In this document: positions 1 to 64,000 of the stretch, piece by piece | Layout: each line of letters opens with the position of its first letter | Position numbering within the stretch: the first letter of the stretch is position 1 | From: Mugil cephalus | Lineage: Eukaryota; Chordata; Actinopteri; Mugiliformes; Mugilidae | Assembly (NCBI RefSeq): GCF_022458985.1 | Contig: NC_061771.1 | Coordinates: 13,493,001 to 13,557,000 of the forward strand | Direction: 5' to 3' | Length of the DNA stretch: 64,000 nucleotides | The notes under the pieces: model-generated | Seen by the model: only the letters and a program-made list of their open reading frames with translations | What the model was told of the DNA's origin: nothing | Databases searched by the model: none | Made by a program: the position numbers and the translations under genes

Positions 1-237
1 CGCTGCTCAACTTACAATAGTTGTGCTGCTACAGACAGAAAAAGGTCATGAGAATTTTTTACTTTCAACATATCACGTTGAAGTTATCCTGTTGGAGTGG
101 CTGGTCCGGATTGAATGTGTGTGAGAATTGTATGAGATTAAACGGGGGAGGAGTTAATTGTGGGAATGTTTACTTTTAGTTGGTGGTGGCTATGGAGAAT
201 CAAGTTTGTCCTCTAGAAACACAAACAGTTTCCCCAG

Positions 238-277
<40 letters not shown>

Positions 278-2351
278 CACAGGGCATCACACCGACATTA
301 ACTGTGCATAGTAGTACTGTAGTTTTTATAACAATACCTGCCTAACTGTGACAAATTTAAAATAAACCTGTCGTTAAATCACCTTCAGATTTGTAAATTT
401 ACATAAAAAGGGTAATAATGTTAAATTACAACTCTGAGCCAACCCCACTGCAATGATCTCTAACAACAGACACAGAAAGACAGAGAGTTCAAAGCACTGT
501 CTTCTCCAAAAGCAACCCATACTGTTCTGCCAGTGGCATACTGAGGGATTTGTGCGTGCACGTCAGCACTCAAACACATCCACCGTGTAGCAATGTCATA
601 ATTCTTTAGCGGGATGTTTAAGGGATGAGAGGGTCCCTTGGGCCACAGCCAAACAATATAATCCTGCTAAACCCGCCAAATGAAATTCCAGTCTGTGTGT
701 GCTTGCAACACAAATCAGTCTTCTGACTTATCACCACTTAAGATATGTCAAAAAAAAACATCCCTGTATCATTTCTGTGACATTGACCAGAGTTATCAGA
801 GATGCATATATGACACACATTCATCATACAGACAGATGAGAGAGGTCATATCACTATGAAATCTGAGCCAGCCCTCTGATTTATCCATCTCTATCCTTAT
901 ACATCTTTAATGTTGTCTAGTGGGTACAGACATCAACTTGATTTACGGCTCTACCATTCAGCTCTCTCTCAACCTTTAGGCAAGTCGCAACAAAACTGAA
1001 CCTACTGCGTAAGAACAATCTTGTGATAGCGTGGCAACAGGCACGCAACGCTGCACGGTGGTGTGCAGCCAGGACTTATTTCAGGTGAATGTTTGCCGCT
1101 TCATTTAATCGTGATGACTTTTCAGGCAGACAAGTTATTATTAATGCTGGGTGAGCCAGCTGACAGCTGTGCTTATTAGAGTGTGCATGGCTTACATCAG
1201 CCTTTATTGGAGAATGTGAGCCTTCCTCCTCTAGGTAAGATGAGATCCGTCTGGCTGCAGGTTGAGCTGGGCATAGATCTTAGAAACAGATTTCTGATCG
1301 GCTTACACTTCCATTAGCCGGTTTTATGAAGTGAAGGGAAATTACGCAGACTCTTTGATCACGCGGTCTCCTGTTTCTCACTGCCTATGCCTAAGTATGT
1401 GTGGGAAGCTGTGATTCTGCAGTAGTTTGCAGTTAATGCTACCACTAATGATTGGCGAATTCTCATAGTTGTTTTTACAAAGTGCTTCTTAAACGAACAC
1501 CTATGAAAGTAGTAACAGGGATAAATAGATAGATAGATGAAACATTTGTCTGTTAAAATAATCTTTGTAAGATAAAGAATCAGTTTGCCTGATCTCATCT
1601 GCTTGTCGTTCCAGAGATAAAGGCTCCGGATGGTGAACCGTGATAATTAACCTGAAAGGAACTACTACAAGCTCTCAGTCAGAATTCCACCTGTGTGTGA
1701 GGTTAGAAGTTCTGTGGAAGTCCGGAGGTAACCTCGCATGAGCAGTGTAGAGAACACAGTGGTGTTACGGGTTCTCCCACTGCACCACAAAAACATATGA
1801 TTAAACGTTGTCATTTCCTACAGCTGAAGGAAGACAGGAAACTGTATTTGTTAATTAATAAAACACATTACTTCAGATATTAAATGTGTCATCTTTCATG
1901 TATGTAGATGTAACACTTTAATACATTTTTAATATGAAGTAAACCAATTTCTTTTCTTTGAAATAAATGTCTCATCAAAAACAGAAAAATTGCTGAACCA
2001 CCAGTGATTAAAAGAGGGACAATTAGAGTTGATTGGAGTTCCCATGTTGAAAATGAACTAAAAAAAAGGACTAAAATCAAGTGTTACAAAGCAAGAAACC
2101 TCACGATTACCACTGAAGAATGAAAACACCTGCATCCTTAAATACAGAACGGAAAGCTTTAGAGATTTCCCACACATGTGCTCTAACCATGAACACCCTC
2201 ACATGGACGTCAGCCCCATCCCAGGGCTGTTCATGATTTCACGTAGCACAATGGTAACCGCTCCTCTAAGGTCATAACGTGGTCATCACCTGTTCATGGT
2301 ATCTGCATACTACTTCAGGAGTTCTTACGGTAAAATGAAAACCGGTCTTAC
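1..2351 (-). other. prss12 intron (partial); no exon recognised
   Basis: No SRCR or protease-like reading frame with splice sites was seen here, so the stretch is taken as intron. It holds a CA microsatellite near 243-275 and otherwise unremarkable AT-rich sequence. Confidence 0.6.
241..276. repeat. (CA)n microsatellite
   Basis: Uninterrupted CA dinucleotide run in a prss12 intron. Confidence 0.95.
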
Positions 2352-7058
<4,707 letters not shown>

Positions 7059-7950
7059 GTCCGCGTCGGGGGTATGGCCGTGAGCGGCTGTTTAACGGGG
7101 CAAATTTCAGTCGCTTCTATCATCAGCTGACGGATCCCAGTCATCCAGTCAGCCTCAGCGTCCTGCCGTGGGACGAGAGTGAGGACCGAGAGCGCTGATC
7201 GATGAAACTCCTTCTTTTTTTCTCTCTCTTTTCCCCCCCGTAGGTTAGTCAGGCAGACCCCCAACGCAATAATATACAGTATGATCCTAGTAATTTCCTG
7301 CATCATTGCCGTTTAACGTAATGTAACATTCAATGTGTGATCATTTATAGCCAAACGGTAGACTGCTATTTTCTGAAGCAGACCACTCTACTTTGGGCAT
7401 AGATATACCATTTTGCCATTTTATTTTATTTATAGCCTGTTCTACTTTACATTTAATCTCAAAATATTGTTGTTGTCACCCCACTGCATCGATTTGATAT
7501 CGCGCAGCCTGAGTTTCACTGTAAACCTATTAGGTCGACTATATTTTATCAGATATTGACTTTATAGTGTCGAGCTACAGCATACACTAATAATCTAATA
7601 CTCTAATAATGTACAGTATAGTAGTATCTATTATAAAGAACAGGTTACTTTTAGTCCAGGCTTTCTACTAGAACTATTCAGAACACCTCTGCATTTTAGG
7701 TGCAAATTTGCAAGGAGCGCAATTTTTTAAAAATATGTTATTGAGGAGATATTGCAAGATTTTGCCCCCAACATCCAAACTTTCTGTTTGGCCAGTGCAC
7801 TCTTCACATTTTCACTCGGGAGACGCGTGAGTAAGAACAATAGTAAGAATAGTGAATAAAGGACTATCCGTCAATACACTTCCTCTCCCTGTGTGTGTAT
7901 GTGACCGATTGAAAGACGCTGTGGGAGATTGTTGCTTGCGTGTGTGTGTG

Positions 7951-7982
<32 letters not shown>

Positions 7983-8505
7983 CGTGCGTGTGTGTGTGGA
8001 TAGAGAGAGAGTCACAGAGAGAGATAATTCTCTGATTGGAGGAGGCTTATCGGAACGTCAAACACAAGCGTCGCACCTGTTCGACGTCATCGCGCGGCGT
8101 CCGTTCAATCACAAACATTTACGCTCACTACTGGAACCGGCGTACACCGAAGCACACCCAGATAGGCGGAGATAGCATGCGGTGTATCCCCTGTCTTATC
8201 TCCACATGACTACATCTCCTGTGATACATCCGTTGGCGATCCGCCTAAACAGGACAACCAACAGTGGCGTGTTTTAAGACGTGTGTCTACAAATTTGACG
8301 ATTTATTTTAATCAACCCCGCCTAAAAATAAACAATATAGCTCTAGTGTGCCGGTGCACATAACGAGTGCATCCATTGTGATTTTTAGCGGCTACCCCGA
8401 GTTAGCCGATGGTTGGCTGTCGTTATTGCTAGCTACCAAAGTTATATGATGGTATTTGTATAACAGTGTATTACTGGTTTATCAGAAAACAGTACAAGAG
8501 GCGAA
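7059..8505. promoter_or_regulatory. Shared head-to-head intergenic region of prss12 and mettl14
   Basis: About 1.4 kb separates the two start codons, which point away from each other. A CpG-rich patch lies at about 8040-8180, with a GACGTCA (CRE-like) core near 8080. A (GT)n microsatellite occupies about 7937-8000. Transcription starts and 5' UTRs cannot be placed from sequence alone, so calling this a bidirectional promoter is inference from the layout. Confidence 0.5.
7937..8000. repeat. (GT)n microsatellite, interrupted
   Basis: GT run with CG and AT interruptions, between the prss12 and mettl14 starts. Confidence 0.93.
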
Positions 8506-11500
8506 ATGAACAGTCGGCTTCAGGAAATCCGCGAGAGACAAAAACTTAGGCGGCAGTTGCTAGCTCAGCAGGCAAGTACAATGAACGGCCCTAGTTAGCA
8601 TGTAGCTAAGTTGTTTATCATCTGAAGTACTGAGCCAATGTAGTTCCTCTAATTATTCCTGGAGGACAACGTTACAAACAACTTGAACGACAGTGATGCG
8701 CGTGCAATGCAGAGAGTTGTGTTACACCACTATGGCCATAGGTGGAAACTTATCAGACGCACTTTCTTTCATACATTTCCATGGGTCGCCCTCGAGGGGA
8801 CTTGAGGAGAAAGTTCCTCAGTGTAAATGTAACTGAAATGGCTGACATTAACATGTTTAAGTTAATCACAGTAAAGAATATGGAGTTGAAATACAAAATA
8901 CTCCACTGCATAAGCATAAGTAGCCGATCTATGTGGTATTAAATAGATATCTCCTAAGCTTGTAAGTAATGTGTATGTAGGGCATATGCCCCCCCAACTT
9001 TCATTTTGTGTGGATTGTTTTAATTCTCTTGTTATATATTGTGTATGGTTTCGAGTGTCTGTACGCTGCTGCTGCAACTGTATGTCTACCTTAAAAACAT
9101 GCGATTTTACTACACTTTCTCCCTTGTGTCCAACCACAGTTGGGAGCTGAAAGCGCCGACAGCATCGGAGCTGTCCTGAACAGCAAAGATGAACTGAAAG
9201 AGATAGAGGAGACCAGAGAAACATGCAGGTACGATATAATGCAGTCCACACCTGCAGAAAACAGCAGGAAAAACTAAACAGGTTAAAGCTGGGGTGCAAA
9301 TACAAGCGCGGACTGGTTTATTCTTTCCCAGTTCACCACACCAACACTAACCTTTCCTTTGTGTTTGAGACATGTTAAAAAAAAAAACTAATGTTAATTT
9401 TGTGTTTTGGTTCAACAGAGAAATGCATTTAAGATGTTGTTTTTCTTATGCAGGGCTTCCTACGATAGCTTGGCGCCCCCATCAAAAAAGAAGGCACAGA
9501 CAGAGGGAGAAGACACAGAGGAGGACGTGGAAGAACAAAAGGTGAATTACACACATGGATAAAAATCTGCGCGGGTTACAGACCCCATATTTTTATGGTG
9601 ATGATGGTAAATGTCATTTCTGGAGCACATGTCATTGAGGAAGTATTTCTGGTATTTTTAATGTTTGAGAAATAACTGACTCAGCATCATGTGTCTTTAG
9701 AAGAGGCGGTCCCACAGCCTCAGGGAATTTGTGTACTTAACTGGGCTGTGTGAATGACATTATAAAATCTGAGGAATAAGGTAGAAATGGAGCCTTTTAA
9801 TGTGTCTCACATTTTATTAAAATCTGGTCAGTTTGTAAGTTTGTGTCAGGTTGTGAACACAAGCAACTACAAAGGCGTGTATTCTCAAGCAAACAACAGA
9901 AACCTTTAGGGCTTTCAGTTGACATTTCAGGTCAGTAGGCTGCTGTTTTATCAAGGTGACCCATATACGTGTATTCAACAGTCATTTAGCTATTTACCAA
10001 ATTATATTCATTTTACTGTTACCTAATCAATGCGAGGTGAAAGTGAAAATCCTTCAGCCAAGGTACCGGGAAGCTGTAGGAATTACAACTCACTAAGCCA
10101 AGATACAATAAGACAAAATAAGATACGCCTTTATTCATCCCACAATGAGGAAATTCTCAAAGTATGTACAGCCTACAGTTTTTGTGGGACCAAAAGTGGG
10201 TAGACAGGTTGGAAAGGTTTTGATTTGTTTTCAGTTGCAGCATGTGGTTTTGGAACGGTTTCCTGTGAACCCACAACGTGCTTTCAAATGGAGAGTGAAT
10301 GATGCATAAACAACAGAGGAAGATGGCTGCACTGTCAAAGAATCACAAAGAAGGAAACAAAAGGCTATAATTTTCTGTAAAGGAATTTTGGTCACTAACT
10401 AAAATATATATTTGTGGTTAGGTTAATTTATCCACCTTCATACGAGCCCCTGATAATAAGGGACAATGTATAAAAATGATTATAAAAAATAACGTGGGAA
10501 TAAATGGCAAAAATTGTGTCTGTGTCCAAAAACACGTGGACCTAACTGTATTTTGTGGTTGTGGATTTGTCATATGAAATATTAAATATGAGGTCCGCTC
10601 AGGCTTGATCTTAGTGTGACTATGATGTGCCAGAAAAAGGGCATCGACAATGTCCCATTGTTTTTTTTTTCCACTTTACTAGTAGCTGGTAACTTTATCA
10701 TGATTTCAATATTATTCCTGTTTTATTAATTTTTGTATGATGAAATCACTCTTTCCTGGTTTTCCTTTGTTAGCTTCACATGTTGTTCCCTTAAAAGCAA
10801 AATAAAAATTTGTGGTTTTGTGCGTTAGGATGAGGTGGAAGTGCAGCAGCCAGATGAAAGCAACCCATACGAGGAAGTGTACAAGGACTCAAGTACATTC
10901 CTAAAGGTTTGGAATTTATTTTCTGTGCAATCTGTGCATTTATGTGGCCTGTCCATCCGAGCAAACATGTTTTTATTACCTTTATTTCCTGAAAGAAAAG
11001 AATTTATGCCTGGCACAACTTCAGCCGCTACCAGTGCGTATTGAGGAGCAAAAGTGGCAGAATGGCAGAAAGACGCTAGCTCTGAAAGAAGCAATATTGG
11101 AAAAATATCGTCCAAAACTGAATCCAAAATCTTCAATGTGATGCCATGTGAAAAGCGTGCGGCACCTCAAGCAGCCCTAAAACTTTCTGTTGACGCGACC
11201 AAGTCTCCTGGAAATGATAACGAGAATCAAGAGATCATGGAGAAGTGAAAGACAGTTTTTAACTGGTGATGTGAAGCTGGAAGGACAAGTTTGGAAGGAT
11301 CGAACTTAATGGAACATTCCTAGCACGCTGTAGTTGGGTTTCACAATAAAATGTTGGTTAACCTGTACCAACAAGGTATAGACACTTTTATGACGTAAAA
11401 AGTGTGAGGCACGCTTTCATTCTGTGGCAACTAGCCATGCGTTTACCAGTCAAAAAAGTAGAAGTCACACAAAAGTGTCATTCTTGTGTGCATCGAGAAA

Positions 11501-14500
11501 TCGATTCACTTGCCACTGAATGTGCTTAAGCAGCGCATTAATGCAGATGCTGTTCAGCTATGAAGGCGCGTGGAGTCATGACAGATAAAGATCAACAAGC
11601 AGATCTCATCTGTTATTACTGTGACTTATAGTAATAATAATCAGCTGTATAAAGCAACAGTCAGATCAACAGGATTACCGCTGTTTATTTAAGGCCTCTT
11701 TTTAAAACAACTTGGTCTCTCTCGTTTGTAGAAACGGTTTTTTGATATTACAGAACATACAAATAATGCGGATGTATTTTTCTAATGATTCCTCCTTGTG
11801 CTCTTCCTGCCCCTTTTATTGTCTCTCTTAATTTATTCATTCTCAGGGTACCCAGAGTTTGAACCCACACAATGACTACTGTCAGCACTTTGTGGACACG
11901 GGGCACAGGCCGCAAAACTTCATCAGAGACGTCGGTGAGTGTTTGTGTTTCCGTACGCATGTGAGCGTCCGTGTGAGCCTGACCTCCATGTGTTCTGTCC
12001 CTAAGGCTTGGCTGATCGATTTGAAGAATACCCTAAACTTCGAGAGCTGATCAGACTGAAGGATGAACTCATCTCCAGCACCAACACTCCTCCTATGTAC
12101 GCTAAACAATAATACTACGGGGGGTTTTTAGTGGAATTGCAGGTAGCTTAAATTAAGACGATGCCAGTCATTTCAAGTTAGCGTCTTTCTGTGTCTTTAG
12201 GTACCTACAAGCCGACCCCGAGCACTTTGACCTGCAGGATTTGAAGTGCAAATTTGATGTGATTTTGCTTGAGCCTCCCTTAGAGGAATACTACAGAGAA
12301 TCGGGCATCAGTCGCACCGAACGTTTCTGGACGTGGGACGATGTATGTATTTCTCTTTAACTCCCTTTTTTTCCACATCATCAGTTTGGTTTAGTAAGTG
12401 AATAAATATTGTGGTTGGCTTTCAGGCCACAACAAGAAGAAGTAGGCACATTTACCTAATTTATTCATGTGATAATGATAATGTCTAGAATGACCTTACT
12501 GTCGTACAGATGTAAAAACTGTCCTCAGAAGGAAATAGGAAACTATTTACTATTTTTACTCTGATGTGGGAATCTTTTTGATGGCATCTATGCTCAATCT
12601 TCTTTCCATCCTTTCCTGTTTTAGATAATGAGACTGGAGATTGAGGAGATATCAGCGTTGCGTTCCTTTGTCTTTCTCTGGTGTGGCTCTGGTGAAGGAC
12701 TGGACTTGGGAAGAATGGTAACACAATCCCTCATTCAGTCAAAATAACAATTACCCATTTTCTGTACCAGTGACTGTTTTCACTTAATGGAAGTGTGTAT
12801 TAGTTTCTGTTCTTGTGAAACCGTGATTCTCTGAGACTCAGAACTTGTTGGTCCAGTGCACATCTGTTAACTGTGTTAGGCAACAGACGTCTCTTTGACG
12901 TTGTGACATACCCAGATCTTGTGAGACATAAACCACACCCTACCTGTTTCGTGTTGAGAAAACAGATAATGACTATTTTCTTTGTTTTGTGAGTATCTGC
13001 CACTGGTTTGACAAATGTTGGTGTGAAATAGATTTTTCTGCAGTGTTGACCAGAACAGGCGTGTTTATATGTTATATGTTTGTACTTTATCCCGACCTTT
13101 GTGTTTTACCAATGTGGACATGATTTTTGTCATTGTCTCTCCATTCCTGTGGGACACGAGAGACAGGGTCTTTAACTAAATATTCAGCATATGTTTGATT
13201 GCTGGAAAAACTGCCAGATATCACTGGCACTTCTCTGCAGTGGCATCTAAAAAGCCATTAACCTCCTTAAAAACATTAACCAACAAAAGTAATATTAATG
13301 GCAGAAACTGATGTTATAGGTTTTAGAACCACGTCTCAGACTTAGCAAATAGCAAATATGGCTTACCCTGATTGTACCGATTGCAGTGTTTGAGGAAGTG
13401 GGGCTTTAGGAGGTGTGAGGATATCTGTTGGATCAAGACCAATAAGAACAACCCAGGAAAGACCAAAGCACTGGATCCAAAAGCAGTGTTCCAGAGAACC
13501 AAGGTACAGTAAACAAATACTTCGCTATGCATACACAGCGATAATGTCAAATATGTTTTCATATATTATACAGTGTTATCTCGTTTGGGGTTAGCCTGGC
13601 GTTGCTGGGCTCAAGTCTAATCAGAATTTGAGTCTTTAAACCAATAAGGAGAATTAAAAAAGAAAAACACACAGTTGGATAATCCTCCAACCAGTCCCAT
13701 AACCAACCAGGACCAATATGTTAATAGCAACAGCTTTGACGAATTTCAGAATCCAAACATTAAACACCTCCAACGGTAGACATTTTTTTGGACACATCAT
13801 GTTGACTGTGTCTCTTTACTTACTGTTACATCACTGTAAATGAAATGATTGACTCTGCACATCCAAATGACCACATGAGTGATGTGGGTTGGGAGACTAG
13901 AGGCTCGTTTCCAGGCTAGTTTGGTTTAGTTTTTAGCCTTGGACACAAAACGTTAAGACCTTGAATATATGCCCATGATAGGTTTGAAGTTCAATCATTG
14001 TCATGTTGTGTAGTGTGATGTGCAATGATATACAACGCATTTGCTCCAGGAACATTGTCTCATGGGAATCAAAGGAACAGTGCGTCGTAGCACAGATGGT
14101 GATTTCATCCACGCCAACGTGGACATCGACTTAATCATCACTGAGGAGCCTGAGATGGGAAACGTAGAGAAGCCTGTGGAGATCTTCCACATCATTGAGC
14201 ACTTCTGTTTAGGGCGCAGGAGGTTGCACCTGTTTGGACGAGACTCAACCATCAGACCGGGTGAGATGGATGTGTTCTTGTCTTGACTGACCAAATGTAT
14301 TTAAGGGCATAACAGCATGTTACGTGTCTGCTTTTAGTTCTTCTATTCTTCTGTCTGTGCCTGTTTATTAACACACACGTTGTTGCTTTTTGCCATCTTC
14401 ACCTCCCAGGCTGGCTGACGGTGGGTCCTACCTTAACGAACACCAACTTCAACCCAGAGACCTACGCCTCGCATTTTGCTTTGCCCAGCTCCCACCTGTC

Positions 14501-14717
14501 CGGCTGCACCGAGGAAATAGAGAGGCTCCGGCCCAAGTCTCCCCCTGCTAAGATGAAGTCGGACCGCGGTGGCGGGGCGCCCAGGGGGGGACGTGGGGGG
14601 CCGAACGCTGGAAGAGGGGGAGACAGAGGCAGAGAAAGAAACCGACCAAACTTCCGTGGGGACAGAGGAGGTTTCAGGGGCAGGGGAGGACCACATAGGG
14701 GGTTTCCACCTCGCTAG
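8506..14717 (+). CDS. mettl14: METTL14, non-catalytic subunit of the m6A RNA methyltransferase
   Basis: METTL14 pairs with METTL3 in the nucleus to deposit N6-methyladenosine on mRNA; METTL14 binds and positions the RNA. Eleven coding exons: 8506-8571, 9140-9228, 9454-9541, 10829-10906, 11847-11934, 12006-12096, 12201-12342, 12625-12717, 13387-13503, 14050-14260 and 14410-14717. The total is 1371 nt, or 456 aa, the length I recall for human METTL14. Visible features: N-terminal [15 protein letters not shown] helix, the degenerate EPPL motif (about residues 191-194, replacing catalytic DPPW), [24 protein letters not shown], the conserved [19 protein letters not shown], and a C-terminal Gly/Arg-rich RGG tail used for RNA binding. 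All introns are GT-AG except the first, which has a GC donor. Confidence 0.97.
8571..8580 (+). other. GC splice donor of mettl14 intron 1
   Basis: Exon 1 must end after LLAQQ to join LGAES of exon 2 (9140). The boundary reads CAG|GCAAGT, the typical context of a GC-AG donor. No GT donor nearby preserves the conserved protein. This is direct from the sequence, assuming the base is correct. Confidence 0.85.
10090..10175 (-). mobile_element. SINE/LINE 3' tail fragment in mettl14 intron 3
   Basis: The plus strand reads TTTATTCATCCCACAATGAGG followed by AAATTC. In reverse this is the 'AATTTCC...GGGATCAATAAAG' tail carried by many fish retroposons. Only the tail is recognisable, and the family cannot be named. 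Confidence 0.5.
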
Positions 14718-14917
14718 AGCACAAGAACTCATGACAACCAGACTGATGACAGTAGCTCCCATCTCCATAACCTGCAAATACAAGCTTTTTTTGTAACGCG
14801 GTTTATATGGTTAGTACATGGCGGTGAAGATCTTAGTATGATTGATCTTTTTTATTTTTATTTTGTGGTTTGTTAATATTTGTTCATGAACATTGTTAAG
14901 ACTGAATGAGTTGCCAG

Positions 14918-14923
14918 AATAAA
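14918..14923 (+). terminator. mettl14 polyadenylation signal
   Basis: AATAAA about 200 bases after the mettl14 stop, followed by a T-rich stretch. It is the first canonical signal downstream. Confidence 0.75.
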
Positions 14924-14944
14924 AATTTCTTTACACTGCTTGTG

Positions 14945-17090
14945 CTTATGCATTGCTTTGTGTTTCAGGCTTATTCTTCTCATTGAGCGTCATCATTGAA
15001 TGCATTTGTAGAAACCATCTCAATATTCTTATGCTTAAATATTTAGAGAACAGGTGATTGAAAGTCTGTCTAATCACATAGACGGTATAAAATAACAAAA
15101 GCGCCACAATCAAGGAAGTGTGTTGCTGGACTTAAAATGAAAGCAGAGCTCAAGAACTCATTGGTCAAAAACACGTTTACGGGCGTAATACCTGGTGTGA
15201 ACTCGTTGCAAACTTGCGGATGGATGGATAGACACTTCTTTGAAATGTTTTTCATTTGCCATAAACTGAAAGCAGGGTTCACTCGTGGTTTCACGTGTGA
15301 CGTGCAGGGTGTACGTCAGCCAAGCTAAAGATGATTGGCTGAGTGTGTTCATGCTCTTGCGTGCTGTAAAGCATGGTGGAAAATTCAAGGTGTGGTACCA
15401 CTTGAGGAATGCCAGGCATCTCCCCACCATGTTTCTTCAGTGTACCTTCTCAGTCTGGGTCTGCTTTCATAGTTGTATCTCCTGAAAGGCTGAAAAGATG
15501 CAAAGCTGACAGATTATAGATGTTATCTTAAAAATATTTCAGACACTAGCATCGTCAATCAGTCCAGTTCGCTGATCTGCTGGAAACCACCACTGCTGCT
15601 TAACGCAGTTATAAAAATATGTACTACAATTCTTTGGAGACCTCAAGCGATTTCCCAAAACCACTTCCTTGATTTTCAACATGGGAACATACCACAGTAA
15701 TGAATCCCCAGGTCCTTTGAACTGGATTTTTATGTCCTTTGATAGTTTCACTGGTATTACATTGACAGATATGACAGATTTTATCGACATGATAATATCA
15801 CAACCCGGTAAAATAGTCACAAAACTTGGCTGTATTTTGCTTTACTGTTTGTTTGTAGGTGAAATCAAATTGATTTGAAGGTAGGTACTGTATACTTAAG
15901 GGTGAGGTTGTCGTCATAGTTTTCCTTATCCATTTTTCATTTTTAACAAAGACAAATGTACCTTAAACAAACATAGGGAATGTACCCTGCCTAAACATAG
16001 CAGCATGTTCAGGAACTGCGGAGGTGATCTCAACGTGGAAGTTGTGCATAGAAAAAAGTGCATACAAAGTTTATTCATGAAGAGCTGAAAGGATATACCC
16101 AAAATATGTGAGAGCGGACTTACTGTAAAGTGAGCGGCAATGATTGACGTGCAGGCTGTCTTTCCAAGTGGCCCTTGGCCAACGGTTGTTGAAAGTCTAC
16201 AATTATTACAGGCCGCCGAAGTCACATGAAGAAACCTAATCAAGTTTGTCATGCTGGATGGTTGATGCTTAGTCACTGTACTGAAGTAGGGTGTTTGCAT
16301 CACAGCAACACGTTATTAAACCAACTGGCAAGCCAGTGTTTTTACTTTGTATCCTGAAGTTAAAGGATTCACCATCTGTTTTGTAGTAGCCACTCGTGTG
16401 TGAATTAATTCTCGTGTTTTGTGTTTATAACAGACTGTGCACCTTAATGCACACTGTCCCCATTTCACAATTCTCAAAATAACACCGGGTGCGACATGTT
16501 TGCTTGACTCACTTTAACTCGGACCCGTGTCACTGCTTAGTCACCATCAGAACCTGCTCTCACGTACCGAGAGGACAGGAGCCGAAGAACTTGTCTTCGC
16601 CAGAATGATTGTTATCAGAGACTCAAATGGAGAAAAACACTTGTGAAGTATGCTTGATGAGGTCAGTGGGGACAAAAAAAGACAAACAAAACAGGGCAGT
16701 CTTTTACAATTACACAGTCTTGGGCAACAAATGCTGACAGGTTTCTAGTTGGATCCCAAGAGAGTGACTGAACAAATAGCCTTTGTACTGAACCGAGGGC
16801 AGGCGTTAGAAAACATAAATAATAACACAACAGTTGATGACTAAATAGAACTACCCGTGCTGTTATAATATTATTACAAGTGTGTGTGTCTTTGATTGAT
16901 TAAACTACCTGACTTTCCAAGGTGTGGCTGCTCAAACACTATAATTATAACTAATAATTTGGCAACTGAGCAGATGAGGTTGTCTCGGACAAATAAACTG
17001 CCAAGACTGCATGACTTACATGAAGTGAAGATAGTTATCATAAAATCTGTGAAGCAGTGAATCTTTGTCATTGTTTATATCTTTTAGCAT
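14945..17090. other. Intergenic, no gene recognised
   Basis: Only short unrelated open frames are present. No coding-like conservation, RNA gene or intact repeat was recognised. Confidence 0.5.
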
Positions 17091-17091
17091 A

Positions 17092-17545
17092 CACTGATCA
17101 GGTATAACATTATGACCACCTTGCTTATATTGTGTAGGTCTCCCTTGTGCCTCCGAAACAGTTCTACCTCATCAGAGAATGGACATGGATCTTCTGAGGG
17201 TGTCTTGCGATGTCTGCCAACACAACGCTGTTTTTGGGGGGATTTGGGATCTAGTGAATTTGAAGGCCAGGACAACACTTTGTGCTGTTTTTTATGTTTT
17301 TATTTGTTTCTAAACCGTTTTTGTGCATCAGGCTGCATCCTGTTGGGGATGGCTGCTGCCATCAAGGAGTGTCATTGCTATGGGGTGGGTGTGTCTGGTC
17401 TGGACTGCGTGGGTGTCGCATGTCTACGTAACACCTACACAAGTGCCAGGTCCAGAAGGTTCTCAAAGCAACATTGCTTTGTCGCAAGGTGGTTAGTGTC
17501 ATTTACTTCTCATGCCAGTGGTTTTGATGTAGTTTTGTATAACTG
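17092..17545. mobile_element. Degenerate, internally deleted Tc1/mariner-like element
   Basis: It begins CACTGATCAGGTATAACATT just after a TA, then ATGACCACC and TTGTGTAGGTC. This matches the terminal repeat of a fish transposon family I know as starting CACTGATCAGG and ATAACATTATGACCACC. Internal pieces (TTTGAAGGCCAGGACAACA, CTGCCATCAAGGA) follow family order. Around 17490 it jumps to a sequence like the family's far end (TTAGTGTCATTTACTTC, CCAGTGG). The 178-codon open frame across it is fortuitous. Confidence 0.65.
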
Positions 17546-18394
17546 TTTTGCAGTTTTCAGCAGTGAGATTCTTGGATACCCTTGTATCATAGATAAATAT
17601 ATGTGCAGCTGGACTTTAGAAAAGCCGGAGAAGCCCCACGAGAAGTGAAGCTCAGATCGTAACTCTCAAACTTGTTTGTCCAGAATGTTGACAAGCCAGA
17701 TTCGGTTAGAGACAAGGTGCACAGAAAGCACAGAAAGGTCGCTCCATTGGTTGTTTCTTCTCTTTACATACACAAGTTTACTATTTTACATTGTGCAGTG
17801 GATATAAAAAAGTGTATATGTCCCTCTTAAAACAGCATTTATTTTTAATGTTAATATCATCATGAGCAAATAACGCACCTTCACACTTTTCATTTTAAAA
17901 CTGCACAAGCAATGACACTGAAAAGCAAAGTGGCGTGTTTCAAGGAAAATACGTGGAGGTGGACATTAATAGCTCTGAGTACCTTTGAGTGCCATGAAGC
18001 TCAGTTTTTTTTTTTGTTGTATCTCTTTTAAGACCTTTTAAATCCATTACACACTATATGGTCATCCATGTAGGTTTGCAGTCAAATGTTCAACATTCAG
18101 TCACGAATTATCTTGTAATTAGGAAAAATAAGTGTTGTTTTCCAACCTATAACATCTCTTTTGATCCACTGTCTTTAAGTCACATTTCTTTTTCATATAT
18201 ATTTACTTGCTGCCATTTTAACCTTTAAAAGCCACTGTAGACTGCCACAGTTTCACAACGGAGCTATGTAAGCTACTTCACTTTGTGACCTAAAATATAT
18301 ATCTTTTAAATGGCATCATATTATTATCACTAGTGGTAAGCAACTCATACTTCTAGTTGTAGTACTGAACAGCACGGCTATATTACTACCGTAT

Positions 18395-18585
18395 GTTCTC
18401 CTCCTGCCCGTCCGTGGCTGTGGTGCCCTGACCAAGCACCTAACCCCCAATTTACTCCCCTGGCACGGCCCACCTGAGGCTGTAGTCCACCGCTCCAACC
18501 GTACACACAACACAACAAATGGATGGGTCAAATGAAGGGAGGGAATATCCCCATGAGGGATCAATAAAGGAATATTTCCTTCTTA
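18395..18585 (+). mobile_element. SINE-like retroposon 3' portion
   Basis: It contains the module CCAAGCACCTAACCCCCAAT, then a CTCCCC..GGCAC patch, ATGGGTCAAATG, and CATGAGGGATCAATAAAGGA. These occur in this order in a common fish SINE (usually 'TTAAATGCAGAGG...GGGATCAATAAAG'). The 5' tRNA-like head is not recognised, so the copy is truncated or diverged. Confidence 0.6.
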
Positions 18586-18589
18586 ACTT

Positions 18590-19622
18590 CACCAAATTCC
18601 ATTGTTCTTTGACAAGTGCACTGCATTTTTGTGCGAACAACTCCGACACAGTTTACTGTAAGTGACAAAAGAATGAATCCACAGCACCTGAAGTTACTGA
18701 CATCTCCAATAAATTGAACGCATGGGAGGCTGGAAGGTGGAAAAGCCCCCGAAGGCATGAGTCTTCTTTTGCTGTCAGAACCTCTCTCCTGGAATGTGGG
18801 GTAACCTGACTTAAGTGCTGGAATTGTTTTTCAGCACTTTTTGACGCAAGAAAGGATGTTGCATTTCCCATCCATATTACTGTTGGTTGGCGTTTTGTGT
18901 CGCACTCTCCACTTCTTTTTGCACAGATCATGGGAAACAAGGAGTTGGACAGAACCGCCTTCCAATGTAAGCAAGTGTGGTAGTATGTGACATTTTAAAA
19001 GCCATTTTACACATACAGTTTTTACACAGTTTCACTCTGTGTTAACGATCTCCATCCAGATATACACGCCAAATATAGCACAGAGAAGTAATTCAAGCAT
19101 GGCAAAACAACTGGTTTCAGTTTCTCCTGCAGCGATAAGATGGGTGCTGTTATTCATTGTGGGATGTGATAAGTGTTTGTGATGTTGTAACACCTGAACG
19201 CACACAAAACTGCACAAAACATTTAATCAGTATTTAGTTTAGTACTTTATCCACCTGCGTTGCTTAGGCTAATGCGACGTAGCACCGCACAGAAATCACA
19301 CTGATACAAACAACACCAGTGCACCCACACGCACATCCGGCTACAAAGACCTTCGATGACTTCAGGATGTCGACTGATAGGACTACGGAGCACATTCTTT
19401 ACTCTTTTCAAAAGAGGATCTCAAAGTCAATGTACCAATCAATGCTTATCGTGTGCAGACTGACTCATGACAATGCAGAAGGCATCTTAATCTTTGCACA
19501 AGCATAACACATTCAGTACTCTCTCTCTCACACACACACACACAAAGTCTTTTAAGGACTAAATGCACATTGTTTTCATTTCTAATCATTTAAAAAACAC
19601 GTACAAAAAATAAAATAAATAA

Positions 19623-19663
<41 letters not shown>

Positions 19664-22600
19664 AAAAGGATCTCAGACCAGCCCAAACTGTGTTTGCCTA
19701 CCCAACTATATTTTAACCTTCAATATGAAATTCAAAACCACACTTGTTGGCTGGTGCTAGACTCTCTCTGGTTGATTTTCAGGTTCAACGTAATGCTGTG
19801 TGCCGAGGAGTTCAACCCAAGTCTTCGGGTGGTTTTAAGTCTAGTCATTTACTTTCAGATGAAGGCACCTCGTCAACATAAGCTGAAAAATGTAATTTCA
19901 AAAAATGCATGTGTAGCGTAAAAGTGTGTAAATAGAAAGATAGAAATCACATTAGAAAGCATATATGTTTGACAACGTCCTTTTAACTACACAGAACATA
20001 CAGTAAATGAAACTCAAACAGAGCTATTTCATTCCGACACTAAGTGTGTGTATACTTGTTTTGAAATATAAGTGTTATATATACATATATGGGAGGCATT
20101 GTGGCTTGTAAAAAGGGCAACAAAAACGTTATTATACTAATTATAATCATTACTTTAAGTATTACTACCCTACTTTAGAATATACAAAACAAAAAATGCT
20201 AATAGCTGGTTTGCCACATGCTCTTAAATATTTATTACGTAATGCAGCTGAACGTATTCTTTGTCAGTGGACCATAGAGCCTTTAACACTATATTGTTAT
20301 AAGGCTGTCTTCACATGACAAGCGGCGTCACGCTGTGTTTGAGCTGCCGTATACTGGGATTAAATGGCTTGAAATCACATTTGGTGCACACTTGCGCTGT
20401 GGCACTAGGAAACAACAGCTTACGCTTGTTCATTTACTAGTATGTAAGACTAGGTTAGTTAAATTTCACAGTTTCAAGCAGGATAAGGCTTCCATCAAGT
20501 TAAAATTGGTTTTAGTTTTTTGTAGAGATTCACACAAATGACCCAATCTAATGACAAATTACAATAACCAACAATAAACGAAAAAAAATTAACACCAAGC
20601 AACCAGAACAAAAGCTATACAACAACGAAGAAGCTAATTTTCTTCTCTTTGCAGTCAATTTATCTAATGCAGGGGTCTTCAGCGTCGTTTGAGGGACCCT
20701 CTACCTACTGTATGTGTTCTATATTAAACTCGACCTAGTGCTATTTATAAATATACATTATTATTATCATTTTGCGTTCAGTATTCAGCTATCCCACATT
20801 TCTTCCCGCATATCTTGACTAGGCTAGCTCTAACGCAAAATAAAAAACTACACATCTCTGTATAAACATCAATTACACACTGTTAGTAGTCTTTGCAAAG
20901 TTATAACGCGGAATCTGAGTCTGCATGACAGCAAACGTGCCTTTGCCACTAGGACAAAGACTTTTCTTTGTTAAGATGTTGACGACAAAAGAAAATCAGA
21001 TACAAAACAATGAGGTGTGTCTAGTGGTGAATGAGTCAATGCGTAATAAAGATAATCCTTTAGTTTATCCCCTCTTTTACAAAAGCTATCAACTCTCAAT
21101 TACTCTTACAGCAGCGGAGATGACCTCACGAAAGGTTCAAACAGTCACTTGATAAAAGATAACCGGAGAATAAAAAGCAGAACATTATAAAAAAGTACGA
21201 CAGACTTCTTTGCTGCTCCAGGTAGTCCCTGTCTTCTGTTGTCATTATATAACTAACAAGTGATGTACATGTTTTCACACTGTACCATTTAAGTATATTT
21301 ACTTAAAGTGCTAAAAAGGTTCGGGCACTGTCAGCATCTTACAGTTACATATAGATCGATAGACCTTTAAGCTACTGAATATGTGTAATAGCAGTTTGCA
21401 AATGTGTAAACTGTTACACACTCTCTGTCATATAATGCTATCGAACTGCCATCTTTTACGTCATGGCAGGAATGACTATGTTTGCATACTGCAGAAGTCT
21501 AAAATTAGATGTGCTCTGTCATTTTGACATGTTCTAAATAGACTAAAATATGTGTTTTCTTAGGTTTAACAAATACTGAGGATTTTGTGAACCGTAGGTG
21601 CTCAAAGTACTTTATTGCTTAAAGCACATGTTGGCTTAATTGTGAAACGAGTAACGTGTGAGTTCTGCATCTTTAGGTAAGAGGATGTGTTGACCATCAC
21701 CTCGATGATGATGATAAGCTATGACACTAGTGGCTGCTGACTTTTGTTTTACTTGCTACATGTTTTAAATAGCAAGGATGTTTTCATTAGTTACAATAGA
21801 CTGCCTACCCCCAAGCTCATTTACATGGTGCCTTTTTTTTAACACTGAAATGATGCATAACAAAAACAAGCCCTGCAAGTTAAGTTGCACTTTGAGGAAG
21901 CAGGAATCCTTCACTCCCTCTCACAAATACTCCAGGTACTGACAAATGTTCACCTCCATTTTTTGAGAGGCAGTTGAGGTGTCAGTACCTCTGTCAGTGT
22001 CAGGTCCTATCACTCGTTCGAACATTGTCGTGAATATAAGAATATTTCTGCATATTTGGACTCTTCTGGGGTAAGAACCTTTTTACACTGACTTTTCTGT
22101 TTATGAAATGGAACAATATTTTACAAATTCTCTTTGACAAATGGCTTTTAATTATGAAAGACTGTTCTATTTTAAATGTTTTTGGAGGTTTTTTACATTT
22201 GTTTCAGATTTAATACAAAGATGTATAACAATGTTAATTGACTTTTATTTCATTGAAACCTATTTGGACTTAAGCAATTGATTTTAAGTCAATTTGGCTA
22301 TATGTGCTTTTCCTTTTGAATTTTGAGGTATTTTCTTAAAGCCTTTAAAGCCCTGATTTTTATTGTGTCATATATACATTTCATAGCGTGTTTAGTAACA
22401 CTCATACAATGCAAGGGATTCATAAAAAAAAAAATGCATATTATTCTGAAGGCTAGAGAGTTAAACATACAGTTCTCGATGTATATAGCTTTTGTGTACC
22501 TTGAATTTACACTCATAGTTTACACTGTTTGGCTTGTCAGGGCGTAGCTGCTCTACGACCACATTAGTCCTTTGTGGATGTCGGATGGATATAATGAAAA

Positions 22601-22755
22601 CAGCAAACATTTTTCCTCAGTGTCAACAAATGAAATAAATGAAGAACATAACCCTCACGAAGGTTTATTTGACAAATAATTACTTAAATTGCTGAAGTAA
22701 ATGCATAGAATGGAAGCATAGAGTTGCATTACTATGCAACTTATTTTAACAAATT
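18590..22755. other. Intergenic, AT-rich, no gene recognised
   Basis: No gene-like frame. It includes a CA run near 19530-19545, a TA run at 19627-19660 and a short hAT-like terminus near 20672. Confidence 0.5.
19627..19660. repeat. (TA)n microsatellite
   Basis: Perfect TA run following AAATAAATAAATATG. Confidence 0.95.
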
Positions 22756-22757
22756 TG

Positions 22758-22859
<102 letters not shown>

Positions 22860-23690
22860 TGGAATAGTCTGAAATATTAAATAAATGCAAGGCATATTTT
22901 ATAATAATTGTAGAAACATGATATCCTGAAGTAGTCTGAAATAGTGCAGGTGAATACACCTGCAAATGGAATCTTGAGCGGTGACTGTAGATGTGAAAGA
23001 GACAGTTACTCAAACTAAACTTGTTTCTCTGGAATGTTGGCATACCTAGTTCAGGATATGTTAGAGTCTGGCAAATCTCCTGTAAAACGGCTGAGTAAGT
23101 TGTCACTGCCACACAGTGGAAGATCGTGGTAACCAAAGCCAGTTATTTTGTTGTTGCATTTGAGGGAAATGTCCCCAGAGAGAGACAAGGGAATACAATG
23201 GACAATTATCCTGAATGAAAAACAGGAAGTGTAGCACCCTATAATGCACCCTGAAATTGTAATTACGCCTGAAAATGTAAGAAAATTTGTACTCAATCAA
23301 AAATGTAGTAAAACCCAATTATGTAATAACTTCTCCAATAATGTAATAAAATATCCTAACTGAAATTGTAATAACATAAATGGTGATATATCCTAAGTAG
23401 TTTAACACATCTAGATGTAAATACCAGGAAATAAAAGCTGACAATCTGAACTCTTGTCTCATACTCATCTTGTGATCTTAAACCCAAATGTCTTCAGTGA
23501 GAAACAAAAACAAGGGAATTTGCCTTGCTTTTCCAATACTTTTGGAGGGGACTGTATATCAGAAATTTGCATTATACAGCATTATGCTTTTGATAGTCAG
23601 TTGATCTTGGATGCCAGCACTCTGGCCACTTGAGGGCCTGCAAGGGAGAACAAGATCAGAACAAGACAGAAGCTTTCTCTGTTTATATCA

Positions 23691-24316
23691 CAGGCGTCAG
23701 ATATAAGGCCCGCGAGCCAAAAGTGGCCTGTCAGAAGGTCTAACCTGGCCCTAATCTTAGGGTTCACACAGATTTAACATAACACAACACTGAGACCCAG
23801 AGTTATGCAGACATCGCACTTATTTTTATTAGGAGATGTCCGGTTGTTCATTACATGTTTTGTAACAGTGAAGCTCATTAAATTTAAACACTTTCAAATC
23901 CTAAATAAACTGGTAATGGAAACGCCTACATTTCGAAATTCCTTTTGAATATCTAAAGCTAAAACATTTTCACGCTCTCATGAGGTGGTTTTTCCAGACG
24001 TATCGATATCAAAAAATTTCCGCAAAAGTGCAATGGAAACACTTTTGTCGCTGTCCCCCATCACAGGCGTCACCGGAGATGATGCAGGTGGTCATGTGAT
24101 CGTATGAAGTTTCAGAATTTCAGAAATATCGCTTTTGTTTTGCAAAATACTGTAGTGGAAACGCAGCTATGATGTGCTTCCATGCACTAAAACAAAAGGA
24201 AACAATTTGGAGTTGTCATGATTTGTAGATTAATACGTTGTTGTATTATTGGTCCGGCCCCTTAGATATCAAATTGTGCTCTGTGTGGCCCCTGAACTAA
24301 ACTGACTTCAACACCC
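23691..24316. mobile_element. hAT-like non-autonomous element nested in the long-TIR element
   Basis: The left end reads CAGGCGTCAGATATAAGGCC then CGCGAGCC. The right end reads GTGTGGCCCCTGAACTAAAC then TTCAACACCC. This is the layout of a widespread vertebrate element with termini like CAGGGGTGTCAAA. The match is from memory. Confidence 0.5.
23914..24170. mobile_element. Short inverted-repeat MITE nested inside the hAT-like copy
   Basis: It starts TAATGGAAACGCCTA and ends TAGTGGAAACGCAGCTA, with TTTCCGCAAAAGTGCAATGG inside. GGAAACGC occurs at both ends in the same orientation, so the terminus definition is uncertain. The sequence interrupts the surrounding hAT-like element. Confidence 0.4.
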
Positions 24317-25085
24317 TTTTTATGATCACTTGGTAAGTGAGGATGCAATGTTTAAAGGTTCAACTAAAAGGTTTCCTTTTGTGGTATCCTACAGAAATCT
24401 GAAGGTATTGATGCTGGTAAAAATGTTATTACAATATCAGTCAGGATATTTTATTACATTATTGGTGAAGCTATTACATTATTCGGTTTTATTGCATTTT
24501 CAATCAAGTTAAGTGCAAATTTTCTTATATTTTCAGGCGTTATTACATTTTCAGGAAATTATTACATTACATAGGGTGCTACAAGGACAAACCATTGAAC
24601 TGAAATTACGCCCAAATCCAAAATGAAGAATTAAAATACAACCAAAAAACAGCACCTTTTCTCTGCACAGAGAGAATGAAAATTTGTAACACAGCCTAAT
24701 TGTGGCCAACTGGCCAATAGCTGAACTTTCTCGTCTGGCTTTATTCTCCGTTCCCGTGACACGCAGTGAGCATCAGGTACAGTCAGTAGCCTAGCGCAGT
24801 ATGTAGTATAATAAAAGAGACAAATAAACCCCAACAGCATCTAACAAGTTCCTGTTACAGAGTTCCTTTAAAGTGTAGAGTTGACCTTTTTTCTGCACTG
24901 TGTACAGCCAAGTACCATTAAATACATTAATATAATCAGAGATCCCAGTGTTAAAATGTACAGGGAAATTTCAATCTCCTTTTACCATATGTTTGGATGG
25001 CACTGTTTGTTAAAGTGGCTTCAGTGTGTCAATATTTGTTCTGTACTTATAGTGACATAAAGGAACCAAGACAGACTTAAGGAGG

Positions 25086-25363
25086 ATGGGGACCCTCATA
25101 TTCCTTCTCCTACTAGCAGGTATTTGTGGAGTGTGTATTTGTGTGTGCGTGTGTGTTTGTAGAAGAATAAGATCAAGTGAGAATTAATGTATGCTAATTT
25201 TGAATAATTATAAATGGGGAAGAACATTTGAAACTGTGAAAATTTCACTTGAAATTGCAATCTATCAGAAAAACAAAAATGATTTTATTAACTTCATGTC
25301 CTGTTTTTTCTCTACTAGGACTAGTGGGAATGACATCAGCTCAATTAAATAACATGACATCAG
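25086..25363 (+). CDS. Mucin exons 1-2: signal peptide
   Basis: Exon 1 (25086-25119) gives MGTLIFLLLLA and leaves in phase 1. Exon 2 (25319-25363) gives GLVGMTSAQLNNMTS and also leaves in phase 1. Together they form a clear signal peptide with likely cleavage after TSA. Splitting the signal peptide over two tiny exons allows this start, which a single-frame scan would miss. Confidence 0.8.
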
Positions 25364-28300
25364 GTAAAACACACACCAGTCAGTATTTAACATGCAGAAA
25401 CATTACATTACATATAATATTAACTTATGTTAAAAGTGTATCCCTATTGCGCTATAGGTAATCTATTGAGTAACTTAACTGGTCTCTAGTCTACAGTAAT
25501 AGGTAGTCATAAAGTTGGAGCAAACTAATGGGATTACTTTGTTTAGTATTAAATAGTAATAGGATGAGCAGGAGGATGAGGTGTAGAAATGTTTTAGTTT
25601 GATCTACACCAATTTTTCAAAAAACACAGCATCACATTTTAATATGTTTGTTTTTTTCATCACCAGCAAACATGACTACCTCATCACCAGCAGGCAATGA
25701 GACATCACTAGCATTTAATGCAACCTCGTCACCAGCAGGCAATGAGACATCACTAGCAGTTAATACAACCTCATCACCAGCAGGCAATGAGACATCACCA
25801 GCAGGCAATGCGACATCACCAGCAGTTAATGCAACCTCATCACCAGCAGGCAATGAGACATCACCAGCAGTTAATGCAACCTCACCACTAGCAGGCAATG
25901 AGACATCATCATCAGTTAATGCAACCTCATCACCAGAAGTTAATGTAACCTCATCACCAGCAGGCAATGAGACATCACCAGCAGTTAATGCAACCTCATC
26001 ACCAGCAGGCAATGAGACATCACCAGCAGTTAATGCAACCTCATCACTAGCAGGCAATGAGACATCACCAGCAGTTAATACAACCTCATCACCAGAAGTT
26101 AATGCAACCTCATCACCAGCAGGCAATGAGACATCACCAGCAGTTAATGCAACCTCATCACCAGAAGTTAATGCAACCTCATCACCAGAAGTTAATGCAA
26201 CCTCATCACCAGCAGGCAATGAGACATCACCAGCAGGCAATGAGACATCACCAGCAGGCAATGAGACATCACCAGCAGTTAATGCAACCTCATCACCAGC
26301 AGGCAATGAGACATCACCATCAGTTAATGCAACCTCATCACCAGAAGTTAATGTAACCTCATCACCAGCAGGCAATGCGACATCACCAGCAGTTAATGCA
26401 ACCTCATCACCAGAAGTTAATGCAACCTCATCACCAGAAGTTAATGCAACCTCATCACCAGCAGGCAATGAGACATCACCAGCAGTTAATGCAACCTCAT
26501 CACCAGCAGGCAATGAGACATCACCATCAGTTAATGCAACCTCATCACCAGAAGTTAATGTAACCTCATCACCAGCAGGCAATGCGACATCACCAGCAGT
26601 TAATGCAACCTCATCACCAGAAGTTAATGCAACCTCATCACCAGAAGTTAATGCAACGTCATCACCAGCAGGCAATGAGACATCACCAGCAGTTAATGCA
26701 ACCTCATCACCAGCAGGCAATGAGACATCACCAGCAGTTAATGCAACCTCATCACCAGAAGTTAATGCAACCTCATCACCAGCAGGCAATGAGACATCAC
26801 CAGCAGTTAATGCAACCTCATCACCAGAAGTTAATGCAACATTATCACCAGCAGGCAATGCAACCACACCACTAGCAGGCAATGAGACATCACCATCAGT
26901 AAATGCAACCTCATCACCAGCAGGCAATGAGACATCACCACCAGCAGTAAATGCAACTTCATCACCAGCAAGCAATGAGACTTCATCACCAGCAGTTAAT
27001 GCAACCTCACCACCAGCAGTCAACGAGACATCACCAGCAATTAATGCAACCTCGCCACCAACAGTCAATGAGACATCACCATCAGTTAATGCAACCTCAT
27101 CACCAGCAGGCAACGAGACATCACCAGCAGTTAATGCAACCTCATCACCAGAAGTTAATGGGACCTCACAACCACCAGCCACCACATTGCCATCTCAAGG
27201 TAATGAAATCCTTGTTACAGTTACTATATCACTGCATTCATGCATTTATTTCCATATCTAGGTAATAAACTCAACTCATTTACTTTTACATACAATACAT
27301 ACCCCAAATTCTTAAAAGATCATATTGATGTGAGAAAACCTTTTTCTCCTTTTGATGGTGGTTTTATGTAAGCGCTTGTGTAAATGACTGAATCAATTCA
27401 GTATAATATCAACCTTAGAACAGCTACCCTTGAAATAAAAACATATTTTTCTTTAAATAAAATGACCATGTCACCACTCAGTGCAACTTGAACAGCGATC
27501 TCACTTAATTACAATTTGCCACCAGACAAACTGTCCCCACCCCCACTCAATGCAATCTCTTCACCAGTACAAATAACCTCACAAACATTTAATATATTCC
27601 TGTCACCACTCACCACAACCTTACTGCCAGTCAACACAATGCAACTCATCCAAATGTTTCAGTCCAACTGCCCTCAATACTGTATCCTCAACAACACTCA
27701 ATGCAGCCCAACAATCAACATGACACAATCTTCACTGAAGGTAACCACCCCAACTACCTGTCTACATCACACTTAGTCACTCTTATTGTGACTACCTATG
27801 TGATGTAGGTAAATAGTCTATTTGTCATCAAATATGACATTTCCAGTTGTACAGACATCAAATAATGCCACGGTGATAATATGCTAATCTCCCTTACCAG
27901 ATTAAAAAAGAAGAAAATTCTATGGATTTAATTTAATGTTTTTAAGTTATTGTTATGGTAAAGACCAAGATCTCAAAAGATGGAGGACAGTTTCTATCAC
28001 ATCTTCAAAATTATGAAAGTATTTGTTTGTATAGCTATGGGAAAACAGTCTCTTAAAATGATCAGCATTGATTAGCGCAACCTTACGTCAAAATAACGTC
28101 ACCCCCATCCACATCATCACCAGTTTTAATTTAACCTTACTACAAATAAACGTTGTATGGCATTACAACATTAACTCCCTACCCACCTGTCAACATGCTC
28201 TTACCTTAAATAATGAAACCTCACTATTGTTTGTTGACATATCACATCACCTTACCGTCTCTATATAGTAGGGGTTGAATGACTTCAGTTTTTTTAAAGT

Positions 28301-31300
28301 CGACTATTATGTGGTGAATATTGATGTTGACTACAGCCACAACAACATCAACTTATAGAACATAACAGTGATACTTGAGCTTATGAATACTCTACACTGC
28401 AGGTATGTTTAGCCTATATACTGTAAATTGAAACCATCAATAGCATTGAATAGTACTTCACACTGTAGATAATATAATGTAGAAGAGATTAAAAAACAGT
28501 GGAATATCCCCCTTAGCCTAGTAACTAATAAATTTAGACAATAAAATTCACCAGCAAATTAGTTATATGCAACCTCCTTCCCTAATTGACTGCTGTCAAG
28601 AGGATTTGGACTGTTCGTCTGCTAGCTTAAGTGGATGCCTTTTCAGACGAGTGTGCATTGCAGTAGCACTTTAGTTGCATTTAAGGGCTGACTTGCATAT
28701 TCTGCATGTAGCTCAATCAAGCTATGCTCGAAATGTAACTTTCTGAATGCAGTCCTTGTCCCAGTTTGCATGCAATGGAGAAAAGGCATCATGGTAAAGC
28801 AGTAGTCCACTATTCAACTAATCGACTAGTCGGTACAACCCTTACTACTACCTCCTCGCCATTAGTGAAATTAAACTCACCTACCTTTAACACAATCTTC
28901 TCAAACGTCAACATAACCACACCCACCACATCAGCAATCTGTTTTGTGGTCTCACTCAGTGCCACCACTCAACATAATATCACTATCATTAACCTACCCT
29001 CACCAGAATTCAGTGCAACCTTGTCACAAATTACCTTGACCTCACCTCAAGTCAACATAAAGTTCTCATCAGTGCATTCCACTCAACATTTCCATGTTTG
29101 AGAATGTAACAAAAGTTTTCACCAAAGAGACCTCATCAATTAAGAAGAACAATCACGCAAAGATATGTAGAGTCTTTTATTTTGAAGTGAGGAATACAAT
29201 TTATTACTCATTTAACTGTTGATTCCCTTATTTTTCTTCATGCGTGTAATGAATCCTCATCATCATACCACAGTCAACCTGACCTCACCACTGCACAATG
29301 GAACCTTTGCACCCACCAACCTAACCTTACCACCACTAAATACAACCTCGCCACCCATCAACATGACCTTACCACCAGTAAATGCAACTATGCCATCCAT
29401 CAATATGACCTTACCACTACTCAATGGAACCTCACCAACCATTAACATGAGCTCAACACCACTCAATACAACCTTTCCACCCACCAACCTAACCTTACCA
29501 CCACTAAATGCAACTTCACCACCCATCAATATAACCTCACCACTCACCAACATCACTTTATCACCACTCAATGGAACCTCGCCATCCATCAACATAACCT
29601 CACCAACACTCAACGCAACCTTTCCACCAATCAACATGACCTCACCACCACTCAATGGAACCTTGCCACCCATTAACATGACCATACCACCACTAAATGC
29701 AACCTTGCCACCCATCAATATGACCTCACCACCACTAAATTCAACCTCACCACCCATGAACATGACCTTACGACCACTAAATACAACCTCGCCACCCATC
29801 AACATGACCTTACCACCAGTAAATGCAACTATGCCATCCATCAATATGACCTTACCACCACTCAATGGAACCTCACCAACCATTAACATGACCTCAACAC
29901 CACTCAATACAACCTTTCCACCCATCAACATGACCTCACCACCACTGAATGGAACCTCGGCACCCATCAGCATGACATCACCACCACTCAACGCAACTTC
30001 GCTACCCACCAACATGACCTTGCTACCAGTTAATGCAACTTTGCCACCGATCAACATGACCTCGCCACCACTAAATGCATCCTCGACACCCATCAACATG
30101 ACCTCACCACCACTCAACGCAACCTCACCACCCATCAACATGACCTTACCACCAGTAAATGCATCCTCACCACCCATCAACATGACCTCACCACCACTCA
30201 ATGGAACCTCACCACCACTCAACGCAACCTCACCACCCATCAACATGATCTTACCACCACTAAATGCAACCTCACCACCCATCAACATAACCTTACCACC
30301 ACTAAATGCAACCTCGCCAGCCATCAACATGACCTTACCACCAGTAAATGCAACCTCTCCACCCATTAACATGACCTTACCACCAGTAAATGCAACTTTG
30401 CCATCCATCAATATGACCTTACCACCAGTAAATGCAACTTTGCCACCCATCAACATGACCTCACCACCACTCAATGGAACCTCAGCACCCATCAGCATGA
30501 CATCACCACAACTCAATGCAACCTCGCTACCCACCAACATGACCTTGCTACCAGTAAATGCAACTTTGCCACTGATCAACATGACCTCGCCACCACTAAA
30601 TGCAACCTCACCACCTATCAACATGACCTCACCACCATTCAACGCAACCTTTCCACCCATCAACATGACTTTATCACCACTCAATGGAACCTCGCCACCA
30701 ATCAACATGACCTCACCAACACCAAATGCCACCTTGCCACCCATCAACATGACCTCACCTCTGCTAAATACAACCTCACCACCACTCAATGTAACCACGC
30801 CACCACCAATCTCCAACATGTCACCACCAGGTAATTAAGCAGCAGAACTTATTTTTTAATAACTACACCTCATCTAGATGTGGTACTGTACCATGGATTA
30901 ATATACTTTTGGGCAGCGTGATTTCTCTTTAAGCATATGCAACATCAGCCCAACTGGTGTTCTGCCAATGGGAACTGCCCCATCAGTACTCAACAGTCAA
31001 TCTTGGATATAACTTGCAGCAACAATTGATGGCACAGCAAGAAAACCAATTGCCTAAAGAATTTGGCCAACACCACTCAATACCACATCCTCACTAAAAA
31101 AAAATAAATATAACAAATTCACCACTGCTCAATATAACCCCTCATCACCACCTAGTGCAAGCCCACCAGTAGCGTCCTCATAACTAGTCAGCATAACCTC
31201 ACCACCACTCAATGAAACAATGCCGCCTGTCAATACGACCTCAACCCTTTAATGCAACTACACCAGTGGTGAAATTAAACTCACCCACAGTCAACACAAC

Positions 31301-34300
31301 CCTCCCACCAGTGAAACCTAAACTCATTGTCACCTACTGAAACCTTACCAGTAGTCAGCGTGACCTCAACATAAGACAGCATAACATTACCAACAGTCCC
31401 TTCCTCCTCAACGCCACCAATCACCCAATGCCACTGCAAGCTATGATATACTAAAATGTTATAGAGATCACATCAAGTGCCTAAATACTGCAGCTACTAT
31501 CAATTCACCAATGAAATATTGCCATTAGTAGATAAGTAAAACGCATGTTTTGAAATAAATCTTCTGAGTTTCAGAGAGTGTTAACATCTCCTTGGAAAAA
31601 CGCTGGACACATAATTCATAACTCATAGCTTCCTTGTTCGTTATTGTGCATCATTATTAGATTCCCCATCATTTCTTTGCGCAGTTCGTAATGCTGTCCT
31701 GTTCTTTCTGCTAAACATGGACTTACTTCTAGGCACCACAAATGGAACATCTTCACCATCAACAATGCCTACTGCCATTCCGACTACCACCACAACAGCT
31801 GCACCACCACAACCACCTAAAATTAATTTGGGATTTAAGTTGCAGAAAACCTTTACAGAAGAACTTAATAACCCTTCCTCACCACAGTTCAAAGCTTTGG
31901 AAAATGAAGTAACCACAGCGGTGAGTTTATGCAGATCTCTGTATTTGTTAAAATGTGAAAACTTGTAACTCTGACTATTGTGCATGTTGTTTGTGTCATG
32001 TGAGGAACACATGACAGATTATCATAATTGAATATGTAAAATTTATCTCTCTTTACAAAGCAATAAACATGCAAGAAATATGTGTAATACATGTCTTCAA
32101 GTTTTTACTTTTTTATTTTATAAAATTCATTCACAGCTCAACGAGGTTTATAAAAGGCAATATGGACCTAGTTTCAATCAGACTAACGTCAGAGGATTCA
32201 GGTATATTACCTTGCTTCTTTTATCAGATTTTTAAAAGGTCTTTACTCTGATGTTAAAAAATTGAAAGGTAAAACAGTTGAGAGTGACGAGAGGTGTTTT
32301 AATATGTTTTCTGTCACAGGAGTGGTTCCATTGTGGCAGATGTTGACCTGATATTCAACGAGGGGGAGCCCCTACCCAATGCCACTTCAGCAGCGGACAC
32401 TCTGGTGGCTGCTGTTTCTAGCGGAAACTTTTCCCTCAATGTCAACACATCATCTATTACAGCAACTGGTAAGAGGGTCCAACTGGTCACAAGAGCAAGA
32501 CCAAACCTTTACATTAGAAAATAAATCCTATCAGAGAATAGATGATCTATATGTGATAAGTGAATGATCGTCCATATCAGCTGATAGTCCATCTGATGCA
32601 TCCCATGATCCCAATCTCATTTAATGGGTCTCATTGAAGCAGCTTTAAGCTGGCAATCTTTGCTGTTTCCTCTGAATGCTACTTTGTAGCCCACCTCCAC
32701 ACCTTGTCATTGTTTTTTCCCCTATCTGTTTCTGTTCAGATGTTGTTTCTATGTCATTGATGTCTGCTATGTTCTGTATCCCAAGTCCTCTTTGCTGCTA
32801 TTCTCCCTTGAATTAGCTTTTCATGTAGGCACATGGAAGTACAGGGATGTGTCCTAACCCTGCCCTTCCATGTGCTTATGTGGGAAACCTAAAGTAGGGA
32901 AGTCTCAGAACAGAGGCATGTCAAAAAAACTTACTACATATGGTAATAATGTTTTTGTTTGACTTAAGTGGTCCTGACTGAACTTTTATTTTCAGTTGTG
33001 GAGACACCAACTGAAGCCCCTGTCACAGTTGTACCTTCCACTTCAGTTTCAATTCCCATTTCAGGTAAGAGAGAGTGAAGCAGGTTTATTAAATACTTGA
33101 CTTCAACAACAAATAAAAAAAGAAAAACAAAACAAATATTGAAAATATTACACAAACATAAGTAGCATAAATTTATGTTTCCCTTATTTTTCTCCACCGG
33201 GGTAATGCAATCTCATCACCAGTCAACGTGACCTCATCACCTGTCAACGTGACCTCACCACCAGTCAACATGACCTCACCACCAGCCAACATGACGTCGC
33301 CACCACTCAACATAACCTCACCACCAGTCAACATGACCTCACCACCAGTCAACATGACCTCTCCTCCACCAGTCAACATGACGTCACCACCAGTCAACAT
33401 GACCTCTCCTCCACCAGTCAACATGACGTCACCACCAGTCAACATGACCTCTCCTCCACCAGTCAACATGACGTCACCACCAGTCAACATGACCTCTCCT
33501 CCACCAGTCAACATGACGTCACCACCACTCAACATAACCTCACCACCAGTCAACATGACCTCTCCTCCACCAGTCAACATGACCTCACCACCAGTCAACA
33601 TGACCTCTCCTCCACCAGTCAACATGACGTCACCACCAGTCAACATGACCTCTCCTCCACCAGTCAACATGACGTCACCACCACTCAACATAACCTCACC
33701 ACCAGTCAACATGACGTCACCACCAGTCAACATGACCTCTCCTCCACCAGTCAACATGACGTCACCACCAGTCAACATGACCTCTCCTCCACCAGTCAAC
33801 ATGACGTCACCACCAGTCAACATGACCTCACCACCAGTCAACATGACCTCTCCTCCACCAGTCAACATGACGTCACCACCAGTCAACATGACCTCTCCTC
33901 CACCAGTCAACATGACGTCACCACCACTCAACATAACCTCACCACCAGTCAACATGACCTCTCCTCCACCAGTCAACATGACCTCACCACCAGTCAACAT
34001 GACCTCTCCTCCACCAGTCAACATGACGTCACCACCAGTCAACATGACCTCTCCTCCCCAGTCAACATGACGTCACCACCACTCAACATAACCTCACCAC
34101 CAGTCAACATGACGTCACCACCAGTCAACATGACCTCTCCTCCACCAGTCAACATGACGTCACCACCAGTCAACATGACCTCTCCTCCACCAGTCAACAT
34201 GACGTCACCACCAGTCAACATGACCTCTCCTCCAGTGACACCATCCTCACCACCAGTCAACATGACCTCACCACCACTCAACATGACCTCACCACCAGTC

Positions 34301-37300
34301 AACATGACGTCACCACCACTCAACATGACCTCACCACCAGTGACACCATCCTCACCACCAGTCAACATGACCTCACCACCAGTCAACATGACATCACCAC
34401 CACCAGTCATCACACCCGTGCCTAGTAAGTATCACGACCAGACTGTAATTTTTCAGACTTTCACTATCAGGTGATTAAATTTGCCCCACTACTAGTAAGA
34501 TCCCCTGTTGACTTTAACCATAACAAACTTAATGTTTTATTGTCTTTTTTTTTCTTTATATACACATATAAAGTATGTGAAACCAGTATTAATTAATATA
34601 ATTCTTCCATTTAACCTTCCCACAAGCAAATGGAACGTCAGCACAGCCAGTTATCACAACTACTACTACTACAACAGCTGCCCCAGTAAACTCAGCAGTC
34701 AGACTTGGATTTAGCTTGGGGCGGACGTTTGAACCAGAACTTGCAAACAGATCCTCTGAAGCGTTCAGGAGTTTAGCAAATACAGTTACAGCATCCGTAA
34801 GTGCATTCTACTTATCCTTATTCTCATGCTAAAAAGAAGCTGTGCCGGCAAGATTGATAAATCTCTCATCCTTACTTTTAGTGGTATTCCTTTATCTGAA
34901 TGTCCCTTTCATTTCTCCAGTTGGACAATGTCTACAGCAGAAGATATGGAAGCCGCTACCGGGGATCTAGGGTCACTTCTTTCCGGTATTAAAAACTATG
35001 GAAAATGTATCACTTGCATGCATGTGTTAAAGAAAGTTATCAAAAATGCACCGATTGGACCGATTGTCCATTTTATTCATTGAATTTTGTTATTACAAAA
35101 ATGTCTGCTGTAAGATGTAATATAATGTGAAACTAAGCAGTAACTATGAAAAAAAAACTCTTTTGCAGGCAAGGTTCAGTTGTGGTAGATGCTGAGTTGA
35201 TATTTAACAATGCCAGCACAGTTCCAGAAGCTAGTGATGTGGAAGTCGGTCTAATAGAGGCAGCAACCAACTCTTCTAACTTCTCCCTCCCAGTGAACAT
35301 TTCAACTATTGCTGCAACAAGTAAGTGTTGTTCTGTATACGCTGTACAGTATGTGAAGCTGGATGTATTACAGGACCCAGAAGCTAAAGGAAACCTGACA
35401 ACAATCTGATTTTTGTTTCTACAGGAATTATTACTACATCTGCCCCAACTGCAGCTCCAACCGCAGCACCTAATGCTACAGTTGCCCCAACCGCAGCACC
35501 CAATGCTACAGTGGCCCCTACCGCAGCACCTAATGCTACAGAGGCCTTTACGGCAGCACCCAATGCTACAGTGGCCCCTACCGCAGCACCCAATGCTACA
35601 GATGCCCCAACCATGGCTCCCAATGCTACAGTTGCCCCAACCGCAGCTCCCAATGCTACAGTTGCCCCAACCATGGCTCCCAATGCTACAGTTGCCCCAA
35701 CCATGGCTCCCAATGCTACAGTTGGCCCAACCGCAGCTCCCAATGCTACAGAGGCCCCAACCATGGCTCCCAATGCTACAGTTGCCTCAACCATGGCTCC
35801 CAATGTTACAGTTGCCTCAACCGCAGCTCCCAATACTACAGTTGCCTCAACCGCAGCTCCCAATGCTACAGTCACAACTGCAACCACCACTGCATCCACA
35901 GATCCACCTTACCACGAGGACACTTGCCTCACATCATCTCACCAAACATTTACTCCAGTTGCCCCAGATCTTGCCAATTCATCTTCACCAGCTTTCCGGG
36001 CCTTGGCTGCAACTGTGGTCAGAGAGGTAAGATTTCCATGAAGTGTATTATAACAGCAAACTCATTCCCATAAAAATCTTCTATTTAGACCAAATTAAAA
36101 AAAAAAAAGGCAGGTTTAACTTTGACTGGAGCAGTTGACATCATAGTAACTTTTACTTTTTCAGCAAAATTACTTTTCCTAATACATTTCAGCCTCGCCA
36201 TGGCCAGTTAATATAGGACAATTTATGTTGCTGATGTTGTCTTACTCATGTAGCTCATTGTTAGCTTGTGTAAAGCTGCCTACAAATCAACAAAAACTGA
36301 GCATTTGTGGCAACCCATGAAAATCAAAATTACAATTATTTTGTCTTTCAGATAAACAGAGTGGCTAGAAGTGTGTATGGATCACTGTTTCTTCGCTCCC
36401 TTGTTAACTCATTCAGGTAAGACCTAATTTCAGCCATGTCAAAACTTTTCCCGCAATTTGTTGGTTACTTGCTTTTTAAAAAGTTTTTCTTTCTCCTCTT
36501 GTTTTAGGAGTGGATCAGTGGTTGCTAATACGACTCTTGTGTTCAGAGACCAAGCCTCAGCTCCTTCTTCAAGCAATGTGACCACGGAATTCACACGTGA
36601 ACTTACCAGCAACACTAGTTCCCTGAACGTTATAGCAGGCAGCATTACTGCAAGTAAGAATAAAAGTCGCATGGGATTTATCTGCTTACTCATGTCTTTG
36701 ACTTAATTGCATGTTACAGTGTATTTTTGGCTAACCTATTCATATTTGTACAGCTTCCACTTCGACGGCTTCCACTGCAGCTCCCAATGCTACAGATGCC
36801 CCAACCACAACTCCCAATGCTACAGTTGCCTCAACCATGGCTCCCAATGCTACAGATGCCCCAACCACAACTCCTAATGCTACAGTTGCCTCAACCATGG
36901 CTCCCAATACTACAGTTGCCTCAACCATGGCTCCCAATGCTACAGTTGCCTCAACCACAACTCCCAATGCTACAGTTGCCTCAACCGCTGCTCCCAATAC
37001 TACAGTTGCCTCAACCACAGATTCTACTACTTCAGTCACAACTGCAACCACCACTGCATCCACAGATCCACCTTCATTCAATGAGGGGACACTTGGCCTC
37101 ACATTCAGTCTCAACCAAACATTTACATCAGATCTCGCCAATCCATCCTCATCAGCTTTCCAAACCTTGGCTGCAACTGTGGTCAGAGAGGTAAGATTTC
37201 AATACAGTATAGCCATGTGCTACACAAAAAGCAGCCTGTAGCAAATCATCTGTGATGAGTTTGCAGGTCCTGCAGGCAAATTCTGATTAAAAGGTCTCTC

Positions 37301-37913
37301 ATTTCTTACTGTTTTCAAGCATGTACCAATAATACTGTCTTTCAGATAAACATTGTCGGTAGGAGGCTCTATGGCTCAACTTTCCTTCGCTCAATCGTGA
37401 ATGCATTCAGGTAAGACTCAATTTCACTCACTGACTAGTTTTCCTTTACACTATATTTGCATTTGACAAGTGTTTCTTTTCTCTCCTTTTCACTGTAGGA
37501 GTGGATCAGTGGTTGTCGACATGACTCTTGTGTTCAGGGATCAAAACTCAGTTCCTGATCCAAGCACGGCAACTACAGATTTCAGCAATGAACTCAACTC
37601 CACTTCCCTGAATTTCATACCAGGCAGCGTTTCTGCACGTAAGTCACAGCCATTGTGGCATTCATTCATCAAATAAATTATTTAGTCAATGGACACACAG
37701 TCTCAGTTGTGATTACGTGGCCACTGGAAAGTGTACTTGATTTGAACCTGGTAAGAGAGAACTCTAAAACTAGAGAATTTCACTGACTAATACCTTTTCC
37801 TTTTTTATATTTCAGATTCTGCATCAGGCAGTCCTCCTCGGCCCACGACAGCGACTCTGGCTGTCATCACCCTAACACTGGTGGCTGTCACACAGATGTT
37901 GATTAATTTGTAG
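25086..37913 (+). CDS. Large SEA-domain mucin, predicted GPI-anchored; reading frame broken by one base in array 3
   Basis: Not recognised as a named gene. Nineteen coding exons with phase-consistent splice sites: 25086-25119, 25319-25363, 25667-27199, 29274-30830, 31733-31920, 32137-32201, 32320-32468, 32996-33064, 33223-34424, 34627-34796, 34921-34985, 35169-35320, 35425-36026, 36352-36416, 36508-36653, 36754-37190, 37346-37410, 37499-37638 and 37816-37913. The total is 6782 nt, one short of a multiple of three, because one base is missing near 34056-34059; otherwise about 2260 aa. Order: signal peptide (MGTLIFLLLLAG... cleaved near TSA/QLN), arrays 1-2, SEA1, array 3, SEA2, array 4, SEA3, array 5, SEA4, hydrophobic C-terminus ending at the stop. 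SEA plus heavily glycosylated repeats is the plan of membrane mucins. No EGF domain, long TM or cytoplasmic tail is seen. A surface mucin of epithelium is inference. Confidence 0.85.
25667..27199 (+). repeat. Mucin coding array 1: SPAGNETSPAVNAT-type repeats
   Basis: One exon of 511 codons made of variants of SSPAGNETSPAVNAT (15 aa, 45 nt) and SSPEVNAT (8 aa, 24 nt). Almost every unit has N-x-T. Composition is nearly limited to S, P, A, T, N, V, G and E. Higher-order blocks are repeated, for example about 26282-26490 against 26489-26697. The exon is phase 1 at both ends, so it can be gained or lost without a frameshift. The antisense strand and other frames are also open because unit lengths are multiples of three. 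Confidence 0.95.
27200..29273. pseudogene. Decayed array-like stretches inside a mucin intron
   Basis: Patches at about 27515-27780, 28065-28270 and 28840-29100 keep the vocabulary of the arrays (ACCTCACCA, CCACTCAATGCA, GTCAACATAACC; encoding SPPPLNA, NITTPTT and the like). They are irregular, interrupted and lack matching phase-1 splice pairs. They look like old array exons that have decayed. An alternative is rare exons used in other transcripts. Confidence 0.5.
29274..30830 (+). repeat. Mucin coding array 2: (S/L)PP(I/L/V)N(M/A/G)T repeats
   Basis: One exon of 519 codons with repeats such as SPPINMTLPPLNAT, usually 21 or 42 nt, each carrying N-x-T. Phase 1 at both ends (enters as G|TC, leaves CCAG|GTAATT). 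Hydrophobic residues (I, L, M) alternate with Pro, unlike array 1. The acceptor ACCACAG|TCAACC is preceded by only a moderate pyrimidine tract. A 518-codon antisense frame is a by-product of the period. Confidence 0.9.
30831..31732. pseudogene. Mucin intron with decayed array fragments
   Basis: About 31060-31430 has phrases like CACCACTCAATGAAACAATG and GTCAATACGACCTCAACC mixed with stop codons and A-runs. It reads like a degraded copy of array 2. Confidence 0.5.
31733..32468 (+). CDS. Mucin SEA module 1 (exons 31733-31920, 32137-32201, 32320-32468)
   Basis: The first exon has a Thr-rich lead then LGFKLQKTFTEELNNP. The 65-nt exon has LNEVYKRQYGPSF. The third has RSGSIVADVDLIF, ending NTSSITAT. 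SGSIV corresponds to the G|S autocleavage site of SEA domains, which lies between two beta strands. Several N-x-S/T sites are present. It is followed by a small linker exon (32996-33064) of 23 residues. Confidence 0.85.
33223..34424 (+). repeat. Mucin coding array 3: VNMTSPP / VNMTSPPP repeats, with a one-base deletion
   Basis: About 1.2 kb of 21-nt (VNMTSPP) and 24-nt (VNMTSPPP) units, with LNITSPP at regular intervals. Units are almost identical, implying recent expansion. At 34051-34060 the normal CTCCTCCACCAG is CTCCTCCCCAG, one base short. The frame entering at 33223 stops at TGA 34068-34070, while the frame needed for SEA2 is open only downstream of the change. It may be an error, a polymorphism, or bypassed by splicing: CTCTCCTCCCCAG|TC is itself a good acceptor in the right phase. 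Many units contain the palindrome TGACGTCA. Confidence 0.93.
34627..35320 (+). CDS. Mucin SEA module 2 (exons 34627-34796, 34921-34985, 35169-35320)
   Basis: Thr-rich lead, then RLGFSLGRTFEPELANRSS. The 65-nt exon gives LDNVYSRRYGSRYRGSRV. The third exon gives RQGSVVVDAELIFN, with the consensus GSVVV cleavage motif, and ends NISTIAAT. Confidence 0.87.
35425..36653 (+). CDS. Mucin array 4 and SEA module 3
   Basis: Exon 35425-36026 starts with about 14 repeats of the 10-aa type PNATVAPTMA/PNATVAPTAA (30 nt), then a Thr-rich linker and the start of SEA3. Exons 36352-36416 (65 nt) and 36508-36653 complete it, with RSGSVVANTTLVF. Compared with SEA4, the first strand region is altered: it reads CLTSSHQTFTPV where SEA4 has GLTFSLNQTF. 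Several small indels there sum to a multiple of three, so the strand was frameshifted and restored. Confidence 0.83.
36754..37638 (+). CDS. Mucin array 5 and SEA module 4
   Basis: Exon 36754-37190 has about 9 units of the PNATVASTMA/PNATDAPTTT type, then GLTFSLNQTFTSDLANPSS. Exon 37346-37410 is again 65 nt (INIVGRRLYGSTF). Exon 37499-37638 has RSGSVVVDMTLVF. The flanking linker is nearly the same DNA as in module 3, so modules 3 and 4 are a recent tandem duplicate. Confidence 0.86.
37816..37913 (+). CDS. Mucin last exon: hydrophobic tail, GPI-signal-like
   Basis: Encodes SASGSPPRPTTA then TLAVITLTLVAVTQMLINL and the stop. Small residues (S-A-S-G-S), a short polar spacer and a final hydrophobic stretch of about 18 residues with nothing after it are the features of a GPI attachment signal. 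A single-pass TM helix without a cytosolic tail is the alternative. Confidence 0.7.
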
Positions 37914-38369
37914 CCGGCACCCAAGACACACCAGTAACCGGACACAGGGACACGCCAGAAATGACAAATGAAAGGAGTGTGCATTATGAAATTTACCAAT
38001 ATATGGTAAAAAGATGTGTGCTGTGTGTCAAAGATTAAGATCACGAGTATTTTACAGTATTTTCCAAATTTTAAGAAGTGATAATTGTTTGAAGAACCTA
38101 ATATTTGTTACCCTTTTTCATTTAAGTAGTTGCCTTCCAGTTTATTCTTTATTGTATTTGTTTTGAAAATGCATGTTTGAATGCCACTTTCTATTGTGGC
38201 ATTGAATTTTAAAAATGCAAATACTTAGTAGCAATTTATGACATATTTATTTCTCTTTCAAATCATCATATGATTCAGCAGGATACAGTTTATGTGCTGA
38301 GACATTGTGCAGTGAAAGGCTGAAAAGGAAGAAGTGTAACGTGGTGCGTGTTGTGCCAGAGGCTGTGAG

Positions 38370-38375
38370 AATAAA
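38370..38375 (+). terminator. Polyadenylation signal of the mucin gene
   Basis: AATAAA about 460 bases after the mucin stop, followed by a GT-rich downstream stretch. An ATTAAA lies further on, near 38644. Confidence 0.6.
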
Positions 38376-38379
38376 ATGA

Positions 38380-40470
38380 TCCTGATCCTGCAGAACCAAT
38401 GATTCATGTTCTGTCAAAACTCATGTTTCAGTTTTTGGAGAATCATCCAGCATCAGGTGAAGGGAGTGTGATGTGGATTGCCTTTAAATGAGCTGCTTAA
38501 AACTAATCTATGTACTATTATCATAATATTCATTTAGAAATATGTTTTGATTGATTATTTGATCAACAATACCTGATGAACACTGGTTCTTCCTGTGTAT
38601 TAAAGGTGGAGTGCTAAAATTGTATTGTTAATCAGCAATAAGTATTAAAATGTTCCCTTAAAAAATATCCTCTTGGTATGTTTTTGCCTTTTCTTTTTTT
38701 AAAAAAAGAAAAAGTTCATAAGAGGAATTGTACATTAATTAAACCTTTATACAAGAACTCACATTGATACCCACATTCGAAAGACTTCACAATTTAAATG
38801 CGCAATAAGCTTTAAATTATATTCTCTTACACTTCACTTGGTTTGAAGGCACAGTACATTTTGAATATATTGCATGCAAGCCTGCAATGATACAGAGAAC
38901 AAGTTTACCAGTATAGACCTATTAATAAAATGTGTAGCTTTGTGTGCTCTATACTGCTATAATGTCTTCCGACTGTCAATAGAATAGACGTTGATACATT
39001 GATGGATGCAAGATGGTTGCTTGCTACTTACCACGGTCTGTTGTACATGTAATAGGAATGTCACACCAGAAGAGGGCTGCATTGCACCGAGGATGATCCA
39101 AACTTGTATGTGCACTGTGTCTATCCCCAAAAAGTTCCATTTAAAGTTTTGTTTAGTTTTCTGTGCAAGCCGAGGTCGAAAAACTCTCATGTTGCCGTTG
39201 GTCATGACTTAGTTTTGATAACAAGTCATGGGCAGTGAGAATAATTAAAAATAAATAAATAAATAAATAAAAGATCCATCAGGGTTTCCTGTGACATTCT
39301 GGTCCTGGAACTCTTAGATTGTTGTGGAACTGTTGTATCACCATAACACTGGGCTTGCGTAGATGTAGAAGCTATCAGTAAGTGCAGGAGGAATGGCATA
39401 AAAATAGTATGTATATTGTGACTTCAACCCTCACCCTGGTTAATATTATTCAATTATTCAGCATCTAATGTTTATGTTAGTATAGCTATGGTCTGATGAA
39501 CTTCATGGAGGCCTCCATGGATAAACCAACCAGTACAAGATAGCAGTACTTTAATTAATTAATTAATATTATTATTATTTTTTTTTTATTTTTTTTTTTT
39601 TGAAAAATGCACCTGAAAGAGGTGGCTGCATGTCACCAGTAGCTCTGTGAACAATAACCTTTTTAGTTTATTCTTAGCCAATCAAAATGGTTTTGGTCAT
39701 TTTTGTCTTTTTGTGCTGTTTTTATTTTGTTTTTCTCTGTACTTTTTGTTTTTTGGCTGTGTTGTTGGTCATTGGCTGTGGTGTTCGGCGGGGCGGCCGT
39801 TGTGTCCAGTGGTGTGTTACTGGTATTGGCTGCTAGTGTTGTCCGTGTCCCCTGAGCTGCCCGGAGTGAGGCCTAAGTGCTTTGGATGCCAGGCTGAGAT
39901 TCCCGCTAAACCTCTGAAGAAGTCCTGGGGATGCCAGGCTGGAGTTGGCGGTGGAGGAGCGGAGAAGGAGCTTCAGGTCGGTGGTGCCGTCTGTCCTCAA
40001 GGGGATCGTGAGGTCTTCAGCAGCAGGATGGACTGTGTGCGCTTGATGGGACCCACAGGGAGTGTGTCATGAGAAGTGCTTTGGAGATCTGGTTCATAGG
40101 ACCACAATACATATGGGCCTAGGAATTTACATCCCTCTCTTACAAGTACAAGGAGACACCATTCAACACATCCATGCTGCTGTTGCTATGCAACTGGTCA
40201 ATCAAACAGCTGAAAACCTCAGTCACTGTTTTTGCCAACTTGCATATAATGCTGATTCTGTAAATTTTTTGATAACATTGTTTATTTTTTTATTTTTATT
40301 TAATTTAATCTCATTTATTTTTTCTTTCTTGTGTTTTATGAGAGTTTTCTTATATGTGCCACTAAGTTCCGGTGACAAAATAATTTCCCTCGTGGATCAT
40401 CTAAGTCTGTCTAAGTCTAACTGACCGGGTCAGCAGCTGTAGGATATATCCACCTGCTCCACAAGTGCTG
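38380..40470. other. Intergenic, no gene recognised
   Basis: AT-rich. It has an AAAT microsatellite near 39246-39272 and T-runs near 39580-39600. The open frame at 39647-40072 shows no domain I recognise and probably belongs to repeat-derived sequence. Confidence 0.45.
40070..40440 (+). mobile_element. Possible LINE 3' end
   Basis: A stretch ending AAAATAATTTCCCTCGTGGA, then TCATCTAAG repeats, resembles the 3' tail of fish non-LTR elements. No reverse transcriptase is visible. This is a weak call from the tail only. Confidence 0.35.
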
Positions 40471-40474
40471 TCCA

Positions 40475-41695
40475 ACATAGCGTTTCCCAACCTTTCTTGA
40501 ACCATGGCACATATTTTACATTAGGCGAATCCCAGAAAAAAATGTGCGAATGTGAAATTTATTTACGTGGTTATGTCACGGTTACGTTTCGCGCGTCGCG
40601 TACTTAACAGCGCTTGTGCGCATGCGTGACCAAGGTACGGTTTCACTAGCACTAGCCATGGCCAAATATGCTTGGGCACGGCACGATTACCTACTGTGAG
40701 TAGTAATAATTAAATATTTGAATATTTTGAATTTGATTAGTAACTTTAATTGAATTATCTGAAGCTCACAATTTTTGTTTTCTTCTGACCACTACTCATA
40801 GTAGGACCTGCATCTGGGTCAGAAATGTTCTCCTGGACCCACTTCGGATTGAGTACCTTTCTTTTCCAGTATTTATCCATCGCTATCACCGCTGTGCCAC
40901 TCGGAGCACCATGACTTGTGCTTTTGACCGAATTCGTGATGTGCGGATCGATACTGCAATATCGACACGTCCGATAACAGGTCTTTATCTATACTTTCGA
41001 TACGTCAGTCATTCAAGGTAATGCCGGAACACAGTGGAAAGTAACTAATTATTGAGATATGGCAACACAACAAACCTTGTGAAACGCATCAGGTTGAACC
41101 ACAACACACTACAGAATACAAGGCATTTATGGTGCGGACAGAAGAGAATTACGATGCACGTTTACTTAAGATGTTCGAGTTTAAAATAAATAAATTACTC
41201 CGATTTCAAACACACTATGTGTTTTTAGGTTTACCAGATTGGATGTATTTACACAAAATATCGGTATTGACTATACCAGACTGAATGTTACTCAGTATCA
41301 GATTGGAAAGGATATCGGTGGTCTCTAACATGACTAGTTGGGGTAGCAACAGGTATATAGACAGGTTAATTGTATACCTTCTGCCATCTAGTGGAAGAGG
41401 ATTTAATTGTTCTGCTTGTCACTATAAATCTCTGGCAAAGCCATAGACAGACTAATTCTCGTCTCTTCTCATCTTCTACTACCCCTTATCCTCACTGGGG
41501 TCTTATGGGTTGCTGGAGCCTGTCCCAGCTCTCATCAGACGAGAGGTGTTGTACACCCTGGACAGTCTGAAAGGCTAATTATTTGCAGTAAATAAATTAT
41601 AATTTTCTGACCAATTAAGTGAAATTGGATAATTTCCCGCATCACACCTGATTTCTCACAGTAGTATGTTGTGGCACAGTGGGGATCACTGGTCC
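40475..41695. mobile_element. hAT-like element with nested repeats
   Basis: The left end reads GCGTTTCCCAACCTTTCTTG then AACCATGGCAC. The right end reads GTGGCACAGTGGGGATCACT then GG. After reverse complementing, these resemble each other (CAGTGATCCCCACTGTGCCAC). Inside are an ATCGATACTG/ATATCGACAC segment near 40945, a matching ATATCGGTAT piece near 41255, and another dispersed repeat at 41470-41575. Family names are from memory. Confidence 0.5.
41465..41578 (+). mobile_element. Dispersed fish repeat fragment
   Basis: CCCCTTATCCTCACTGGGGT, then TTGCTGGAGCCTGTCCCAGCT and GTACACCCTGGACAG. This series is found in a very common fish repeat ('CTTATCC...GCTGGAGCCTATCCCAGCT...ACACCCTGGACAGG'). Fragment only. 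Confidence 0.5.
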
Positions 41696-41699
41696 AAAG

Positions 41700-44600
41700 T
41701 ACTTCTACATTGTGCTGTCTATCTTTTTATGTTTGTCATCTTCTGCTGCTCTGTTTTTGAAGAACAGACAAGTTACTAAAAGGGCTTTACAGGACAGAAT
41801 AATACTGCAAGAAAGTTAAATTGTGCAAACGACCTGTATGGCCACTTCAAACCTTTGTATCTTGGGAATACTCAATCAAATGTTAAGTATTTATGTCATA
41901 CTAAATGTTTTACTTCTCAGCGCGGTAAGTAGTTGCTTCTTGTATTGAGAAATATGTGTCATAATCTTGGGCTGAGTAAAAGCTGCAAAACCACAATTTA
42001 AAAAGTCAGAGACTTCTTTAAGTAACAGTATTATCAGTAAAATGTAATTGAAGTACATTAATACTTCAATATAATATTATTTTCCTCTGAAATGTGAAGA
42101 CTTATTCATTCTACTTGTATGGTATTGTACCTGGCTGTCGCATCTGTGTCTTTTTTGATGTTTAGAGAGTAGCCAAAAGCAATTCCACTGCGCGTGTAAT
42201 GACAATAAGGTTCACTTATGTAATGTTGTTGAAGAAGAAGAAAGTAACCCAAAATTAAAACCCTCACACCAAAGTACAAATTACTTGCAACTGGATTTAC
42301 GCGCTGCCCTTGAGTACATTTCCTTGTAAATGTTTATATGGCAGCACTGAGACAAATCCACCACAGAAAAAAAAACAACAATTTAGGAATAAAATTAATA
42401 GCAAAATAGAATTTGTAGTGACACAGAACAATGCCCATGGTTGTTCCTAATATTCCTGCTGTGCTTTATATTGTGCAGTTTAAATTAAGTCCTCGTTTGT
42501 TAAATTACACTTTAACAAAAGGGAATTACCTTTTGGACTATGTTTACCGGCAACCGTTTGTTCCAGTCCAAGGAGCGTTACCATGCATATAAATTACATT
42601 ATCAATCAAAATTTTGCATACGCTGTTCAATTTTCTGAATTCTCATTACAAAACATTTCTGAATCACGCACATGGACGAGAAATCTATTAAACCGGACGG
42701 TCGGCATAATGTTCCTCTACGAACATATTCAGCACTGAAAATTAGAAACGTAACTTCAAATTCACACAAAGTGACTTGGCAACGGCAGTGTGCCTATTTG
42801 AAGGATCAAACATTAAATGTTCAGCATTGTACCATTAGTCAGTGTTACACTGCTGATAATGAAATGTGTAATCATATAAGACAGGTCACTTCATTTGGAA
42901 CAAAGCGCTGGAATCGACCTCTCCTCTCTCCTCTTTCAGAGACAAAAGAGCAGATGTGCAGCACTCCATCCTGCCTGTAAAACACACTGTCCTGAGAAAA
43001 AAAAAAAAACAAAAAACACTAGTTACTGAGCCAGTGTGCCTTTTACTGCACCCTTCATTAAAAATCCCCCCATGCTTAATTAGAACACATCCGCCGCACT
43101 TGAGATGCGCCTGTCACTGGCTGAGGCCCAAGGTATTCATGCTCGGTAGGCTTGGCCGTGGTCTGTCGCTCACTGAAACACATGAAAGACATGATGTGAG
43201 CTGTTTATAGGAATATGTAGGAAGGGAAGTGGTACCCATGCAAAACTCATTTGAAGTCAAGTAAGTCAATATAATTCCTCCGTTATGAACAATACTTCTT
43301 CCCTCCGTTTTATTCTCTGGAGTTATTTATTTATTGTTTTCACTTTAATTAATGTATTAAGTTAGTAAGGTAAACAAGATGTTATCTTTGGTCTAGACAT
43401 AGTGCCCCTAACAGATTACTTTTACACACTGTGCAGCTGATGACCTTAAGAAAAACCTGTGAAGGAACAGGGGCTCTTAAACTGAGTTACACTGGTCACA
43501 AACTTGTCACAATTGTATAAATCAGGTCCAACCATTGGTGATTCTGCAACAAAACTGCAGGGTTTTACAAAATCTGTAGGAATTTGGTGCTATTATTGAA
43601 TGACTGTTATTGCAATCTCAAAAACACACAATTTTATGACCCAAGCAAATGCAATTAGGGGTTTCATTCAGTAGTCTTAATTCCAAGATTATGATCATGT
43701 TGTATATTTCCTTGTGTTTTTACTGTAGTCACAATGACTGTGTCATTAAAAAAATAGAAAATATAAGCCCTCATGTCACCACTTTTGTTCATTTGAAGTG
43801 AGATGACAGGGGGAGTTGGCAGGAGACTGGATTTTGTTGCTGTGGTTATTGTTGCTTGCTTTCATTAGAGCCCATTTCCCACCTCTCCCGTCTGCCATCT
43901 CGTCTGTGTAAAACCAGGGTTGACAGAACCGCAGTGTGAAGCAGACATGAGGGCAGACGATCATCTCTCTTTTACACAGGTGAGTGCCACTGTTTATTGT
44001 TAGGACCTCGGCTGAACTAGAGTCTGTAAAGTTAGCAGTTAAAATGATTTGCTTGTGATTTTTGGCAAAACCATTAGGTACAAGGACTCTGCCTGAATTA
44101 AAATGCTTTGAATTCGGCTTTTATATATCTGTATTCTTCTCAATGAAAATGGGAACTTTTCCCCTTATTTATGTTTTATATTACATGTCAAAGTCAATAT
44201 CTAATGTGGTGTAAATTAAAGGATTATCTGAATTTTTCGATCGTTATTATCATAGCATTGTTTTTTCCAGTGTTGCTCGGTTCTAAAAACTATGTGTGTG
44301 TATATACATGTATTTTTTTATGCACTAAAAAGCAGTTTTGCCCTAAGCTCGGGAGCAAGATGACACAAAACGCTTCTTTCCCATTATTGTCTACTGATAT
44401 TAAGAAGATACTTTTGTAGCAAATGTCACTGTACGGAAATGAACTATGCAGACATGTTACGACCCAGCTCTGCTTGGGAAAGAGGGAAGCGACATTAAAC
44501 CAGATGTGAATGATGATAGAATTGAGATGAACTGAAAAAACAAATTATGAAATTAAACAGTGGTGTGAGAGAAAGGGGAAAGTAACGGGCATTTCACCCT

Positions 44601-45733
44601 TCTTTCAGTAAACAAATGATAATTCAGTAGGCTTACTTTATGATCACAATAGAAACTAATAAATAAGTATTACAAAATTGCACTGTAAAATGATGTTTTA
44701 CAAATCAGTTTATTGCTTGACCGTTGTGCGGGTACTCCTCTCTCTGAACTAGAGGCATGTCGACCACTATCTGCTGTAGGTAATAACCTGACTGGGGATG
44801 AGTACCTCATACAACCCCATCTCCAAAAATCCAGCCATCCTCTTAAGTGCAATTGGATTTTCAAAGGCCTTACCAAGTGTTTTTTTGTTTTTGTTTTTTT
44901 TTGTTTTGTTTTGTTTTTGTATGCAAGAACCTAATTAATGCAATTATAACTGTTTAAGCTAAACATTTTTTTTTTTTAAATCCTCCTTAGCTCTCCACCT
45001 CATCACTGTATTGCCCCTGTGGAGTTCATTAAAATCTGTTCTAAGTCAGCTGGAACATCTGCTCCCTGCTCACTCCACTGGCACTGGAAATTTAATCTGA
45101 TTTTCTTTGTGTACTGCTCAAACAAACTGTCTTCGCTGGAATTAAATATGTTACTAATATTTACTCACAAGCCTTCAGTACATATAGAGGACAACTCGAC
45201 TTGAGCATTTAATTTTAAATGTGTTTGTCACAATTCGCTGCGGTTGTGAGTAGTTCCACTCCGACAGACCTGATGACATTTGGAGAATTCACTGTCCTCT
45301 TGGGGTACTGCGTATATTGTCTGCAAGTTTACACTTTGTGTTGGACAAGGTTTTGAAAACAAATGCAAAAACTGCCCATATATCTTTCCCCTCATTGTAT
45401 CGAGATCTGGGTTGATGAAAAGCCCACCTGACTTTGATCACCACACCGAGCAGAGATCTTAGATAGGCTGGTTGCATGGGGAAAAGGCTTTTCAGGTCCA
45501 CAGCATTTTGGGATTCATAGGTCAAACTATAGCTCACAGTTTAGAGATTAATCACTGATAAGTTACCATGGAGCAGCAATTGAGTTCGAAACAAACAGAA
45601 TTGTGGGTGGTTTACCCACATTTTCACTGCTAATGTACCATAAATGAGTTAAAGCAAACTGCCATGAAATGCCTCATTCGCTGCAAAGTTATTTCCAACT
45701 GTGTCTGTGTGTTCTGACAGGTTTGATGAGACC
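41700..45733. other. Intergenic / 5' region of the aminergic receptor; no gene recognised
   Basis: No coding exon is supported. A CACAG|GTGAGT donor at 43979-43981 could end a non-coding first exon of the receptor, and an acceptor TTCTGACAG is at 45712-45720. Spliced together, the ATG at 43947 would open a short upstream frame that stops at once in the next exon. This is speculative. Confidence 0.4.
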
Positions 45734-46810
45734 ATGGATAACAGCAGCTTGGGATGGTTCGGAGACGCCAACACATCCCTTCAGAGTGAACTTCAGTCCT
45801 GTGGCACACCAAGGCACCAGGCTTCTCGCATTTTTCTGTACGCCTTTCTCTCTGTTGGAATAGTCAGCACGGTGGTGGGAAACTTCCTGGTGGTCTTGTC
45901 CATCGGTTACTTCAAGCAGCTGCAGTCTCCCACCAACTCCTTCGTCATGTCCCTGGCTGTGGCTGACTGCCTTGTTGGCCTGGTAGTGATGCCATATAGT
46001 ATGGTTCGGACAGTGGAGGGTTGCTGGTACTTTGGTTCCCTTTTTTGCCAGCTTCACTCTAGCCTGGATGTTATGCTCTGCACAGCCTCCATATTCCATC
46101 TGAGCTGCATTTCCTTTGACCGCTATTATGCAGTGTGCAACCCGCTAGTTTACTCCTTGAAGATGTCTCACAGTCGGGTCGCTCTCCTCATTGGTGTATG
46201 TTGGGTTGTACCCATGCTCATATCCTTTGGCCCCATCATGCTCAATCTCCATGTTGCTAGTGAGGAGATGCCGATTCCTCAGGACGCCTGCGTGTTCCTC
46301 GTCAGTCGCACTTACGCAGTCATGGCTTCCTTGGTGGCCTTTTACCTGCCCATGGCTATCATGCTTGTGGCCTACTGGAAGATCTTCAAAGCCGCCAAAC
46401 GGCAGGCCAGGCAGATCAGTGCCATGGAGAGCCAGATGGCTGCCGGAGTGGGCAAGGACTCGAGCAAGAAAAAAAGACACAGGAACACCATGAAGAGAGA
46501 GAGAAAGGCCGCAAAAACTTTAGGCATCATCATGGGGGTTTTCCTTATCTTCTGGATGCCGTTCTTCACGGTCAACATTGTGGACCCATTCATTGAGTAC
46601 AGCACCGAGGTGGTTGTCTGGGATGTATTTTTGTGGTTAGGATATATCAACTCATCTCTAAATCCCTTCCTGTATGGCTTTTTCAACCGCTCGTTTCGTA
46701 GAGCATTCCTCATGTTCATAGGCTGCAGGGTGTGCCTGCCTGGATCATCCTCAGGGATGGATTTATCGCACACAAGGAAAGAGGCTAATGAATGTGCAGA
46801 TCAGCCATAA
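45734..46810 (+). CDS. Class A aminergic GPCR, intermediate between 5-HT4 and trace amine receptors
   Basis: Single-exon receptor of 358 aa, seven TM segments. N50 and D78 mark TM1 and TM2. D112 is the amine-binding Asp in TM3, 129-131 is DRY, W157 marks TM4, C105 and C186 form the usual disulfide pair, 273-276 is FWMP (FWxP in place of CWxP), and 310-314 is NPFLY. TM1-TM3 look TAAR-like (FKQLQSPTN, MPYSMVRTVEGCWYFG). TM5-TM7 look 5-HT4-like (VAFYLP, NIVDPFIEY, WLGYINSSLNPFLYGF, RSFRRAFL). S199, FF 277-278 and N281 line up with 5-HT4 pocket residues. The TAAR TM7 fingerprint (Y/F-x-W-F) is missing. N-glycosylation sites are at N3 and N13. The ATG at 45734 has a better context than 45701, which lies upstream of a likely acceptor. 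The ligand is unknown. Confidence 0.85.
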   Translation: MDNSSLGWFGDANTSLQSELQSCGTPRHQASRIFLYAFLSVGIVSTVVGNFLVVLSIGYFKQLQSPTNSFVMSLAVADCLVGLVVMPYSMVRTVEGCWYFGSLFCQLHSSLDVMLCTASIFHLSCISFDRYYAVCNPLVYSLKMSHSRVALLIGVCWVVPMLISFGPIMLNLHVASEEMPIPQDACVFLVSRTYAVMASLVAFYLPMAIMLVAYWKIFKAAKRQARQISAMESQMAAGVGKDSSKKKRHRNTMKRERKAAKTLGIIMGVFLIFWMPFFTVNIVDPFIEYSTEVVVWDVFLWLGYINSSLNPFLYGFFNRSFRRAFLMFIGCRVCLPGSSSGMDLSHTRKEANECADQP

Positions 46811-49292
46811 AATGAAGCTAGAATCTGTACATGCTGTGTAGGTATAGAAAGCTCATTCAATAGTAATTGCTATTTTGTTGTGAGTTAGTTGCACTTTTAA
46901 CACAGAGTTCATAGCCAGGCAGAATGTGTTTCTGTTGGGGATAATTAGCATTACAACATGTGTGGATTGTAACGCTAATGAAAGGGGGGTTGCCAACAAC
47001 CATCATGCTCAAAATCATCTGTTTTCCCATTATGTATGTGCTCTGTGGCACAAACTTTTAGATGTGGTAACATTTTATTTTGACACAATGCATTGCATAA
47101 CTGTGTCTGGCCCCGAAAGATCAGATATCCTGTAGAGAAAAGTGAAAATCGAACCGAAAAGGTCGTGAATTTCAGGCATAATTTGTCTTCTTGACAATTT
47201 AGACTATACCCCTACGTTTTTATCTAAACCACACAAAGTAGAACCATCCAAATGGCTATAGGTGTTTGTACTCACAATTAAAATTGTGTGCAACTATTGG
47301 TACTATTGGTAAACTTACATTTTTCATTGAAAAGATATTTCAGTCAAGCAACAGAAGCTTCAGAAGATCCGAAAAGATAAAAACCCAAATGAGAAGGACA
47401 GAACTACATGTATACCACAGATAATAGGTTTTGTTAAAGAGAAATCCTAAATGAGGAGCAAGGTTTGGAAGACTTTGGAAGACAAGGCAACATCAAAGCA
47501 ATACATGAAGCATCACTTGGACGACATTACATCTCAGGTAAGACCCTCAAATATAACCTTATAATTCTATAAATGTGAATTTTTATTATCATCACCTATA
47601 GTTGTCCCATAAATAAATTTAACCTGAAGTCTTGTACCCACAAGATAGTCAGTTGTGTGCACAAGACCAAAAATATCATCTTAAGAGAATTAAGAGGGTC
47701 CAATAAGGACCCGCTTCTTATGTAGATGTGAAGAGCTAATGAAAATGATGAAGACATCCATATGAAGTCTGTGTTCTATTTCTGCTAGTAGCTCCTCTTT
47801 AAAGTCCTTTAAATGTCTGACTGCAGTCTGTTTATTAGCTCTGCACCATGGTCAGAGTCGGGTTAAATCAGCATCAATGCTGTCAGTGTCAACTTAGCGT
47901 CTGCCTCTTTGGCTCGCTGCGGCTGCAAATTATGCAATTAACTTGTTATATCGGGAGTCTTTTTCGTTTTAACGAACATAAGGATGGGCAAGAAAAAATG
48001 AGGGAAATGTAAAAGACTACAATGTCAAAGTATAATTTTGTGGCATTTTTGTTTTTTATTGTATCTGTCCTCTTTATTGTTGTACATGGATAGACAGATA
48101 GGTAGAGAATGTTTAGTAATAAAGTAAATTATGAGTAAAGTCATGGTGAAATTAGGCTAATAACGGGAAGCAATTAAGATTTATTAGTCTTGATAGTCTC
48201 TTTCTCCCTCTTGCTTGGTGTTGCCTGCAGCTCACGCCTGATGTGGGTGTCTCTCTGTCTTTTAATTCCTAAAATCTTTTTTTGTATTTGTTCCTACGCT
48301 GTTCAACATGCAAATGATAAATTATTTCCGTCAATTTCGCTTGTATTTCGTCTCTAAACAAATCACCTTAGCTCCTCCTGTGAAAAGGAGGTAAAACAGG
48401 TGACAAACAATAGTGACATCTTCAGGATGGACCGAATATTTTTCTTCAAATCAAATACAGAGGTGGCTTTAATGTAACTTAACTGAAAATGTAAATGAAA
48501 ATCTCATTTTTTTTTCTCATCTTTTTATTTTGCTTTTCATCTGACATAAACATGACATCAAAAGTACAAAAAAAGCATATTCATTTCACATTAGCATTCA
48601 CTTGGAAATTCAAATCATAGTTAGGTGGTGCCAGGTTAACTTATTCGACTCAACAGAAAAAGCATCTTTGTTCTTTGCTGGCCTCTTATCTTTACAATGC
48701 CTTGTCTAAACAGAAGAAGTGACAGATGAATTCAGTCATAGTTCAGTCCGACATTTTACATTTGATTCAATCAGACATTGTGACAACTGTTAAAATTGCA
48801 CTTATGTTTTTTTTTTTTCTTTTTTTTTTCAGCAAAGCCGTCACCATTTAGTCGTCATCACACAGTATCAGCTGACTAATACTTAAAGACGTGGAGACTG
48901 TCTGGTACAAAACACAGTAATTGTAACAGTAATAATGATCTTGGCGTCGGACATTGCTGTGCCAAAAGACATTACAGGCTGGGTAACGTCAAGGCACGGG
49001 CAGGGCCTTCAAGTGGCAGCAGCAAATACAAGCAGTTGGCTACTACCGTGTCCACTTCCACTGCTTTACGTGGTTCACAACAAGTTTCGTCTAAATAAAC
49101 ATGACGTTCACGAGGGACTGAGATAAAGTTTTTGTCCTGTTTTTGCTGGGATCAAGCCATTATTCTCAGCTTTAATCAAGCTATGATTCTCAGATATGTT
49201 GTGAACACAAAATGATCCCATATCACGGTCTTTCTTGCATGTTGGCCCAATGTGGTCCTTTGAAAATAAATAAAGAAGTCTCCTGTGGACCA
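46811..49292. other. Convergent intergenic region between the aminergic receptor and adra1d
   Basis: Holds the 3' UTRs of both genes. No reading frame with family resemblance and no recognisable repeat body were found. Confidence 0.5.
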
Positions 49293-49843
49293 CTAAATGT
49301 CTGTCTCTTTTAGGCCATAGCATTCTGCCAGATCATAGAACTGATAACCGCTCTGCTCACAAGAGTTGTAAATCCCCATTGAGACTGTGTCCACTGTATC
49401 AATTCGGCCCAGTGCAGGTGTTGTACCCTTTCCTGTCCCGCCCTTGATTTTATTCGACAGATTGTTCACTTTCTCTTTGAGCTGGAAGGAAGACTTTTGC
49501 AGTGGTGGAAACAGGCTCCATCTCTTGAAACCCAGCGTGCGGCCTTTGCGCTTGTGCAACAAGGACCTGCCGCAGGATTCTTGTACAGCATAGCTTAGCT
49601 TGTACTCTCCCCGCTGATCCCTTGTCATTCCCTTGACAGCTGTCCGCCACCTCTGGTCGTAGAAGCGACGCAGGATCCTCCGTTTCTGGCGACACTGGCA
49701 CCTGAGGAGCCGGGTGAAGGCCCGCTGGAACTCTTTGCTGGAGCAGGGGTAGATCATTGGGTTGATGCAGCTGTTGAAGTATCCCAGCCAAAAGACCACT
49801 TTGAACACGGTATCAGAAGGCTTCAGTGCCGGGAAGAGGGAAC
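49293..49843 (-). CDS. adra1d: adra1d coding exon 2 (TM7 and C-terminal tail)
   Basis: Starts after GTCCAG at 49844 with [20 protein letters not shown] and ends ETDI then the stop at 49293-49295. The basic stretch after TM7 and the SLSNKI-like motif near the end (NNLSNKI) match the 1D subtype. Confidence 0.94.
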
Positions 49844-52800
49844 CTGGACGGAGACGAGATGATTTGTGAGTAGATGCACAGCTTATGCCTGATACGCCAC
49901 TCATTCAATCCATATATTACACCGTAGGTCTTCACTAGGGGCTCTGTGGAGGTACTACAAGGTGGGTCGCAAAATATTTGGTTGATTAGACATTTTTATA
50001 TATATATATATATTTCCCCCCACAAATTTAAATTTCTTTAAACACACGTTAATATGAATCCAACATATTTTAGTAAAGGGATAGCTTAATATTGTATATT
50101 ACATACACTAATTACTAAATATCAGATTAGCAAAAGGAAGCTAAATGCCATTTTGTTAATCTGACCTTTAACCCTCTACAGGTCGAGGAACCATATTTGG
50201 TAACTTCAGCACACACTGTAAATTGCATCCCTGTGTCTCTCTGTGACTTTTGAGAACCATGTGGTTTTCACTCAGCCAATCAGCAAAGATCAAGGAAACA
50301 TTCTCAGCTTGGATCAGGGTCAAATGTGGCGTGCTAGGTGCACCGCTGCATAACTGCTTTGATAGGTACCGTGAAGTAGTGGTCTAACGTTGTCTAATGT
50401 GATAATGTGTATGTTGACAATTGCCCGAGTCAGCACTAGCGGTCTAAATGACAGGTCTTTAACAGTACCTCGATAACCCCTAGGGGGGTCGCGGAGGTAC
50501 TGCAGGGGGGGTCACAAAATCTTTTTTTATATATATTTTTTAAATTTTTACCCACAATTTCCCCCACAAATTTACATTACCTTTCACTCAGCACTTCACT
50601 CATTCAGTGATACAGGAGCTGCCTCAACAGCACACCGTTTCACACAGAGCACCACACTACCCGAGACCTGGCAATCTAAACGTCTTGTACACAGTAGGGC
50701 CCGCCCCTATCGCTGCTGAGGCCACATATTACATGCTGGCAGGTTCCCCGCAATTGGCCGAGAGCCTATTCGGTCCTTAGGTGAAATCCCAGACACACGC
50801 TGCAATATTAGCAGAAGAGAAGCTAACAGTGTAATGTGTATATATGTGTGTTTATATCAGGTATGTTTATGTTTACCACAGTTGCACATCCACCCTACTG
50901 TTGTGCATGTTTGAAATAAAAAAATTAATATTTGATGAGCTTAATATTGAATGCAAAATGTGTATTTACAAATAGCATTAGGCTGAGTTTAATATTGAAC
51001 ACAAATAGTAGGTAGGGGGTCCCTACTTAACCTCTTCATCAGTTTGGGGGTACTTGGCCTGAAAAACGTAAATGCACGTTTCCATTTGTTTACTACTTGA
51101 GGGAGCGGAACCATATATGATAAATTATTGACCTTAATTTTCTACATGAAATTGAAAAATGTCGCAAAAGTAAAAAAGTCTTCTTATGCCCTACAGGAAC
51201 ACCCTGGGGTTGAATTCAGAACTTCCAAGTATGTCACTAAGTGTTAATTCTTTCAAAACATGTTACAATCAGACATTTTGAAAGGTTGGCAGATATTTCT
51301 TTCGCGTTTTGCTATCAATTAAAGACAGAAGACTTTATTATGGCTTTATGGTAGGTATGTACATGTCTCACTTCCAGGATGTTGCTGCAGTGATTTATTT
51401 TCATGCCAGTAGCTGTTTGGCTACGGTTGCTAATGCTGTCATTTTATGGATTGATCTTTGCAGAGCAAGCTTCATCCAGAAACCTCAGTGAACAGGACCT
51501 ATTTTGTGATACCTTTGCTCGTGCAGAATATGTAAGTGATGTATTTATAGTATGACTTCAACAGGTTTTCATTTGTCAAAATACAGGAGGTGAATACGTT
51601 CTCTGTGGCGATAAAGTAGAATATGCACAGATGTGTCATGTAAAATGTTTCCAATGTCGAAAAATTGTGCTGCAGACCTTTAAATATTCCATTTCTATCT
51701 TGATTTAGTAGTACTAGTAATGTATTAATTATTTTTTTTCTATAGACGGGCAGAGAAGACATTTAAACAGAATTCATTTAAGAGTTTTTTTTGCTTTTTT
51801 TTCTTGCATTTATCATTAAACACTGAAACTGCTTCCTGTACAGATCACCACCGACACTAATTTGTCTTTATGCTGCTTGTTTTTAGTATGACGTATTTTC
51901 TGTGTGACATGGATACTACACGTTGTGAGTGTTGCCTTTTCCTATTGTGTTGTAGTTGTCTCCCCAGGCTTCGGATTTAATGCACCGTCGACCCTGTCCA
52001 ATTTTCATTTCAATTCTGTTGGTATAATGTGCAAACATGTGAATTGGCCCGTGTGTCATTTGCAAAGTAATAGTTTCACGCTGTCTTGACATGAGCTTCC
52101 AGGGAAACACTGTGAAAAACAAATAGAAACAGGACATTTGTGTCATTTTCTCAGATAACCATGATGCTTAACCATGATTTAGAAATCACACTTGTGTTTG
52201 TATAACATTCTAGAGGACTACAGTGTTTTGTCAGAGGCGTCTCATACACTCCTCTTACTCTGTTTTAATTTGTGCTGGGAGATCCATTAAACCATTTTGA
52301 ACTCAGCTTGCTTTAAGATTAAGATGAATCCGCTAATTAAAGGTTGTACTCCATTGATTCTTCTTACTAAAATGACATCGGCAGTGATTCACCACTCTGA
52401 CGTGCAACCACGCCACCATGACAACGACCTGATTTCCTTCTCTTTTTTTTTTTTTTTTTTCCCCAACAGTCTAATTTCTGGTGTGTATGAGATGGTACTG
52501 ATGGCACATTTCCGACTATATGTTTTTTAAGTTCACATCACCTGTTACACTGATTCCCATCATAAAGGAAAAGCTTTGGAGACCGTCAAGGAGACTGAGC
52601 CCCTATATGATGTTTCTTTTGTGTGAGCACACAGAATCCTGTTACAGGCCTGTGCTACAGAGCTAAGGCAATTATCCCCTTGACATTTAATGTTTTCTGT
52701 GAAGGTTAATATTTCATAGTGGTCTTTTTTAAACTCACGCAGACCCATTAACATCCGTTTACAGCATAAGCAACCAAACAACACGTCTGAATAATCATAA

Positions 52801-55800
52801 TAGCTCATAATAGTAAAAACTAATGTGGATTAGCCTGACTCCCAGTATTTCCCCAACCTACAATAAATGACAAGAAGCTGCCATCGCCTTGTGAAAAGTT
52901 AAAAGCTAGCACAAGTATAGCTTGAGATAAAAAAAAAAGTAAATAAATAAATAAAAATGCGTACAGACTGGGAAGTCAGTACCCATCACGTCGTCTGAGC
53001 CGTCCTCGATCGAGCTGTTCAATAAATGTTTCTGTGTAAGCCTCGAAGCCTCTCGAGAATCCTTCAGCCCGAGCTGACCTCACAGGATGTGCTTTGATAA
53101 GTCTGTGAAGGGTCTCTGGCACTGACAAATGAGCCTTGTCACTCTTTTCGCTCCACAGACGATACTTTAGAAAATAACTGGTTTTGATGTTTGTTTTTAT
53201 GGGGTTTGTTGGTCATAAGTAAAACACAGAGGGGATTGTGTAAAAAAAAAAAAGAAAAAAAAAGTGCTTGACAAACAATATGAAAAATCAAAACTGCACT
53301 GCGTACACAAATGGTTTAAGGGCCACATACATAAAATTGGTTTACTAGGCTGAAATGGTCGAGGGTGATTAACATGTTATCAGTTGTTGTAATGTAATAT
53401 ACGTAGTGTAATATTCAATGCATTGTTTATGGGTATTAGAACTCAATGAACTGAATCTATTGACCAGCTCTTTAAAACCAATCTTTTCCTTTTTGCTGTG
53501 TTTGCTGTGTGTTGCACACAGAAGCACCTGCTTTGCTTTGAAACATTTTGGATGAGCTGGTAAAGTGATTCCAGCCAGCAAAGAAATAAAAAGAATATGT
53601 ATTGGTGGGACACCTAAGTTTGAATGATTCTTCCAAATCTTCCCCTATCACAGTACTTCTCTCAATCAAGACCCCTTCAAAGAGCCATGACACCATGACA
53701 GTCAACTCTAAATACTCATTTGTGTGAGCAATATCAGGAAAAATCATAATAAATGATAAAAAAGCTAATTTTACATTCCCGGTGCCACGTGGCTGTGCCT
53801 GGCTTTATGCACCAGAGACTAAATTATATCTGAAAGGCTGCTTCTCATTGTTCCACCAGTTTCTGGCAATACAAATGGTATCTGTGAGTCTGGCACTCTA
53901 ACACGACAAAACAAATGGTGTTAGGACACGCTCACGAGTCTCGGATGAGTCAGAGTGTCCCGTGTAGATTTGCACCAGCACTGAGAAAAGGCCTGACTGG
54001 CATAAGAGAAGCTAGAAGCACACGCCGGCCTCTCGGCGAAAGGTTGCGCATTAATGATTGTGTCTGCAGTGGACGAGCACCGGGCTGTCTGAATGACCAA
54101 GTAAGGCTTGGGTTTCCACACTCGTCTGTCATTCGTCAGTCATTCATAACAGTGAAGCTCTTTTAGTGATCAACGCTCGTATGAAGGTCTCTTACAGGCC
54201 GGGGGGGGGGGGGTCTCATTAAGGAACTCAAAAGCTTCCTGAGGGTTCTGAGTTTTATTAGGCTTCAACAACCAAACTACAGCACATTCGTTTAATTTAA
54301 TTAGAGGCCTCTGCATCTACTGGGATTCATCCTTTTTAAAACTAATTTATGATAACATCAGATATTTCTCTGGGATAATCATCCCCTTCGGCTGAGCTCA
54401 CTTTTGTTTTCTCTTTTGAATACTGGTTTTGACTGCCACTGCTTCGGACTTGAAATCCTTACTGACCTTTCCTGTAAAATATGATCACAAATCAGTGGGA
54501 TCGTTACTGATGAAAACTCTTTTGTCTTGAACTAATGAAAGTGATCTGTAGTGTCTAGCTACTAAAATAAGTTTGCTGAAAGCTCAGCTTTGTTTTCAGC
54601 CGTTTGTAGTCAGAAATGATCGAGCATCCGTCTTTTGCACACAGATAAAGTTGCCCTTTTCTCTCCAAATGAGCGAATGAAGTGATTAGCAGCACCAATT
54701 TAATTTCTCGCACCCTCTCTCTCTCTCTTGCTCTTGCTCTTTCTCTTCTTTTCTGGGCTTCGCTCTATTAATTCCCCTCTGTAAATTTAGAGGTGCAGCA
54801 CGAACGAGAGTGCTCTGTGAGTGCTACACCCGGTAAGACAGTGGCCATTTGTTCGGAATGGCTTTTACAATCAATTACGTGAAATATATGCAAAATGAAA
54901 ATTCATGAGGCCGCCATTAGTGCATGCGTGTGTATCTGCGCTTCCAGGTGTGCTGTTAATACTGTGTCCGGGTGCAGCACTTGAAGGTTGTGTCCCTCAG
55001 TCTGATTTATGCATCGCCATAATGACTTCAACTGGTTTTCCTCAAATAAGGAACTCAACCGTCTGCACTGTCTAATTGCCTGTCTGTGTGATCTCAAGTA
55101 CTAGTGTATCTCATCTCTCCAGTGCTGCGGCCATCTTTAGAGTCATTCTCAGTGGACAGACACTGGATTATGAGATGCGTTCACAGTGGCTGTTCTCTGT
55201 CACAGATGCACACAAGGAGACACAACCTTCAACACACAGACATGCTGCATTACTATTTGAAGTAAGTGGCCCAGTAGTGCTTGGAAGCATTTATTCAGAG
55301 AGCTCATTACGGAAGAATGTCAGTCTGTTATGACTGCTCTTTTTAAAATGTGATATTAGCCATCTGATGAAACAAAAAACAGGCCCTCGGTAAAAAATTA
55401 CAGGCATGAAAACGAGCCATGTTAATGGTCTATTGCAGTTTTGACCTCTTCTGAGGAAGAAGGGGGAAAAAAAGTTGTGCTTTTACAATCTTGATTTTGA
55501 TCGGTTCCTGGCATCGCTCACAAAATAAACAGCGACCGAAACGGGGCACATTTTCTGTTTCTGTATGGCCCTTTGTGGCCTCTCTTTGCGTGTAAGTCGT
55601 TTTAAAGTGTTGACTGGTTCGCTGGTTTTATGGCGAGTCTGCATCCGCAGCCAAAAACACGCCGCGATCTTCGTGGAAGCCCGCAGTCAGTCAAGGGAGG
55701 CTGTATAGACCGAAATGTTTAATCACGCCAAGTGACGCAAGAGCATCAATTATTCACACTGAACGTAAATCAGTTACAAAAATATCTAGGCTTAATATCA

Positions 55801-56989
55801 GTGATTTATATCTACCCAATTATCAGCGCGGGAGCTGAAACGCGAATTAAGAATTCACAAGAATGTGACCCTCCGTGAGAGTGGATACTTTGACAGTGAG
55901 AATACGGGACTGTGTGAATTTATGTCGCTTTTGCGCACTGTCTAATGTTACGGTAAGGGCAATGTGAAGCGCAACAGACGCGCTTTACATCCGCGCATTC
56001 GTTGCGCAAATGTAAAGTCACAACAACATACCCAGTGGCAGGAAGAAGAAAAAGGGCAGCCAGCAGAGGATAAACATCCCCACAACGATCGCCAGGGTCT
56101 TGGCAGCCTTTTTCTCCCTGGAGAACTTCATCAGCCGCACTGACAGAGAACTTCGGAACGGGTGGTTCTTGCTGCTCTTTGAGCTGGCGGGACGCGCGTC
56201 TTCCAGGACGCTGCGACAGTGTATCCGGAGCACCACTTCCATAGACTTGTCTCTCTCCCGTTTGACGCCCGCCTCCAGGCTCTTAGTAGTCCTGCGGGCC
56301 ACCACATACACCCTAAAATACATGATGAGAATGACCATGAGCGGGAGGTAGAAAGAGAAAAGCGAGGAGAAGAGCGCGTAGCCCGGCTCCTCTGTGATAC
56401 GGCAGATGCTGTCGTCCACCGGCGGCGGTTCCTTCCATCCCAGGAGCGGTCCGACAGAGATGACAGTGGATGACACCCACACCAGGACTAATATAGCCAC
56501 TGCCTTCCTATCTGTCATAATGCTCGGGTATTTAAGGCAGTATTTCACCCCGATGTAGCGGTCGATGGAGATGATGCAGAGGCTGAGGATGGACGCGGTG
56601 CAGCAGAGCACATCCACCGCTGCCCAGATGTTGCAGAAAACCCGACCGAACACCCAGCACCCTAGCACCTCCAAAGACGCGGAGAAGGGCAGCACAATGA
56701 TGCTCAGCAGGAGGTCCGCGATGGCCAAGTTGACAATAAAGAAGTTGGTGACGGTCTGCAAATGTTTATTGCACACCACGGACAGGATGACGAGAATATT
56801 CCCGACGATGGCCACCAGAATAAAAACGGAGAGAAAGACCCCGACCCCGACAACCTGCGAGTCCACAGTGAAGTTCTTGCATGCGTTGACGCTGTCGTTT
56901 GGAAATATCTGGTCCAGAACGGATCCGTTAAAAGTTTCAGCAAAATACATCCCATGGTTGCTTTGGTTCCGCAAGTTAGAGTCAGTCAT
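49293..56989 (-). CDS. adra1d: Alpha-1D adrenergic receptor
   Basis: Gq-coupled receptor for noradrenaline and adrenaline in the plasma membrane. Two coding exons, 56989-56032 and 49843-49293, join in phase 1 to give 502 aa. Exon 1 has the N-terminus (sequons at N8, N21, N31, N39), TM1-TM6, D126 in TM3, DRY at 143-145, FSS in TM5 and CWLPFFF in TM6. Exon 2 has TM7 ([20 protein letters not shown]), a Cys-rich QC and R-rich helix 8, and the tail. The intron after TM6 is the classic alpha-1 position. The ending ETDI is a PDZ ligand shared with mammalian ADRA1D, and [20 protein letters not shown] in loop 3 is also 1D-like. It is shorter than the human protein (572 aa), mainly in the N-terminus and tail. 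Which teleost paralog it is cannot be told. Confidence 0.95.
49844..56031 (-). other. adra1d intron 1 (6.2 kb)
   Basis: Contains hAT-like repeats at 49922-51090 and simple repeats (T-run 52443-52460, G-run 54203-54213). No exon is supported. The 53.9-55.1 kb part is less AT-rich and low in repeats, and might hold conserved non-coding elements, but this cannot be judged without other genomes. Confidence 0.6.
49922..51090. mobile_element. hAT-like element(s), two head sequences and one tail
   Basis: Heads at 49925 (AGGTCTTCACTAGGGGCTCT then GTGGAGGTACTACAAGG) and 50470 (CGATAACCCCTAGGGGGGTC then GCGGAGGTACTGCAGGG) share GGAGGTACT and GGTCxCAAAAT. One tail at 50985-51080 reads TAGGCTGAGTTTAATATTGA, GTAGGGGGTCCCTACTTAAC and TTGGCCTGAAAAACG. 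The same head and tail occur in the 63.1 kb copy. It lies in the adra1d intron. Confidence 0.55.
56032..56989 (-). CDS. adra1d: adra1d coding exon 1 (TM1-TM6)
   Basis: Encodes 319 codons plus one base, ending FFFLPLG at a GT donor (56031-56030). The open frame continues four codons into the intron (MLL, stop), which is not coding. Antisense frames of up to 196 codons overlap it and are shadows. Confidence 0.95.
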
Positions 56990-59900
56990 TTTAAAACGCC
57001 ATAAAGAGAAGTTCAGAGGAAGTTTTCTGCAGAGAGGGGTGTTCTCAGTCTCATCTCATTTGCCGTTCGCAAATTTCATTTCGTTTGCAAATGTTGAAAA
57101 AATAAATAAAATAAAAGTGACACTAGATGAAACTAAAACGACTACACCCAAATGAAGAGGGTTTCCAAAAGTATTCAACTCACTAAAATCTGCCCAAATA
57201 TAAATTCTGGAGAATAAAGCAAATGTACATTCAGTGCTATTAAGAAAACGTCAAATACATTCAGCTCCATTTCTTCTTCCTTCCAAGCGGTGGTTTTCCA
57301 CTGGTGGCATCCTTCTTAACAACTCCCTGATCACAGAGCCAGAGCTGCTACAGCAGGTCTGAACCTTCAGCTCCACCCACACGACACACATTGAGGTTGC
57401 GTTCACAGCCTCCACAAGAGAGCGTAACTTTAACTGCGGTCACGATTTCTCCGTGACAGCTTCTCTGTCGCTTCTCATGTCTTCATCTGACCTATTTTCA
57501 TAAACAAGATTTTTTTTTGTGTGTGTGCGTGTGGATGCTAATCTTAGAGTCTTTTCGTGACTTTATGAATGTTTTTTTTCCCCCCATAGAGAATGACAAA
57601 AACAAGGAAAAGCCAAGGATAGACCACTCTATTTACCGCATGAATTAACCTGTGTTCTGGAGATAGCACAGAGCAGGATCAGATCAGATCATCTAAACCG
57701 CCTCCAGGAACCAACCAGAAATTATTGACCCCTGGTGTGAAAAATCCGAGTCCCCTCAGGCAAAGCTGTGAAGTTTCCCAGTGGCCTGTGCAGCTGTCAT
57801 CTCCAGGCTTGGTGTGCATAGTCCAAGTAGAAGGACAGGCCTGCACAAACTACCAGCGAGCCCGAGGGAGAGGAAAGGTCAAGAGGCACAGTCAGGAAGA
57901 GGACAAACAAGCCCCTGCATGGGAAAACATCAGCCCAGAGTTTTGTGTTTTGTGTGCTTTGTTCTGTGTTGCAACAGGCCGTGACGGTAAAACACACATT
58001 TTGTACGATGGTGACGCAAATGATGAAAAGCAACCGGAGCCATAGTCATGCTGACCCACTGTACTTAGCAATTGGATTTCTCTCTAGGATTACAGAAGAC
58101 AGCACTGCTCTAGATTCTACTGGAGATAGACTACTGCTGCATACTTTTGATTGATTGCTCCCCCTGCTTGCGATTTGTACATCATCTCCTATTGTTAGAA
58201 CTGAATTGATATAATCACACAGAGACGGCGTGTACACATTTCAGTTCCTAGCAAAATATCAACCTCCAAAACATTTTACCTGTTGCACAAGATGCTGAAG
58301 TATCAATCATATCGGTGCTTGTTCCGGTTGATGATGAACTTTCAAATGGTTTTGATGTCATTGCACAGAACAGCCAATTAACAAAAGGCTCCAATGGAGG
58401 TCCATGAAAACAAGTCAGCCTAAAATGAGTCTGTAGCCAGTCTGGACTTGATGATGTGTGCATGCAGGTACCTCTAACAGCATTAGAGCCTCAGCACATG
58501 AGGCTCTAACAGTAATGATAGTAATGATGATTACGCGCCATATGACAAAATTGCTGGATGGATGAAAAGGGAAGGGACAACTTTTCTATTCTTATGTGCT
58601 TGGTACTGCAGAGGGTGTCAAATTTAGCCAGATAATGTTGATACTAGACAATTATGTGTAATTTGTGATAATGCTCAAAGTGCATTCTCAAATTCTTGCT
58701 TCATTTAATATCTCTGTGTGGCATGTAAACTGTGATCTTGGAATGGCTTTCTGGATGAGGCACCGCACATCCACGGCTACAAACATGTAATCAGAATTAC
58801 TCCTTGCTTTGCAACATATCAGGAATATGCTTCCTGTTCAGGCTTTTCCTCTGACCCAGCTTTGCCTTGAGCGCAGAAATGGTCACCGGTGTGATTAACA
58901 TTTAGAGACTGTGTTTAACCATTAGCATCAAGAGCATTCCTCAGAAACTCACGTATGGGGAAAGTACATTTTACTTGTTGGTTGCGACGGGCAAGGCAAA
59001 TGATCCCATTCAGTCTTTAGGTTAATAAAAAATACAAATTTTCCCTTTAAAGCCTGAACTTATCACTGGTGACACGTTCAAGCACGTGGTATTTGAATTA
59101 CCGTAACTCACAGAGTGGTTATTGACAAAATTCAAAAGTGTGGCTGAACACTGGGAATTGTGCTTTTGTCTGGAAGAACTCTGCGACATCTCAAGGGTAT
59201 AACTAACTTTTTTTTTACCAACAAATTCCTCCAAATAACTCTCTTCTTGCGTCGCTCCCCCACCCGCAGCCGACAGCAGCGATGCGTCATAATTACCGTA
59301 ACGGCAGCATTTTTCCCCGGAAAACGCAACTTCAACCATCTGGGAATTACAGTAACTCAGATACCGAAAGCTTTTTTTTTATGCGTAGGCGGCGGCTGTT
59401 CAGGTCTTAAATGGTTAAATAAAGGAATTAAACTGAACTTAAAACAACATGTCTGTGCTGCACCTTCACTCGCCACAAGGGGCTCGGCCCTGGCTAGATT
59501 TCTTTGACACTACACACATTTCTTCCAGAGAACAAGTCACCTCCAGCTGTCATGCAGTGGCTAGCAAAGTTTTACCTTCAACTTGCTAAATGAGGTCAGT
59601 TTGGAGAATCACGACTGTTTTAATCTGGCGAACAAATTGCTTTCAAAGCCAACATGGAACTGTGAGTAACAGTGGGTGGAAAAAAAAATATACATATATA
59701 TATATTTGGCAACATTATCTGGGATTTTAGGAAGGACTGAGGCCTTTGTCCCAGCTGGTGCACAATCCCCTGGGTTGACCTGGGACACAATTTAACCATT
59801 CCTTCAAACAACAGAGACAATCAGAGGAAAGGACCTATTTAAGACCGTGTCTGTCTGTGTCTGTCAAGTTGTTTTTCATCAATGAATGAATGGACTGGAT

Positions 59901-62600
59901 AACACACCAACCCCATCACCTTCTGACTGGACCACCTTGATGCAGGGAAAGCAAGATGAGAGATATGGTGAGTTGCAATATTTTTATACGCTCATGCGCT
60001 TGGAACTTCAGCTTATTCTTGACCAACCAGCAGGCTACAGTGCAAAAGACACTATAATGGTAACCTGAGTGAAACCGAGTCAGTATTCTGGCTGTGGGTC
60101 TGCAGCACTTCTGTTTCTGGTCACGGTGAGTCGGGCCAGTCGTCACAGCACATCCTCTTTATTGGATTTATAGAAAAAAAAAAAAGCTACAACCTCAGCC
60201 AGCCCACCTGCTCCTCCTCGTGAGAGGGCTAAATCTGCAGTCAAGCGGAGAAACGTCAGGCCACACCGAACAGAGGGGACGTTTTTTGATGTCACTCAGC
60301 ATGAGCCTGCCACGGATGATTTAAGATGATGATGCACGACAGGGGATATTAATGCTAATGCCCTTAGTGGTGAATTCGAGAGTTCCTGATTAATTGCTTT
60401 CTGAATTTATCGTTACAGATAATCGAAAATGAATAAATAAATAAATAAAATACTTTCGATAATGGCTTTTCTGAGCCTCTGGTTTTCATATCTGTACTGA
60501 ACTAACTCAGACTTCTAGGTCCACTAGAACAGTTACCTCAAACCATATTAATCACTTTGTCTTTCAGCGGCCATAGGAATGCAGTTCAACTCAGTATGTA
60601 GCATAAAAATGTCCTCGTCACTGCAAGTGGCCACTGATAACAAATGTGTACCCTTCATTAGACATTTGAATGTTGCTGTTTACCTAATGCTCCTCTAAAA
60701 GTGTGGAAATGTCCAAAATATTCATCTTAGTTCCAACTAATTCATTTCATTAGCAGTAAAAAAAAGAATACTGAACAAATCAGTGTCATAACGAAGCATA
60801 CAGTACATTAAGAAGAGAAGAAATACAAAGTTTGAGATAGGAATGTGCAGGAGGGACCAAGAAAACCCCCAAACAGATTCAAAGACCGGCTAGTAAAGAA
60901 AAGGAATTCATAGTTTCAAAAGAGGAGTGGAGAAGATAGACTTAGATATTATGGAAGTGGATGGATTATGAATGTGCAATGCACCACTGGTCCAATAAAA
61001 GATGTATTGTTTGCTTCTTGTATGGATTAACACTGGTACAGTAGTTTCTAACGTGAGCTGGTAAGGAGTTCCAACAGTGATTTCTCTTTCCATTTTAATT
61101 ATCTTTCCACACATGGGTTCATGTTGGCCGGCCTTGGTCACTAGGTCTTTCTTAGCATCGACCACTACTCTCGTGTGTGTCAAAAAGGCTTCCCACACAT
61201 TAAACGTTGATATTTATTCCACCATGGTGTGTTGCGGAGCCTTCCCACCTCTCTGCTGCATGTAAACGTTTCTGTTTTTCAAAGAAGAGAAGTCCACATG
61301 AACTCCTCTTCAGCTGCGCTCCAACTCAACCGCAGCAGCTTTTGACACCTATCAAAATGTTTGGTATTTCCTGTGATAGTGTAGTGAGGGGGAAGGCAAC
61401 GTGCTTCTTTGTCTTTGTGAAGAAGTTATTTCGCCCTAAATCATTTTCTCGAGCTCTCTGTCATCGATGTGGTAATGGAGAAAAAAACAATGGGATCTTT
61501 TGAGGGATGCATCAGTTTCTCTGCGGGGAGGGGAGGAGGGGGATGTTTTGCCTACTCACGTTTTGGATTGCATTTGTTATGGTGCTAACCCAGATGTTTT
61601 TTTGCACACACTCGCACTCACGCTCACATCCCCTCCCTCCCCTCAGACTCTCAATATGGTAATCAGCCTCGACCTTGACTGCGTGCCATCTTATCAGTCC
61701 TCGGCAGAGCGCTGGGATTCGGTCGGCCACAAGTCGCGTCATGCTTTGATATCACTTCATACATAAACGCTCAAAAGCTGAAACGTTCAAAGAGGTCAGA
61801 CGGTCAGAAGTTTCTCACACTGCCGCGTTGCCACATTTGGCAGCCAAGAGGACGGTTCACCAGCACGTGCGCTAAACAAAACGAAAGCATCAGTGCAGAT
61901 TTGCATACTTTTCAAGTGTTTTGGTGACACAACGACCCCCTTCGCGTGAAAGTCAAACGAGGATTGGTTCTTCGCACTCGAGTTTGACTGTAAACCACGA
62001 GCAGCCTGATGAGCCTCTGAACCTCTCAGCAGCCAGAAGTGTTGATTTCCACCTTGTAGCTGTGCCTCTAAGAGCACTCTTATCAGACCGGGGGTAAATT
62101 AGCTGCATTCACAGCTTAGTTGTAAAAGTATGGAGATGAGTGCGTTCATCTCACTTTTCCGATGCTTAATTGACGTCAAAAAAAAAAAAAAAAAAGAACC
62201 CCTATCTGCAGGTGAAGTGGGATGGAAACAAGAGTGGTGTCATTACCTTTAATCACCAAATGCCATTTGCCCCCATCCTAAGGTCGTATGTATCTATGTA
62301 ATTGATGCTGAGCACAAAAACATGATTGGAGGCCAGGTTTAATAGAGTGCAGCTCTTGCCCAATGCCGCATGTTTTCAGTGGATACATAAAGTTCTGACT
62401 TGCAGCCAAGAGAGTTATATAAAGGATAAATATGTTTTGCGACCCTGGTTCTTAAATTAAAACAGTGTCAAATAAGGTCTGTTATTATCTTGCCTTGGAA
62501 TTCAGATCATTTTTTGATTGTCAGTCTGGATTGGCATGTTATGAGATTACTCTGTTTGTCCAAAAGTCTTAGAGGCCACGGCACTGGACCTGAGACAGAG
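56990..62600. other. Upstream of adra1d; no gene recognised
   Basis: No protein-coding frame of conserved type. Includes a 10-bp inverted repeat at 58483-58509 and a short TA run near 59692-59705. The adra1d promoter presumably lies just right of 56990, but no element can be assigned. Confidence 0.5.
58483..58509. repeat. Perfect short inverted repeat
   Basis: TTAGAGCCTC, a 7-base loop (AGCACAT), then GAGGCTCTAA. The 9-mer CTCTAACAG also occurs in direct repeat before and at the end. It is a hairpin of unknown role. Confidence 0.8.
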
Positions 62601-62616
62601 CAGAGTAACAGGGCAC

Positions 62617-62618
62617 AC

Positions 62619-62672
<54 letters not shown>
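62617..62672. repeat. (CA)n microsatellite
   Basis: Long CA run followed by CGCAGGAG. Confidence 0.97.
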
Positions 62673-62674
<2 letters not shown>

Positions 62675-62844
62675 GGAGAATCTGAATCACTGGGAGTGAT
62701 ATGCTATTGAAAAGTCAAACTGTGCAGCACTGTTTTGAATATTCCCTGGAAAGTCACTCAGCAGATGTGGCCCTTTTTTCCGGCCAAATTTGAGAGACTA
62801 AACATGTTATGGCATCAGAAGCTGAGAAAATTATTATTTCAGGG

Positions 62845-63000
62845 TTCTGCTGACGGTTTCCCCATGTGAAATGGGGGTTTTTCCTCACCACCGTCGCTCC
62901 AGCGCTTGCTCCAGGGGTTTCAGGCTCTGGGTTCTGTGAGGCGTCTTTGATTTGGCTTGTTATTGGCGCTGTATAAATAAAATTGATTTGAAATGAAAAA
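62845..63000 (+). mobile_element. Dispersed fish repeat 3' portion
   Basis: TTCCTCACCACCGTCGCTCC, GGGTTTCAGGCTCTGGGTTC, GTGAGGCGTC and GGCGCTGTATAAATAAAATT appear in order. This series ends many copies of a very abundant fish repeat ('GGCGCTATATAAATAAAATTGAATTGAATTG'). Confidence 0.6.
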
Positions 63001-63087
63001 GAAAAAAAAACTCTTTGATTAACACATTAATCATAGATGTTTATGTGGATACTGGAGAAAATTAAAAACTGTAATATTTACACCATA

Positions 63088-63303
63088 GGTCTTCAACAGG
63101 GGGTCCGCGACCATTAGGGGGTCCGTGGAGGCACTGCAGGGGGGTCACAAGACATTGAATGATATGAAATGAAATGATAATGTATATTTATAAATAGCAC
63201 TAGGCTGAGTTAAATATAGAATCCATATAGAAGGTAGGGGGTCCCTACTTAATCTCTTTATCAGTTTGGGGTCCTTGGCCGGAAAAACGTTGACGACCCC
63301 TGT
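63088..63303. mobile_element. Short hAT-like non-autonomous element
   Basis: The head AGGTCTTCAACAGGGGGTCC and the tail GGCCGGAAAAACGTTGACGA then CCCCTG form imperfect inverted termini (AGGTCTTCAAC against GGGGTCGTCAAC). The body shares the TAGGCTGAGTTAAATATAGA and GGGGGTCCCTACTTAA blocks with the 50-51 kb copy. Confidence 0.6.
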
Positions 63304-64000
63304 ATAAGACCATCAACACGCCTTTCATTGTGTTATGACGAAGTCTTTATGTGCTGAATAGAATATCGTAACAATGGGCACATAAATAACGCAACACACA
63401 CATTCTCGCTTTTGTTTGGCCACATAATACTGTCACACCTGCGCGCGCTCGATAGCTGCATCTCCCCAATACGTACGTGCACGTTCATAATAAGGACCAA
63501 TAATAATGATGCACTCATCCAAAGGAAACGCTGCATCTCTTGTGAAGTCCTTTGGTGCTCGAGCCATTTCTCCAGGCTGCCCATTGTTCCTCAGACAGGG
63601 CATATATGGAACAGTCGGTACCTGCTGGTGCTGTGCACCCTGATAAAAGGTTGGGTTGTGAGCTTGCCAGGACGCCTCCTGCCTCCGAGCATGGCCTGCT
63701 TCAAAGCTTAGCGTTGGCAAATAGACACATGTGGCTCAGGTGCAAGAGGGGGGTCATTAAATTGTTCGGTTAGTGGTTAAAACTCCGCCCCCTGCTGTCT
63801 AAATGTCAAAGTATCATTCAGCAAGACGCAGAAACCCCAAATTACGTCCAAACAGTGAGGTCAGCAAGAGCCATGGTAACCGTCGGCGGGTGTGTGCGTA
63901 TGTACAGTGTGTGTGTGTGTGTGCGCGTGTTAACCACTTACTCAGATGGCAAACTGCTGTGTAAATACAGTAAGATTTACATAAATGATGCAAGTTCGTG
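63304..64000. other. No gene recognised; GT-rich microsatellite near the right edge
   Basis: Short unrelated open frames only. A GT run sits at about 63905-63930. Confidence 0.45.

Follow-up and report, generated by a model that had tools for sequence, protein, structure and literature searches.

SEA mucins are usually understood to serve both as a barrier and in signalling, the latter through the tail that is left after shedding. The locus described here raises the question of how a mucin coat with several SEA modules is held at the cell surface, and released from it, when the gene reads to its stop codon with no such tail. The gene lies within a stretch of 64,000 nucleotides of the Mugil cephalus genome (contig NC_061771.1, positions 13,493,001 to 13,557,000), referred to below as the window. 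The reading that we consider probable on balance is that of a secreted-pathway, cell-surface fish mucin that would carry arrays of N-glycan sequons, a GPI anchor and four self-cutting SEA modules, and whose distal parts would be released without a signalling fragment.

Gene model and architecture

The + strand at 25086-37913 reads as a 19-exon gene with GT donors (18/18) and AG acceptors (18/18) at all exon borders, and the 19 exons claimed by the first-pass annotation are confirmed as a gene model. The exons total 6,782 nt and share one consistent open frame except at a single place in exon 9, where a 1-base deletion had been overlooked, so that the frame is not intact throughout the gene. 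The order read from the translation is a signal-like N-terminus, arrays 1 and 2 adjoining each other, SEA1, array 3, SEA2, array 4, SEA3, array 5, SEA4 and a hydrophobic C-terminal stretch that runs up to the stop. The five arrays described earlier (together approximately 1,690 residues) are all found in the translation, as is the hydrophobic C-terminus ending at the stop. What stands of the proposed signal peptide is a signal-like hydrophobic segment with a mean hydropathy of 2.0, the highest of any 19-mer in the N-terminal part; its cleavage point is a reading by eye. The features are as follows.

25086-25363, + strand: exons 1-2, start codon and signal-like sequence MGTLIFLLLLAGLVGMTSA followed by QLNNMTS, cleavage point between the two placed by eye
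25667-27199, + strand: exon 3, array 1, units of 7/8 residues (SPAGNET/SPAVNAT/SSPEVNAT), 67/68 Asn in N-x-T, counted from residue QLNNMTS in exon 2 onward
27200-29273, + strand: intron 3, decayed array units, 5 matches (shuffle mean 0.01)
29274-30830, + strand: exon 4, array 2, 7-residue units (PPLNATS/PPINMTL), 71/72 Asn in sequons
30831-31732, + strand: intron 4, decayed array units, 4 matches (shuffle mean 0.00)
31733-32468, + strand: SEA1, exons 5-7 (31733-31920, 32137-32201, 32320-32468), 53.8 bits, Gly-Ser codons of GSIVA at 32324
33223-34424, + strand: exon 9, array 3, VNMTSPP and PVNMTSPP units, 52/52 Asn in N-x-T (38 + 14, either side of the frame break)
34051-34070, + strand: repeat unit with a 1-base deletion (34051-34061) and the resulting stop of the literal reading (TGA, 34068-34070)
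34627-35320, + strand: SEA2, exons 10-12, 59.0 bits, Gly-Ser codons of GSVVV at 35173
35425-36653, + strand: exons 13-15, containing SEA3, 40.3 bits, Gly-Ser codons of GSVVA at 36512
35457-35872, + strand: array 4, in exon 13, 10-residue unit APTAAPNATV, 14/14 Asn in N-x-T
36754-37638, + strand: exons 16-18, containing SEA4, the last module, 46.2 bits, Gly-Ser codons of GSVVV at 37503
36778-37020, + strand: array 5, in exon 16, 10-residue unit APNATVASTT, 8/8 Asn in N-x-T
37816-37913, + strand: exon 19, GPI-signal-like end HSASGSPPRPTTATLAVITLTLVAVTQMLINL-stop, SGS as candidate attachment triplet
38370-38375, + strand: first AATAAA past the stop, putative polyadenylation signal
41662-41819, + strand: candidate alternative last exon, compatible in phase, that would encode a TM-like segment, KNR stop-transfer and basic tail (GPKYFYIVLSIFLCLSSSAALFLKNRQVTKRALQDRIILQES-stop)

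Sequon arrays

The arrays had been described as rich in N-x-T, and 212 of the 214 Asn residues in the five arrays indeed lie in N-x-S/T, the whole reading holding 229 sequons. Sequon counts in arrays 1-3 (1000 shuffles each) and array 4 (2000 shuffles) are above those of every shuffle, while in array 5, in which every Asn is in a sequon, the maximum over 2000 shuffles was likewise 8. The shuffle means were 20.7 for array 1, 14.8 for array 2, 7.3 and 2.7 for the two parts of array 3, 2.9 for array 4 and 3.3 for array 5. Chance repeats were rejected as an explanation, since the arrays are in frame and the counts of arrays 1-4 exceed all shuffles. Pro, Thr and Ser make up 41-62% of arrays 1-4, as is expected of the repeats of SEA mucins, and the term glycan array used in the first-pass annotation should be read as an array of N-glycan sequons plus a Pro/Thr/Ser region of the O-glycan type.

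The Asn and Thr codons of array 2 show 3 sequon-destroying against 18 synonymous changes, compared with 63 non-synonymous against 31 synonymous changes in the other five codons (Fisher p 1.3e-5), a count that covers 68 gapless units sorted into four consensus types, the number of types being the analyst's choice, and that excludes three sequon-preserving Thr-to-Ser changes. The units are not independent, and the two Asn-to-Ser cases are identical units that are probably copies of one block; with this reservation, selection appears to preserve the sequon in array 2, while the neighbouring codons drift. A scan of 12 stretches for decayed units was positive in introns 3 and 4, gave one match at 38400-41400 and none in the other nine. 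The sequon is retained in 0/5 and 3/4 of the relics in the two introns, fractions that come from few cases and a biased picking of matches. These decayed units suggest that the array probably once extended further, with the exon borders falling inside it.

SEA modules

Four SEA modules with a G-S-[V/I]-V motif had been claimed, and all four score above the cut-off of Pfam PF01390 (26.4 bits) and carry GS[VI]V[VA] (4/4). Each module spans three exons (phases 1-0, 0-2 and 2-1, counted past exon 9 as if the frame were kept), and the middle exon measures 65 nt in 4/4. This common layout speaks for an origin by serial duplication of a single module as well as for the correctness of the gene model. 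The dN/dS ratio is 0.33-0.50 in four of the six SEA pairs, with 0.44 for SEA1/2 and 0.49 for SEA3/4, the two most similar pairs; the remaining two pairs are saturated at synonymous sites, and dS already reaches 1.26 in SEA1/2. A Pfam SEA search of the whole genome returned two single-exon matches and missed the gene in the window itself, because its SEA modules are split across three exons, and this count was set aside. The NCBIfam search returned nothing relevant, its one match being irrelevant and below threshold.

The sequences GSVVV and GSIVA in the SEA loop are described as a self-cleavage motif in the available parts of two reports (PMC6954182, PMC9564314). Judged by these sites, self-cleavage between Gly and Ser is probable in all four modules. 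As a speculation, the Ala-ending sites of SEA1 and SEA3, together with the first strand of SEA3, which is altered relative to SEA4, could give the modules unequal strength.

C-terminus and a related cluster on C1

Under a home-made rule the C-terminus reads as a GPI signal, with the small triplet SGS, the spacer PPRPTTA and the uncharged hydrophobic end TLAVITLTLVAVTQMLINL. The rule is passed by 3 of the 309 ORF ends in the window (at least 60 codons), and two of these three arise where exons 3 and 15 of the same gene are read through. The tail is moderately hydrophobic (1.95 for the best 19-mer) and contains Gln and Asn. The gene encodes a variant SEA mucin that is probably GPI-anchored.

SEA4 weakly matched a site on another chromosome, C1 (E 0.88), which pointed to a second mucin, which has arrays of the Thr/Pro type between its SEA modules. 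When the genome was searched with the last SEA and tail of this second mucin, 74 matches were obtained, 73 of them on C1 at 43.667-43.992 Mb (approximately 325 kb) and one, weak, on C21. Fifteen of the C1 SEA modules were modelled by imposing the exon phases of the window gene, which all 15 allowed; their middle exon measures 62 nt (nine modules) or 65 nt (six), and the site reads GSII in 15/15. One more SEA of the second mucin, outside this set, has no Gly-Ser at the site, as seen by eye. A Pfam scan of five C1 modules placed four above the cut-off and one at 24.3 bits. An HMM built from the 15 modules finds the four SEA modules of the window gene at E values between 1.9e-17 and 4.5e-11, and none of 2000 shuffles did better than 0.018. 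Identity between the two groups is 30-34% on average with a maximum of 37%.

The 12 terminal exons found on C1, which represent seven distinct sequences and were detected by similarity to one tail-less query, all end like ASSGVSHKTSLITASCLVLLSWLLSCQQ-stop, without a cytoplasmic tail. As a control for this bias, the C1 SEA matches were grouped by position alone, giving 13 runs, eight of which have two to four SEA modules; a tail-less exon lies within 70-289 nt after the last SEA in 12 of the 13. The run at 43869672 is followed by no tail exon, the next SEA being 19 kb further on with a long array in between. Inside another run, a fragmentary tail comes after the SEA at 43749766, and this run may therefore comprise two genes. 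A GPI rule relaxed relative to that used for the window is passed by 10 of the 12 C1 ends (five of the seven distinct sequences), with L046 and L047 failing. The tail-less ends of the C1 cluster are the best support for the proposed lipid anchor.

Three-exon SEA modules and a tail-less last exon are read in both the window gene and the C1 family, although in the latter the exon phases were imposed in modelling. The window gene appears to belong to a larger class within its own genome. Given the SEA identity of 30-37% and the GSII site, the two may represent different branches. Sequons were counted in three C1 arrays (4 in 337, 1 in 403 and 5 in 76 residues); these arrays are sequon-poor or short, so that, of the arrays read, those of the window gene alone show the N-sequon design.

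Alternative readings

The single break in the frame allows a different reading of the locus. Exon 9 has 1202 bases where the repeat structure calls for 1203, and the affected unit reads CTCCTCCCCAG, compared with CTCCTCCACCAG in 15 of the 17 units of its type, one further unit differing in another way. Translated literally, the sequence reaches a TGA at 34068 and gives 1495 residues that include a single SEA and lack the C-terminal anchor. It is this stop that favours a truncated or null allele in the assembly: either its product would be lost to nonsense-mediated decay, or a soluble, anchorless protein would be shed that comprises two arrays, one SEA and a portion of array 3. The frame is, however, open on either side of the deletion and consistent throughout the rest of the 19-exon sequence, the dN/dS values of the two most similar SEA pairs speak against a lost function, and tandem arrays are prone to sequence errors, so that we regard such an allele as unlikely. 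Without exon 9, all four SEA modules fall in a single open frame (1859 residues), and an acceptor between 34061 and 34062 would by its length also preserve the frame. Since the assembled frame is broken within array 3, the four-SEA protein requires an assembly error, a null allele or splicing around the break, and the deletion may be any of these, the splicing being of a frame-preserving kind.

The other alternatives concern the anchor. The lipid anchor without a signalling tail proposed in the first-pass annotation is favoured by the composition of the tail under the home-made rule and by the tail-less ends of 12 of the 13 C1 runs; against it stands a candidate for the very exon that the annotation had named as contrary evidence, one encoding a TM helix and cytoplasmic tail. 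Such a helix and tail are absent from the 19-exon model, whereas downstream of it three distinct ORFs on the strand of the gene, and none on the opposite strand, have the right phase and a TM-like segment followed by a basic residue, the candidate at 41662 being the one listed above. Dual anchoring, in which exon 19 would give a GPI form and exon 18 spliced to 41662-41819 a transmembrane form, would draw on the pyrimidine-rich acceptor (11/16) and suitable phase of this exon, on its 19-residue segment of mean hydropathy 2.22 preceding the basic tail, and on the frequency of such candidates, 3 in 7,261 nt here versus 2 in 91,263 nt of the other window stretches scanned (both strands). However, all stretches scanned together (32 TM-plus-tail ORFs in 218,524 nt, including 25 from reverse strands of stretches in the C1 cluster region) give 1.14 per 7,754 nt, the exon lies 4 kb past exon 18 and beyond several polyadenylation signals, a genome search with it found no second copy and returned only itself, and in the genes of the C1 cluster the last SEA is immediately followed by a tail-less terminal exon; dual anchoring is hence distinctly unlikely in our estimation. 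A mucin that spans the membrane yet has practically no cytoplasmic tail, its C-terminal segment remaining in the membrane, is in turn very unlikely: the uncharged segment of 19-21 residues would suit it, but no basic residue follows the hydrophobic stretch, the small-residue triplet and polar spacer suit a GPI signal, and the C1 tails stop 1-4 residues past their last hydrophobic stretch.

Proposed mechanism and wider reading

For the GPI-anchored mucin preferred here, the signal peptide would route the protein into the ER, where the arrays would take N-glycans at one sequon per approximately 7-10 residues, in addition to probable O-glycans on Pro, Thr and Ser, and the glycosylated arrays would form a stiff, hydrated brush. 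The last approximately 30 residues would act as the GPI signal, a transamidase replacing the hydrophobic end with a lipid anchor at the small-residue triplet past SEA4, as the sequence and the C1 cluster suggest. The SEA modules, having cut themselves at Gly-Ser, would probably be held together non-covalently. Under mechanical load or protease attack, the part distal to the failing module would be freed, while a shorter coat would stay behind and no signalling fragment would arise. Stepwise release of the coat through serial SEA modules is a plausible hypothesis.

A wider and more tentative reading, which we consider possible but doubtful, is that fish have a separate class of membrane mucins with many genes, in which serial self-cutting SEA modules would alternate with glycan arrays and a lipid anchor would replace the signalling tail; the window member would bear an N-glycan brush, in which selection maintains one sequon per 7-10 residues, and its coat would be shortened SEA by SEA. 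If true, a class with self-cutting SEA modules and no tail would decouple shedding from signalling and show that coat release by itself makes SEA cleavage useful, while the N-sequon arrays would constitute a second route to a mucin-type brush. The C1 cluster offers an easy comparative test for other fish, whose mucosal surfaces are a main barrier in aquaculture disease.

Comparison with known systems

CD24 and CD52 resemble the proposed protein as vertebrate GPI-anchored, densely glycosylated surface proteins, although they are very small and are not known to have SEA modules or tandem arrays. Hyosophorin is a protein of the cortical alveolus of the fish egg that is cut into its repeat units, and to our knowledge it has no SEA modules. 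ADGRF1 and ADGRF5 are seven-helix receptors not known to have arrays of this kind; ADGRF1 was the best, and weak, match of SEA4 in a PDB sequence search (E 0.11), which returned no significant match. The accessible portions of the respective papers describe N-glycan tandem repeats in flounder hyosophorin (PMC3528131) and SEA modules with GSVVV or GSIVA in the two receptors (PMC6954182).

MUC1 and mucins of the MUC13 type share with the window gene a signal peptide, a repeat region and a SEA near the membrane and, in MUC1, a GSVVV-type site, but they have one SEA instead of four, and the sequon arrays and the tail-less hydrophobic C-terminus set the window gene apart. Human MUC16 is called the only mucin with multiple SEA modules in the excerpted text of PMC1552070, and the excerpts of PMC4456727 give it about 56 predicted SEA modules and a cytoplasmic tail of 32 residues. 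Several SEA modules within one mucin are thus common to both; however, MUC16 has a long SEA run whose last modules carry PLARRVDR or DSVLV, the latter in the penultimate one (PMC4456727, same excerpts), whereas the window gene has four SEA modules separated by glycan arrays, with GS[VI]V sites, and its main model lacks a TM segment plus tail. According to the same partial text (PMC4456727), cleavage of MUC16 SEA was predicted at a similar site yet was not seen, which counts against the explanation preferred here.

A chicken MUC1-related SEA protein, which has a PTS region before its SEA and for which no transmembrane domain is identified in the available part of PMC1552070, is by analogy a possible precedent for a tail-less SEA mucin; it differs in that one SEA is mentioned in that part and its own N-terminal region falls in a gap. 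The gilthead sea bream I-Muc (JQ277712) is a fish membrane mucin with a SEA and no clear mammalian orthologue, as described in the accessible part of PMC3680472, but it is set apart by its description as having a TM segment and a cytoplasmic tail, 26-52 residues being the range given for three mucins. A literature search over titles and the beginnings of abstracts, with most subscription journals outside its scope, returned nothing pointing to a GPI-anchored SEA mucin or a cluster of tail-less SEA mucins in fish.

Flanking genes

Upstream of the mucin gene, a METTL14-like motif lies at 12271. Downstream, a gene resembling serotonin-4 and trace-amine receptors occupies 45668-46807, and beyond it an alpha-1 adrenergic receptor exon is found on the - strand at 57055-56018. 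Since the receptor-like gene precedes this exon, the mucin is not the immediate neighbour of adra1d.

SEA-mucin loci elsewhere in the Mugil cephalus genome

On chromosome C1, SEA modules related to those of the window mucin lie in a cluster spread over genome stretches L009-L014 and L038-L050.

C1:43.667-43.992 Mb, both orientations: SEA-mucin gene cluster with tail-less last exons

When grouped, the SEA matches of this cluster form 13 runs, eight of which hold two to four SEA, and Thr/Pro arrays are present in the part that was read (L009 and L012), and one 10 kb stretch (L011) is array from end to end. By eye, the intron preceding the last exon of one cluster gene possibly has a GC donor, AG|GCAAGT (L012 about 5240-5450, C1:43891.7-43891.95 kb).

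The Pfam SEA search of the same genome placed two further SEA exons above the cut-off, at C12:19268143 (L001) and C17:12705382 (L002), which may belong to interphotoreceptor matrix proteoglycans. A further mucin locus is perhaps located at C14:25.483-25.569 Mb. In the genome search with a pattern that was off by one base, this single 85-kb stretch took 19 of the 43 matches, and its repeats look Thr-rich.

Read-through ends and the downstream receptor gene

Within the window mucin gene, the ORF ends produced by read-through of the exon 3 donor (27199) and the exon 15 donor (36653) also satisfy our home-made rule for GPI-like ends. It is conceivable that short, intron-retained forms of the mucin could arise by read-through of these donors, and also that both ends are GPI-like by chance.

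A receptor gene is found between the mucin and adra1d.

Window 45668-46807: amine GPCR gene, single frame

Its nearest matches in a PDB search are the serotonin-4 receptor and TAAR1.
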